This document shows positions 1 to 43,638 of a stretch of 43,638 nucleotides of DNA, one piece after another. The notes under the pieces were generated by a model that saw only the letters and a program-made list of their open reading frames with translations, had not been told where the DNA came from and ran no database searches. The position numbers were made by a program, and so were the translations under genes. The stretch comes from Methanocalculus chunghsingensis. Its GTDB lineage: Archaea > Halobacteriota > Methanomicrobia > Methanomicrobiales > Methanocorpusculaceae. Numbering within the stretch: position 1 is the first letter of the stretch; each line of letters begins with the position of its first letter. Location of the stretch: the NCBI RefSeq assembly GCF_018132105.1, contig NZ_JWHL01000017.1, forward strand, positions 1 to 43,638, written 5' to 3'.

Positions 1-1
1 A

Positions 2-1198
2 TGTGTGGAAAAGTTTGGGATCGATGACTGGCTCGCGACCGAAGCCCAGACGATCGCCTCTGATGGCGAGACCATGTACTTCTCCGATACTGCGACGAAC
101 TACCTTTATGCACATCCCGAGATATTCCAGCAGAAGGAGCAGCCATTCACCTTTGCACACCTCTCCCGGTATGCCGCTGATCCTCAGGCAGATGGTCCGG
201 AGGCAGAGGATCTCCCCTACCGAAACCCGATTCATTATGAGGGGACGATGCACCTTGCGATTGAAGAAGATGATCTCCCTCCAACAGGGATCCTGAAGAT
301 CTGGTACCCGCACCCCATCGAGACCGATATCCAGCGTGACGTTACTGTGACGAATATGGCATACCCGGAGTATATCGTGAAGGGGCCGGATACCAATGCC
401 GATATCGGGATCATCTACTACGAGATCCCGGCCGATGCCATCGATGGCGATCTCATCCTCACGACAGATATCAGCTTCACCTCCTATGAGGGGATCTTTT
501 CTATCGATCCGGCAACGGTCGGTGCATATGACAGAACTGATCCCGACTATATCCTCTATACCCGATCCGAGCGGAACATCGAGATAACCGACGAAATCCG
601 GGAGACGGCCCGGGCAGTCGTCGGCGATGAGACCAATCCCCATCTGCAGGCACAGATGATCTATATGCATATCATCGAGACCTACCCCTACAGCCATGTT
701 CCGCATATCTCGCTTGACAGCCGCCAGCCGAAGGTCGCTGAATCGACGCATATGTTTGAGACCGGCCGGGGCGACTGCGGAACCCAGAGCATGCTCTTCT
801 CTGCCTTCTGCCGGTCCCTTGGCATCCCGGCCCGTGCCACCGGCGGATACCAGATGCTCCTCCAGGAGACGCCGGGTCCACACTTCTGGGCTGAATACCA
901 TCTCCCGGGATACGGCTGGGTCCCGGTTGATCCGACGGTTGCCGACGTTGCCGATCTCTTCGATATACCCGAGGATGAACGCAGAGCCTTCAAACAGTAC
1001 TATGGCAGCAATATCGATCCGACACGGCTTGTCATCCAGAAGAATGTCGATGCAGCTATTGACCCGGCGTATCCCGACGATGCCGCCGTATTCAGGCTTG
1101 TCCGACAGTATCCTGCAATTCTCAGTGATGTATCGATGCTGGATCTGGATTTGTTTGGGATGGGAGCATTCAGAATCGATCTTGTGGCGAAGAACTGA
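2..1198 (+). CDS. transglutaminase-like domain protein, 5' end outside window
   Basis: The frame is open to the left edge, so the gene probably begins upstream; the first in-frame start inside is GTG at 5. The last two thirds carry a transglutaminase-like (papain-fold) core. The Cys lies in GRGDCGTQ (about residue 257 counted from the GTG), the His in HFWAEYH (about 292) and the Asp in WVPVDPT (about 308). The order and spacing of this triad match the transglutaminase/protease superfamily. The region before it is rich in beta strands and acidic residues and looks extracytoplasmic, but no signal peptide can be judged because the N terminus is missing. In archaea such proteins are usually uncharacterised peptidase-like or cross-linking enzymes, and the substrate here is unknown. 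No operon partner is visible; a tandem-repeat region follows. Confidence 0.8.
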   Translation, partial: CVEKFGIDDWLATEAQTIASDGETMYFSDTATNYLYAHPEIFQQKEQPFTFAHLSRYAADPQADGPEAEDLPYRNPIHYEGTMHLAIEEDDLPPTGILKIWYPHPIETDIQRDVTVTNMAYPEYIVKGPDTNADIGIIYYEIPADAIDGDLILTTDISFTSYEGIFSIDPATVGAYDRTDPDYILYTRSERNIEITDEIRETARAVVGDETNPHLQAQMIYMHIIETYPYSHVPHISLDSRQPKVAESTHMFETGRGDCGTQSMLFSAFCRSLGIPARATGGYQMLLQETPGPHFWAEYHLPGYGWVPVDPTVADVADLFDIPEDERRAFKQYYGSNIDPTRLVIQKNVDAAIDPAYPDDAAVFRLVRQYPAILSDVSMLDLDLFGMGAFRIDLVAKN

Positions 1199-1309
1199 TT
1201 CGCTCTTTTTTGGGTGGAGGGAGACGACCTGAGATTTCTGTGATGAAAAGGATAGTGTGTGAGGGAGTGAGAACGTAGAGTGTTTTAGGCATGAAAGTGA
1301 GATTTAATT

Positions 1310-1555
1310 GAAATATGCTTATATTCACTTTTGATTTCAGGATTATTGTAGAAGATTGTAGAAATGGGCTTCACACATAGTTCTTAAAATTGGGGTAGAA
1401 CGGATATTTGCTTATATTTCATCTTTGATTTCAGGGTTATTGTAGAAGATTGTAGAAATGAGCTTCACACATAGGTCTTAAAATTCGGATATAACAGATA
1501 TGTGCTATATTTTCATTTTTGATTTCAGAGTTATTGTAGAAGATTGTGGAAATAG
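1310..1555. repeat. three tandem copies of a 94-bp AT-rich repeat
   Basis: The string TTTGATTTCAG occurs at 1330, 1424 and 1518, exactly 94 bp apart. Each copy continues with TTATTGTAGAAGATTGTAGA or a close variant (1341, 1435, 1529). The first two continue with a GCTTCACACATAG segment and then TCTTAAAAT; the third is truncated after the TTGTGGAA core. The stretch from 1199 to 1676 has no convincing gene and is much richer in AT than its surroundings. It lies just beyond the 3' end of orc1/cdc6 copy 1, so an origin or partition iteron role is possible. That is inference only. Confidence 0.85.
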
Positions 1556-1676
1556 GCATTATCAAAATATAATACCTGCCAGAAATGATGAGGAAATATT
1601 TACGACCGCCATTCCCTGAACTTCAGCATGGTGTTCGGATCGTCCTGTGATGAAAGAAAAGAAGAGAGAAGTAATT

Positions 1677-2816
1677 TCACCCCCTTTCCTCCTCCATCCC
1701 CGCACAGATCCCCATCACCTCATCCGCCTCGTACCGCAGCCGGATCTCGCTCGTCCTCCCCTTTCGCTGTCGGATCGAAAGCTCCAGAAGCCCGAGGTGT
1801 GCAAGCGTCTTCAGCCGCTCGTAAAAGGTGGTATACGAGATCTCCTCCCGATCCCTGACTATGGCATAGACCTGGCCCGAGGTGGGGACCGGCCGCTCCG
1901 GGAGCGTGGCGATGATCGGGAGGATCCGCCGCTCCTTTGCGGAGAGGATCCGGATCGTCTCCCTCAGCCGGAGGAGCCGGGCATCCCCCGATGACGAGAC
2001 AATATCCTCCCTCTCAACAGATCGTCTCCCGGCCCGGTCGGCACTGAGGAGGGAGCGTTGCAGGAGGGCAAGGCCAATCCGGATATCCGCTCCCTTCTGC
2101 GTCTCCGAGACGATGAGATCCAGCATCTCCGGGGAGAGGGCATCCGGCCGGATCGCCCCCTTCACCCGATCACTGAGGATCGTTCTGATCTCATCCCCTG
2201 AGTACGGGGGGAAGAAGATCTCCTCAGGGAGGAGTCCTGAATAGACGCTCCCCTCGATGAGATCGGCAAGATCGGTATCCTGGTCGCTCATCGTCAGGAT
2301 GAGGCCGATCCGGCAGCCCGGATAGTCGAGGTACATTCTGGTGAGGGAGGAGAGGATCGCGGTCTGGGTCCCTGCATGGATCAGGTGGCAGAGATCGTCG
2401 AGGCAGACCAGGAGGATGATTTCGCGGTCAACCATCACCTTCGCGATGGCGTCCATCAGCCGCCGGGCAGGGATGCCGGTCCTCGGCGGGGCATGGCCGA
2501 GGAGCTTTGTGTAGATGGTGCTGAAGACCTGGTACTTCGTCTGATCGGTTCGGCAGTTCACATACACCGGAACGAGCCGTTTAGTCGTCTTTTCTATCTC
2601 AGTGAAGAGATGGTGGATACAGGCCGTCTTCCCGGTTCCGGGGAGACCCCGGCAGAGGGTGGTGACCGGCCGGAACCCATTGAGGCCGGGCCGGACCCGG
2701 AAGGCAAGCTCGGCAAGCTGTCTCTCCCGGAAATGCACTGTCTCCGGGGTATGGTCACAGTCAAGGATTGCAGCGTTTTTGAAGAGTTCCTGATGAGTGA
2801 TGAGCTCCTGCTTCAT
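1677..2816 (-). CDS. cdc6: Orc1/Cdc6 replication initiator, copy 1
   Basis: This 379-residue AAA+ ATPase has the archaeal Orc1/Cdc6 architecture. Walker A GLPGTGKT is at residues 57-64, Walker B with the LLVCLDDL signature at about 135-142, the lid region follows, and a C-terminal winged helix (EEISYTTFYERLK and onward, about 320-365) would bind DNA. Family members bind origin repeats and load the MCM helicase. Copy 2 at 11246 on the other strand is closely similar along its whole length, including the N terminus (FRVRPG) and the wing. The ATG at 2816 is kept because it lies at nearly the same distance from a shared upstream element as in copy 2. The divergent gene at 3337 shares its 520-bp upstream region, which carries palindromic sites. 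One copy may be the true initiator and the other a regulator or remnant. Confidence 0.92.
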   Translation of the reverse strand: MKQELITHQELFKNAAILDCDHTPETVHFRERQLAELAFRVRPGLNGFRPVTTLCRGLPGTGKTACIHHLFTEIEKTTKRLVPVYVNCRTDQTKYQVFSTIYTKLLGHAPPRTGIPARRLMDAIAKVMVDREIILLVCLDDLCHLIHAGTQTAILSSLTRMYLDYPGCRIGLILTMSDQDTDLADLIEGSVYSGLLPEEIFFPPYSGDEIRTILSDRVKGAIRPDALSPEMLDLIVSETQKGADIRIGLALLQRSLLSADRAGRRSVEREDIVSSSGDARLLRLRETIRILSAKERRILPIIATLPERPVPTSGQVYAIVRDREEISYTTFYERLKTLAHLGLLELSIRQRKGRTSEIRLRYEADEVMGICAGMEEERG

Positions 2817-2843
2817 ACCTATCAGGAATGATGATGGTGGATG

Positions 2844-2873
2844 TAAGGAGGAGCCGTGTGCAGGGTGCGAGTG
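2844..2873 (-). promoter_or_regulatory. upstream element shared by both cdc6 genes (copy 1)
   Basis: Read on the minus strand, this 30-nt stretch begins CACT, contains CACCCTGCA and GGCTC, and ends CTCCTTA. The same blocks occur in the same order upstream of cdc6 copy 2 at 11192-11220. Here the element ends 27 nt before the ATG; in copy 2 it ends 25 nt before. It may be a proximal promoter, an operator or an initiator-binding site. It does not match a TATA box. Confidence 0.55.
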
Positions 2874-2994
2874 TTTGTTCCGGTGATAAAGGCTGCCGGG
2901 AGATCAGGAGATCCGGATCCCATCATCGGGATCGGGAGAAGGAGAGCGCCGGAGAGAGGGTGGCGAAGAATCCGGATACCAGGGGGAGAAGTGT

Positions 2995-3212
2995 ATGATG
3001 GATCATCAGTGTATGACGGATCATACTGATCCAGAAAACGTTCGAGCAGGTACTCTCTGGCGTACCCTCCGGGGATCGACCCCCCTATCCGATGAAACAG
3101 ATGGATCTCTCTTCGTTTTGGGGAGTATATATCCCTCTCCCGCAGTCCGAATGTGTTTTCATTTTGCCACATTTCCCCCCCTGATGATGGATCATACCAT
3201 GATGAATGTTCA
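2995..3212. promoter_or_regulatory. four palindromic operator-like sites between cdc6 copy 1 and the RHH-like gene
   Basis: The sites are ATGATGGATCAT at 2995-3006, GTATGACGGATCATAC at 3011-3026, ATGATGGATCAT again at 3185-3196, and a weaker ATGATGAATGTTCAT at 3199-3213. All share the form ATGA-N4-TCAT or a near variant, and they are arranged as two close pairs about 190 bp apart. They lie in the divergent 2817-3336 region, which otherwise holds no convincing gene. Paired palindromes suggest binding of a dimeric repressor, perhaps the product of the adjacent gene at 3337, but this is inferred. Confidence 0.6.
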
Positions 3213-3336
3213 TACCCTGAAGGAGTACTAGAGACTTTTTTCCCGATTGACCACCAGAACAGCAGCAGCCATCCCCGGATCGCCAGAATCGATAAAAAAC
3301 ACTCCCGACCTGCACGGTGAAGGGAGATTATCCTGA

Positions 3337-3912
3337 ATGTTCTACCTTCTCTGCATGGAAGCGGAATATCACGATGACCTGATGGCAGAACAAACTACCT
3401 CCACTCAGCAGAAGATCCGGACAACCCGGCGGCGGCACCGTGTCACCTTCAGCCTGGATCCATCCCTTGCCCTCCCCCTTGAGAAGTATCGGACCGGCGG
3501 GGGAAACCCGTCCCGCCTCGCCTCCCGCCTCCTCTGCCTCTATTTTGATGGCGAGATCGCCCAGCCCGGCCAGGGGCTGAACTTCTCCTTCCTCCGGGAC
3601 CAGATTGCAGAGAAGACGGCCGAGATCAACCGCCTCACCACGCTCGTCGAGAAGGTGGAGCGGGAGGATGAGGAGCAGACGAGGAAGGCTCTCGCGGTGA
3701 GGGACCGGCAGCGGGAGGCCATCCGGACGGAGTTTGCCGATGCCATCCTTCACCCCTTCCTATGGAAGCGGAATATCCGGATGGACGGCCTCGATCCGGT
3801 AGATGTGATCCGCCGCCGGGCAGAGGCCCTCTCCGAGCGATCCGGGGTCCCGGCGGCGGTTGTCTGGAAGATGATGCAGGAGGTGATCCCGGAGGTGATG
3901 GAAGGGGTTTGA
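3337..3912 (+). CDS. ribbon-helix-helix-like DNA-binding protein with coiled coil (hypothetical)
   Basis: The product has 191 residues and belongs to no family I can name. Residues about 30-70 (RRRHRVTFSLDPSLALPLEK and onward) have a basic beta strand followed by two helices, in the pattern of ribbon-helix-helix DNA-binding domains. A charged heptad-like stretch at about 85-135 (IAEKTAEINRLTTLVEKVE) predicts a coiled coil. The start at 3337 is preceded by GGGAG; ATG codons at 3355 and 3382 are alternatives, and both keep the putative DNA-binding region. The gene diverges from cdc6 copy 1 across a region with four palindromes, so it may be a regulator of itself and of cdc6, or a plasmid- or virus-type accessory protein. 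Confidence 0.65.
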   Translation: MFYLLCMEAEYHDDLMAEQTTSTQQKIRTTRRRHRVTFSLDPSLALPLEKYRTGGGNPSRLASRLLCLYFDGEIAQPGQGLNFSFLRDQIAEKTAEINRLTTLVEKVEREDEEQTRKALAVRDRQREAIRTEFADAILHPFLWKRNIRMDGLDPVDVIRRRAEALSERSGVPAAVVWKMMQEVIPEVMEGV

Positions 3913-3954
3913 GAGGATGGAACGGATTCGGTGAAGGGACTCTTCAACTATAAT

Positions 3955-3963
3955 TTTATATAT
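3955..3963 (+). promoter_or_regulatory. TATA box of the flavoprotein gene
   Basis: TTTATATAT stands out in its surroundings 58 nt before the ATG at 4021. An archaeal start about 25 nt downstream would give a short leader containing the GGAGG ribosome-binding site. This is visual assignment only. Confidence 0.55.
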
Positions 3964-4020
3964 CTCTTCGTATAATGGGTGCGCAACGAGTCCCCGAGAC
4001 CAGGGATTCGGGGAGGTTGT

Positions 4021-4755
4021 ATGAAGATCGTTGCATTCAACGGGAGCCCCCATGCAGAAGCAAGCAATACGCATATTATTGTTGATGCTTTTCTTGCCGG
4101 GGCTAGGGATGGGGGTGCGGAAACAGAGAATATCTTCCTTGCCAATCGAACGATTGAACATTGCCAGGGGTGTTTCTCCTGCTGGTGGAAAACTCCTGGA
4201 AAATGTATCATCTCCGATGATATGGATGAGCTACTGGATACCTACCTCTCTGCTGACATTGTCATTTATGCAACACCACTGCACATGGACAACGTCTCAG
4301 GTATTATGAAGGACTTCTTTGATCGTCTCCTACCAACCGGTGATCCCCACTTTGAAAGAGATCCAAACGGCGAGGTCCGGCATGTCATGGGAAAGAAGCG
4401 GGATCCAGGATTTATTATGATCGCAAACTCCGGGTATCCGGAACAAAGTCATTTCCAGGTCCTTCAATTGCTTACCCAGAGGATGGCACGGAATTTTTTG
4501 ACAGAATGTGTGGGGGAGATATACCGGGGTGGCGGCTCCCTGTTGCAGGATGATGAGATGAAACCGCTCATTGATGAGTACCGGGCTCTGGTCAGGAAGG
4601 CGGGGTTCGAGTTTGTCAAGGATGGAAAAATATCGTCGGATACCAGTCTCCTCCTTGAACAGCCATTAATTCCTGCCCCTGATTATGTAGATATCTTCAT
4701 CAGGAATGTAAATGCCTATGTGGACCAGATGATCGCAAAGAACCAGGGGGCCTGA
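4021..4755 (+). CDS. flavodoxin-fold iron-sulfur flavoprotein (NADPH-dependent FMN reductase family)
   Basis: The ATG at 4021 follows GGGGAGGTTGT, a good ribosome-binding site, so the in-frame upstream extension is not used. The 244-residue product opens with the flavodoxin-like FMN phosphate loop (FNGSPH, residues 5-10). It carries a CX2CX2CX7C cysteine cluster at about residues 44-58 (CQGCFSCWWKTPGKC), which fits the compact [4Fe-4S] motif of methanogen iron-sulfur flavoproteins. ATPLHMDNVSG at about 85-95 is the usual second flavin-contact loop. Such proteins shuttle electrons from ferredoxin and are linked to oxygen or peroxide reduction in methanogens. No redox gene is adjacent, so the electron partner is unknown. 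The gene appears monocistronic. Confidence 0.85.
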   Translation: MKIVAFNGSPHAEASNTHIIVDAFLAGARDGGAETENIFLANRTIEHCQGCFSCWWKTPGKCIISDDMDELLDTYLSADIVIYATPLHMDNVSGIMKDFFDRLLPTGDPHFERDPNGEVRHVMGKKRDPGFIMIANSGYPEQSHFQVLQLLTQRMARNFLTECVGEIYRGGGSLLQDDEMKPLIDEYRALVRKAGFEFVKDGKISSDTSLLLEQPLIPAPDYVDIFIRNVNAYVDQMIAKNQGA

Positions 4756-5067
4756 ATTGTATCATCATCGAAAAGGAACGAAACTGACATAATGGGGATG
4801 GTACCCTCCTGTTTGTACAAAGGCATTCGCCCGGATCAATCATATGCGAATATGGTGTACCCCACAGGGCAGCATCCTCCATCAACTCTATTTTATGAAG
4901 ATCATATCATACACTTCTGTCGGGAGTGAGCTTATCACCTGTTAAAATGCCGGAGGTTTTTCCGTTGTCAGTATGTCGGAATGGATTATCTTGATCCCCT
5001 CCCTGCTGATGCCAATCTCCTCATTTTACTATCAACAACTTTTTTATGATAAGAATAGATTTGTAGT
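4756..5067. other. intergenic region, no gene recognised
   Basis: No reading frame with a credible start and composition was found here. The last 60 bases are AT-rich and include TTTTTTATGATAAG just before the helicase start, so the promoter of that gene probably lies there. Confidence 0.4.
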
Positions 5068-8000
5068 ATGGATCCTGCCCCGGGCATTTACGAGCAGCTC
5101 ATCTATGAGCATCTTTCATCCAAGCTCAACCAACTCGATAGGGAAGGCAACTCGATCCAGAGAGAGAAGATAAAAAAATTCGATTCACAGGCGATCCTCT
5201 CGCAGTATCTCCATAAAACGATCCTTCGCACCCTGCGGATTGCTGATGAGGAGCATATTCCACTCGATAGGCAGGTTGCTTTCTGCAACGAGATCATCCG
5301 GCTCCTCTCGTCTCAGCTGAACTATACTGATCTTGAGCTCTGCACAATCACATCAGATGCAGAACTTCTTTTAGCCGTTCAACAGGGTGGACGAACCGGG
5401 GATCGGGTCCTCACCCGGCCCAGGACATCAATCGCTCAGAGCAGTCTCTTTACGGGGTCTCCGAATGAACCAAGCCTGGCAAATGAGTTCAAGCAGGAGA
5501 TCCGATCATCAGATAGAATTGATCTCCTGATATCATTCATCAAATGGAGTGGAATCCGGCTGATCATCGATGATCTCCGCGACTTTGTACAGCGAGGCAA
5601 TACCCTGCGGATCATTACCACATCCTATATGGGTGCAACAGATCTCAAGGCAATCGAAGAGCTCGCGAAACTCCCAAATACAGAGATTCGCATATCGTAT
5701 GATACCGATAGAACGAGGCTCCATGCGAAGACCTATGCCTTCCATCGAAAGACTGGGTTCTCTACTGCGTATATCGGATCGGCTAACATCTCCAATCCCG
5801 CAATGACGAGCGGCCTCGAATGGAACGTCAAGGTGACCGAACAGGACTCAGTGGATATCATTCGAAAGATTGAGACCACCTTTGAGTCATATTGGCATTC
5901 TCCAGAGTTCGTCCTCTACCGGCATGAGAAACGGGACCGGCTGAGGCATGCTCTCTCAAAAGAAACTTCAAAAGAGCCGACCCTCTATCCTGTCTTTGAT
6001 ATTCGGCCATATTACTTCCAGAAAGAGATCCTTGAGCGGCTCCAGGCTGAACGGCAGCTTCATGGGAACTATCGCAACCTGATCGTTGCTGCAACAGGTA
6101 CCGGCAAGACCGTCATCTCGGCATTTGATTATAAGAACCAGATTCCAGATGATAGACAGTACCCCCGACTCCTCTTTGTCGCTCACCGGGAAGAGATCCT
6201 CAGGCAGAGCCTTCAGGTCTTCAGGGGGATCCTCCGGGATCCCAACTTCGGTGATCTCATGGTGGGAGGGAACCGGCCTTCAGAGATCGATCACCTCTTC
6301 GTCTCTATCCAGAGTTTCAACAGTACCAATCTCCCGGAGATGACGACACCTGACTATTATGATATGATCATCGTTGATGAGTTTCATCATGCTGCTGCCC
6401 CTTCGTACCAAGGGCTGCTCTCCTACTATACTCCACAGATTCTTGTCGGCCTCACCGCAACCCCGGAACGGATGGATGGCCTTGAAATCCTCAGATATTT
6501 TGGGGGGAAGATCACTGCCGAGATCCGGTTGGCCGAGGCGATCAACCGGAAACTGCTTGCACCGTTCCACTATTTTGGCGTCACCGATGTCGTCGATCTC
6601 GATGGCGTCTCATGGAAGCAGGGGAGATACGATGCCAGGGAACTCTCAAAACTCTATACCGCGTCCAGCCAACGGGTCGATCATATTATCCAGTCGATCG
6701 AGCGGTATATGACGGATATCCGGGATATCATCGGGCTTGGATTTTGTGTATCCATCGAGCATGCAGAATATATGGCTGCATCCTTCCAGAAAGCCGGTAT
6801 CCCGGCAGCAGCACTCCATAGCCAGAGTTCGAGAGAAGAGAGGCATTCTGTCCAGAAACGACTGGTCACAGGGGAGATCACCTTCATCTTCATCGTCGAT
6901 CTCTACAATGAGGGCGTGGATATCCCGGAGGTCAACACCATCCTCTTCCTCCGACCGACCGAGAGCCTCACCGTCTTCCTCCAGCAGCTCGGCCGTGGGC
7001 TCCGCCTGATGGAAGGAAAGGAATGTCTGACGGTCCTTGACTTTGTTGGGCGGCATAATACCCGGTATCGGTTTGGAGAGAAGCTTCTTGCCCTCCTTTC
7101 ACCAGGCGGCATGAACCTGCAGGCTCAGGTTCAGAGCAGTGCCTATCAGCTTCCAAAGGGATGCCACCTTCATCTCGAGAAGGTTGCTCAGGAGAGAATA
7201 TTAGAGAACATCAAGGCGAATCTCCTGAATAAGCGGTACCTCATCGACCGGATCAAAGGATTTGAGATGGAGACGGGAAAGCCCCTCTCCTTTAGGCGGT
7301 TTCTGGAAGAGCATACACTCACACCAGATGATATCTATGCGAAAGGAACCTTTACACGTCTTGCCTCAGAAGCAGGTGTCTATCCAGAGAAGTACCTGAA
7401 TGAGACTCTCTTCTCAAAGGTGGCTGCACGACGGCTCTCAACCATTGACTCTCCACTTGTTATTGACTGTATTCGATCATTTTTGCAGGATCCGGTTGCC
7501 TTCACAGATCGCCCCCTTACACCAATTGACGAGAAGATTATTGCCCTCTTCTACTACTCCCTCTATGATAGACAGATTACCGATCCCACTCTCTCATTAC
7601 AGGAGATCTTCTCTGATATCCTCGACCATCGGGAGATCGCTGATGAGATTGATGATCTCCTGGGCTATACCTATGATCATATCGAGTTTCTTCCTGAACC
7701 GATTGCCAAAGAGTTTGAGAGCCCGCTTGAACTCCATTGCACTTACACCCGCGATCAGGCCTTTGCAGCTCTCGGCCACCATACCCTGACAGAACGGGCT
7801 GCTGCCGGGATGCGTGAAGGTGTTGTCTATCTTCGAGACCAGAAGATTGACATCTTCTTCATCACCCTGCAGAAGACCGAGGAGCTCTACTCGCCGACGA
7901 CGATGTACAACGACTACGCGGTGACCGACACCCTCTTCCACTGGCAGTCCCAGAACGCTACCTCCGAAACATCCCCAGTCGGCCGCCGGTACATCGAGCA

Positions 8001-8199
8001 TGAAGAGCATGGGACAAATGTACTCTTCTTCGTCCGGGAATTTTCGAAGAACGGCGGTATCACCCAGCCGTTCATCTTCCTTGGGACTGCCCGGTACATC
8101 TCCCATGAGGGGAGCAGGCCGATGAGCATCCTATGGGAGCTTGATCGCCCGATGCCACCGGGGCTGTTTCAGAAGGCGAATAAGGTGATGGTGGAGTAG
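5068..8199 (+). CDS. PLD-like / superfamily II helicase / DUF3427 protein
   Basis: This 1043-residue multidomain protein has an N-terminal phospholipase D-like nuclease region. Its HxK motif is RLHAKTYAF (His about 219), followed by the GSANIS strand. A superfamily II helicase core follows, with Walker A TGTGKT at about 343-348, the DEAH-box variant VDEFHH at about 436-441, TATPERMDG, and motif VI QQLGRGLRL at about 638-646. The C-terminal 200 residues match the layout of DUF3427. Proteins with this order (COG3886 plus COG1061) are widespread, sporadic and often found in bacterial and archaeal defence or mobile regions. The combination suggests ATP-driven recognition and cutting of nucleic acid. 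Only one HxK motif is visible, so the nuclease would act as a dimer or be non-catalytic. It stands alone, with no methylase or other defence partner next to it. Confidence 0.88.
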   Translation: MDPAPGIYEQLIYEHLSSKLNQLDREGNSIQREKIKKFDSQAILSQYLHKTILRTLRIADEEHIPLDRQVAFCNEIIRLLSSQLNYTDLELCTITSDAELLLAVQQGGRTGDRVLTRPRTSIAQSSLFTGSPNEPSLANEFKQEIRSSDRIDLLISFIKWSGIRLIIDDLRDFVQRGNTLRIITTSYMGATDLKAIEELAKLPNTEIRISYDTDRTRLHAKTYAFHRKTGFSTAYIGSANISNPAMTSGLEWNVKVTEQDSVDIIRKIETTFESYWHSPEFVLYRHEKRDRLRHALSKETSKEPTLYPVFDIRPYYFQKEILERLQAERQLHGNYRNLIVAATGTGKTVISAFDYKNQIPDDRQYPRLLFVAHREEILRQSLQVFRGILRDPNFGDLMVGGNRPSEIDHLFVSIQSFNSTNLPEMTTPDYYDMIIVDEFHHAAAPSYQGLLSYYTPQILVGLTATPERMDGLEILRYFGGKITAEIRLAEAINRKLLAPFHYFGVTDVVDLDGVSWKQGRYDARELSKLYTASSQRVDHIIQSIERYMTDIRDIIGLGFCVSIEHAEYMAASFQKAGIPAAALHSQSSREERHSVQKRLVTGEITFIFIVDLYNEGVDIPEVNTILFLRPTESLTVFLQQLGRGLRLMEGKECLTVLDFVGRHNTRYRFGEKLLALLSPGGMNLQAQVQSSAYQLPKGCHLHLEKVAQERILENIKANLLNKRYLIDRIKGFEMETGKPLSFRRFLEEHTLTPDDIYAKGTFTRLASEAGVYPEKYLNETLFSKVAARRLSTIDSPLVIDCIRSFLQDPVAFTDRPLTPIDEKIIALFYYSLYDRQITDPTLSLQEIFSDILDHREIADEIDDLLGYTYDHIEFLPEPIAKEFESPLELHCTYTRDQAFAALGHHTLTERAAAGMREGVVYLRDQKIDIFFITLQKTEELYSPTTMYNDYAVTDTLFHWQSQNATSETSPVGRRYIEHEEHGTNVLFFVREFSKNGGITQPFIFLGTARYISHEGSRPMSILWELDRPMPPGLFQKANKVMVE

Positions 8200-8426
8200 G
8201 AAGCTGGAAAGAGACGTATTGGAACAGAAGCTGGTTTGCGTCATACCTTCTGACGATACAAAACTCCCTCCCTGCGAGCCTCTCTCTTCTTTTCAGTCGG
8301 TTATTAATAGATCTTATGAGAAGAGTAGCGTATCCGCGGGGTCGGTCTCTCCGGGATGAAAGGATGAACCGACCCCGGGGAAGAGACATAGACGACAGGA
8401 ATGACATAAAGAGAGGGTGATACAGG

Positions 8427-8567
8427 ATGGCAATGACAGTCAACTGGGGTGCAATGGGTATCGGAGCGGTACTAGCATTTCTGGTCGGGTGGTATATCTT
8501 CGGTCTGCTTGGGGCAGTCATTTTAGCTATCATCGTGATGATTGTACTGGGGCTTATCAAATTTTAA
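8427..8567 (+). CDS. very small membrane protein (46 aa), unknown
   Basis: ATG at 8427 follows ACAGG and opens a 46-codon frame. After MAMTVNWGAM, almost the entire product is hydrophobic (GIGAVLAFLVGWYIFGLLG, then AVILAIIVMIVLGLIKF), which predicts two short or one long transmembrane helix. I do not recognise a family. Composition and position resemble the other small stress-type membrane genes nearby (DUF1328 at 9655). The region 8200-8426 upstream holds no other gene. Confidence 0.6.
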   Translation: MAMTVNWGAMGIGAVLAFLVGWYIFGLLGAVILAIIVMIVLGLIKF

Positions 8568-8626
8568 GAGGGTGGATGGATCTGCCGATCAGAAATGATC
8601 GGCCCTAACACTCCCCAAACAGTTTT

Positions 8627-9139
8627 TCAGAGATAATTCAGGATAAAATCCCGCAGTTTTTTATGAGATGCCAGTCGATGAACAATATATTTTGTCATTT
8701 GTACCGTCTGGGTATCGAATAATCGTGTCACGATGAGTCCGATAATAAAAATTAATACCCCCATCAAAAGGGCCAGAACAACACCAATCTGGCCAAAGAA
8801 TGAGACATAGAAGAATGTGACAACTGCTGCAAGAATCGACATGAGACCAGCCCTGATGATAAAATAGAGCCTCTGCAACCACGTGGAAAGCAACAATGCT
8901 TTAATGACTGCTCTCTTCTCGATCATGCGGTCCGCTCCGGACGAGCCGCTCTCTATCTCAAAAAAGATGTTTTTCGTATAGTTGAGGTCTGATAGCTGCA
9001 ATATCTTTCTTGCATATCTGGCCTCCGATAACTCCTTGGAACTTGCAGATTCCAGTTCCTCCAAAATCCTCTGAGATATTTCTGATATGTCCTCATTTAT
9101 TTGAGATTGGTTTTCAGATGCGGATTTTCTAGTAAACAT
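8627..9139 (-). CDS. membrane protein of unknown function (170 aa)
   Basis: I place the start at 9139 (MFTRKSASEN) because GGAGAGG lies six bases upstream; an upstream in-frame ATG at 9193 has no such site. The N-terminal half is charged and helical (QINEDISEISQRILEELES). Two hydrophobic spans follow at about residues 98-118 (GLMSILAAVVTFFYVSFFG) and 120-142 (GVVLALLMGVLIFIIGLIV). The C terminus is a basic helix (HRLASHKKLRDFILNYL). No catalytic motif is visible, and no family is assigned. Confidence 0.7.
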   Translation of the reverse strand: MFTRKSASENQSQINEDISEISQRILEELESASSKELSEARYARKILQLSDLNYTKNIFFEIESGSSGADRMIEKRAVIKALLLSTWLQRLYFIIRAGLMSILAAVVTFFYVSFFGQIGVVLALLMGVLIFIIGLIVTRLFDTQTVQMTKYIVHRLASHKKLRDFILNYL

Positions 9140-9336
9140 AGTACCTCTCCAGCCCTGGAGGTGCCCCTCGCCTCCTCTGTCAACTGACACCATATAATTA
9201 TCATTATTCTGCGTTCACCCCACACTCATCCCTGACTGTGGAAGGAGATAATATCCGGATCCGGTGCATCCAGTACTATTGAAATATGTATGTTGGTAGT
9301 ATATTAATCCGATAATGATCAGAGAGGTGATCCACC

Positions 9337-9486
9337 GTGCCAGGAGAATCAAAAGAGAAGAAGAAGAAAGAAGGTGTGCAGTCAGAGACAGAACAGACTC
9401 AACAGGAACCTCTCCATGCACAGCAGAAAACTCCACGGGAAAAACAATTGAAAAAGGCCAAACAGCAGCTGAGCCAGCAGGAGTAA
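9337..9486 (+). CDS. small charged Gln/Lys-rich protein (49 aa), GTG start
   Basis: GTG at 9337 is preceded by GAGGTGAT at ribosome-binding distance, and the frame runs 49 codons to TAA. The product is almost entirely Lys, Glu and Gln (it starts MPGESKEKKKKEG and ends AKQQLSQQE), with no hydrophobic core, so it is probably disordered or a single helix. The overlapping frame that starts with ATG at 9315 has a poorer composition. Its Gln-rich nature recalls the 133-residue protein at 31359, which also sits near a CsbD gene. Confidence 0.6.
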   Translation: MPGESKEKKKKEGVQSETEQTQQEPLHAQQKTPREKQLKKAKQQLSQQE

Positions 9487-9654
9487 AAAAACAGGGTCGG
9501 GAGTTTGTGATCACGGTGGTACGGAGCGTGTCATACTCCGGAAGAACGTCGATGCACCGATGAAAAACCCGATCAACATACATCTCCGTACAGTAATCAG
9601 GAAAAATATTGACTGGAGAAGAGTGGGAATTATAAAAAAGAGGTGCGGGTTCCG

Positions 9655-9810
9655 CTACAGGAAAAATGTGATAATCGCAAGAATGATAAAGATGATAACG
9701 AGCCACTTTGCGATGGTCATCGAGAACCCGGCAACCCCTTTCGCCCCCAGTACATACGCGACAAGCGCTAAGATGAGGAATAATACCGCCAATCCAATTA
9801 AATCAGCCAC
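9655..9810 (-). CDS. DUF1328-family small membrane protein (51 aa), GTG start
   Basis: GTG at 9810 is preceded by a strong ribosome-binding site, AAAGGAGGTGAAT. The 51-residue product ([20 protein letters not shown] at the start, then [17 protein letters not shown]) has the two-helix layout and the central G-x-A-G-hydrophobic turn of DUF1328/YtjA proteins. Family members are about 50-60 residues, lie in the membrane and often occur with CsbD and other stress genes. Their molecular role is unknown. A CsbD gene lies 167 bp upstream on the same strand. Confidence 0.8.
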
Positions 9811-9977
9811 AATTCACCTCCTTTAAGATAATTATGCTCTGCATTGATAATGGTGCATATCATGGTTATTGGTGATGGGAGACGGGTTGTCGTATACCGG
9901 TTATCAGGATGATAGATCTCATCTGAATACACAACGCATAGTGAACGGTTTCCCATCACGGCATCGTTCCGAGTATC

Positions 9978-10154
9978 TTATTTCGACACTTTTTTCCTGG
10001 CTTTTCCAACCCCCTCCTGGGCCTTCCCTTCGACCTGCTCAATCTTCCCTTTGATCTGTTCTTTTTTACTCCCCGTCATTTTTCCTACTTCTTCGCGAAC
10101 CTTTCCTTTTACCTGTTTGCCTTTTCCAACAACTTCGTCCTTATTTTTTCCCAT
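9978..10154 (-). CDS. CsbD-like stress protein (58 aa), copy 1
   Basis: ATG at 10154 follows AGGAAGGGGAG. The 58-residue product is Lys/Glu/Gly-rich with the repeated GKGKQVKGK and VREEVGKMTG pattern of the CsbD family (known in Bacillus as a sigma-B general stress gene). It is probably a small, hydrophilic, partly helical cytoplasmic protein. A second copy of identical length lies at 31900-32076 and shares most residues. Both sit near Gln-rich small proteins. Function beyond stress association is unknown. Confidence 0.85.
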   Translation of the reverse strand: MGKNKDEVVGKGKQVKGKVREEVGKMTGSKKEQIKGKIEQVEGKAQEGVGKARKKVSK

Positions 10155-10253
10155 GATCTCCCCTTCCTAAATTTTTTATTTATGGTCTGGCTTGTTCCAG
10201 ACATGACATCATTACTGATTTTGATATATAAATATATTTATGAAAAAAGAAGT

Positions 10254-10427
10254 ATGACGATGCATCACTTGATACCGCACGTGTACCCTGAGCCGGGAAC
10301 TCCACTCTTCCTCAGGTATACGGCTGCTCTCATGCCTGACCCCCCTGTCTTGCCGGACATTCCGGCATTCATCGAGGAGTGCTTCGAAGATCCGGGAAAA
10401 AAAGCAATGATTCGGGACGGTGAATGA
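10254..10427 (+). CDS. possible small protein (57 aa), unknown
   Basis: The frame starts MTMHHLIPHVYPEPGTPLFL and has a proline-rich, mixed composition. It is preceded by an AT-rich segment (TATATAAATATATTTATG, from 10222) that could be a promoter. The ribosome-binding site is weak (GAAAAAAGAAG). I see no family signature, so it may be spurious. Confidence 0.35.
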   Translation: MTMHHLIPHVYPEPGTPLFLRYTAALMPDPPVLPDIPAFIEECFEDPGKKAMIRDGE

Positions 10428-10489
10428 TTCAGGTTGTCACTTCCTCCCCACTATCCCAAAAAAGGAGATGAGGTGGGTCTCCTCCCCCT

Positions 10490-10996
10490 TCAGCAGAGTG
10501 CCGGAACGGCGTCTGCCCAGTCTTCGACCGTTGCGAGGATCTGCTCGTCCTGGTAGCTTGTGACCCGGACATTCTTCCTGGTGAAGGTGAGCGTATAGGT
10601 CTCCCCGTTCGGATCACGGCACCTGAGCTGGGCCGAGTAGGTATCCTTCCCAAAGTCACGGACCGGGTTTCCGCCGATTGCGGTCTTGAGGGTGTTGTCT
10701 GCCATAAGGGCATCTGCCGCAGCAGTCATGCCGGGAATCGTCTCTGCGGTGACGGTGGCTGCACCGACCCGCTTCCCGTCGCCGTCAAGGTACGCGATCC
10801 GTGCGGTATAGATCTGACGTCCCCGGACGACCCCGGGGATCATCTCCCCGGCCTGTTCATACGGGACGCAGCCGAGGGGGTTGTTCTCGATGACGCTCTC
10901 AACGACGGCATCGAATGCCGCAGTATCGACAAACGGTGCCGGGAGTGTCCGGACCGCTGTTCTGGTGTTTCGTGTCTCTACAAAGTCTACTGCCAT
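10490..10996 (-). CDS. hypothetical protein (168 aa)
   Basis: The ATG at 10996 is preceded by AGGAG. The product has no signal peptide or membrane span and reads as a soluble alpha/beta protein. It has an N-terminal strand segment (VDFVETRNTRTAVRTLPAPF), a middle section with polar strands (GRQIYTARIAYLDGDGKRVG) and a C-terminal strand-rich region (ETYTLTFTRKNVRVTSYQDE). I do not recognise the family. It is monocistronic, tail to tail with the small frame at 10254 and head to head with cdc6 copy 2 across 249 bp. Confidence 0.7.
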   Translation of the reverse strand: MAVDFVETRNTRTAVRTLPAPFVDTAAFDAVVESVIENNPLGCVPYEQAGEMIPGVVRGRQIYTARIAYLDGDGKRVGAATVTAETIPGMTAAADALMADNTLKTAIGGNPVRDFGKDTYSAQLRCRDPNGETYTLTFTRKNVRVTSYQDEQILATVEDWADAVPALC

Positions 10997-11191
10997 TGGT
11001 GGTGGCTCCTGCCAGGCACCGGATGAACCGCCTGTGGGTTCACCGATGCCCCGGCACTATCTCTGTTATCTCCGGGGGGTGATGGGGGAGAGCCGGCCGT
11101 GCAGGCCGTGAGTGTCTCTCCGGGGATGGAGACGCGTTCTTTTCTCCGGTGGTTCCGGGGCAGGCTCAGGTGTGTCAGGATCGGCCCCGCT

Positions 11192-11220
11192 CACTTTCAC
11201 CCTGCATGGCTCGCTCCTTA
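11192..11220 (+). promoter_or_regulatory. upstream element shared by both cdc6 genes (copy 2)
   Basis: This 29-nt stretch contains CACT, CACCCTGCA, GGCTC and CTCCTTA in the same order as the element upstream of cdc6 copy 1. It ends 25 nt before the ATG at 11246. There is no clear TATA box in the 249-bp intergenic region. Confidence 0.55.
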
Positions 11221-11245
11221 ATAGGACTCCTTCCCACCTGTAATC

Positions 11246-12370
11246 ATGATCCAATCACCATTCCTCCTCGCTGATCAGACGCTCTTCAAAAATATCGATG
11301 CATTCGAATTTGATTACATCCCTGATCAGGTCATCTTCCGGGAGGAGCAGATCTCGGAGCTTGCCTTCCGGGTCAGGCCGGGTGTCTTTGGTGCCCGGCC
11401 GGCAAGCGCCATCTGCCGTGGCCCGCCCGGAACCGGGAAGACGACGACGGTGAAACATCTCCTCGCCGAGATTGCAGAATCCCAGAAGAGGCTTGTTCCG
11501 GTCTATGTCAACTGCCAGACCGATCATACCAGGTATGCCGTCTTCTCCCGGATCTACCGGCGGGTCGTCGGCCATGCACCCCCCAGGACCGGTGTTGCGG
11601 CGACGGTGCTTGCCGATGCCATTGCAGCATCGATCATCAAACAGAAGATCGTCGTCCTCGTCTGCCTCGACGACTTTCAGTATCTCCTCTCTGAAGATAC
11701 GGCAAATGCAGTCCTCTATTCGCTTCTCCGGATGTACCTGAACCATTCGGACTGCCGGGTCGGGGTCATCCTGACGACGAGCGAGATGGATCTGGATGTC
11801 TCCCGGGTTCTCGAAAGCGGGGTCGCCTCCTCCCTCTGTGCCGATGACATCTCGTTTCCCCGGTACACTCCGGACGAGATCCGCGAGATCCTCAGGATCC
11901 GGGTTCGGGAAGCGGTCTGGCCGGGGGTCATCAGCTCCGAGGTCCTCGATCTCATCGTCTGGAAGACCCACAAGGCTGGCGATCTCCGGGTCGGGCTCGA
12001 TCTCCTGAAACGGGCCGTCCTGATGGCTGAGCGGAATGCGAGATCCTCGGTGGTCCGGGAGGATATCCTCCTCGCCTATGGGGATGCACGACTCATCACC
12101 CTGAAGAAGATGATCCGGGTCCTGCCGCCGGGGGAACGGGCCCTCCTCGATCTGATCGCCGACTCCGGCGGAGGCGATCCCCTGACCTCGGGCGAACTCT
12201 ACAACCGCCTCACCGATGATGAGGAGATATCCTACACCACCTTCTATGAACGACTGAAGCGGCTTGCGGAGTATGGCCTCGTCAATCTCCGGATTCGGCA
12301 GAAGAAGGGGAGGACGAGCGTCATCACGCCCCGGTATGAGGCTGAGGAGATCCAGGCGGTGAGCAGGTGA
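11246..12370 (+). CDS. cdc6: Orc1/Cdc6 replication initiator, copy 2
   Basis: This 374-residue AAA+ protein has Walker A GPPGTGKT at residues 59-66, Walker B VVLVCLDDF at about 136-144, and a C-terminal winged helix (EEISYTTFYERLKRL and onward, about 315-360). It is a paralogue of copy 1 at 1677-2816. The two share the N-terminal FRE-Q-ELAFRVRPG block, the NC-TD motif after the first strand, HAPPRTG, and the RKGRTS wing. Archaeal Orc1/Cdc6 proteins bind origin repeats as ATP-bound monomers and recruit MCM. Two initiators about 9 kb apart, in opposite directions, suggest that an origin could lie in or near this window. The next gene downstream is a toxin relic. Confidence 0.92.
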   Translation: MIQSPFLLADQTLFKNIDAFEFDYIPDQVIFREEQISELAFRVRPGVFGARPASAICRGPPGTGKTTTVKHLLAEIAESQKRLVPVYVNCQTDHTRYAVFSRIYRRVVGHAPPRTGVAATVLADAIAASIIKQKIVVLVCLDDFQYLLSEDTANAVLYSLLRMYLNHSDCRVGVILTTSEMDLDVSRVLESGVASSLCADDISFPRYTPDEIREILRIRVREAVWPGVISSEVLDLIVWKTHKAGDLRVGLDLLKRAVLMAERNARSSVVREDILLAYGDARLITLKKMIRVLPPGERALLDLIADSGGGDPLTSGELYNRLTDDEEISYTTFYERLKRLAEYGLVNLRIRQKKGRTSVITPRYEAEEIQAVSR

Positions 12371-12391
12371 GCACTTTTCCACCGCCATTGA

Positions 12392-12604
12392 CAACGAACC
12401 CTCTCTATAAGAGGATCGGATTACCCTCTCCCGATATTTTTTCATGGTGAACCCTGCCCCTCGGTCCTCCTCATGGGATGTATAGGGGATCAGGTATATC
12501 ATTGTGTAGTGGCTATCTGCTCTGATAATCTTCGTATCATCACAGCCCATGTGCCATTGGAAGAGGCATGGACTGACAATCATATGAGGAGGGAAAAACC
12601 ATGA
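12392..12604 (+). pseudogene. 5'-truncated DUF4258 toxin upstream of YgiT
   Basis: The frame is open from 12392 and ends with a TGA that overlaps the ATG of the YgiT gene by four bases (ATGA), the usual toxin-antitoxin coupling. The translated part keeps the C-terminal half of a DUF4258 toxin: PCPSVLLMG, a strand YHCVVAICSDN, then LRIITAHVP and a final WTDNHMRREKP. The N-terminal part is absent, because cdc6 copy 2 ends only 21 bases before the frame opens. There is no ATG, GTG or TTG in frame until ATG at 12473, which would leave 43 residues. It is therefore most likely a relic, though a short product from 12473 could still be made. Confidence 0.6.
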
Positions 12605-12846
12605 ATCCTGAAAAATGCAGCTTGTGCAAAGGGGCCCTTACATTAGGGACAACCGAATGTATTGCCAGGGTTCACAAACAAGTTATTGTCATCCGGGATG
12701 TTCCGGCGTATGTCTGCAGGCAGTGTGGTGGAGCATACTTTTCAGCTGAAACATCACGAAAGATTGATGTCGTCATGGAGGCTGTGCACCAGGGTACTAT
12801 CTGTTGCCGCCCCTTAGCGGCAGGCGAGATTACCTTACCGGCATAA
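12601..12846 (+). CDS. YgiT-type zinc finger antitoxin-like protein
   Basis: The 81-residue product has two CxxC pairs, CSLC near residue 6 and CRQC near residue 39, as in YgiT/MqsA N-terminal zinc domains. It lacks a helix-turn-helix domain, like the short YgiT proteins paired with DUF4258 toxins. AGGAGGG precedes the start, and the ATG overlaps the stop of the toxin remnant. If the toxin is dead, this is a solitary antitoxin that may still act as a regulator or neutralise related toxins elsewhere. Confidence 0.8.
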   Translation: MNPEKCSLCKGALTLGTTECIARVHKQVIVIRDVPAYVCRQCGGAYFSAETSRKIDVVMEAVHQGTICCRPLAAGEITLPA

Positions 12847-12860
12847 CGCAACATCTCGCC

Positions 12861-12953
12861 ACTCTTTTGGCATTGCACCCCTCTCGAGCCTCGATCCACA
12901 GGCATTGGAGAAGAGAGGCCGGGAGATATGCCAACCCCGACATCCATCCCCTG
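12861..12953. repeat. dispersed intergenic repeat, copy A
   Basis: About 93 bp here match 18461-18554. Both begin ACTCT, contain GGCATTGCA, share GAGGCCGGG followed by GCCAACC, and end GACATCCATCCCCTG. No gene is visible in 12847-13059. Copy B has an inverted repeat (GGGGATGG and CCATCCCC) that is degraded here. Confidence 0.7.
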
Positions 12954-13059
12954 ACTTTTCCCCGGCCCCTCCCGTCATCCTACAAACACGTTCACCCTCC
13001 ACACAGACCTCTCCCTCATCCCCCCTTCTCTCCTATGATCCATCAGGAGGATAGTCTGG

Positions 13060-13332
13060 ATGAACGGGAACGAGGGAGATGCCGGGATGGGGCGGGAGAG
13101 GACGACCCGCGACCTCGTCCTCGAGACGCATCAGGATGTGAAATGGATCTGCCGGGCTCTTGAGCGGATCGAGGCAGAGAACAGGGAGTATGCCGCCCGG
13201 CTCCGGGCAGTTGAGGAGTGGCGTTCCGAGAAACGGGGCGAGGAGCGGCGGGCTTCGGCTGTGGGGACGGTGGCAGGTGGTGTTGTTGGCGGGGCGGTGG
13301 CAGTGATTGTGAAGATTCTGGGCGGGGGGTGA
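13060..13332 (+). CDS. small coiled-coil protein with C-terminal membrane segment (90 aa)
   Basis: AGGAGG lies nine bases before the ATG. Residues about 15-65 form a charged helix (CRALERIEAENREYAARLRA, then EEWRSEKRGEERRA). The last 23 residues are a glycine/alanine/valine-rich hydrophobic helix (VAGGVVGGAVAVIVKILGGG). This layout resembles XhlA-like phage accessory proteins and other tail-anchored small proteins, but no family can be claimed. Its stop codon lies inside the fossil CRISPR repeat at 13329-13365, so it sits at the scar of a lost array. Confidence 0.6.
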   Translation: MNGNEGDAGMGRERTTRDLVLETHQDVKWICRALERIEAENREYAARLRAVEEWRSEKRGEERRASAVGTVAGGVVGGAVAVIVKILGGG

Positions 13333-13440
13333 ACAGGCTGGTTTTCGTGGAACCCCGTCTGATAAAATCAAATGTCTTCCTTCCCCCGGATAATCTTTTC
13401 TCTCCGATCCGTTTGTTCAGGGTAGGAAACCTGAACTGCC
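13329..13440 (-). CRISPR. fossil CRISPR leader with one degenerate repeat
   Basis: TTTTCGTGGAACCCC at 13342-13356 is identical to the core of the array repeat, and GTCTGATAA follows where the intact repeat has TTCTGCTAC. The next 75 bp align with the array 1 leader (18283 onward): TCAAAT, TTCC, CGGATAATC against CAGATAACC, CTCCGATCC against ATCCGCTCC, and TCAGGGTA. The leader TATA box (TATATAAACC in array 1) has become AGGAAACC here. The orientation matches array 1. It looks like a dead third locus whose other repeats were lost. Confidence 0.8.
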
Positions 13441-13470
13441 TCGGTCCAAAAGGCCGGGCGGCAGTACTCC

Positions 13471-13779
13471 TCAGAGGATGACAAACGCCCTCTTCCGGTA
13501 CTCATCTTCATTAAAGGCTTTCCCAACAACAACCTTCTTCGTCAGGCAGGTATCGCAGAGGGTGAAGATCAGGATGCTGTCCGTCTCTGTCCGTTCATCA
13601 GCTGGAAAATCATTGAACAGCTCGGTGATCCGGAGTCCGACCCGTTCAACCTGCCGGGTCGTCAGCTCGCCGAAGAAGATGCTCTTCTGGAACCGGGCAA
13701 GCCCGTGATCCAGGCAGGCATCCGCGATCCGCTGCCGGAGAGGCGTGGAGGTGATGTCATAGAGTACCCAGGCAAACAT
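13471..13779 (-). CDS. cas2: CRISPR integrase subunit Cas2
   Basis: This 102-residue Cas2 has the N-terminal ferredoxin-like strand FAWVLYDIT with the conserved Asp (residue 8). RFQKSIFFGEL follows, and a strand SILIFTLCDTC lies in the C-terminal half. I start it at ATG 13779, which has GAGGG upstream and leaves an 11-base gap after cas1; an ATG at 13800 would overlap cas1. Cas2 forms the core of the Cas1-Cas2 spacer integration complex. No cas4 is visible. Confidence 0.92.
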   Translation of the reverse strand: MFAWVLYDITSTPLRQRIADACLDHGLARFQKSIFFGELTTRQVERVGLRITELFNDFPADERTETDSILIFTLCDTCLTKKVVVGKAFNEDEYRKRAFVIL

Positions 13780-13790
13780 GATGATCCCTC

Positions 13791-14780
13791 TTATGACCAC
13801 TGGCGGGTAAACGGCGTGTAGGGACGTCCTTCGTTGATGCTATGGACTGCCTCACGCATATTGTCGAGGATCACGCTGGAGAAGGTCGTCTCCCTCCCAT
13901 CGATCTCCTGTTCCAGGGTAAGCCTCCCTACAACCTCCGCGATGATCACCTTCCGGGCATCCTGTGTCAGGTATCCCCGTTCATCGCACCCGTCAGATCG
14001 GAGGCGTCCCCGGACCGCGAGCGTAATGATCCCCCGATCAACCACCGGTTGCCGGAACTGCTCAATCACGTCATAGACAAACGGCGTCTTCCCATACCGA
14101 TCCGCATGGAGGATGCCGATACCGGGATCGAGTCCGGCAAGAAGGCAGGACTTCTCCACCTCGTTATAGAGGATCCCATAGCCATAGTTCAGGGCTGCAT
14201 TGAAGACATCCTCGGCAGGCCGGTGCGTCCGGGTTCCATGATAGCTATCCGGCGGGAGGACGTGGGCGAGTGCTTGAAAATACCGCCGCGACGCCTCCCC
14301 TTCAATACCCCGGAGGAGCGGGGCATCATCAGGGAGTATCCCCGATGGCGGCACTCCGGCAGCGGCAACCCGGATCGTCTCCCCTTCCGAGACGAGATCA
14401 GGGCGATCCCGGCGTCTCCCGAGTGCCTGGATGAGCGAGCCCATATTAAAGAGCTTGGCACGGATGATGGATGCGATGAAACTGTACCCCTCCGGACTAC
14501 TGGAGAAGAGCACCTGGTTCTTCCTGGTTGCAGCCGTCCCGGTCACGGAACAGGGGACAAGCCGGCAGACCGGTCTTCCGTCCCGCCCGATGACCGCGAT
14601 GTCGGTACCGTTCCCTGCCGCCAGTGCCATCGCCCCGGTTGTCACCGTTGCCGCATCCGAGAGGAGGATCTGCCGGAGATCAGATGCGGGGAACTCCCGG
14701 ATCTCTCCCTCGGACTCGATGACAAAACGGTTCTGCTTCCGCCGTATAACAGCCCCATATCCGTTAATGACGCAGTACAT
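13791..14780 (-). CDS. cas1: CRISPR integrase Cas1
   Basis: The product is 329 residues if started at ATG 14780 (MYCVINGYG); a TTG three codons earlier is an alternative. The metal-binding residues of the family are visible: Glu in GIEGEA (about 160), His in GILHADRYG (about 225) and acidic residues in YDVIEQFR (Asp 237, Glu 240). Cas1 catalyses insertion of new spacers at the leader end. It is transcribed in the same direction as array 1 and lies beyond its leader-distal end, in an operon with cas2. Direct repeats upstream (14809-14848) may control it. Confidence 0.95.
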   Translation of the reverse strand: MYCVINGYGAVIRRKQNRFVIESEGEIREFPASDLRQILLSDAATVTTGAMALAAGNGTDIAVIGRDGRPVCRLVPCSVTGTAATRKNQVLFSSSPEGYSFIASIIRAKLFNMGSLIQALGRRRDRPDLVSEGETIRVAAAGVPPSGILPDDAPLLRGIEGEASRRYFQALAHVLPPDSYHGTRTHRPAEDVFNAALNYGYGILYNEVEKSCLLAGLDPGIGILHADRYGKTPFVYDVIEQFRQPVVDRGIITLAVRGRLRSDGCDERGYLTQDARKVIIAEVVGRLTLEQEIDGRETTFSSVILDNMREAVHSINEGRPYTPFTRQWS

Positions 14781-14808
14781 CCTACTCAACCACCCGGCAG
14801 ATCGCCTG

Positions 14809-14848
14809 TATAATAGTATCCTGGTGAGAAGACCGGGATAATAGTATC
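14809..14848 (-). promoter_or_regulatory. direct repeats upstream of cas1, probable promoter region
   Basis: TATAATAGTATC at 14809-14820 and ATAATAGTATC at 14838-14848 lie 29 bp apart in the short region between cas1 and array 1. On the minus strand they read GATACTATTAT, which is TATA-like. One copy could be the promoter and the pair an operator. This is inference from position. Confidence 0.4.
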
Positions 14849-14905
14849 TCTTTGAATCTCCCGGGGCATCTGGGGAACAGGGGGTGAGGTTATGCCAGGG
14901 GATGC

Positions 14906-17900
14906 GTGGGGAGCCTTGTTTTCGTGGAACCCCTTCTGCTACAAAATTGTATCAAGAATTGAACGATGAAGCTAAAGAGCTTGTTGCAATCCTTGTTTTC
15001 GTGGAACGCCTTCTGCTACGTTGCTTTGCCATTCTAACAAGTCGCGCCAAAAAAAAGTTGCAATCCTTGTTTTCGTGGAACCCCTTCTGCTACTACCTTG
15101 ACACAGAAAACAACCTGACTTGTCCAATTTGTTGCAATCCTTGTTTTCGTGGAACCCCTTCTGCTACCATGGTTCCGGAACCCTATGTTTACGACCAAGG
15201 GTCACGGTTGCAATCCTTGTTTTCGTGGAACCCCTTCTGCTACGACGAGACACCCGCGTACTCTGTCCTATATGCGATGTTGCAATCCTTGTTTTCGTGG
15301 AACCCCTTCTGCTACAGCGAGGAACTCTTCTAATTTTTGGAAGTGAAAAAAATGTTGCAATCCTTGTTTTCGTGGAACCCCTTCTGCTACCACTTGATAC
15401 ACTTCTCCGTGAGTTCAGACCCTGCAGTTGCAATCCTTGTTTTCGTGGAACCCCTTCTGCTACTATACGCACGCACGCACACCCCGGTCTACACGTTGCA
15501 ATCCTTGTTTTCGTGGAACCCCTTCTGCTACGAGGTAGAGCGGGCAGGCAGGCAGGCAGGGCGACAGCGTTGCAATCCTTGTTTTCGTGGAACCCCTTCT
15601 GCTACGACCTAGTCTGCCCCGTATGCGGTAAGACAATACGTTGCAATCCTTGTTTTCGTGGAACCCCTTCTGCTACGCTTGGTACGTCGTCGCGGAGACC
15701 AGTCGGGGCGAAGGTTGCAATCCTTGTTTTCGTGGAACCCCTTCTGCTACGTTAATTTAGTAGGATATACAAGTCACAAAAGGATGTAGTTGCAATCCTT
15801 GTTTTCGTGGAACCCCTTCTGCTACATAAGAAGTTCACTGTATTACTCGAGAAGGAGATCTCCGTTGCAATCCTTGTTTTCGTGGAACCCCTTCTGCTAC
15901 GACCATTAAACGCATATTTCCCACTCCGAACAATTCTTGTTGCAATCCTTGTTTTCGTGGAACCCCTTCTGCTACATGGATGAGGCACACGAATACGAGC
16001 CAATCCAGAAATAGTTGCAATCCTTGTTTTCGTGGAACCCCTTCTGCTACCGATGGAAACTATGATCATCTCCTGAAAACCTGTATGGTTGCAATCCTTG
16101 TTTTCGTGGAACCCCTTCTGCTACAGTATGCGGCAAGACAATACAGGTCGTTAGTACTACGTTGCAATCCTTGTTTTCGTGGAACCCCTTCTGCTACGGG
16201 TATCAGCTAAAAATATCGATTCATTGGTTAACAAGTTGCAATCCTTGTTTTCGTGGAACCCCTTCTGCTACTGAATTATGAAACAGATGGATGAGATTAT
16301 AGAAACTGTAGTTGCAATCCTTGTTTTCGTGGAACCCCTTCTGCTACTCCATAACAACGGAGGGTGGGTATAATGGAGAACCAGTTGCAATCCTTGTTTT
16401 CGTGGAACCCCTTCTGCTACGAGGTTGACCAGAAGGTCGCCGATAAGTCAACTGCATTAGTTGCAATCCTTGTTTTCGTGGAACCCCTTCTGCTACATCT
16501 TCAAATGGTGAAATATTACGCTTCTGGCGTAGTTGCAATCCTTGTTTTCGTGGAACCCCTTCTGCTACGAGTGTCTTGGTATAGACGAAGGCAGAGTTCT
16601 TCATAAACTGTTGCAATCCTTGTTTTCGTGGAACCCCTTCTGCTACGAAAAAGCAATCCTTACATCAGAAGGCACCATCTTGTTGCAATCCTTGTTTTCG
16701 TGGAACCCCTTCTGCTACTGATAAAAAATGGAACCATTAAAAGTAATATTAAAAGAGTTGCAATCCTTGTTTTCGTGGAACCCCTTCTGCTACGCGGGAG
16801 GATGGACAACAATGGAACCATTAAAAGTACTGTTGCAATCCTTGTTTTCGTGGAACCCCTTCTGCTACCGTACAGCCCAGCAGCCACCCATTACCCATAA
16901 CAGAGGTGTTGCAATCCTTGTTTTCGTGGAACCCCTTCTGCTACTTGTAGGAGTCGTAGACCCCTACGGTTTCGCATTCTGTTGCAATCCTTGTTTTCGT
17001 GGAACCCCTTCTGCTACTACCGACCAGCTGCCGGCGTCGGTGAACGTGCCCTGGGTGTTGCAATCCTTGTTTTCGTGGAACCCCTTCTGCTACGATACTC
17101 ATGTCCGATAACATCGAACATAGCTATGACGGTTGCAATCCTTGTTTTCGTGGAACCCCTTCTGCTACGCGGGGCTCCTGCGCCCGTAGTAATTGATCTT
17201 GAGGCTGTTGCAATCCTTGTTTTCGTGGAACCCCTTCTGCTACCAAATCTCAGCGATGCGGATCTCAGCGGTGCAAATCTGTTGCAATCCTTGTTTTCGT
17301 GGAACCCCTTCTGCTACGATTGACCTCCTCCAACCCATTGCCGTCCTCCTCGGCATGTTGCAATCCTTGTTTTCGTGGAACCCCTTCTGCTACACCCCCT
17401 CGCCGGGGTGGTTGCCGGGGGATGCTGAACTGGTTGCAATCCTTGTTTTCGTGGAACCCCTTCTGCTACGTGGATTCAAGGAACCAGAGTCGAACGAATA
17501 CTGTGGTTGCAATCCTTGTTTTCGTGGAACCCCTTCTGCTACATCGGTGAAGGGATGATCACTCTCACCGACGCCCCCGAGTTGCAATCCTTGTTTTCGT
17601 GGAACCCCTTCTGCTACCCCGGGTTGCCTGGTCAGCGCAGTTCGCTGACCAAGGTTGCAATCCTTGTTTTCGTGGAACCCCTTCTGCTACTATCGAACAA
17701 AATAAAACTATGCTCAGAGTATGTCTATGTTGCAATCCTTGTTTTCGTGGAACCCCTTCTGCTACAAGTATGAAGATTTTTTTGAAGTGTTCATTTCTCC
17801 GTTGCAATCCTTGTTTTCGTGGAACCCCTTCTGCTACAATTATCCAATTTGTCCAATTTTCCCCAAAAACCAGTTGCAATCCTTGTTTTCGTGGAACCCC

Positions 17901-18282
17901 TTCTGCTACCGCAATGACAACGGAAGAATTACAGCAGGAGAACGAGTCGTTGCAATCCTTGTTTTCGTGGAACCCCTTCTGCTACCATACACGGAGATGT
18001 GATTTGATGAATTATGATACGGTTGCAATCCTTGTTTTCGTGGAACCCCTTCTGCTACGCGAGATATGGATCTGGCCATCCCAGACCCACATACTGTTGC
18101 AATCCTTGTTTTCGTGGAACCCCTTCTGCTACGCGGTTCATCCCATGATATCATAGGGTGATATGGAGATGTTGCAATCCTTGTTTTCGTGGAACCCCTT
18201 CTGCTACTATATACTCTCGGCGTGGTTCGTTCATGGTTATTAGGTGTTGCAATCCTTGTTTTCGTGGAACCCCTTCTGCTAC
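14906..18282 (-). CRISPR. CRISPR array 1: 46 repeats, 45 spacers
   Basis: The 37-bp repeat begins GTAGCAGAAGG and ends ATTGCAAC when read on the minus strand, the transcribed strand according to the leader at 18283-18455. Spacers are mostly 34-40 nt. All repeats from 14983 on end in C at the spacer junction. The two leader-distal repeats are decayed: 14906-14942 differs in the ATTGCAAC end, and 14983-15019 has a C to G change in the CCCC tract. The final eight bases resemble the AUUGAAAC-type 5' handle of type I-B/III crRNAs. The repeat has no stop codon on either strand in several frames, so long spurious reading frames cross the array. Confidence 0.98.
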
Positions 18283-18455
18283 AGGGTCAAATTTGTTCCT
18301 TTTCCCAGATAACCCTTTCTATCCGCTCCTTTTTGTCAGGGTATATAAACCGGACGACCCCCTCCGATCACCTTTTCCGCATTTTTGCAAAATTCCAAAC
18401 TTATTTTACTATTATTTTTCAATTTAATCGATGTAAATCAAATCTCCGAGGTTTT
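18283..18455 (-). promoter_or_regulatory. leader and promoter of CRISPR array 1
   Basis: These 173 bp match the leader of array 2 (28270-28441, reverse orientation) with only scattered differences, ending after CTCCGAGGTTTT. The TATA box TATATAAA at 18342-18349 (read on the minus strand as TTTATATA) predicts transcription starting near 18315, about 30 bases before the first repeat. The distal part is AT-rich. Confidence 0.88.
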
Positions 18456-18460
18456 CCGGC

Positions 18461-18554
18461 ACTCTGCAGGCATTGCAACCCTGCCGTGCCCGAATCCGGA
18501 GGTAAATGGGAAAAAGAGGCCGGGGGATGGGCCAACCACGACATCCATCCCCTG
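18461..18554. repeat. dispersed intergenic repeat, copy B, with inverted repeat
   Basis: This copy matches 12861-12953 over about 90 bp. GGGGATGG at 18523-18530 pairs with CCATCCCC at 18545-18552, a perfect 8-bp stem. It lies between the array 1 leader and the end of the lipoprotein gene at 18571, and no gene is seen. Confidence 0.7.
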
Positions 18555-18570
18555 GCAATTGCTCCCTTAA

Positions 18571-19149
18571 TCAGCTCAGCCGGATGAAGCCGGCCGGGCC
18601 ACCGAAGAGGGATGTATAGGCGAGCATCGCCTCCTTCCCGACCGGGACCTGGAAGACGAGCCACCCCTCGGCAGAACCGCCCCGGATCAGTGTCGTTCCC
18701 TTGTAGTCCGCGTGGGTTCGTGGCAGCACCACAAAGGACGGGCCGTTTCCTGCCCCCTCAACATAGACCTGGTACTCATACGAGCTCGTGTACTCGCTCC
18801 CGTCCCCTGAAGCAAAGCGTTTCCGGACCTTGACGAGAAGATACTCGAAACCGGCGTCAGGCTCGGAGTTGAACATATTCCCCTCCTGGATGAGGTTGTT
18901 TGCCTGCCTGCCCCGGATCACCTCAAGGACGGTGATCTCAAATGTCTTCTGGCCGGATGTCACGACGAGCGCCTCGTTCATCCCGGCAGTGACAAGATCG
19001 GATCCCGCCTCTTCCTCCGGAGGAGCGGTCTGGTCGCTACCGGTGGTCGGTGCAGGGCCTGTTGAGACCGAATCCGGCCCGACACACCCGGCAACCATGA
19101 TCGCGAGGAGGAGAACTCCTGCTATGAAAACAACTTTTCTTTGTTGCAT
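18571..19149 (-). CDS. lipoprotein with DUF4352-like domain
   Basis: The 192-residue product has a lipoprotein signal peptide (VVFIAGVLLLAIMVAGC, Cys at about 22). A low-complexity Thr/Pro/Glu linker follows, then a beta-sandwich-like domain (KTFEITVLEVIRG, EYLLVKVRKRFASGDG, GWLVFQVPVGKEA) typical of DUF4352 secreted proteins. The layout suggests an envelope protein of unknown binding partner. It is transcribed divergently from the membrane gene at 19303 and is probably unrelated to CRISPR function. Confidence 0.8.
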   Translation of the reverse strand: MQQRKVVFIAGVLLLAIMVAGCVGPDSVSTGPAPTTGSDQTAPPEEEAGSDLVTAGMNEALVVTSGQKTFEITVLEVIRGRQANNLIQEGNMFNSEPDAGFEYLLVKVRKRFASGDGSEYTSSYEYQVYVEGAGNGPSFVVLPRTHADYKGTTLIRGGSAEGWLVFQVPVGKEAMLAYTSLFGGPAGFIRLS

Positions 19150-19302
19150 AAAAATATGTTAGAACTATATAGTTGATAAATCTTTTTATTAGGTTAGTTT
19201 AATCATTAATCATACTACACAATATAAAAACAATAAAAATTATTTATAACTTCAATAGTTAAAGCAACCAATTATAAATATGATTGAAACATAACTTTGA
19301 GC
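19150..19302. promoter_or_regulatory. AT-rich divergent promoter region
   Basis: This 153-bp region is very AT-rich. ATTATAAATA at 19271-19280 is a plausible TATA box for the membrane gene starting at 19303, giving an almost leaderless mRNA. TTTATCA on the minus strand (about 19175-19181) could serve the lipoprotein gene in the same way. No other gene is seen. Confidence 0.5.
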
Positions 19303-19647
19303 ATGTCAGATGCAGATACACGCCCATTCTGGCTCGGCGTCATCGGGGGCCTCCTCGGGATCGCTGCTGCCTTCTTCGCCTTCTTCATATCCTTCCTTGG
19401 TACCGGCCTTGCCGGAGCGGGAACCGGGGCCGGGGAGGAGTTCGGGACAATCCTCCTGCTTGGGGTCGCCGCCCTCATCTTCTCGGTATCCGGGATCGTC
19501 GGAGGGAGCCTCAGGAGCAACCGTGCCGGGGGATGGGCGATGGTCCTGTCAGGGATTTTCGTCCTGATCTCCGTCTCGCTCTTCGGAGTTCCGACCTTCC
19601 TTCTCTTCCTCATCGGGGGGATTCTGAGGCTAACCAGCCATTCGTAA
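19303..19647 (+). CDS. four-helix membrane protein, DUF4064-like
   Basis: I start at ATG 19303 (MSDADTRPFWLGVIGGLLG). The 114-residue product has four hydrophobic spans at about residues 9-32, 46-66, 76-92 and 93-110, with glycine-rich ends, much like the DUF4064 family of small membrane proteins. It lies 90 bp upstream of cas10 on the same strand. I see no separate TATA box for cas10, so co-transcription is possible. Whether it belongs to the type III response is unknown; membrane proteins do occur as ancillary factors there. Confidence 0.65.
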   Translation: MSDADTRPFWLGVIGGLLGIAAAFFAFFISFLGTGLAGAGTGAGEEFGTILLLGVAALIFSVSGIVGGSLRSNRAGGWAMVLSGIFVLISVSLFGVPTFLLFLIGGILRLTSHS

Positions 19648-19737
19648 GGGGTGTTACCATTACCTCCCCCCTTCAATCTGAGGGCGATATGAAGAGAGAG
19701 TGGAACAACCGCAACCGATGCGTACCGGATCACCATT

Positions 19738-22206
19738 ATGTCAGAAATCAATCGAAATGTTTACCGTTGCATACACCAATCAGGAGATGTGGAGCCTGAT
19801 ATTCAATCACTGGTGTATGCAGCCCTCCTCCATGATATCGGTAAGTTCTACCAGAGGACAGGGGCAAAGCATGCAGAGGAATATGAGGAACTCACGGAGA
19901 AGGATTATGGATACAGCGGAGCCCATGCCAAATGGTCGGCTGACCTGATCCGAAGAGTGTTTCATGATAAACAGCTTGAAGACCTCGTTCTTCATCACCA
20001 TCAACCGCAGGCCTCGGCATATCGGAACCTTGCAGAGATCCTCCAGGAGGCAGATCATATCTCTGCCGCCATCGACCGGAGCAGGCGGGATGAGAAGGGT
20101 GATCCAAAGAGAGAGCATCTCTGGAGTATATTCTCCGGGATATCTCTTGGTGGAACTCAGCAGGAGGTGAACGGATCAGACTGGCATCACAGGCTTCTTC
20201 CATTCACCCTCACCAGGGAGGCGTTCCCGACCAGGGAACAGGATCCATACCACTGGAAGAACGATGTTCCGTACTCCCGGCTCTGGGCAGAGTTTTATCG
20301 TGAGCTCTCAGAGGCAGGGAGGAGGCCGCACCCGACGACCCTCCTCGCACTCCTCCGTAAGTATACCTCATCGATCCCCTCGGCAGCGTATGTCGATTAC
20401 CCGGACATTCCCCTCTATGATCATGCGAAGACGACGGCGGCACTCGCCACCTGCATCGCCGCCGGTGAGGGAAAATCACCGTACCTGCTTGTACAGGGCG
20501 ATCTCTCCGGCATCCAGCGGTTCATCTTCGATGTCAGGACCCCGGAGGCGGCACGGAAAGGGATGGCAAAGCGGCTCCGGGGGCGATCATTTTGGATCTC
20601 TCTCCTGGCCGATGCGATCGTCCATGAGATCATCGAGGCGGCCGGGGTATCTGAAGCGAATATCCTCTGGAACACCGGTGGAAACTTCCTCCTCCTCCTC
20701 CCAGGGAACAGCCGGGTGGAGGAGGCGATTGGCCGGGTCCGGAGAAGTGTCAATACCGGCCTCCTCCGGGAGACCGACGGGCGGCTCTACTGTGCATTCG
20801 GGAGCCTTGCCTGCAACCGGGGTGAGATCGAGGACTTTGCAGACTGCCTTGAGCGGCTGCACCTCATCACCGGTCGGCAGAAGCTCAGGAAGTTCTCTGA
20901 ATGCCGGATCAGCAGCACCCCCACCGGGGAAGAGACCGATCTCGAGGGCTTCTGCCCCATCTGCGAACACCGCAAAAGTGCGGGGATCTGTCCCACCTGT
21001 ACGATGCATGAAGAGCTTGGCCAGCGGCTTGCCCATGCATCCTGTTTCAGCAGGGGAAGTGGCCTCCGGTTCGGCTTTGCGGAGTTTGGCCTCTTGGCAC
21101 GGTATGATCTCACCGAGAAGCCGTTTGCAGAACCCCCGGAGTTCACCGCCACCATAAACAGTACCGACTTCCTCAGGACCGGGTCACCGGCGATGAGCTT
21201 CATCCTCCTTGGGAATACGGTTCCGCTGCACAAGAGGCGGATCCTGACCTTCGGGGAGCTTGCAGAGGTCTCGCAGGGGGATCCGAAGCTTGGTATCCTG
21301 AAAGCGGATGTCGATAATCTCGGCAAGATCTTTGCTCTTGGAATCGGGGAGAGGAAGAAGCGGTCGATATCGCGTATCTATACCCTCTCCTCAGGGTTTG
21401 AGCACTTCTTCAGCGGGTACCTCAATACCCTCTGCCGGACGTTTGGGATCTATACCCATCTCTGCGAAGAATGCAGAAACGGTGCCCGCGAGATCTCCCT
21501 CCACCATGATGAGCGGGAGAGGGAGGACGACGAGGCCGTCCGGACGAGCTGGACCGCCTATGAAAAAGAGACCGCATGCCCCTCATGCGAACACCACTTC
21601 GTCCCGACCCTCTACATCACCTTCTCGGGGGGGGACGATCTCCTGATCATCGGCCCCTATGACCATATCATCAGGTTTGCCGGACTCCTCCAGTCGGAGT
21701 TTGAAGCATATACCTGCAACAACCCCTGGATATCACTCTCTGCCGGGGTGGTCGCAGTGCCGCCAAGGATGCCGCTTGCCCATGCAGTGGCGATGGCAGA
21801 AGATCATCTTGAGGAGGCGAAACGACAGGGGAAGAGCCGGGTAGCCATCTTCGGCGAATGCCTCCCATGGAAGGACAGAACCCTTGAGAAGGGATATGCC
21901 TCCCTCCTCAGCCAGGGGGAGGCGCTTGAGGCCGCCCTCACCGGGAAGGCAGTCAGCCGGAGCTTCATCCATGCCACCCATGCCATCTGGGAGGATGCAT
22001 TCGCCGATCTCGATGATATTGATGATGTCTTGGAGAAGGCGGCGAAACGGGAGGCACGGCGACGGTATCTCCCGTACCTGAAGTACCAGATCGCACGCAA
22101 TGTACCGAAGAATGAGAAGAAACGGATCGAGGATCTCATCCTTCCCTCCTTTGGCTGGGCGAGGTTTCCGATCACATGGACAGTTATGAGAACCAGGAGG
22201 AAGTAG
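19738..22206 (+). CDS. cas10: type III-A Cas10/Csm1
   Basis: This 822-residue protein is the large subunit of the Csm complex. The N-terminal HD nuclease motif is LLHDIGKFYQR (His-Asp at residues 32-33). Zinc-binding cysteines appear in CPICEHRKSAGICPTC (about 406-421), with more in CEECRNG and CPSCEHH. The palm cyclase motif SGGDDLL (GGDD at about 631-634) is intact. By family knowledge the HD domain cuts single-stranded DNA, and the palm makes cyclic oligoadenylate when target RNA is bound. The downstream CARF proteins fit the use of that signal. csm2 starts immediately after the stop codon. Confidence 0.96.
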   Translation: MSEINRNVYRCIHQSGDVEPDIQSLVYAALLHDIGKFYQRTGAKHAEEYEELTEKDYGYSGAHAKWSADLIRRVFHDKQLEDLVLHHHQPQASAYRNLAEILQEADHISAAIDRSRRDEKGDPKREHLWSIFSGISLGGTQQEVNGSDWHHRLLPFTLTREAFPTREQDPYHWKNDVPYSRLWAEFYRELSEAGRRPHPTTLLALLRKYTSSIPSAAYVDYPDIPLYDHAKTTAALATCIAAGEGKSPYLLVQGDLSGIQRFIFDVRTPEAARKGMAKRLRGRSFWISLLADAIVHEIIEAAGVSEANILWNTGGNFLLLLPGNSRVEEAIGRVRRSVNTGLLRETDGRLYCAFGSLACNRGEIEDFADCLERLHLITGRQKLRKFSECRISSTPTGEETDLEGFCPICEHRKSAGICPTCTMHEELGQRLAHASCFSRGSGLRFGFAEFGLLARYDLTEKPFAEPPEFTATINSTDFLRTGSPAMSFILLGNTVPLHKRRILTFGELAEVSQGDPKLGILKADVDNLGKIFALGIGERKKRSISRIYTLSSGFEHFFSGYLNTLCRTFGIYTHLCEECRNGAREISLHHDEREREDDEAVRTSWTAYEKETACPSCEHHFVPTLYITFSGGDDLLIIGPYDHIIRFAGLLQSEFEAYTCNNPWISLSAGVVAVPPRMPLAHAVAMAEDHLEEAKRQGKSRVAIFGECLPWKDRTLEKGYASLLSQGEALEAALTGKAVSRSFIHATHAIWEDAFADLDDIDDVLEKAAKREARRRYLPYLKYQIARNVPKNEKKRIEDLILPSFGWARFPITWTVMRTRRK

Positions 22207-22686
22207 ATGTCATATAATAATTTGTATGGTAAGGGCCAGGGTCAGAACCGCGGGGGATCATACGCCGGCGGTGGAAGTCAGGAGTTTATAAAGAAGATAC
22301 AGGAAGCCAGAAACCTCTCGGGTATCACCGTCGAGGAGGTCGCCCGGGAGGATGGGATCGCCGAGTCGGCTGCAAAGGCGTTTGGAAAGAACCTCAAGAC
22401 GACACAGCTGAGGAAGTTCTTCGATCAGGCAAAGTCGATCGAGGCGGGGCTGAAAGAGGACGGATGGGAGTCGGTGAGTGCGGATTTTGCAATGCTCCGG
22501 CCGATCCTCGCCTATGCGAAAGGGAGGAGGCTGATCCCGGATGACTTCTATCTCTTCATCTCATCCTGCATGGCAAAGGTCCTTGCACCGGATAACGACA
22601 TGGAGATGACGAAGAAGAACTACATCAGGTTCATCCAGATCCTCGAGTCAGTGGTGGCGTACCACAAATATCACTATGGAGAATAG
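22207..22686 (+). CDS. csm2: Csm2 small subunit
   Basis: The 159-residue product has a Gly/Asn/Gln-rich N-terminal tail followed by a helical bundle (TTQLRKFFDQAKSIEAG, then LRPILAYAKGRRLIPDDFYL and a final YIRFIQILESVVAYHKYHYG). The layout is as expected for Csm2, which lines the crRNA-target duplex. The ATG directly follows the cas10 TAG, so translation is probably coupled. It is slightly longer than usual because of the tail. Confidence 0.93.
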   Translation: MSYNNLYGKGQGQNRGGSYAGGGSQEFIKKIQEARNLSGITVEEVAREDGIAESAAKAFGKNLKTTQLRKFFDQAKSIEAGLKEDGWESVSADFAMLRPILAYAKGRRLIPDDFYLFISSCMAKVLAPDNDMEMTKKNYIRFIQILESVVAYHKYHYGE

Positions 22687-22697
22687 GAGCGAGAGAT

Positions 22698-23432
22698 ATG
22701 ATAGAATTCATCGAAAATTACCGTATATCAGGAAAGATCATCTGCCAGACCGGTCTGCATATCGGGGGCTCATCAGATACACTCGGAATCGGGGGATCGG
22801 ACAGCCCCGTCATCCTTGACCGCATACAGAAGGTCCCGATCATCCCCGGCTCATCCCTGAAAGGGAAGATGCGATCAGCACTTGAGCTGAAGTATTCAGG
22901 CCTCTGGCTTGACAAGAGTGAGGGAAAGGTCCATACCTGCAAAGAACCCGGCTGCAACCTCTGTACAACGTTTGGCCGTGGCGCAACAGAGCGGGTCATG
23001 GCCGGCCCGACCCGCCTGATCGTCAGGGATGCGATGCCGGATGCAGTGACGAAGGAGGCCTGGAAGGACAAGGACGGCATCTCCCATGGGACCGAGATCA
23101 AGGGGGAGAACTTCCTCAACCGGATCACCTCCATGGCGACGCCCCGGTTCATCGAGCGTGTCCCCGCAGGCTCCGCCTTTGACTTTGAGATGATCTTTAC
23201 CATCTACTCTCCCGAGGATCAGGACCGGCTGAAGCTGGTGCTTGAGGCGATGAGCATCCTCGAGGACAGCTATCTTGGCGGGAGCGGATCGAGGGGCTAC
23301 GGAAAGATCGCCTTTGCCGATATCGTGATTGCACGGAAGGATCCGGATTCGTACCGTGAGGGGAGAGACTGGGAGCCGCTGACGAAGGCCGAGGGGGAGA
23401 CGACGGCACGCGGAATCCTCGCATCCCTCTGA
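22698..23432 (+). CDS. csm3: Csm3 backbone RNase
   Basis: This 244-residue RAMP protein has HIGGSSDTLGIGGSDSPVI near the N terminus. The Asp at residue 35 corresponds to the catalytic Asp33 of Streptococcus thermophilus Csm3, so backbone RNA cleavage at 6-nt intervals is expected. PGSSLKGKMR at 50-59 and the glycine-rich loop GGSGSRGYGK near 194-203 are family features. CKEPGCNLC (about 75-83) may bind zinc. It lies 11 bases after csm2. Confidence 0.96.
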   Translation: MIEFIENYRISGKIICQTGLHIGGSSDTLGIGGSDSPVILDRIQKVPIIPGSSLKGKMRSALELKYSGLWLDKSEGKVHTCKEPGCNLCTTFGRGATERVMAGPTRLIVRDAMPDAVTKEAWKDKDGISHGTEIKGENFLNRITSMATPRFIERVPAGSAFDFEMIFTIYSPEDQDRLKLVLEAMSILEDSYLGGSGSRGYGKIAFADIVIARKDPDSYREGRDWEPLTKAEGETTARGILASL

Positions 23433-23448
23433 TATATGGAGCCGGGAT

Positions 23449-24390
23449 ATGCGTACCGTTTACATAACACCCACCTCGGCCTTTCCCCGGACGCTGCCGT
23501 CAAATACGCTCTTTGGGGCGATCTGCTCGGCGATGGCGGAGCTTGGGGGGCCGGTCGGGGATCTGGTCGCCGCATTTGAAGAGGATCCCCCGTTCCTCCT
23601 CACATCGGCGTTCCCCTGGTTTGGGGAGGAGGAGAAGGTGCATCTCCTCCCTGCCCCGATCCTCCCTCCGGAGAAACTCCCCGGAGAAGCACTCTTTGAT
23701 GCCGCAAAGAAGCTCAGGAAGGTCTCGTACCTCCAGAGCGGGATATTTGCCTCGCTGGTTGAGGGGCGGCTCTCAGATGACGAGATACTCCGGGATCTGG
23801 ACCGGGGCGACGGGAAGTACCGGATCGGATCGGGGATGCTGTACGAGAAGAAGCAGGATCACCACTTTGAGATCAGCCGATCCGAGATCCCGCATAACCG
23901 GATCAACCGCCTCTCGGTCGCCTCCGAAGCCTTCTTCGCATCGGAAGGATTCAGGTTCTCCAATGCAGGATTATACTTCCTGATCGACTTCAAAGAGAAG
24001 GCATGGGAGAATGAGGTGCTGGCGGCACTCCGTCTCCTTGCAGACCGGGGTTTTGGTCCCAAAGTCTCAAGCGGCCAGGGCGCCTGCTCCATCTCCTTTG
24101 GAGATACCGATATCCTCCCCACATCTACGGGAGAGCGGATCGTCACCCTCTCCCGCTATCTCCCCGACGACTTCGATCTTCTCGGCGAGGATGCCTTCTA
24201 CAACCTCGTCAGGATCCGGGGGAGGAGTGCCGACGGCGTGATGAAACGGTCGGTGATGATGCTCGGTGAAGGGTCGGTCTTCCCTGATACCGGGGACGAT
24301 GTGTACGGCGGGATCGCCCGTGTCCGGGACGATCCCCCGGTCGTTGAGTACGGGTATGCCTTCCCGATCCGTTTCAGGAGTGCAGCATGA
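23449..24390 (+). CDS. csm4: Csm4 (crRNA handle-binding RAMP)
   Basis: This 313-residue RAMP protein starts with an N-terminal strand MRTVYITPTSAFPRTLPSNT and the LFGAICSAMAELGG helix. It has a glycine-rich loop DRGFGPKVSSGQGACSISFG at about 200-219. Csm4 caps the complex, binds the 5' crRNA handle and contacts Cas10. Its last four bases (ATGA) overlap the start of csm5, which shows tight translational coupling. Confidence 0.92.
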   Translation: MRTVYITPTSAFPRTLPSNTLFGAICSAMAELGGPVGDLVAAFEEDPPFLLTSAFPWFGEEEKVHLLPAPILPPEKLPGEALFDAAKKLRKVSYLQSGIFASLVEGRLSDDEILRDLDRGDGKYRIGSGMLYEKKQDHHFEISRSEIPHNRINRLSVASEAFFASEGFRFSNAGLYFLIDFKEKAWENEVLAALRLLADRGFGPKVSSGQGACSISFGDTDILPTSTGERIVTLSRYLPDDFDLLGEDAFYNLVRIRGRSADGVMKRSVMMLGEGSVFPDTGDDVYGGIARVRDDPPVVEYGYAFPIRFRSAA

Positions 24391-25547
24391 GGGTTGAGCT
24401 GAAGACAGTAACACCGGTCCATGTCGGATCCGGTGGAAAGTACGGAGGAGCCGAGATATTCAGGGTGAGGGAAGGGTATGCCCGGACCGGGATTCGTGAT
24501 GTCGTCTCCCTCCTTGAGGGCAGGGCGTATGAGGACTTCCTCTATGAAGTGGAAGAGCCGGGGTTCTCGCTTCAGAAGTTTATGGAGCGGCATCCGCTCT
24601 CGCCACCGGCGCGATATACCCTGAAATCATCCATTCCACATCCGCCAGGTGAGGTTCGGGAGATCATCAGAACCGGATTTGATATCCCGTACATCCCGGG
24701 ATCGACGGTGAAAGGGGCGATCCGGACGGCATTGCTATGGAAGGCATGCAGGGATGACCCCTCGTTCCCCCCGGAACGGCTCTATTCCCGTAATAAACGG
24801 ATGATAGGGAAGGAAATCTTCGAGGGGATCCTCTCAACAAACAGCAGAAGGTACGATCCCAAGTATGATCTCCTCCGGTTCCTTGAGGTCTCGGATTTCA
24901 TGCCGGTGAAACATTTCCTCTATCTGGAAGAGTTCGGGACGTACTCCATGTCACGGAACGGCATTATGGCGCCCAAACCATTCACCATCCCCTGTGAGAC
25001 CCTCTTTGCCCGCCTGGAGGGAACGATCCGGCTCTCCCCGGAGATCGAGGCGGCGGCAGGCCACCGGGATCTCTCGCTGCTTGAAGGCAAGCTCCCGCTG
25101 CTTGGGCTGAAAAAGAGCGATATCAGGGGACTCTCCGATCCGTTGGTCCTGCAGGCGGCAGAAGAGAAGATGACCGCACATCTCCGCTCGGTGATGCGGC
25201 AGTTCATCGAGGCGGCACTCCTCCATGATCTCCGTCTTGTGAGCGGTTCGGGAGCCCCTTCGCCACTGAGTACCGAGATCCAGACGATGCAGAAGAAGCA
25301 TGCCGGGATGGATCTCCTTCGGGTCGGGTTTTCTATCGGGACGACCTACCAGACAGTGATGGATCTCATCGAGGAGAAGGATCCCGATCTCGCATCGGCG
25401 ATAATTACGGATATGAAACTGGGAAGATATCCCCGCTCATATGACGGGGAAGCACTGGATCCCCCGTATCCAAAGAGTATTGAGTTTATTCGGACGAATG
25501 GAGAACTGCTGATGCCGGGGTGGGTGGAATGGTTACCCTCTTCATGA
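24387..25547 (+). CDS. csm5: Csm5 (3' end RAMP)
   Basis: The 386-residue product opens with LKTVTPVHVGSGGKYGG and has PGSTVKGAIR at about 104-113, both characteristic of Csm5. Csm5 caps the 3' end of the complex and takes part in crRNA trimming. It overlaps csm4 by four bases, and the following CARF-HEPN gene by 19. Confidence 0.94.
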   Translation: MRVELKTVTPVHVGSGGKYGGAEIFRVREGYARTGIRDVVSLLEGRAYEDFLYEVEEPGFSLQKFMERHPLSPPARYTLKSSIPHPPGEVREIIRTGFDIPYIPGSTVKGAIRTALLWKACRDDPSFPPERLYSRNKRMIGKEIFEGILSTNSRRYDPKYDLLRFLEVSDFMPVKHFLYLEEFGTYSMSRNGIMAPKPFTIPCETLFARLEGTIRLSPEIEAAAGHRDLSLLEGKLPLLGLKKSDIRGLSDPLVLQAAEEKMTAHLRSVMRQFIEAALLHDLRLVSGSGAPSPLSTEIQTMQKKHAGMDLLRVGFSIGTTYQTVMDLIEEKDPDLASAIITDMKLGRYPRSYDGEALDPPYPKSIEFIRTNGELLMPGWVEWLPSS

Positions 25548-26731
25548 CCGTCGGTACCGGCTCAGGCCCGGACAGAGAGGAGCGGATGCGCAACCTCGCC
25601 CATGGCCTCGCCCATGGGATCCACTATCACCGGCCGGAAGAGGTCATCTTCTTCGGGTCTGCCGAGAGCGAACCGATGGTTCCTCTCATCCGTGACTGCC
25701 TGAAGATCAATCGAGGGATGGATCTCCCCCCGGTCACCTGGATTCAGCTTCGGAATATCGACTCCTTCTCCGACTGCTTTGAGCAGATCAGCGACGAGAT
25801 CAAAAGAAGGCCGGATGAGGATATCAGGATCGATTATACCTCCGGGACCAAGACGATGACGATGTCGGCGGCGATCGCCTCGATGCTCCACAGGAAGGAG
25901 CTGACGGTCATCAGTGGGCGACGGGGAGAGAACGGGCTCGTCGGCCAGGGTACCGAGACGATAACCCAGCAGTCACTCTATCTTGCCTATAACGATATCC
26001 TCCGTGAGACGGCAAATGCAGAGTTCAATGCCTACCGGTTTGAGTCCGCAAAGGCAACAATGAGGAAGATGGTTGCAGTCGATGACAAAAACCACCTCAT
26101 GCAGATCTTTGATGCTTACAGCCTCTGGGATCGCTTTGATCATAAGGGGGCTGCCGGTATCCTTGCAGGGAGCTCCGACACCCGGTTTTCAGTGAATAAG
26201 GGTTTTATCAAGCAACTGGTCGAAACAGACGGGCTTCCATATAAATACAGGATGATCCTTGCGGACCTCCTGAATAATGCAGGCCGCAGGATTGAAGAAG
26301 GGAAGTACGATGATGCAACCGGCCGCCTGTACCGGGCCGTGGAGCTGATCACCCAGATCCGCCTCCTCGAGTACGATCTCGATGATATCAATGGGTCGAT
26401 CCGGCTTGAGAAGCTGAAGGGGAAGGTGGATCGCGAGTATTTTGCCTACTGCGAACCGAAGGCAGATGGTGAGAGGAGGCTCAGGATCGGTGTCCGGGAG
26501 AAGTTCCATCTCCTCCAGGCCCTCGGATGGACACGGGCACGAACCTGTTATGAAGCTCTCGCAGACGATCTCCAGCAGCGGAACAGCTCCATCCTCGCTC
26601 ATGGGATGACCCCTGTCACAAGGGAGAGTGCCATGACGTTTTATGGGAAGGTTCATGATCTCGCACTCCAGGCATGTGGTCCAAATGAGATGGAGCCGCT
26701 CCTCAAACGAGCAGTATTTACGAAATTATGA
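25529..26731 (+). CDS. CARF-HEPN ribonuclease of the Cas02710/Csm6-like family
   Basis: I place the start at ATG 25529 (MVTLFMTVGTGSG); GTG 25520 and ATG 25544 are alternatives. The N-terminal CARF domain has the strand-loop TVGTGSGPD and the ligand-pocket motif DYTSGTKTMTMSA (about 111-123). The C-terminal part carries the HEPN signature R-X6-H in QRNSSILAHG (Arg about 351, His about 358). CARF binds cyclic oligoadenylate from Cas10, and HEPN cuts RNA non-specifically, so this would be the accessory effector of the system. Its ATGA overlap with cas6 and overlap with csm5 place it inside the main operon. The family name rests on motif layout; a related Csx-type is possible. Confidence 0.85.
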   Translation: MVTLFMTVGTGSGPDREERMRNLAHGLAHGIHYHRPEEVIFFGSAESEPMVPLIRDCLKINRGMDLPPVTWIQLRNIDSFSDCFEQISDEIKRRPDEDIRIDYTSGTKTMTMSAAIASMLHRKELTVISGRRGENGLVGQGTETITQQSLYLAYNDILRETANAEFNAYRFESAKATMRKMVAVDDKNHLMQIFDAYSLWDRFDHKGAAGILAGSSDTRFSVNKGFIKQLVETDGLPYKYRMILADLLNNAGRRIEEGKYDDATGRLYRAVELITQIRLLEYDLDDINGSIRLEKLKGKVDREYFAYCEPKADGERRLRIGVREKFHLLQALGWTRARTCYEALADDLQQRNSSILAHGMTPVTRESAMTFYGKVHDLALQACGPNEMEPLLKRAVFTKL

Positions 26732-27399
26732 CACACAGAACTCTCTACCTGGTTATGGAGACGGATCGGCCTGTCACCGAAAGCGGAACACAGCTCCGGG
26801 GATGTATCGCCGGGCAGTATCCGGATCGCCCCCTCCTGCACCATCATGCCCCCCAGCTTATCTATACCTACCCCCGGGTACAGTACCGGGTGATCGAAGG
26901 GACGCCGTCTGTCCTTGGGATCGATGACGGGGCAGACGAGCTCCGTGCCATCGTCGGGGATCTGCATGAGCTGACACTTGGGAACAGCCGGTACCGGATT
27001 ACCCGGAAGGCGACCTATGAGATGGAGGGGGCTATCCGCCCGATCCGTGATCTCCGGTCGTACCGGTTTACCAGCCCCTGGATCGCCCTCAGCACAAAAA
27101 ATTATGAGATCTACCAGAATGCCGGGGGCTGGCGCGAGAGGAAGGAACTGCTCAACAGGATCCTGATCGGTAATATCCTCTCGATGGCGAAAGGGCTTGA
27201 TATTGTCATCTCACGGGAGATCCGGGTCAGAACACATCTTGATCCGGTGGCAGTCCGGTATAAAGGCATCGGGATGACCGGGTTCACCGGGGAGTTCCAG
27301 ACGAATGTTATCATCCCGGAGTTCTTTGCACTCGGAAAAGGGGTATCTCAGGGGTTTGGCACCGTCATCCCCGATCGGTCTGCCTCCCCAGAAGGATAG
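26728..27399 (+). CDS. cas6: Cas6 crRNA endonuclease (Cas6b type)
   Basis: The 223-residue product has an N-terminal LRGCIAGQYPDRPLLHHHAP with a YPRVQYRVI strand, as in Cas6b, and a C-terminal glycine-rich loop FALGKGVSQGFGTV. HHH near residue 37-39 may include the general base. Cas6 cuts the repeat to release crRNAs with an 8-nt handle and would serve both arrays, since their repeats are the same. It overlaps the preceding gene by ATGA, and converges on the CARF gene with a 35-bp overlap of coding ends. Confidence 0.9.
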   Translation: MTHRTLYLVMETDRPVTESGTQLRGCIAGQYPDRPLLHHHAPQLIYTYPRVQYRVIEGTPSVLGIDDGADELRAIVGDLHELTLGNSRYRITRKATYEMEGAIRPIRDLRSYRFTSPWIALSTKNYEIYQNAGGWRERKELLNRILIGNILSMAKGLDIVISREIRVRTHLDPVAVRYKGIGMTGFTGEFQTNVIIPEFFALGKGVSQGFGTVIPDRSASPEG

Positions 27400-28141
27400 A
27401 GAGGAACTTCTCCCCATACGGGGTGAGAACGGATCCGCCCCCTGTCTTCTTCTCAAGTACCCCGTGCCGGATGAGGAGGGCTTCGTCCTGGGGGGCGAGC
27501 CGCTCACCGCTCCCGAGGCATGCCCTGATGAGGTAGCCGATATGATCTGCGGGGAAGGGGAGCGTCGGTATCCTGATGATCTCATAGCCTGTCCGGGGCG
27601 GGAAGAGGATCCGATCGAATTCCTCACGATGCTCTTCATAGAGGGCGAATCCCTCCTCCCGTGACTCGATATCCGCAAACCGGTTGATCTCACCCCGGTA
27701 CCGCTCAAGGAGTTCGTTCATATATCTGATATCAGGATTGACGACCGAGAATACGCCGTCTGCTCCGAGGATCTGCCCAAGGAGTGTCAGGACAACGGAC
27801 ATATTCTTCCTCCCGCCGGTGATGTTGAGGTAGATGGTATCACACTGGTGGGTGTCACGCTCCTCCCGGAAGGCCCGTGTCGCTTCAGACATGAACCGGA
27901 GCGTATCATCCTGGGTGGCGACATCGTCAAAGGGGAGGATGACCGGGTGGATCCGGAGCCAGGGATATCTGAGGGAGAGACCTGCATCCAGGAACCGGGT
28001 TCCGGCGAGGACATCGCGATCCCGGGTGACAAGAAGGACAACATCGGATATCGGCTCCCCGATACCGTCTATAAATGAGCTGACGGCAGGGGGGCTCATT
28101 CCGACCGGGGCAATAACTGCGGTCTTCATAATGCTCTGCAT
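27365..28141 (-). CDS. second CARF-domain protein (Csx/ring nuclease or regulator)
   Basis: The start at ATG 28141 (MQSIMKTAVIAPVG) has GGTGGAGAG upstream; 28129 and 28192 are alternatives. The 258-residue product has a CARF fold: IAPVGMSPPAVSSFIDG at the N terminus, the strand VVLLVTRDRDV, and the pocket motif YLNITGGRKNMSVVLTLLGQ near 125-144. The C-terminal 80 residues end in a helix-turn-helix-like segment (DEALLIRHGVLEKKTGGGSV). No HEPN R-X4-6-H motif or PD-ExK motif is evident. It may degrade cyclic oligoadenylate (ring nuclease) or act as a signal-dependent transcription factor. It lies between cas6 and array 2, transcribed away from the array 2 leader. Confidence 0.8.
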   Translation of the reverse strand: MQSIMKTAVIAPVGMSPPAVSSFIDGIGEPISDVVLLVTRDRDVLAGTRFLDAGLSLRYPWLRIHPVILPFDDVATQDDTLRFMSEATRAFREERDTHQCDTIYLNITGGRKNMSVVLTLLGQILGADGVFSVVNPDIRYMNELLERYRGEINRFADIESREEGFALYEEHREEFDRILFPPRTGYEIIRIPTLPFPADHIGYLIRACLGSGERLAPQDEALLIRHGVLEKKTGGGSVLTPYGEKFLSILLGRQTDRG

Positions 28142-28269
28142 CAGTCTCTCCACCTCAATCCTTTTGAATATTACCAAAGGACCGCCTCTCATCTTGCTCC
28201 CTCCCGAGGCGGAGAGATGGATGTGGGGATGGGGGAGGGGATGATATGGAAAACTACGGAATGGGTATG

Positions 28270-28441
28270 AAAACCTCGGAGATTTGATTTAAACCGATTA
28301 AATTGAAAAATAATAGCAAAATGAGTTTGAAATTTTGCAAAAATGCGGAAAAGGTGATCGGAGGGGGTCGTCCGGTTTATATACCCTGACAAAAAGGAGC
28401 GAATAGAAAGGGTTATCTGGGAAAAGAAACAAATTTGACCC
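28270..28441 (+). promoter_or_regulatory. leader and promoter of CRISPR array 2
   Basis: These 172 bp are nearly identical to the array 1 leader in reverse orientation. The TATA box TTTATATA at 28376-28383 predicts transcription starting near 28407, about 35 bases before the first repeat. The homology ends at AAAACCTCGG near 28270, close to the start of the divergent CARF gene. Confidence 0.88.
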
Positions 28442-30930
28442 GTAGCAGAAGGGGTTCCACGAAAACAAGGATTGCAATTCCATCTCCCAGCTGTCCCATG
28501 CGGTGATTGTGGTGTAGCAGAAGGGGTTCCACGAAAACAAGGATTGCAATCGCACATCTCCGTCTACACTCTTCACACTCAGAAAAATGTAGCAGAAGGG
28601 GTTCCACGAAAACAAGGATTGCAATACCCAGCCGGGAGGCTGTCCTGAGTGATCGACTTCACCCTGTCTGGTAGCAGAAGGGGTTCCACGAAAACAAGGA
28701 TTGCAATTCCCGCGAGTGATCTCCGCGAGAAGTAACGCGGTAACGGTAGCAGAAGGGGTTCCACGAAAACAAGGATTGCAATCCTCTGAAGAGGCGAATT
28801 GCCTGAGATCCATATATCGTAGCAGAAGGGGTTCCACGAAAACAAGGATTGCAATGGGTTCGGGTGTGTTCTGATCTGTCGCTCTCCGGCAGTGTAGCAG
28901 AAGGGGTTCCACGAAAACAAGGATTGCAATGCGAATTGCCTGAGATCCATAGATCTTCTCCTATACAGTAGCAGAAGGGGTTCCACGAAAACAAGGATTG
29001 CAATATATTGGTTATGTCTTTTATGCAATGCGTTAAGATACCGTAGCAGAAGGGGTTCCACGAAAACAAGGATTGCAATAGTTTCTTCTCCGGCGATCCT
29101 CATCATTGTTTCTAAGTAGCAGAAGGGGTTCCACGAAAACAAGGATTGCAAGGAAGTATTCTTGATGTATATCCTTTCAGTTGTTGTGTAGCAGAAGGGG
29201 TTCCACGAAAACAAGGATTGCAAGTCTACATGCGGGCCACCAATACCCAAAACTAAGGTATAGTAGCAGAAGGGGTTCCACGAAAACAAGGATTGCAAGA
29301 TATGGAAAGCCACTTTAACGAGTGGCTAAAAATGATGTAGCAGAAGGGGTTCCACGAAAACAAGGATTGCAAGAGTAAGGAGTACGCCGTATTAGCGTTC
29401 CTCTCATGGCAGTAGCAGAAGGGGTTCCACGAAAACAAGGATTGCAAGTTTTATACATAATTCAACTAATGAAGAGATTGTTCCATGTAGCAGAAGGGGT
29501 TCCACGAAAACAAGGATTGCAAGACGCTGAACGTTGCCCTAAGGGCGTACCGATCAGAGGTAGCAGAAGGGGTTCCACGAAAACAAGGATTGCAAGTCGA
29601 TCGATTGGTTGTCCATTTTTTTCACCTCATGGTGTAGCAGAAGGGGTTCCACGAAAACAAGGATTGCAAGGGGTATGGTTTGGCATGTAGACAAGACGGG
29701 TAGCGCAGTAGCAGAAGGGGTTCCACGAAAACAAGGATTGCAAGGCTTTCCCCTCATCATTTTTAAATTCGTATGTATCATGTAGCAGAAGGGGTTCCAC
29801 GAAAACAAGGATTGCAAGTAGACACGAAGGTTAGCGCAGTGGCGTTAGCCGTAGCGTAGCAGAAGGGGTTCCACGAAAACAAGGATTGCAAGTCCATGGC
29901 TCCCGGTGGTACGTCGCCACTCGTAACCTTGTAGCAGAAGGGGTTCCACGAAAACAAGGATTGCAAGGAAGAGGGGGGCAAATATCCCCTCAACTTCCAA
30001 CTATGTAGCAGAAGGGGTTCCACGAAAACAAGGATTGCAAGAGAGGTCAATAGAGTGGATTAAATCTGCAAGAGACACCGTAGCAGAAGGGGTTCCACGA
30101 AAACAAGGATTGCAAGAGGGCTTTTGCTCTGCATGTCTGCCCACCCGCTCTGTAGCAGAAGGGGTTCCACGAAAACAAGGATTGCAAAGAAGGTATCGTA
30201 AAGAGGATGAAGCCAAGAGAGGTGTAGCAGAAGGGGTTCCACGAAAACAAGGATTGCAAAACGGCTGACTTGTCAGCCCTCCTGTCTGGGGACGTACGTA
30301 GCAGAAGGGGTTCCACGAAAACAAGGATTGCAAACTGTGAGGTTTTCATCCTCAAAGATTGCGTTTCTCGTAGCAGAAGGGGTTCCACGAAAACAAGGAT
30401 TGCAACCGAACACTGTTCGCTATACAGAAGTTCAGGTTCGGTTGGTGTAGCAGAAGGGGTTCCACGAAAACAAGGATTGCAACTTTTCAATCTCCATGAA
30501 CAACCCATCCGAAACCTCGTAATGTAGCAGAAGGGGTTCCACGAAAACAAGGATTGCAACCCTGATAGGTTATTTGTTCGATAAATTCCGATTCTGATGT
30601 AGCAGAAGGGGTTCCACGAAAACAAGGATTGCAACACCCCCATCACCTTCAAACTTGCTGCGACCGAGAGCCCCGTAGCAGAAGGGGTTCCACGAAAACA
30701 AGGATTGCAACCATCTTCTCGATATTCGTATGTCTTATCATAAGATGCTGTAGCAGAAGGGGTTCCACGAAAACAAGGATTGCAACATGTGCCGGAGAGC
30801 GGAATTCTCATTCGAGAGCCACGTAGCAGAAGGGGTTCCACGAAAACAAGGATTGCAACCCCTATAGTGTGTCTTTTTCATGTGTCGTTCCTCTGAGTAG
30901 CAGAAGTACTTCCACGAAAAGGATTACAAT
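28442..30930 (+). CRISPR. CRISPR array 2: 33 intact repeats plus one decayed repeat
   Basis: The repeat is the same 36-bp core as in array 1 (GTAGCAGAAGG to ATTGCAA), followed by a variable 37th base. Repeats 1-9 end in T, 10-23 in G, 24-26 in A and 27-33 in C. The first repeat is 28442-28477 and the last intact one 30823-30858. The 34th, at 30897-30930, has TACT in place of the GGGT tract and lacks two bases. Spacers are mainly 36-39 nt, with one of 46 (28625-28670). Transcription is rightward from the leader at 28270-28441. Confidence 0.98.
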
Positions 30931-30969
30931 GGTTCAGTGTTGTATGATCGACATTCGGAAAACAGTCAT

Positions 30970-31005
30970 GGAGCAGAAGAGCCTCCATAAACCAGAGGTC
31001 ACAGC
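30970..31005 (+). repeat. further decayed CRISPR repeat beyond array 2
   Basis: GGAGCAGAAGAGCCTCCATA at 30970 aligns with the first 20 bases of the repeat with few changes. It lies 73 bp after the previous repeat, exactly one repeat-spacer period. The remainder (AACCAGAGG) is eroded. It extends the dying leader-distal end of the array. Confidence 0.55.
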
Positions 31006-31358
31006 TATACAGGAAGGATTGTATCAGGATCCATCATTCTCCTCCACCATCCTCCTGCTTCCTACCCTCACGACGCTACCCTGAGTTTCCTCCGTCCCCA
31101 GGTGTACATCCCCCTCCCCCATTCCTCCCTCATAAAGGCACAGATCTGTCTTAATCGACTAATATAAGACGATTCTATAAATATATTATTTTATATATCT
31201 AAATGTTATTATTTATTTTAAAGACAGGGGGTCTCCGAATTAAAAAACAAAGAATAATCTCTCCTATTTCAAATTCAAGCCCAAAGTGTACGATATTGTT
31301 ATGGTCTCTGAGGCTATGTAATCCCCATCCCCATCTATGGGATGGGGGGGTGAAAACT
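31006..31358. other. region without recognised gene; AT-rich promoter segment
   Basis: The first part is CT-rich with no convincing reading frame. From about 31160 the sequence becomes very AT-rich (TATAAATATATTATTTTATA at 31176), which is a likely promoter for the Gln-rich gene at 31359. The in-frame extension of that gene upstream of 31359 has a different composition and is not counted as coding. Confidence 0.45.
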
Positions 31359-31760
31359 ATGGTATCTGAAGAAAAGCAGCAGCAGAGTGAACAGCAGGAG
31401 CAGCAGAAGCAAAAGCAGGCTGCCCAGCAACAGCAGCAGGGACAACAGACCCAGCAGGCTGGTCAACAGCAGGCTGCCCAGCAACAGAGTGAACAGCAGA
31501 AGCAGCAGGAGGCTCAGCAGCAGGCAGCCAAACTCCAGGAACAGACGAAGTTCCATGAGCAGGCAAAGCAGCATCATGAGCAGAAAGGCCAGCAGGCTCA
31601 GCAGGGACAACAGGCTCAGCAGGCTGGTCAACAACAGGAGCAGCAGAAGCAACAACAGGCTGCCCAGCAACAACAGGCTGCCCAGCAACAGCAGAGTGAA
31701 CAGCAGAAGAAAGCACAGCAGGCTGCCCAACAGGCTGCACAACAACAGCAGAAGAAATAA
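31359..31760 (+). CDS. glutamine-rich low-complexity protein (133 aa)
   Basis: The ATG at 31359 follows GGGGGGGTG. After MVSEEK almost the whole product consists of Gln with Ala, Lys, Glu and some Gly and Ser. Units such as QQAAQQQQ, GQQAQQAG and SEQQKQQ recur, and only one short stretch (AKLQEQTKFHEQAKQHHEQK) is more varied. It has no membrane span. Heptad-like spacing of Ala suggests a helix or coiled coil, or it may be disordered and assembling. The DNA is a CAG/CAA/GCC repeat mosaic prone to length change. Function is unknown; it converges on the CsbD gene. Confidence 0.75.
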   Translation: MVSEEKQQQSEQQEQQKQKQAAQQQQQGQQTQQAGQQQAAQQQSEQQKQQEAQQQAAKLQEQTKFHEQAKQHHEQKGQQAQQGQQAQQAGQQQEQQKQQQAAQQQQAAQQQQSEQQKKAQQAAQQAAQQQQKK

Positions 31761-31899
31761 ACCGTCTGTTCCCGGAAGACAACAGAGTATTCCGGCAGCA
31801 CGGGCCGTTATCGGCAGAGGGATGTACTATCCGGCACTTCCTTTCTATAGTCATAATACGGAATAAATAGAAATAAGGGGACCTATCCGGGTTCCCTGC

Positions 31900-32076
31900 C
31901 TATTCTTTGGCCTTTCGCTTGATTTTTCCGATCTCCTCCTGGCCCTTTCCGACAACCTGCTCAATCTTTCCTTTGGCCTGCTCGCTCCTATCCCCCGTCA
32001 GCTTGCCGACCTCTTCCCGGACCTTCCCTTTGATCTGCTTTCCCTTTCCCCTGATCTCATCTTCTTCTATGGCCAT
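31900..32076 (-). CDS. CsbD-like stress protein (58 aa), copy 2
   Basis: I start at 32076 (MAIEEDEIRGKGKQ) because CGGAGTGAT lies at ribosome-binding distance, and because this gives the same 58-residue length as copy 1 at 9978. The pattern GKGKQIKGKVREEVGKLTG followed by GKIEQVVGKGQEEIGK is typical of CsbD. An ATG at 32100 would add eight residues. It converges on the Gln-rich gene. Confidence 0.85.
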   Translation of the reverse strand: MAIEEDEIRGKGKQIKGKVREEVGKLTGDRSEQAKGKIEQVVGKGQEEIGKIKRKAKE

Positions 32077-32224
32077 CTTGTCATCACTCCGTCCTGCCAT
32101 GGTGGCATTGGTTTCTGGATAGGATATATCAGATTTTTAAATATAAATCTTCCTGAATGCTATGTCGGGGATGCCATTCTTACAATAGTACAATAATGAG
32201 GTTGAAGAAGAGTCTGGAAGAAAA

Positions 32225-32284
32225 TCAGGAACTCCGATCACGGGAGCAGGGATGGAACGATGCATTATATGCAACGGTTACCAT
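32225..32284 (-). pseudogene. possible stub of a RelE-like toxin gene
   Basis: ATGG at 32284 overlaps the stop codon of the AbrB antitoxin, as in many antitoxin-toxin operons. The frame reads MVTVAYNASF, like a RelE/ParE first strand, but stops after 19 codons. No continuation in another frame was recognised. It is weak evidence for a lost toxin. Confidence 0.3.
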
Positions 32285-32544
32285 GAACTCAGCGTATGAA
32301 GGAGATCAACATCGCTCTTTCTGGTACATTCTCCCTTCTCAAACTCCAGATACGCCCTCTCCGTCCGTTCGGCGAACCTGATATCGTCTTCCAGTGCCGG
32401 CTCAGGATCGGCAAGCGGCTTGAGGATACAACGATCTCCGTCCCTGATGATGACGAGCTGTTCTCCCTCATCGAGGTCCTTTCTCATCGATATCGGGATG
32501 ACGATCTGCCCCTTTGAACTCATTCTGATAATGCCGATCTCCAT
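32278..32544 (-). CDS. AbrB/SpoVT-type antitoxin
   Basis: ATG 32544 is chosen; a TTG two codons upstream is the alternative. The 88-residue product has the SpoVT-AbrB swapped-hairpin DNA-binding domain (RMSSKGQIVIPISMRKDLD, then GEQLVIIRDGDRCILKPL) and an acidic helical tail that would bind a toxin. A perfect palindrome lies 10 bp upstream and is a likely autoregulatory site. No intact toxin follows, so it may be an orphan. Confidence 0.82.
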   Translation of the reverse strand: MEIGIIRMSSKGQIVIPISMRKDLDEGEQLVIIRDGDRCILKPLADPEPALEDDIRFAERTERAYLEFEKGECTRKSDVDLLHTLSSW

Positions 32545-32553
32545 CTGCAATCA

Positions 32554-32569
32554 GTAAGATATATCTTAC
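32554..32569. promoter_or_regulatory. perfect 16-bp palindrome between abrB and hicA
   Basis: GTAAGATATATCTTAC is a perfect palindrome in the 81-bp divergent region. It is 10 bp from the AbrB-type start and 57 bp from hicA. It is a likely operator for the AbrB-type protein, and perhaps for the HicAB pair. Confidence 0.6.
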
Positions 32570-32625
32570 ACTTGGGATATGAGTCTATGCATTCAGGACC
32601 TGTTTACAGTACCATCATTATAAAA

Positions 32626-32814
32626 ATGCGGGATCGTATACACCAGATAGAAGCACAAGGGTGGTATCTTGTATCAACCCGTGGCAGTCACCGGCAATAC
32701 AAACATCCTGTACTACCCGGCAGGATAACGATCCCCGGTAAACCATCTGATGTGTTGCAGCCCGGAACATTGAACAGCATCTGGAAACAAGCAGGATTAA
32801 AGGAGGGTACATAA
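32626..32814 (+). CDS. hicA: HicA-family mRNA interferase toxin
   Basis: I start at ATG 32626, giving 62 residues, the normal HicA length. The double-stranded RNA-binding-like fold shows as GWYLVSTRGSHRQYKHP with the conserved catalytic His (GSH), followed by GRITIPGKP and GTLNSIWKQAGL. HicA degrades mRNA and is neutralised by HicB. Its stop TAA shares one base with the hicB ATG. Upstream in-frame codons exist but do not fit the family. Confidence 0.9.
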   Translation: MRDRIHQIEAQGWYLVSTRGSHRQYKHPVLPGRITIPGKPSDVLQPGTLNSIWKQAGLKEGT

Positions 32815-33023
32815 TGCACAGATTTCTCATTATCATCGAGAAGGGCAAGACCAATTACGCTGCATACTCCCCGGATCTTCCTGGTTGTGTCGCGACCGGA
32901 AAGACCCGTGAAGAAGCGGAAGAAGAGATGCATGAGGCGATCGCCTTTCACATCGAAGGCTTGAAAGAGGATGGCCTTCCTATCCCCAAAGCCAGCTCTT
33001 CTGCTTCATGGGTACTGGTATGA
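32814..33023 (+). CDS. hicB: HicB-family antitoxin
   Basis: This 69-residue HicB-like protein has the partial RNase H-like fold (FLIIIEKGKTNYAAYSPDLPG, then CVATGKTREEAEEEMHEAIA). The PDLPGC and EGLKEDGLPIPKA segments are hallmarks. It lacks a C-terminal DNA-binding domain, as is common in short HicB. It is coupled to hicA by a TAATG overlap. Confidence 0.9.
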   Translation: MHRFLIIIEKGKTNYAAYSPDLPGCVATGKTREEAEEEMHEAIAFHIEGLKEDGLPIPKASSSASWVLV

Positions 33024-33070
33024 CCGCTTCCGTACACGAGCCCGATAACAAAAACAAACCGAAAAGAGGA

Positions 33071-33144
33071 TGGACTCGTCGTGATTCGAACACGAGATCT
33101 CCGCCGTGTGAAGGCGGCGTCATAACCAGCTAGACCACGAGTCC
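33071..33144 (-). tRNA. tRNA-Val (anticodon CAC)
   Basis: On the minus strand the acceptor GGACTCG pairs with CGAGTCC, followed by discriminator A (33071). The anticodon stem CCGCC/GGCGG encloses the loop TTCACAC, giving anticodon CAC for Val GUG. The T arm TCGTG-TTCGAAT-CACGA is complete. No CCA is encoded. Confidence 0.93.
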
Positions 33145-33218
33145 CCGTTCCAGTATCTATTCTCCACCCTGACGTATAACCCTTTTCAAACAAAGAAGGG
33201 GGATCGCCCTCCTCCCCA

Positions 33219-34145
33219 TCATCCCCGTATAGGGGTATACTCCCCCGTCACCTCGCTCAGGTACACCCCGGACCCGAGCCACCAGTCATCATCCACCGGC
33301 ATCACATACCCGATCTTCAGCTCATCCCGGTTCCCTTCCTCAGGGTTTGGCCAGATGAAGACGACGAATCCGCCACCATCCCGGGCCGTCGCCGCAAGGC
33401 TCCCGATCATCCGCATCCCGTACTGGTCCTCGCGGTCGATGAGATTGGACCCGATCATCTCCGGCAGATGGGGGTGGCCGATCAGCGTCCCGTCGTACCG
33501 GTAGGCATAGAGGTAATGGCCATTCGCATTCACAAACCGGCCACCCGGATCCGATATCTCAGTAAGGGCCGCCGCATCTCCTTCACGCCCGGCATAGGCG
33601 GTCCCGTCCACCACGAGTGCCACCATATCCCGGATCACCGGGGGATAGCCCTCGTCCCAGGTGAGATCAGCAAGAGCAACCCCGGACCCGAGCCACCAGT
33701 CATCATCCACCGGCATCACATACCCGAGCTTCAGCTCATAGGTTGAGAAGGCCGCCTCATCGATCCCGGCATCCCCCGGCCGTGGATACAGGTACGTGAT
33801 ATAGCCACCCCCCGCCTGTGCAACATCAGATCCGATCCGGATCACCGGGAGCCCACGGCTGTCCGTCCACCCGGAGCGATTCAGCCCGACGCTCGCCTCC
33901 TCATATGGATGGGCAAGGAGGATGCAGTCGTCATCATAGGCATAGATATACCAGCCATCATACGTGAACGCACCATCGGGTTTCCCGAATTCGACAAGGG
34001 CCGCCTCTTTCCCGTGCATCTCCGCATACGAGACGGCAGCAAGGAGATACTCCCTGAGATCCCCGGCTTCTCCCCTCTCCTCCCCTGCGACACACCCGCA
34101 GGCAAGGATCAGAAGAAGGCAGATTCCATAGCACCAGTATTTCAT
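33219..34145 (-). CDS. lipoprotein with two tandem Cache-like sensor domains
   Basis: The 308-residue product has a signal peptide with a lipobox-like end (LLLILACGC). Two repeated domains follow (about 30-165 and 166-305). Each has a helix start (AAVSYAEMHGKEAALVEFG; ALVVDGTAYAGREGDAAAL), a strand WYIYAYDDDCILLAHP or HYLYAYRYDGTLIGHP, and ends with YVMPVDDDWWLGSG. This is the single-Cache (Cache_2 type) pattern, which senses small ligands outside the cell. It has no kinase or methyl-accepting domain, so it would act as a binding protein. A 61-bp segment is almost identical between the two halves. Confidence 0.83.
   Translation of the reverse strand: MKYWCYGICLLLILACGCVAGEERGEAGDLREYLLAAVSYAEMHGKEAALVEFGKPDGAFTYDGWYIYAYDDDCILLAHPYEEASVGLNRSGWTDSRGLPVIRIGSDVAQAGGGYITYLYPRPGDAGIDEAAFSTYELKLGYVMPVDDDWWLGSGVALADLTWDEGYPPVIRDMVALVVDGTAYAGREGDAAALTEISDPGGRFVNANGHYLYAYRYDGTLIGHPHLPEMIGSNLIDREDQYGMRMIGSLAATARDGGGFVVFIWPNPEEGNRDELKIGYVMPVDDDWWLGSGVYLSEVTGEYTPIRG
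33265..33739. repeat. 61-bp internal direct repeat in the Cache lipoprotein gene
   Basis: 33265-33325 and 33679-33739 differ at only one of 61 bases, while the rest of the two domains is far less similar. Both encode the end of a Cache domain. Confidence 0.85.
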
Positions 34146-34199
34146 CAGCAGATTTGTACTATGCGATGATAAAAAATCATCGAAACGCTCAGAAGAAGA

Positions 34200-34270
34200 T
34201 GCATCGACCGGGAATTGAACCCGGGCTATTGGCTTGGAAGGCCAAAGTCATACCACTAGACCATCGATGC
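34200..34270 (-). tRNA. tRNA-Gly (anticodon TCC)
   Basis: On the minus strand the acceptor GCATCGA pairs with TCGATGC, with discriminator A at 34200. The anticodon stem TTGGC/GCCAA encloses CTTCCAA, giving TCC (codon GGA). The T loop TTCAATT is present. No CCA is encoded. Confidence 0.93.
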
Positions 34271-34338
34271 GATGCTCTTTACTATTATCCCCGAAGAGAT
34301 TTAAGGATTACGAATCTGCTTCAAAAAAGAAGGGAAAT

Positions 34339-35217
34339 TTAGTATCCCCGGATCTCTTCCTGGACCTTCTCAAGTGCCGCGAGCCGCTTCTCAAGCGGGG
34401 GATGGGTCGAGAAGAGCTCCATCAGTGACCTGCCGGTGAGTGCGGGGATGATGAAGAAGGCGTTTGCCCCCTCCACCTCCTGCTTCTTCTGTGGCGGCAC
34501 AGCATCCATCCGGTTGCTGATCTTCATCAGTGCACTCTGGAGTGCCCGTGGATTATTTGTGATATAGGCTGCACCCCGGTCGGCCGTGAACTCACGGTAT
34601 CGTGAGAGCGTCCGGATCAGGAGTGTCGCCGCCACATAGACGAGGATCGCAACGATCCAGGCGATCATCCAGGGATTGCCTTCCCGCCGGTCAAAGAGGG
34701 AGGCAAAAAGTGCGTTCTGCACAATCAACGCTGCCGCCATCGCAAGGAAACTTGCGATCGTCATCGACATCATATCACGATTCTTGATATGTGCCAGTTC
34801 ATGGGCAAGCACTCCCTCAAGCTCTTCCTTTGTCAGGATTCGCATAATCGAATCGGTCACCGCGACGACACCATGCTTTGGGCTCCGCCCGGTCGCAAAG
34901 GCGTTTGGCACCGGGGACTGCATAATCGCAATCTTCGGCTTGGGGAGGTCTGCGGTTGCACAGAGCCGTTCAACCATCCGGTGCAGCTCAGGATACTCAT
35001 CCTCCTCCACCACACGGGCACCGGTACTCATCAGCACCAGTTTGGCGGAGAAGAAGTACTGGGCGAATGCCATCACAAAGGCGATGGCGACCAGAAGGTG
35101 GAATGAAAATCCCAAAATTGCCTGAAGTGCAGCAAGGAAGACGAGATAGACGAGGAGTAGCAGAAACCACGTAAACATTATCCTCGTGGTGAGGCCATAG
35201 TCGCGCTTCCATTCCAT
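34339..35217 (-). CDS. htpX: HtpX membrane zinc metalloprotease
   Basis: This 292-residue M48 protease has the zinc motif HELAH in VLAHELAHIKNRD (about 139-143) and the downstream Glu in REFTADRGA. Two N-terminal membrane spans (MFTWFLLLLVYLVFLAALQA; LLVAIAFVMAFAQYFFSAK) and two more after the active site place it in the cytoplasmic membrane, facing the cytosol. HtpX degrades damaged membrane proteins. It is monocistronic and diverges from thi4. Confidence 0.95.
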   Translation of the reverse strand: MEWKRDYGLTTRIMFTWFLLLLVYLVFLAALQAILGFSFHLLVAIAFVMAFAQYFFSAKLVLMSTGARVVEEDEYPELHRMVERLCATADLPKPKIAIMQSPVPNAFATGRSPKHGVVAVTDSIMRILTKEELEGVLAHELAHIKNRDMMSMTIASFLAMAAALIVQNALFASLFDRREGNPWMIAWIVAILVYVAATLLIRTLSRYREFTADRGAAYITNNPRALQSALMKISNRMDAVPPQKKQEVEGANAFFIIPALTGRSLMELFSTHPPLEKRLAALEKVQEEIRGY

Positions 35218-35311
35218 ACGTTATCTTTGTTCTTTCGAACTCATAATACCTGCGAACAGGAATCAAGAGATATTAGTATGATCAGCGCCACTATATCGGA
35301 TGAGGAATCAG

Positions 35312-36079
35312 ATGAAGCTTGACGAAGTGACCATCAGCAGGGCGATCCTGCAGACCCATGCAGAGATCTTCTCCAGGTACCTGGAACTCGACATCGCAAT
35401 CGTCGGGGGAGGTCCCTCCGGCCTTGTCTGTGCTGCCCTGGCTGCAGAAGAAGGAAGGAAGGTTGCCGTCATCGAGAAGAAGCTCTCCGTCGGCGGCGGG
35501 ATGTGGGGCGGGGGGATGACCTTCCCCCGGATCGTCGTCCAGGAGGAGGGCAGACGGCTCCTCGATCACTTCGGGATCAGATCCACGCTCTTCCAGCCGG
35601 GCTACTATGTCGCATCATCCGTTGAGTCGGTTGCAAAACTGACAGCAGCAGCCTGCGATGCCGGAGCAGAATTCTTCAACCTCACCTCGGTCGAGGATGT
35701 CGTCATCAAGGGGGACGGCAGGGTCTCGGGCCTCGTCATCACCTCGACCCCGGTCGAGATGACCGGTCTCCATGTCGATCCCCTCACCCTCTCGGCGAAG
35801 GTGACCATCGACGCAACCGGCCATGACGCCGTCGTCGCCCACTGCATCAAAAAGAAGAAAGGGGATATCACCATCCATGGCGAGAGTTTCATGTGGGCCG
35901 AACGGGCAGAGACGAACATCCTCGACCACACCCGCGAGATCTTCCCCGGCGTCATCGCCTGTGGCATGGCTGCAAACGCCGTTGCCGGGGAAGCACGGAT
36001 GGGAGCGGTCTTTGGCGGGATGCTCCTCTCAGGCGAGAAGGCGGCACAGATCGCACAGGATCAGCTCAATAAGATGTAA
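35312..36079 (+). CDS. thi4: archaeal thiazole synthase Thi4
   Basis: I start at ATG 35312 (MKLDEVTIS), which follows GAGGAAT; ATG 35300 is an alternative. The 255-residue FAD/NAD-type protein has the dinucleotide loop VGGGPSGL near residues 31-38 and GGGMWGGGM near 66-74. In eukaryotic suicide Thi4 a Cys donates sulfur; here the corresponding segment is GLHVDPL with His. This is the archaeal sulfide-dependent type that makes the thiazole of thiamine. It is followed 12 bases later by the DUF1917 gene. Confidence 0.92.
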   Translation: MKLDEVTISRAILQTHAEIFSRYLELDIAIVGGGPSGLVCAALAAEEGRKVAVIEKKLSVGGGMWGGGMTFPRIVVQEEGRRLLDHFGIRSTLFQPGYYVASSVESVAKLTAAACDAGAEFFNLTSVEDVVIKGDGRVSGLVITSTPVEMTGLHVDPLTLSAKVTIDATGHDAVVAHCIKKKKGDITIHGESFMWAERAETNILDHTREIFPGVIACGMAANAVAGEARMGAVFGGMLLSGEKAAQIAQDQLNKM

Positions 36080-36091
36080 AAGGGTGTTTCA

Positions 36092-36736
36092 ATGGAGACG
36101 ACCGAATCACTCGCCGGGATCGCCTTTGGCATCTTCACCATCTTTTTTGGCAAGAGGCTGGAGGCGAAGAATACCCCCCTCTTTGACCTCATCCACCGCC
36201 CCGATGATCTTAGAACTGCCTGCGAGGAAGCACTCGCCTCGTTCCAGGAGGAATACCCGCCCCTTGCAGAGGCGATCAGAAATGACCCCGGTGATGCAGA
36301 CGCCATCGCCGCCCTCTACCATGACGGTGAAGGAATTCTCCCGTCAAAGACGGTCAGGATGCACTGGATCATCCAGGACGCACCTGGGAGCCACCCGGAG
36401 GCAGTCAATGCCGAAGCTGCCGGGAAATGGCTCATCTTCCTTGAAAAAGACGCAGCCGATCCCATCTGGGAGAAGATCCGGGATGCGACATGGGCGGGGG
36501 ATCTTGGTATCTCAGCCAAGGTCAGTACTGCAAAGCCAAACCCCCAGTCCCGCGATGACCGGCTCGTCATCTATGTCTATACCAGCAACTGGGAGGAGAC
36601 CGATGAGGTGATGCGGGTACGGGAGAAGCTCCGCGACTTTGGGATCATCGATCGGATCGGGTACAAACGGAACATCGAGACCTTCGCCGGAGAGTACAGC
36701 TCTGTCGGGAAGAGGGTCACGTATTATAATGCGTAA
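36092..36736 (+). CDS. DUF1917 / putative phosphothreonine lyase-domain protein
   Basis: The 214-residue product has the C-terminal block AAGKWLIFLEKDAADPIWEK, then ATWAGDLGISAKVST and DDRLVIYVYTSNW. I recognise this as the DUF1917 (putative phosphothreonine lyase domain) family seen in archaea. It is probably cytoplasmic, and its activity in archaea is not established. It lies 12 bases after thi4 and is likely co-transcribed. Confidence 0.75.
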   Translation: METTESLAGIAFGIFTIFFGKRLEAKNTPLFDLIHRPDDLRTACEEALASFQEEYPPLAEAIRNDPGDADAIAALYHDGEGILPSKTVRMHWIIQDAPGSHPEAVNAEAAGKWLIFLEKDAADPIWEKIRDATWAGDLGISAKVSTAKPNPQSRDDRLVIYVYTSNWEETDEVMRVREKLRDFGIIDRIGYKRNIETFAGEYSSVGKRVTYYNA

Positions 36737-36758
36737 AAAAAATGGAGTGAACGGTCGG

Positions 36759-36905
36759 TTATGCCTTCCGTTCCTTGTTCTTCGTTCTGAGCTGGTTAGA
36801 ACCGCATTTCCTGCAGGTTGTTGCGCGGATAGCGTTTCTTGAGCTGCATTTCATGCAGATCTTGACATTGAGAAGTCGTGCTTCAGCTTCTGGAAACCGT
36901 GCCAT
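36759..36905 (-). CDS. rpl40e: 50S ribosomal protein eL40
   Basis: This 48-residue protein is too short for most gene finders. It starts [20 protein letters not shown] and has CMKC and CRKC zinc pairs (Cys at 17, 20, 31 and 34), then [14 protein letters not shown]. It matches archaeal eL40 without the ubiquitin fusion of eukaryotes. It lies at the end of the minus-strand informational cluster, about 55 bp beyond rdgB. Confidence 0.95.
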
Positions 36906-36962
36906 AGTAAACACCACGAGATTGCGTTCTTATTAGTGGACGTCAAAACGTCTTAACCATTG

Positions 36963-37493
36963 TTATATTCCGGATACAAACCAGTCCCGAAATGCGGCAA
37001 GTGCCCGGCCACGATGGGAGACCACGCTCTTCTCTGCAAGCAGCATCTCGGCAAGTGACCTGCCTTCATAAGAGAAGATGGGATCATAGCCAAAACCCCC
37101 TTCGCCCCGGGGTGCACCCAGGATCGATCCGTCGATCCTCCCGGTGAAGACCCGGATCCCCTCCTCTGATGCATAGGCGATGGCGGTCTCAAAATATGCG
37201 GATCGATCGACCTGATCCTCCATCAGCTTCAGGATGCCGGGGTTCCCGATCGTCTTCATCACATACGCAGCCGTTGCCCCTGGAAACCCGTTCAGTGCGG
37301 TGATGAAGAAACCGGTATCATCGACGATGAGGGGCCGGCCGATCTGCTCCCAGGCAGCCCTTGCCTTCTCCCGGGCGACGGTACCGACATTCTCATCACG
37401 GATCTCGGGGAGATCGAGATCCAGGTGCTCGATCTCGGCGATACCGGAGAAGAAGGAGGCGACCTCATCGGCCTTGTGCCGGTTCCCGGTCAC
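36963..37493 (-). CDS. XTP/dITP diphosphatase (RdgB/HAM1 family)
   Basis: The product has TGNRHKADEV at the N terminus (substrate loop), PLIVDDTGFFITALNGFPG near 55-72 with the catalytic Asp pair, GFGYDPIF near 137-144 and SHRGRALAAF near the end. These are the hallmarks of inosine triphosphate pyrophosphatase, which clears non-canonical purine nucleotides. The coordinates use GTG 37493 as the first standard start. The family normally begins with a strand KITVVTGN, and those residues are encoded upstream with CTG at 37508 in start position, overlapping the kae1 stop as CTGA. The true start may therefore be 37508. Confidence 0.9.
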   Translation of the reverse strand: MTGNRHKADEVASFFSGIAEIEHLDLDLPEIRDENVGTVAREKARAAWEQIGRPLIVDDTGFFITALNGFPGATAAYVMKTIGNPGILKLMEDQVDRSAYFETAIAYASEEGIRVFTGRIDGSILGAPRGEGGFGYDPIFSYEGRSLAEMLLAEKSVVSHRGRALAAFRDWFVSGI

Positions 37494-37504
37494 AACGGTT
37501 ATCT

Positions 37505-39073
37505 TCAGTGGTACCGCCCCCGGAGCTCGATCTCATGCTCCCGTTCCACCACATCATCTGCATGGGGGAACGTTTCCCGGTATCCTCTGAGGAACGCCTC
37601 CTTCAGATCTTCGGCATCTGCCATGGTACTCTCAAGCGTCTGGAAGAAGACATGGAGATCAACGCCTCGTGCCTCAATCTCGCCGGTGATCTGGCCAAGG
37701 CCGAAGTCTATCAGCACGACCTCCCCATCGCGGAGGATCATATTGCTCGTCGTCAGGTCGCCATGGACGATCCCCGCCGTATGCAGCTTTCCGACAGCGG
37801 AGCCCGCCTTCTCTGCGGTGGTATGGTCAAGGACGTACTTCAGCTCTGACCCGATCACCTTCTCCATGATGATCGCATCTGCCGTCAGATCACGGATCAC
37901 CGGGGTGGCAACCCCGGCCCGTCGTGCAGCAGAGATGATCCTCGCCTCGGCACGGGTACGTTCCCGGATCAGCATCGCGTCAAGATGGGGATGGCGGTAT
38001 CCCTTCTTCAGCCGCCGCTTCACCACATCATCTCCCGAGAGATCAACCTCCGCCTCGGCTCCACGGACGAGATCGCCGCTCCTCGCACCGGCAAAGATCG
38101 ATCCTGTATCACTGCGCCAGCCGACCTCCACCTGATCGGACCGGTATCCCGGGTTCACCCGTGACTCGCTGATCGGGATCGTCTGGCCGCTTGCCAGCAT
38201 CACCCTCCCGGTGTAGGCGATCATAGCCCCGTTATCGCCCATGTACTTCCGCTCAGGGACGGCAAAGGCCGCCCCCCGCTCCTCGCACATCGCGGCGAGC
38301 ATCTCCTGCATCCTGCCATTGACCCCGACCCCGCCGACAAGGATCACCTCGTCTTTGCCGGTATGGGCAAGGGCACGCTCGGTCACCTCGACACACATCG
38401 CAAACGCCGTCTCCTGGAGGCTGTAACAGACATCGGGGAGTGGGGCATCCGCCTCCTTCGCAGCAGAGATGAGACCCGAAAATGCCAGATCCATCCCTTT
38501 GACGGTATAAGGGAGGGGGATATAGGAGCCCTCCTTTGCAAACTCCTCGATGGCCGGCCCTCCCGGATGGGGGAGGTTGTGATGCCGGGCGAACTTATCG
38601 AGGCCGTTTCCGATCCCGATATCCAGGGTCTCGCCAAAGATCCGGTACCTGCCGTTGAGATACCCGAGGACCTGGGTATTGGCGCCGCTTGCATAGAGGA
38701 CGATCGGATCGGTATAGCCGGTTGCAAACCTCCCGATCTCGATATGGGCAACACAATGGTTAACACCGATCAACGGGACATCCAGGGAGAGGGCGAGTGA
38801 TCGGGCGGCGGTTGCCACCGTTCTGAGGCATGGGCCGAGCCCCGGCCCCTGTGAGAAGGCAACCCCGGTGATCTCACCGGCATCAGCAAGGGCATCCGAG
38901 ATAACCTCCTTCATAACTGATGCATGATGCTGTGCAGCCTCACGGGGGTGGATACCGCCATGAGGTGGAATGTACGGAGATGATCGCAGCGTAATGAGAT
39001 CATCATCAAAAACAGCGGCACTGAGGTTCCATGCTGTCCCCTCAATCCCCAGTACCTGCCCGATACGAGGCAT
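37505..39073 (-). CDS. kae1: bifunctional Kae1-Bud32 (tRNA t6A synthase and kinase)
   Basis: This 522-residue fusion has a Kae1/TsaD ASKHA domain (about 1-325) with metal ligands in NHCVAHIEIG and the GGVGVNGRMQE loop. A Bud32 kinase domain (about 330-522) follows, with IVHGDLTTSNMILRDGE and LIDFGLGQ. Kae1 transfers threonylcarbamoyl to A37 of tRNAs that read ANN codons; Bud32 supports turnover in the KEOPS complex. Fusion of the two is common in euryarchaea. It lies six bases after rps27ae and overlaps the probable rdgB start. Confidence 0.96.
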   Translation of the reverse strand: MPRIGQVLGIEGTAWNLSAAVFDDDLITLRSSPYIPPHGGIHPREAAQHHASVMKEVISDALADAGEITGVAFSQGPGLGPCLRTVATAARSLALSLDVPLIGVNHCVAHIEIGRFATGYTDPIVLYASGANTQVLGYLNGRYRIFGETLDIGIGNGLDKFARHHNLPHPGGPAIEEFAKEGSYIPLPYTVKGMDLAFSGLISAAKEADAPLPDVCYSLQETAFAMCVEVTERALAHTGKDEVILVGGVGVNGRMQEMLAAMCEERGAAFAVPERKYMGDNGAMIAYTGRVMLASGQTIPISESRVNPGYRSDQVEVGWRSDTGSIFAGARSGDLVRGAEAEVDLSGDDVVKRRLKKGYRHPHLDAMLIRERTRAEARIISAARRAGVATPVIRDLTADAIIMEKVIGSELKYVLDHTTAEKAGSAVGKLHTAGIVHGDLTTSNMILRDGEVVLIDFGLGQITGEIEARGVDLHVFFQTLESTMADAEDLKEAFLRGYRETFPHADDVVEREHEIELRGRYH

Positions 39074-39079
39074 GTATTA

Positions 39080-39232
39080 TTATTTCTTAAATTCGGTAAA
39101 ACCGCATTTTCCACATGCGACACGGTCGTCATGCTCGGCGAGGAAGACACCGGGTCCACAGCGTGGGCAGTGGCGCTTTCCTGCGACTGCCTTGTCGCCT
39201 TCGATGGAGTAGAGCTTGTAGCGTGCTACCAT
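39080..39232 (-). CDS. rps27ae: 30S ribosomal protein eS31 (S27ae)
   Basis: This 50-residue protein starts [20 protein letters not shown]. It has the zinc ribbon CPRC and CGKC (Cys at 22, 25, 40 and 43) and ends GFTEFKK. It is archaeal eS31 without ubiquitin. It sits three bases after rps24e in the minus-strand cluster. Confidence 0.95.
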
Positions 39233-39235
39233 CCT

Positions 39236-39529
39236 TTACTCCTCCGCTTCTGCCTTCGGCTGACCACGGTTGATCAGATATGGGCGCTCGGTCCGGTCAC
39301 GTGCCTCGACGGTGTCATAGATCCGTGTCACTCCGGTTGCATCGCAGGATCCAAACCGTGTCTTGATCGGGTCAAGAACCATCGTCTCTTCCTTTGCATT
39401 GAGAAGTGCGGCAATCTTCCCGATGATCTGCTTCCTTGAAGGGGTTGCGCCTTCATAGGTCATGGTGAACTCTACCTCTTTGCGGTATAGGAGCTCGTTT
39501 CTTGTATCGTTTGTGATAGTGATCTCCAT
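39236..39529 (-). CDS. rps24e: 30S ribosomal protein eS24
   Basis: The real start is ATG 39529 (MEITITNDTRNELLYRKEVE), as the upstream extension has no family match. The 97-residue product has TPSRKQIIGKIAALLN and TRFGSCDATGVTRIYDT, which are characteristic of eS24, and a charged C terminus. The 28-bp gap to the dephospho-CoA kinase gene suggests one operon. Confidence 0.95.
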   Translation of the reverse strand: MEITITNDTRNELLYRKEVEFTMTYEGATPSRKQIIGKIAALLNAKEETMVLDPIKTRFGSCDATGVTRIYDTVEARDRTERPYLINRGQPKAEAEE

Positions 39530-39557
39530 CGGTATCCCAGAACTATTGACATGGTAG

Positions 39558-40061
39558 TTATTTAAAAGTGGCGTTGGAATCGATGAAGAAGGTGAGGAGC
39601 TTCCTCGCCTCCATCCGGGCCTCATCATCAACCAGCCTGAGTACAACCCCTTCATTGGGCTGGCCGTAGAGGATGACAGCCCCGTCTTCAGCGGCCAGAA
39701 CGAGAGGAATCACGGCGAGATCCTCCTCGCCCTCGACGAAGACGAGAGCCGGTGTATCAGAGACGGCATCATCGAGTCCGAGGATGAGCTCATTTGTGAT
39801 CATTCCTGCAGGATTGGCAACTTTGATCGTCCGCGCCCCTGCATAGAGCGGGGTCTTCAGAAACGGCGATCGCATCGTATACCCGTCAATGATCGCAATA
39901 TCAGGGTAGATGCCGCGCGAGAGGAGTGTGTCGGTGACGACATCCCCGACGGTGTAGACCGCTCGTCCGGAGAGATGGGGGATCACCTCATCGATTGTTT
40001 TAAAAAGAATTCCAAAAGGCCTCTTAAAGAGGTCCCGAAACTCATCCGGAAGCCTGAGCAT
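39558..40061 (-). CDS. GTP-dependent dephospho-CoA kinase (DUF359)
   Basis: The ATG at 40061 overlaps the spt4 stop as TGATG. The 167-residue product has VYTVGDVVTDTLL near 36-48, PDIAIIDGYTMRSPF near 53-67, and KVANPAGMITNEL near 80-92. These match the DUF359 family, shown in Thermococcus to be the archaeal GTP-dependent enzyme for the last step of CoA synthesis. The location next to spt4 and rps24e is conserved in euryarchaea. Confidence 0.92.
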   Translation of the reverse strand: MLRLPDEFRDLFKRPFGILFKTIDEVIPHLSGRAVYTVGDVVTDTLLSRGIYPDIAIIDGYTMRSPFLKTPLYAGARTIKVANPAGMITNELILGLDDAVSDTPALVFVEGEEDLAVIPLVLAAEDGAVILYGQPNEGVVLRLVDDEARMEARKLLTFFIDSNATFK

Positions 40062-40267
40062 CAACGAACCTTCAACGCATACCTTCCTGGAAGGTCGATA
40101 TTCATCTTCTCTGCGATCTCGGATCGCTTCGGATCGATGATGATCAGGTATCCCTGCCAGTCGGTGGAGAGGCTGCTGTCACCACAGATGATGCATGCCT
40201 CCTTGTCTGCGTCAAGAACCCGGTGGCATTTCCGGCAGACATGATCGACCTTCTTACGTGCGGCCAT
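40061..40267 (-). CDS. spt4: transcription elongation factor Spt4
   Basis: I use ATG 40267 (MAARKKVDHVCRKC), which matches the family start. The 68-residue protein has CRKC and CIIC zinc pairs, then STDWQGYLIIIDPKRSEIA. Spt4 pairs with Spt5 and aids RNA polymerase processivity. It overlaps rpo7 by 14 bases and the kinase gene by one. Confidence 0.95.
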   Translation of the reverse strand: MAARKKVDHVCRKCHRVLDADKEACIICGDSSLSTDWQGYLIIIDPKRSEIAEKMNIDLPGRYALKVR

Positions 40268-40835
40268 CGACACTCTTCTCCGAAAGCTCTTTCTGGTGTT
40301 CGTCTTCAAGCCATTGTGCGGATCCAAGACCTGCCTGTCGCATCGTCAGACCGATCTTACTCTCACGCGGCTCGCGTTCGTTGAGGGATAATGCAACGAT
40401 CCGTGCCCGGATGGTATCTCCCACTGTAATCGTCCGGTTTGTCTGCTGGCAGACGAGACGGGAGTTCTTCTCATCATGGCTGATATAGTCATCAGAGATC
40501 TGGCTGACATGGAGCATCGCATCGATAGGGCCAAGGCTCACAAAAGCCCCAAATCCGGTCGTCTCGACGACGAGCCCCTCGAGGATCTCCTGAAGGTTGA
40601 GGCGCAGTGCAATCGCCTCAAATGAAGCATCAAAATAGACGGATCCATCGCCAGGGATGATCTCACCCTCGCCGATCCGGTCGATTGCAGTGACGGCGAT
40701 GAAGATACCAAGATCCTTGTCGATACTCCCCTCAAGCTGCTCCTGAAGGACATCGAGGAGAACAATCGCAAGATCCTCTCCAAGACGGTGAGCCGGAACA
40801 CGGACCTTATCGCTCAGTTTCAGTTTGTAATACAT
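40254..40835 (-). CDS. rpo7: RNA polymerase subunit Rpo7 (E')
   Basis: The 193-residue protein has the N-terminal RNP-like domain (MYYKLKLSDKVRVPAHRLGE) and a C-terminal S1 domain (GLVVETTGFGAFVSLGPIDA, then MLHVSQISDDYI). Rpo7 forms the polymerase stalk with Rpo4. It has a usual length and lies in its conserved position before spt4. Confidence 0.96.
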   Translation of the reverse strand: MYYKLKLSDKVRVPAHRLGEDLAIVLLDVLQEQLEGSIDKDLGIFIAVTAIDRIGEGEIIPGDGSVYFDASFEAIALRLNLQEILEGLVVETTGFGAFVSLGPIDAMLHVSQISDDYISHDEKNSRLVCQQTNRTITVGDTIRARIVALSLNEREPRESKIGLTMRQAGLGSAQWLEDEHQKELSEKSVDGRT

Positions 40836-40843
40836 AGAGACTC

Positions 40844-41257
40844 CTACTTTCTGATGAGTTCCAATCGTTTCTGGTTTCGTAATACTATAACCGGAACACC
40901 CTCTTCAAAGAGGCGTTCCTTTAACTGCCTGTCATTTGTCAGCACCGGGCAGTTGAGCTCTCCTGCATGGAGGGAGATGATCTCATCGACCGGCACCTCT
41001 TCATCCCGTTTTGGGAGGATTCTGCAACGGGAGGTGAGCGTGAGGCCGAAGCGTGCTGCCGCTGCAGACTTCCCCCTCCCCTGTGCAAGCCCGTGCAGCT
41101 CACTGACCACCTCAGCCGGAACGACCGGCTCAAATGCACCAACCATCTCAAGGAGGCCGGTGAAGATATCAACACCGGATCGCGATGGGATGAGGAGTGC
41201 ATTTGTATCCAGGAGGATGACTACTCGGTGAGGATTCCCATTCCGATCAGGCGCCAT
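40844..41257 (-). CDS. PIN-domain nuclease, Fcf1/Utp23-like
   Basis: This 137-residue PIN protein has [10 protein letters not shown] (first catalytic Asp), a middle acidic [10 protein letters not shown], and [14 protein letters not shown] (later Asp). It starts 37 bases inside the aIF2 gamma gene. PIN proteins in this archaeal cluster are probably rRNA-processing nucleases rather than toxins, as no antitoxin is nearby. It is probably translationally coupled to aIF2 gamma. Confidence 0.85.
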
Positions 41258-42456
41258 CGTCCACCCACCTGCCGCGAGATGGCGATGCGGGATCCGAGCT
41301 CGGCACAGACGGGGCGTTTCAGGATGACATCGATGCTGTCCTTCTTCGTCCCGGTGACGATACCGACCGTCACCGCTGTCCCGACGGAGAGCATCAGCGG
41401 CTCTTTATGCTTCAGCGGCTCGATCAGCTGCTCTGAGCTGGCACCGACGACCCGCTCCATCAGGGTGACATTGAACTTCATCTTCTCCCAGACCGGGGGG
41501 AGTGCATCGGGGTGGCCTGCCACCTGACCGACGAGGGTATCGCTCTTGGTGATCGCCGGATCGAGTTTGGTTGCAATCCCGGTCAGGCCGCCAGGTGTTG
41601 CGATACTGATCTTCTTTGAGCCCATATGCATCGAGGTGATCTTCGTATAGATCGGCTCCCATATAGTCCTGTTCTCGATGGTATGCTGTCTTCCGGGCCT
41701 GATCTCGATATCATCGCCTTCCCGAAGGATTCCTCTGATGAGCGATCCGCCGATGACGCCTCCACGGATATCCTTCCATCCGACACCCGGTTTGTTGATA
41801 TCAAACGAGCGCGCGAGGAGAAGGAGCGGTGGGGCCTCAGGATCACGATCCATCTCCGGGATCGTCTCATTGAGGGCCGCGATAAGGGCTGAGAAGTTGA
41901 TACCCTTCTGGGCAGAGACCGGCACAATTGGTGCATTCTCTGCAACGGTTCCCTTGACGAACTTTTTGATCTGCTTGTAGTTCTCAAGTGCCGCCTGCTG
42001 GGTGACGACATCGATCTTGTTCTGGACGATGATTATCCTGGTGATCCCGGTTAATTCAAGGGCCATCAGGTGCTCTTTCGTCTGGGGCTGCGGGCATGGC
42101 TCGTTCGCCGCGATGACGAGCATCGCACCATCCATGATCGCAGACCCGGAGAGCATCGTTGCCATCAGGGTCTCGTGGCCCGGGGCATCGACGAAGGAGA
42201 CAGAACGCATCGGCGCTGCTTTCCCTCCACAGGATGGACAGGTCCCGTCTGCCGAATAGATCTCCGGGCCTTCACAGCTCTCACACTTATAAAACGTCGC
42301 ATCCGCGTATCCAAGACGGATCGAGATACCCCGTTTCAACTCTTCACTGTGGCGATCAGTCCATGTACCGGTCACCCCGGAGACGAGCGTCGTTTTTCCG
42401 TGGTCGACGTGGCCGACGACGCCTATATTTATCGTTGGTATTGTTGGATCATGCAA
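41221..42456 (-). CDS. eif2g: translation initiation factor aIF2 gamma
   Basis: The 411-residue GTPase has GHVDHGKTT (G1, about 15-23), DAPGHE (G3), NKID (G4) and SAQKG (G5). It also has the zinc knuckle CESCEG with CPSCGG typical of archaeal aIF2 gamma, and it delivers initiator tRNA to the ribosome. The start appears to be TTG at 42456 ([14 protein letters not shown]), with GGAGG 11 bases upstream. It is first in the minus-strand cluster, with a TATA box at 42477-42488. Confidence 0.96.
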
Positions 42457-42476
42457 AGAAACTCAAACCTCCCTAG

Positions 42477-42488
42477 CCTATATAATCG
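42477..42488 (-). promoter_or_regulatory. TATA box of the aIF2 gamma cluster
   Basis: On the minus strand CGATTATATAGG lies 21-32 bases before the TTG start. The position fits transcription starting close to the start codon, but the GGAGG at 42468 implies at least a short leader. No other strong element is seen in 42457-42636. Confidence 0.5.
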
Positions 42489-42636
42489 TTCTTCTCATAG
42501 ATAATATCTCAGTGTGTTCCTTGGGATCTCTATACTCCTTCTTCCCTCACTATCACATACAACGTATGTCATGAACCGGGTGCTTTTTCCGAAATTGTAA
42601 TAACCAATCACGCAGTAGATACTTAAAGGAAGGTCT

Positions 42637-43059
42637 ATGACTGGAGATTCAGAATTATCCCGGATTGGAATATCACTTCCAAAGAACCTCCTTGACAGGT
42701 TCGATGACATCATCGGTGTACGCGGGTACTCATCACGGTCTGAGGGGATCAGGGACGCCATCAGGAGCTACATCACCTACTACCAGTGGATGAGTGATGT
42801 CAAGGGAGAACGGCAGGGTGTCATCACGATCGTCTATGATCATGAGCACCGCGGCCTCATCCAGACGCTCACTGAGATTCAGCACGACTTTATGAACCTC
42901 ATCCAGGCATCGCTCCACTCCCATGTCACCCATGATCGCTGTCTTGAGGTGATCCTGGTCAGAGGAGATGCAGGAGAGATCAAAGCCGTCGCCGAACGCC
43001 TGATGTCACAGAAAGGGGTTGAGTCGGTGAAACTGACGACGATCCCGATAAACAGGTGA
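42637..43059 (+). CDS. nikR: nickel-responsive regulator NikR
   Basis: This 140-residue protein has an N-terminal ribbon-helix-helix (LSRIGISLPKNLLDRFDDII and onward) and a C-terminal ACT-like metal domain. The nickel ligands His76, His87, His89 and Cys95 of E. coli NikR correspond to His83, His94, His96 and Cys102 here, all shifted by seven. In methanogens NikR controls nickel uptake for hydrogenases, coenzyme F430 and CO dehydrogenase. No nickel transporter is adjacent. It is divergent from the aIF2 gamma cluster. Confidence 0.95.
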   Translation: MTGDSELSRIGISLPKNLLDRFDDIIGVRGYSSRSEGIRDAIRSYITYYQWMSDVKGERQGVITIVYDHEHRGLIQTLTEIQHDFMNLIQASLHSHVTHDRCLEVILVRGDAGEIKAVAERLMSQKGVESVKLTTIPINR

Positions 43060-43065
43060 AAGGGG

Positions 43066-43380
43066 TTATCCCCCTCCCTCACAGCTCCCATCAACGTTAA
43101 GCCAGGCACTCTCTGCGGCAACCTTCTCGCGGATCCTCTCTTCTGCAATCGCCTCTCGCGCATCGGCAGGCGCTTTCTTCGCTTTTCCCTCCCTGATAAT
43201 GACCGGGACCAGGAGATCGAGACGATAGAGGAGATTTGTCGTATCAATGAGGCCAAACTTCCGGCCACCGATCTCTTCGATCCTGGTGATCGTCCCGACA
43301 GTACCGGTCGGCCCGTACCGGACCGCCTGGCCGGGCATGATAGCATCTGTCATATCCGCATTGTTGGTACCGGAGTGCAT
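43066..43380 (-). CDS. DUF2098-family protein
   Basis: The 104-residue product (95 if started at ATG 43353, MTDAIMPG) has a small beta-barrel-like N-terminal part (PGQAVRYGPTGTVGTITRIE, then FGLIDTTNLLYRLDLLVPV) and a charged helical end. This matches the methanogen-restricted DUF2098 family of unknown function. It is tail to tail with nikR (six bases apart) and follows the deacetylase gene by nine bases. Confidence 0.78.
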   Translation of the reverse strand: MHSGTNNADMTDAIMPGQAVRYGPTGTVGTITRIEEIGGRKFGLIDTTNLLYRLDLLVPVIIREGKAKKAPADAREAIAEERIREKVAAESAWLNVDGSCEGGG

Positions 43381-43389
43381 AAACCTTTG

Positions 43390-43638
43390 CTACATCTGCA
43401 CCCGTTTGAGGAGCTCTCCTATCCGCCGTGTACTTGATCGCACCTCCCCGATCTCGGGGATCTTCACAGGATCCCCCTTCAGTGCCGAGAATATGGCCGC
43501 AAGGGATCGCCCCATCGACGGGCCGTACCCCCCTTCGAGGACGAAGGCGACCGGGAGATCGATCCCGGTCACAAGCCGGGTCAGGAGCCCGTAATCCTCA
43601 GGAACGAGATGCATCTCTGCAAGGGGATCATCATCAAG
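43390..43638 (-). CDS. histone deacetylase-superfamily protein, 5' part outside window
   Basis: The open frame continues past the right edge (LDDDPLAEMHLVPEDY). The visible C-terminal part has FVLEGGYGPSMGRSLAA, the conserved EGGY segment of histone deacetylase and acetylpolyamine amidohydrolase proteins, and PLA-MHL-P, which matches the strand before it. Only about 83 residues are present, so the zinc site cannot be checked. Confidence 0.82.
   Translation of the reverse strand, partial: LDDDPLAEMHLVPEDYGLLTRLVTGIDLPVAFVLEGGYGPSMGRSLAAIFSALKGDPVKIPEIGEVRSSTRRIGELLKRVQM

Follow-up and report, generated by a model that had tools for sequence, protein, structure and literature searches.

The locus and the question

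The window, the whole stretch of 43,638 nucleotides from Methanocalculus chunghsingensis that was analysed, holds a type III-A CRISPR-Cas locus with two live arrays and, beside cas2, a short piece that looks like the start of another. What is this piece, how was it reduced to a leader and one repeat, and could it still do anything? The original prediction called it a fossil, and we keep that word.

The locus has csm1 (cas10) to csm5, cas6, the adaptation genes, and arrays all present. On the minus strand lie cas2 (13471–13800; PF09827, TIGR01573), cas1 (13791–14789; PF01867, TIGR00287), live array 1 (14914–18282), and leader 1 with its TATA box (L1, 18283–18456). The effector genes csm1 to csm5, a CARF-HEPN gene (TIGR02710), cas6, and csx14 occupy 19738–28192. 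The plus strand carries leader 2 (L2, 28269–28441) and live array 2 (28442 to about 30931), which has a degenerate repeat at its trailer end (about 30896–30931). Leader 2 is an inverted copy of leader 1, with a 96 per cent match over 173 nt. Leader pairs within a genome are closer than pairs between genomes (58 of 61 columns in the window and 60 of 61 in genome G028; pairs also occur in G057 and G004), which suggests that leaders are homogenised within genomes.

A truncated repeat and an eroded leader beside cas2

The fossil is homologous to the live leaders. In a search of the organism's own genome (fifty-one contigs), a local alignment matched 13338–13424 to 18255–18343, which comprises leader 1 and the first repeat of its array, at 79 per cent identity (E = 1.9e-14); the same stretch matched leader 2 at 76 per cent (E = 6.4e-11). 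These alignments bear out the claim that a leader-like sequence related to both live leaders lies here in the orientation of array 1. The resemblance outside the repeat core is also well above chance: the leader part alone (13368–13424, 57 ungapped nt) scored 54 against L1, compared with a maximum of 29 over 5000 Markov shuffles; in a scan of both strands it was the sole clear match in the window apart from the live leaders. A chance or spurious alignment is ruled out by the genome-wide E-value for leader 1 and by the shuffles of the leader part, none of which reached its score.

Homology extends over about 95 nt, from about 13338 to 13432, so that the extent first proposed (13329–13440, 112 nt) was too long. 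Read on the minus strand, the element consists of a truncated CRISPR repeat (13338–13365), a leader running from the repeat to the former TATA box (13366–13424), and an eroded promoter site (13425–13432). A further stretch (13433–13470), which contains a hairpin of modest stability (fold z-score −1.95), separates the eroded leader from the stop codon of cas2.

The fossil leader is identical to leader 1 in 46 of 61 columns, and the fossil repeat to the live repeat in 23 of 29 alignment columns (four mismatches in 28 when viewed without gaps). Near the leader–repeat junction the fossil has a 2-nt deletion. The repeat had been described as a degenerate one of 37 bp; it is indeed degenerate, but it is not of full length. 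In the crRNA sense, positions 1 to about 28 are kept and positions 29–37 are gone. The missing outer 8–9 nt are the side of the crRNA 5′ handle, ATTGCAAC, and a direct test for the handle found CCTGTTCAC where GATTGCAAC is expected, so the 8-nt 5′ handle is not kept. No second repeat was found to the left of the fossil in 13180–13329 (150 nt), where the best score was 11, a value matched by 67 per cent of shuffles.

The promoter is gone as well. In nine of eleven live leaders, drawn from several families, TTTATATA lies 57–59 nt from the repeat (seven exact copies and two with one mismatch). The two leaders of G057 do not match it, and that genome may use a different box. At the homologous site of the fossil (alignment columns 96–107) the sequence is GGTTTCC where the live leaders carry GGTTTATATACC; compared on the promoter strand, the live GGTTTATATACC stands against GGTTTCCTACC in the fossil. 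No 8-mer anywhere in 13329–13470 matches TTTATATA at more than five of eight positions. The alignment of fossil and live leaders and the 8-mer scan thus agree with the prediction that the TATA box was lost at its live position.

An array beside cas2 in related genomes

We compared the surroundings of cas2 in relatives using tblastn of the window's proteins and a repeat scan. The order cas1-cas2-leader-array was found in G004, from the same genus, and in G060, G057, G035, and G028, from four other families of the order. In these five relatives, from five families, the 3′ end of cas2 is followed immediately by an intact leader, oriented as the fossil is, and the synteny comparison therefore shows an intact array beside cas2 in each of them. 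Because the order of the csm genes and the placement of the second array vary among species, it is the cas1-cas2-leader-array block that stays constant in the locus. We take the intact array beside cas2 in the five relatives to mean that the fossil is the remains of an ancestral, cas2-linked array. A search of GTDB contigs for closer relatives of cas1 returned only UBA456 (a Methanocorpusculaceae archaeon and the closest that bears a name), Methanospirillum stamsii, and more distant ones. In G028, the cas1 gene beside the intact array is broken across two frames (L065 9777–10771), possibly by a frameshift.

The edge of the CRISPR island

On its other side the fossil abuts the stop codon of a phrog_1103-like gene for a small protein (13060–13332, plus strand). 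The ortholog of this gene in the close relative G007 is 88 per cent identical over residues 1–90 and has the same stop. The TGA at 13330–13332 falls in the projected footprint of the repeat, and the G007 gene ends identically with no repeat there, so the TGA is native flank and not repeat sequence. The claim that this stop codon lies inside the fossil repeat is therefore not sustained.

Homology to G007 breaks off at 13333 and starts again at 31102, which correspond to adjacent bases in G007. The segment between them (13334–31101; 17,768 bp), a 17.8-kb CRISPR island with the fossil as its left edge, is missing from the orthologous place in G007. The join in G007 and the edge of the fossil are both within four bases of the stop codon of the gene at 13060. 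The clean join of 13333 to 31102 favoured a simple insertion of the island into an empty, G007-like site. This explanation was weakened by a piece of repeat that G007 keeps even though the whole locus is missing there: 18 nt of exact CRISPR repeat (L059 14548–14565, contig G007:C9), about 170 nt upstream of a Gln-rich unit, the middle one of three in tandem. The G007 stretch with this piece aligns with 30896–31101 of the window, the trailer region of array 2. Since the remnant sits at the place of the array 2 trailer, it is more likely that the locus was already present in the common ancestor and that the island disappeared from G007. The window has one Gln-rich unit, a low-complexity ORF at 31203–31760, compared with the three in tandem in G007, and a weaker copy of the repeat piece lies between the next two Gln-rich units of that genome.

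Collapse or truncation of the ancestral array

Taken with the two live arrays elsewhere in the window, the stump and the intact cas2-side array of the relatives make it very probable that the fossil is a non-functional relic of a third array. This array would be ancestral, would have started just 3′ of cas2, and would have been transcribed away from cas1-cas2; its spacers were most simply lost by recombination or slippage, with decay to follow. Of the two origins that the original prediction offered, the collapse of a third locus fares better than the other, in which the stump would be where a larger, since rearranged array once had its leader-proximal end.

Collapse could have proceeded as follows. 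Recombination (or replication slippage) between the leader-proximal repeat and an already truncated terminal repeat would have removed all of the spacers, leaving only the leader and one repeat with the features of a terminal repeat, right beside the neighbouring gene's stop codon. Decay would then have followed in the stump, with the TATA box removed by a small deletion accompanied by substitutions, two bases dropped from the leader–repeat junction, and drift in the leader. The two surviving arrays, with their near-identical leaders, would have carried on.

The way in which the fossil repeat ends bears on this step. An end at position 28–29 is shared by the fossil and by the terminal repeats of array 1 in the window, array A of G004, and the array of G027; only these three of about eleven terminal repeats examined end exactly there, the others ending elsewhere or being of full length. 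A review of spacer dynamics reports that terminal repeats are often changed at the 3′ end, and that recombination of the leader-adjacent repeat with the trailer repeat could eliminate an array and leave one copy (PMC8047081). As the fossil repeat ends like these terminal repeats, the stump is the product expected from collapse. No intermediate still holding a few spacers turned up, and repeat recombination was thus not seen directly. The terminal repeats at 14914–14942 (which ends at position 29), L061 2754–2782, and L069 about 2020–2050 belong to different species and stop just before the 8-nt handle, where Cas6 would be expected to cut; it is as if, in the last crRNA, selection maintained nothing but the 3′ handle.

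The main alternative to collapse is truncation. At the left edge of the island, the cas2-linked array may have been cut within the first repeat by an insertion, deletion, or rearrangement and fused there to the stop codon of the gene at 13060, which would make the fossil a relic of the same array by another route. We consider this possible, if somewhat doubtful. The fossil does lie at the edge of the 17.8-kb segment, where homology to G007 ends and later resumes at adjacent bases; cas1-cas2 has shifted relative to the csm genes among G004, G035, and the window; and a plain deletion at the island edge would yield a nearly identical stump. However, the cut would have had to hit position 28–29 by chance, where several terminal repeats end, and would have had to hit the first repeat out of the whole array. 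The remnant of the array 2 trailer in G007 also suggests that the island was lost there, in which case the junction in that genome is not necessarily the mark of an insertion.

An old paralogue that changes faster than the live leaders

At eleven sites of the leaders the fossil sides with L1 and L2 and differs from the two G004 leaders; at four others it matches one of the G004 leaders where L1 and L2 do not. The fossil thus belongs to the lineage of the window, as an old paralogue and not as a fresh copy.

The fossil also evolves faster than the live leaders. In a maximum likelihood tree its branch is 0.4 changes per site long, compared with about 0 for L1, and each outgroup leader lies nearer to leader 1 than to the fossil. 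Whichever of the nine outgroup leaders is used, changes found only in the fossil outnumber those found only in L1 (10:2 with the leader of array A in G004, two-sided P = 0.04), though the nine comparisons are not independent and most are not significant singly.

A further explanation is that a live leader and its first repeat were recently copied beside cas2 and never extended. Such a nascent array would account for the fossil leader being nearest to the leaders of its own genome (the 46 of 61 columns shared with L1). We find it very improbable, since five relatives have an intact array at this very site, and since L1 and L2 differ from each other at three of the 61 columns and the fossil at fifteen; the four sites shared with a G004 leader also speak against a fresh copy.

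Function and similarity to known systems

The stump is unlikely to have a function, judging from its sequence. With no promoter, no handle, no second repeat, an altered junction, and excess change, neither a working array nor a guide of the CreA type is to be expected. A functional array, even a miniature one, was rejected on two of these features, as there is no second repeat around a spacer and no promoter in the leader.

A CreA-like gene would be a degenerate, ectopic repeat that makes a crRNA-like RNA and steers a Cas complex to regulate a gene. A lone degenerate repeat outside an array and beside archaeal cas genes is what creA and CreTA loci generally look like (PMC9458426, PMC8501985), and the fossil shares this much. 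In CreA the 8-nt 5′ handle is retained and there is no leader (PMC8501985), whereas the fossil is the opposite on both counts. CreA, a CRISPR-regulated antitoxin RNA, is further marked by a small transcript that pairs with the promoter of a toxin gene. CreA also has a promoter and belongs to a type I system; the fossil has neither a TATA box nor, within 150 nt, a second repeat, shows excess change rather than conservation, and sits in a type III-A locus. We therefore give a CreA-like role very little credence. Just as improbable is some other remaining use of the stump, for example that Cas1-Cas2 docks at this promoterless site and thereby tunes adaptation at the two live leaders, or that Cas6 recognises it as a part of the 3′ untranslated RNA of cas2.

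Solitary repeat units of viruses and Racr RNA anti-CRISPRs (PMC8616872, PMC10651486) likewise consist of one isolated repeat. They are borne by viruses, whereas the fossil lies within a cas locus, has a leader, and lacks a promoter; since it is flanked by cas2 and by a chromosomal gene that G007 shares, we reject the reading of it as a virus-borne unit.

The closest likeness to the relic of a third array is with collapsed or degenerate arrays (PMC8047081), with which it shares a leader and a single repeat, a 3′ end like that of a terminal repeat, the loss of the promoter, and the persistence of live arrays of the same family. It differs in that its ancestral position beside cas2 can be checked in five relatives and in that the leader itself is eroding. 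Degenerate arrays have also been listed in Pyrobaculum (PMC3396285). Our search of papers on CRISPR in the family Methanocorpusculaceae found nothing specific.

The fossil is a relic of a known kind, produced by ordinary genome decay that is unusually well documented here, and it changes no principle of CRISPR biology. It records the death of an array, with the promoter, the leader–repeat junction, and the crRNA handle gone and two other arrays alive; the window would once have had three array loci, of which the cas2-linked one was lost. It also cautions against assuming that a lone degenerate repeat beside cas genes is a regulatory RNA.

Other features of the neighbourhood

A direct duplication of 98 bp (77 per cent identity) links 12857–12953 with 18457–18554, and no copy was found in the other genomes of the genus that were searched. 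The first copy sits to the left of the gene at 13060, in a segment that G007 lacks, and the second starts exactly where the identity of leader 1 with L2 ends.

Two genes for Cdc6-like AAA ATPases with winged-helix ends lie at 1677–2816 and 11246–12370. This family occurs in multiple copies (or pieces) in the genus, with twelve matches in G004 and thirteen in G001. At 5068–8199 is a gene for a large PLD-helicase protein, and its match to a type IV restriction enzyme model marks the neighbourhood as rich in defence genes. The homolog of this protein in G004 is on contig C11 (L086), the start of which holds CRISPR repeats that appear to continue the second array of G004.

Follow-up and report, generated by a model that had tools for sequence, protein, structure and literature searches.

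Two inverted CRISPR arrays in the window (the whole stretch of DNA that was analysed, 43,638 nt in length) raise the question of whether their spacers come from a preferred strand, and from preferred sites, of the genes that they target. The initial annotation had read several array 1 spacers as gene starts, had taken the corresponding crRNAs to be complementary to mRNA, and had suggested that start regions might be favoured by transcription-linked capture or by selection. All six spacers that it cited are present, with the letters quoted from them, at the positions that it gave, and its total of 78 spacers is correct.

The locus is a type III-A CRISPR-Cas system with Csm1-5, Cas6, a Csm6-like protein, Cas1, Cas2 and two inverted arrays (Table 1). 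Cas10/Csm1 and Csm2-Csm5 (all five above NCBIfam cut-offs) are encoded in one block at 19738-25547; alongside them are Cas6, a CARF effector and, left of array 1, Cas1-Cas2. Archaeal housekeeping genes (S24e, Kae1/Bud32 and eIF2-gamma) are found in the same window, and kinship makes a methanogen host plausible. Near the CRISPR locus, a 1043-aa protein (5068-8199) with PLD-like, SF2 helicase and DUF3427 domains is possibly another defence protein, and an ORF beside array 2 (31203-31760) encodes a glutamine/alanine-rich, repetitive product without a Pfam match. Two repeated elements are present as well: a 137-nt stretch that occurs twice, 22 kb apart with 74% identity, flanking the CRISPR region (9991-10127 and 31913-32049), and a 94-nt unit present three times in tandem at 1324-1605, the further copies matching the first at 85% and 61%.

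Table 1. Components of the type III-A locus and spacers discussed in the text, with positions in the window.
Feature	Position	Strand	Remarks
Cas2	13471..13800	-	PF09827 6.8e-14
Cas1	13791..14789	-	PF01867 4.2e-66; RT domain not found
CRISPR array 1	14906..18282	-	45 spacers; 37-nt repeat; minus-strand transcription
Array 1 leader	18283..18480 (extent approximate)	-	near-identical, inverted copy adjoins array 2
Cas10/Csm1	19738..22206	+	TIGR02578 1.5e-161
Csm2	22207..22686	+	TIGR01870 2.9e-18; PF03750 3.2e-22
Csm3	22698..23432	+	TIGR02582 2.2e-66
Csm4	23449..24390	+	TIGR01903 7.5e-52
Csm5	24387..25547	+	TIGR01899 4.6e-20
Csm6-like CARF-HEPN effector	25520..26731	+	TIGR02710 2.3e-49; PF09670 3.8e-31
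Cas6	26728..27399	+	Cas6b_C 1.9e-39; Cas6b_N 1.3e-23
Csx14 / Crn1-like CARF protein	27365..28192	-	TIGR03642 2.5e-29; PF09623
Array 2 leader	28250..28441 (extent approximate)	+	near-inverse of array 1 leader
CRISPR array 2	28442..30933	+	33 spacers; same repeat as array 1; plus-strand transcription
Spacer A1_31	15976..16013	+	MDEAHEYEPIQK on target strand; start or internal; start posterior 0.70
Spacer A1_26	16348..16383	+	strong start-like target-strand context GGAGGGTGGGTATA-ATG; start posterior 0.99
Spacer A1_21	16719..16756	+	ambiguous; start posterior 0.41
Spacer A1_20	16794..16831	+	start-like; start posterior 0.98; 19 nt around ATG common with A1_21
Spacer A1_14	17244..17280	+	30/37 to L243; pentapeptide repeats NLSDADLSGAN, PF00805 2.2e-25; internal
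Spacer A1_10	17543..17580	+	29/38 to L245; start-like motif, yet gene-internal match
Spacer A1_05	17910..17948	+	target strand coding, LLR 5.5; start or internal Met; start posterior 0.56
Spacer A1_04	17986..18021	+	start-like; start posterior 0.89
Spacer A2_10	29153..29187	-	29/35 to L238; IS200-like transposase, PF01797 6.5e-41; internal

Both arrays are built on a common 37-nt repeat, lie in opposite orientation and together hold 45 + 33 = 78 spacers. Transcription of array 1 from the minus strand, as proposed in the initial annotation, is borne out by the 3' part of its repeat, which reads ...GGATTGCAAC on that strand, by a leader nearly inverse to that of array 2, and by degenerate repeats at the leader-distal ends (14906-14942 in array 1, 30897-30933 in array 2). 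A lone degenerate repeat copy with 10 mismatches lies outside the arrays, just past cas2 (13329-13365). From leader to tail, the last base of the array 2 repeat changes in blocks (T in nine repeats, G in 14, A in three and C in the rest), the remaining 36 positions of the intact repeats being invariant; this last base is uniform in array 1 and in nearly all of 30 other arrays examined. It looks as if the leader-proximal repeat of array 2 underwent three successive changes at that one base, each new version being propagated in turn, perhaps through integration slipping by one base.

Phages, plasmids, the host's own genome, class and family genomes and viral contigs yielded no virus or plasmid protospacer that was convincing over its full length. 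The 50,697 phage records gave a single, spurious match, and the array 1 spacers met weak bacterial matches in 72,556 plasmid records. In the own genome, array 1 had no self-targets and array 2 had weak matches only, outside the arrays. None emerged from 232 class genomes, in a search flooded by repeat matches where two candidates per genome were scored and misses are possible. Comparison of all 78 spacers by BLAST with 147 loci (157 minus 10 own-genome loci), including relatives of methanogen-virus terminases, gave matches hardly above those of shuffled spacers. Degenerate patterns for the start-like, DEAH-like and zinc-ribbon spacers found nothing in viral contigs beyond two in which CPVCGKTI is encoded in an unrelated context. 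Eleven candidate places were examined in 33 family genomes, and a coherent protein-level match was obtained only for A2_10, A1_10 and A1_14. In all three of these matches in relatives the target strand is the coding one and the match is gene-internal; for A2_10 the target strand encodes QQLKGYTSRIL, identical in the match, at about codon 79 of 133. The remaining candidates were set aside: a match of A2_01 to an ABC1 kinase gene (crRNA strand, 28/35) is weak and probably due to chance, the family match of A1_15 is weak, and those of A1_31, A2_08 and two further ones of A1_14 are not coherent. Because the targets were not found, strand was read from the codon signal of the spacers themselves.

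For this reading, a codon model with frequencies per GC bin was trained on 1,044 genes (from five annotated methanogen-virus records and IMG/VR loci), and each spacer was scored for coding on the target strand versus the crRNA strand; on 2,088 held-out 37-nt windows its accuracy was about 76%. The strand complementary to the crRNA was estimated to be coding in a fraction of 0.74 of the 78 spacers (95% CI 0.55-0.91, Wilcoxon P 0.012), an estimate that weighs score strength, the target strand being favoured in 45/78 spacers by simple count. An SD-5mer followed by ATG was found in a ratio of 7:1 on target and crRNA strand in the same 78 spacers. Most spacers are thus oriented such that the crRNA complements the mRNA of the source gene, as the codon signal supports and as is already known for type III systems. 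The proposal had been made for array 1, where the sense fraction of 0.70 (0.43-0.94) is not significant alone; the bias extends beyond array 1, as array 2 shows it at least equally (0.78, 0.51-0.99). There is no trend of sense bias with spacer age, taken as distance from the leader (Spearman P 0.67).

The same reading was applied to related genomes, with 269 spacers from III-A-type-repeat arrays of 12 hosts and 529 spacers from control arrays with other repeats in 10 hosts, after 130 spacers had been dropped for unreadable array orientation. The control label derives from the repeat type; Cas3 is encoded on the same stretch for most control arrays, and no Cmr2 scored above its cut-off. The sense fraction is 0.89 (0.81-0.94) in the III-A-type arrays of relatives versus 0.50 (0.42-0.57) in the controls, and a bootstrap over hosts gave 0.76-0.99 versus 0.43-0.57. 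Three hosts of the III-A-type set (G095, G115 and G151, 19 spacers) are without a Csm1 hit, and the fraction minus these is 0.88 (0.80-0.94, n=250). One genome, G055, holds both kinds, with 0.81 (0.59-0.97) in its III-type arrays and 0.38 (0.22-0.56) in its type I array. In two III-A hosts the bias is not clear: the same-genus relative G003 (0.49, 0.09-0.88, 12 spacers) and G208 (0.56, 0.29-0.80, 23 spacers). Among the other III-A arrays the SD-5mer plus ATG motif falls on target and crRNA strand in a ratio of 21:1, as against 20:18 for the controls. The possibility that there is no real bias, with a few start-like spacers picked by eye and the remainder due to chance, agrees with array 1 alone, where only 24/45 coding calls (LLR > 0) fall on the target strand, and with motif counts that match expectation; array 2, the pooled 78 spacers and the 269 related III-A spacers against 529 controls already disfavour it, and we regard it as very unlikely. 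The orientation bias of type III can hence be read from spacers alone, without a matching virus, and among related archaea this reading draws a sharp line between III-A and type I-like arrays (89% vs 50%). Its use lies in the fact that known targets are lacking for most type III spacers.

Orientation and gene-start preference are separate matters, and the latter fares less well. In five methanogen viruses an annotated start is contained in about 5-6% of 37-nt sense windows. Against GC-matched sense windows of the same viruses, an SD-4mer followed by ATG was counted on the target strand in 6/45 array 1 spacers with 5.5 expected, and in 11/78 spacers of both arrays with 9.8 expected (P 0.40); for the SD-5mer the figures are 7/78 and 3.9 (P 0.086). 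Start-like motifs are therefore no more frequent than in such windows, and the idea that they are unusual is not upheld. Sums over both strands, which are independent of strand bias, were likewise similar between III-A and control spacers (SD-4mer 68/347 vs 120/529, P 0.37; SD-5mer 30/347 vs 38/529, P 0.46), and a GC-adjusted, strand-invariant start-site score gave III-A versus control odds ratios of 1.01-1.27 with upper limits of 1.45-2.13, all intervals including 1. A mixture fitted to PWM scores placed 0.18 (0.11-0.27) of the sense spacers of all III-A arrays across a start, with a base of 0.05 and controls at 0.072 (0.035-0.12); this points to a start excess, but the fit is poor in the low-score bins, and no confirmation came from the strand-invariant comparison. 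Hairpins are not enriched in the spacers either (stem of at least 6 in 7/78 vs 5.1 expected, P 0.24).

A true gene-start preference in this host, by which III-A adaptation or selection would favour the start-codon region in mRNA-binding orientation, draws its main support from a generative model with three window classes (internal, start-spanning and non-coding), which returned 0.037 for a true value of 0.043. For the 78 spacers this model estimated a start-spanning fraction of 0.206 (0.097-0.334) on the target strand versus about 7% expected, and none on the crRNA strand. Simulated P values for 0.206 are 0.0025 (virus windows), 0.04 (gene-dense windows) and 0.0075 (other III-A arrays), with 0/400 for controls; P 0.0067 persists for both arrays when one spacer of each overlapping pair is removed. 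Array 1 had suggested the idea of gene starts, leaving array 2 as the sole array unused in forming it, and array 2 alone reaches P values of only 0.045 (virus windows), 0.18 (gene-dense windows), 0.033 (other III-A) and 0.065 (controls), or 0.058 against III-A and 0.092 against controls after thinning. Moreover, the other III-A arrays (269 spacers) show a fraction of only 0.066 (0.018-0.119), with controls at 0.032 + 0.026, and the plain motif counts stay at expectation. A review (PMC9048733) describes III-A spacers of S. thermophilus as enriched at 10-50 bp downstream from the start codons of genomic genes, which speaks in favour; by its account, however, this enrichment concerns the encoding strand and does not directly serve defence. 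We consider such a preference rather unlikely, and the fuller claim, that III-A of this host samples or keeps viral start-codon regions at about three times chance, in mRNA-binding orientation, with crRNAs covering SD and AUG, as unlikely. What had been proposed for start regions thus survives as an excess in one model at this locus only. A modest true start excess in the two arrays of this host is possible; the preference is unproven and at most a trait of this host or of its gene-dense targets. If the hint held, spacer choice or retention in III-A would be linked to archaeal translation initiation sites.

Individual spacers illustrate the ambiguity. Among the six that had been read as starts, the reading is strong for A1_26, A1_20 and A1_04 and ambiguous for A1_31, A1_05 and A1_21. 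The translation of A1_31, M-DEAH-EYEPIQK, is presumably akin to a Walker B/DEAH motif from within an ATPase gene. In A1_10 an SD-like word precedes ATG and the motif alone would call a start, yet the match places it inside a periplasmic-binding-protein-like gene: the codons that correspond, IGEGMITLTDAP / SGEGMVTITDAF, are homologous and lie about 38 codons from the start of an ORF of 388 aa, which carries a Peripla_BP_2 domain. Two overlapping pairs, 28783-28818/28931-28967 and 16719-16756/16794-16831, have 21 and 19 nt in common, each around one ATG, which counts in favour of a start preference; they give the impression of a single gene start hit twice, in related targets, and A1_21 apparently represents the same gene start as A1_20, from a related target. 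In a post hoc count, a zinc-ribbon-like CP[IVL] stands in an open target-strand frame in 5/78 spacers (17838-17872, 17094-17131, 15606-15639, 15244-15278 and 15094-15130) vs 0.29 expected from virus sense windows, and VCGKTI is common to 16125-16160 and 15606-15639; zinc-ribbon genes may have been a recurrent target of array 1.

The two arrays are likely ordinary type III-A memory arrays with their own Cas1-Cas2 and spacers in mRNA-binding orientation, the start look stemming mostly from sense sampling. Csm complexes require RNA complementary to the crRNA. Cas1-Cas2 would take up DNA in both orientations, and the spacers retained by cells would mainly be those able to pair with transcripts, since without a target RNA Csm fires neither Cas10 nor the CARF effectors; spacers of the opposite orientation would protect nothing, and cells keeping them would lose out. 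Sense-orientation sampling of gene-dense virus genomes would then produce most of the start look, given that some 5-10% of 37-nt windows would hold a start codon and more would by chance have an SD-like word ahead of an internal ATG. Transcription-linked capture, in the form of RNA-derived acquisition by a Cas1-linked reverse transcriptase that sets the orientation, has in its favour a single RVT_1 protein encoded by the host genome; its gene lies on another contig (C13) than Cas1 (C48), Cas1 matches the Cas1 model only, no RT is fused or adjacent to it, and according to the review (PMC9048733) strand bias is absent on most genes in RT-active systems. We hold this route to be extremely improbable. 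Since Cas1 is without an accompanying RT, the simplest account is that spacers are acquired both ways and then selected, and we infer that selection and not acquisition sets the orientation, which the absent age gradient neither supports nor excludes.

In the PMC literature on gene-start spacers and strand bias, with subscription journals mostly outside, no paper was recognised as dealing with the present locus or one close to it. On average, 65% of the matches of type III spacers are to the coding strand, about 2:1 (Vink et al., 2021, PMC8482600). Their result and ours share the mRNA-complementary crRNA (74% here, 89% in the related III-A arrays), but theirs derives from mapped protospacers and ours from the coding signal of the spacers. 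In type III systems of Thermus, selection was shown experimentally to cause the strand bias (Artamonova et al., 2020, PMC7515739). These systems resemble the present one in their conventional Cas1-Cas2, no RT being fused to Cas1, and in the selected functional orientation, whereas the selection demonstrated there is deduced here. For III-A of S. thermophilus, acquisition downstream of genomic start codons proceeds without RT (Zhang et al., 2021, as relayed in the review PMC9048733). The likeness lies in III-A spacers near gene starts; the difference is that they come from the encoding strand there, while the candidates here are mRNA-binding and their enrichment is unproven.

Follow-up and report, generated by a model that had tools for sequence, protein, structure and literature searches.

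In a type III-A CRISPR array of Methanocalculus chunghsingensis, the last base of an otherwise constant repeat changes along the array in four pure blocks, and in a survey of 136 arrays, mostly archaeal, inherited repeat changes concentrate at this single position and arise at the time of spacer integration. These observations suggest that the terminal base is occasionally rewritten when a new spacer is inserted and is then copied into all later repeats.

Terminal-base blocks in a type III-A locus

The window, a stretch of 43,638 nucleotides, belongs to a 2.13 Mb genome in 51 contigs (family Methanocorpusculaceae) and carries a standard type III-A CRISPR system with two arrays of the same repeat. 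Cas10/Csm1 and csm2–csm5 are all matched above the curated cut-offs, and cas1, cas2 and cas6 are located near the arrays, with cas1 and cas2 beyond array 1. The cas1 of the window shares 71% identity with its counterpart in Methanocorpusculaceae archaeon UBA456, and the sole match in a cas1 scan of genome contigs was a same-genus relative. The locus is composed of the following elements:

13471–13800, minus strand: cas2 (PF09827, E 7e-14)
13791–14789, minus strand: cas1 (PF01867, E 4e-66)
14906–18282, minus strand: array 1, 46 copies of the 37-nt repeat of array 2, terminal base C throughout
19738–22206, plus strand: cas10/csm1, type III-A (TIGR02578, E 1.5e-161)
22207–25547, plus strand: csm2, csm3, csm4 and csm5 (TIGR01870, TIGR02582, TIGR01903, TIGR01899)
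25520–26731, plus strand: csm6-like CARF-HEPN protein (TIGR02710)
26728–27399, plus strand: cas6b (PF17262, E 2e-39), expected to cut 8 nt before the spacer
27365–28192, minus strand: csx14/CARF protein with a weak Crn1 ring-nuclease match
28270–28441, plus strand: leader of array 2, which matches the array 1 leader minus the final T at the leader/repeat junction

Array 2 consists of 33 exact copies of a 36-nt core, GTAGCAGAAGGGGTTCCACGAAAACAAGGATTGCAA, on the plus strand from 28442 to 30858. The base that follows the core reads, from leader to trailer, T9 G14 A3 C7, exactly as described in an earlier note on this DNA:

28442–29079, plus strand: repeats 1–9 (newest), terminal base T
29080–29115, plus strand: spacer 9, boundary spacer at the G-to-T change, 36 nt visible
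29116–30116, plus strand: repeats 10–23, terminal base G
30117–30151, plus strand: spacer 23, boundary spacer at the A-to-G change, 35 nt visible
30152–30334, plus strand: repeats 24–26, terminal base A
30335–30369, plus strand: spacer 26, boundary spacer at the C-to-A change, 35 nt visible
30370–30859, plus strand: repeats 27–33 (oldest), terminal base C, the ancestral state
30897–30929, plus strand: degenerate trailer repeat closing array 2

The exact probability of four runs in 33 positions is 2.6e-15; adjoining repeats share the terminal base in 29 of 32 cases, a figure that none of 200,000 shuffles came near. The leader lies on the side of repeat 1, where the note had placed it: about 160 nt upstream match the region upstream of array 1, and the degenerate repeat is at the other end. 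The variant repeats are contiguous and ordered from the leader, which is the pattern of leader-proximal copying.

Array 1, read on the minus strand from 18282 down to 14906, has C after 46 of 46 repeats, including the two degenerate oldest ones, which bears out the note's statement that its terminal base is always C. Two arrays of 8 and 6 repeats in a same-genus relative (G003), with related repeats and leaders, also carry a terminal C throughout, and a search of the organism's own genome for further copies of the repeat found none beyond the two arrays. The first visible spacer base, just after position 37, is mixed, as expected of a spacer base, and is not shared between neighbours. Because the blocks are pure, C is constant in array 1 and in the G003 arrays, and the next base is mixed, the terminal base is the 37th base of the repeat, copied at each integration, and C is ancestral. 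The 36-bp core described earlier is indeed constant, but the repeat is 37 nt long once its terminal base is counted, and the last one ends at 30859. The note had also held that the base is not taken from each spacer but is inherited by copying of the leader-proximal repeat, that C is the oldest state and that the blocks form an internal time ladder; the data agree on all three points, the blocks giving the relative order of events. In the 8-nt crRNA handle ATTGCAAN, the terminal base would occupy position -1, which fits predicted Cas6 processing.

Several other features of the window were observed. Spacer 3 of array 2 (28625–28670) is 45 nt long, where most spacers of this array have 35–40 nt. 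Spacers 5 and 7 have about 25 nt in common (GCGAATTGCCTGAGATCCATA) at different offsets and appear to derive from overlapping sites of related targets; in array 1, a similar stretch is common to spacers 29 and 36, and TTTTAATGGTTCCATT to spacers 20 and 21. Array 2 is immediately followed by a 185-codon open frame (31203–31760) that has many CAG/glutamine repeats and no Pfam match. Just past cas2, a lone degenerate repeat, CAGACGGGGTTCCACGAAAACCAG, preceded by the leader-like sequence AGAGAAAAGATTATCCGGGGGAAGGAAGACATTTGA, is found on the minus strand at 13338–13420 and probably remains from a third array that collapsed. Beside an Orc1/Cdc6 gene (1677–2816), a 94-nt unit occurs three times in tandem (1324–1605), a possible replication-origin repeat.

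Position of inherited changes across arrays

Were the blocks due to substitutions in the leader-proximal repeat, inherited changes would be spread over the repeat; all three in array 2 fall at one of 37 positions. We surveyed arrays adjoining cas1 in archaea of the same phylum, oriented by a TTGAAA-type 3' end, with comparison genomes taken one per species. An inherited interior change was defined by runs of at least 3 on both sides and at least 4 older repeats. The main set comprised 117 arrays with at least 8 repeats, and 20 further arrays from plasmids and viral contigs (859 repeats; 19 arrays with at least 8 repeats) formed a follow-up set. The combined survey covered 136 arrays and 6,532 repeats.

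In the main set, the terminal base accounted for 15 inherited interior changes, spread over 9 arrays, and the remaining positions together for 4; for lone interior changes, the corresponding counts were 4 and 57. The 20 follow-up arrays contained no interior terminal events and two events at another position. For the combined 136 arrays, the inherited changes are therefore 15 at the terminal base (9 arrays) versus 6 at the other positions together (5 arrays), and the lone, uninherited changes are 4 versus 64 (Fisher p = 4e-9; 1.6e-7 without the window). When runs of at least 5 were required, there were 6 terminal events and 6 elsewhere, yet this sets one column against about thirty.

Because repeats spend most of their life in the interior of an array, lone changes should far outnumber inherited ones under substitution; exposure counting under ordinary mutation gives about 35 lone interior changes for each inherited one, or about 36 in the main set alone. 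At the terminal base, 0.11 inherited changes would be expected from the lone ones and 15 were seen, whereas at the other positions the 4 seen in the main set are in rough agreement with the 1.6 expected. Two of the four lone terminal changes, both in L097, look like artefacts of offset duplicated units. Given this excess of inherited over lone changes, the change arises during integration: inherited terminal-base changes are tied to integration rather than to ordinary mutation. The terminal events all come from 9 arrays and therefore do not reflect a uniform property.

Blocks at the terminal base also occur independently in a different family, in an array with the repeat GTTACAGACGAACGCTAGAGCGGTTGAAG+N (L099, genome G383), in which 17 repeats read AAAAAGGGGTTTTCCCC, forming four blocks with all four bases. 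Three other arrays read C30 T34 C16 (L109), G18 T17 C1 (L134) and G34 C7 G3 (L112). At the trailer end, the oldest repeat and the one next to it often have unlike terminal bases: of the 26 trailers with a single difference, 10 have it exactly there, as would be expected if the same event sometimes occurred at the first integration. In the older half of another array (L088, 5158–9266), the terminal base shifts often (T16 G4 C12 G CC G C14 G T CCC T), which would fit frequent early slips and rare later ones; one spacer at this locus resembles another CRISPR repeat.

Origin of the new terminal base

The explanation towards which we lean, with modest confidence, is that the repeat is occasionally duplicated one base short, so that the first base of the new spacer is captured as position 37 and later inherited. 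During integration, one strand is nicked at the leader/repeat junction and the other at the repeat/spacer junction. Normally, Cas1-Cas2 copies all 37 nt of the leader-proximal repeat, and the new repeat keeps the old terminal base, as the blocks and the constancy of array 1 show. Occasionally, the spacer-side cut would fall one base early and only 36 nt would be duplicated; the older repeat would retain its own base, while position 37 of the new leader-proximal repeat would be taken by the first base of the new spacer. Accurate later duplications would copy this base, and a block would begin. Array 2 would record three visible events of this kind (C to A, A to G and G to T), and roughly one slip in four would be silent. 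The captured base would become the last base of the 8-nt handle, yielding a handle with an inherited foreign letter. As this mechanism predicts, the changes are seen at the spacer-side end of the repeat, are inherited and start at one spacer; we infer that the new terminal base originates from that spacer.

A candidate cause of lower precision in array 2 is found in its leader. The leaders of arrays 1 and 2 are nearly identical, but the sequence before GTAGC ends in GACCCT in array 1 and both G003 arrays and in GACCC in array 2. The missing junction T is a single case, and a simple leader-anchored ruler would move the cut in the opposite direction.

Duplication one base short predicts that boundary spacers should be visibly shorter by 1 nt. 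Compared with their own arrays, boundary spacers are short by a mean of 0.77 nt (n = 26, p = 0.006). The difference is -0.59 nt (p = 0.028) without the window and -0.40 nt (p = 0.11) for internal events only, again without the window. These values are to be read with the knowledge that the three short boundary spacers of the window helped suggest the length idea, that an earlier test on 24 boundaries including singletons gave no significance and that significance appeared only after the analysis was confined to clean blocks and extended to more arrays, which is a forking path. The shortness of boundary spacers is thus supportive of one-base-short duplication, not decisive.

Protospacers of boundary spacers were sought in several collections. 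An IMG/VR search with 18–19-mers of spacers 9, 23 and 26 returned no protospacer, its single match (L032) fitting 25 of 37 positions; among phages and plasmids, the only strong match to a boundary spacer, in Halobacterium sp. DL1, was the array of origin; and in 391 genomes one 97% chromosomal match was found, to a boundary spacer of L099, with the first two bases not covered. An additional search with boundary spacers found nothing within 3 mismatches, and IMG/VR, phages, plasmids and the 391 genomes yielded no true protospacer for any array 2 spacer. This outcome counts against capture, as do the weak length signal outside the window, the follow-up set devoid of terminal events, the confinement of events to 9 arrays and the equal counts at runs of at least 5. 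No plus-one slips or shared first spacer bases were found in the arrays; the matching plus-one slip leaves no trace, which likewise speaks against the mechanism. An IS200/IS605 tnpA in the same-genus genome G006 (PF01797, in L022) matches spacer 10 of array 2 (29152–29187) at 81%, and G005 has a second, weaker match (L028); the target of this spacer is probably an insertion sequence. The tnpA homologue carries C where the block base is G, which is in line with a repeat-derived terminal base, although 81% identity is too distant for proof.

Four other explanations have to be weighed. The terminal base might be miscopied rather than captured, the last base laid down in gap filling and ligation beside the new spacer being error-prone and then inherited. 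This would account for the same position and the same timing with no shift in spacer length, and the length effect is modest; however, boundary spacers tend to be short, which miscopying does not predict, and we regard it as unlikely, though worth keeping in view. The changes reach all four bases without a transition bias (7 transitions, 9 transversions), but lone core changes are similarly unbiased, so the ratio is uninformative.

Ordinary substitutions in the leader-proximal repeat, inherited by later repeats, were the rare substitutions of the earlier note; they would be visible at the last base alone if other positions are constrained. Copying of neighbouring repeats is established (PMC2886076), and position 37 may be the least constrained. 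The survey nevertheless speaks against this part of the note: inherited and lone changes stand at 15 to 4 at the terminal base despite some 35-fold more interior opportunity, compared with 6 to 64 at other positions, and two of those four lone changes are the probable L097 artefacts. We consider this explanation rather improbable.

We give still less credence to recombination, in which the blocks would be segments joined from arrays or strains with different fixed terminal bases, or an array that collapsed and was refilled. Array collapse and refilling have been described (reviewed in PMC8047081), and recombination could also yield reversions such as the C-T-C order in L109. Segment exchange is suggested by three arrays of one Halorussus plasmid (L193, at 43, 10746 and 15342), in which T/C variants at repeat position -21 occur in blocks and are shared between arrays. 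On the other hand, neither G003 nor the rest of this genome has an array ending in T, G or A, any donors with other terminal bases must themselves have undergone the change, and why the last base alone differs is left unexplained.

Finally, the terminal base could be part of each spacer, with an acquisition preference that shifted over time; in E. coli type I-E, Goren reportedly found in 2012 (cited in PMC4081107) that the incoming spacer supplies the last repeat base. For array 2 such a reading is very improbable, since the base forms four pure blocks without exception in 33 repeats and stays C through all 46 repeats of array 1, served by the same cas1, since the visible spacers start with mixed bases that neighbours do not share, and since remote target homologues of spacers 1 and 10 lack the block base (weak evidence, at 72–81% identity). 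The E. coli duplicon, in which the terminal base should differ from spacer to spacer or be that of a PAM, was accordingly rejected as a description of these arrays.

Relation to known systems and significance

One-base-short duplication shares with the E. coli type I-E duplicon a last repeat base that would come from the incoming spacer. In E. coli, however, the spacer provides it at every integration, whereas here it would normally be copied and only rarely replaced, which leads to blocks. Molecular-ruler control of second-site integration is said to have been described by Wang in 2016 in Haloarcula hispanica. Laboratory work offers a precedent for the proposed slip: single-base indels placed upstream of the ruler element of the repeat shift the second integration site by one base in S. 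thermophilus (PMC6895254), and rulers have been described for types I-E and I-B, as cited there. A one-base shift of the spacer-side cut that alters the repeat length by one base is common to both settings, but the ruler experiments showed it with engineered repeats and laboratory acquisition, whereas here we infer it from natural arrays with unaltered cores.

Degenerate trailer repeats are well known (PMC4466440, PMC8047081) and likewise show an altered 3' end in the oldest repeat. In contrast, the repeats described here are interior and intact and differ in the last base only, in inherited blocks. Also related to array 2 are the runs of repeat variants in E. coli and Salmonella, which Touchon and Rocha 2010 (PMC2886076) attributed to copying of adjacent repeats, variant runs being taken, as here, as proof of neighbour copying; unlike the present analysis, the sections of that paper considered here report no concentration at the terminal base and no link to integration errors. 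Such a concentration of inherited changes was not found in the literature searched, coverage of which was partial. That repeats copy their leader-side neighbour was already known in 2010; what the earlier note had not seen is the concentration of inherited changes at the terminal base.

More broadly, the spacer-side end of the repeat may be a leaky boundary in some archaeal arrays, where short duplication lets a foreign base be captured into the repeat and the handle and then propagated, a proposition for which we find the case evenly balanced. If it is true, terminal-base blocks would be a fossil count of integration slips, readable across thousands of genomes, and 'slip-prone' arrays would have to be explained by their leader or repeat sequence. 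Genome sequences would already record the natural precision with which Cas1-Cas2 measures the repeat, without acquisition experiments, and strict repeat duplication and the spacer-derived last base of E. coli would be two ends of one scale. Arrays would also gain internal relative time marks, and natural crRNA handles with all four spacer-adjacent bases would become usable for tests of how strict type III handle recognition and self/non-self discrimination are.
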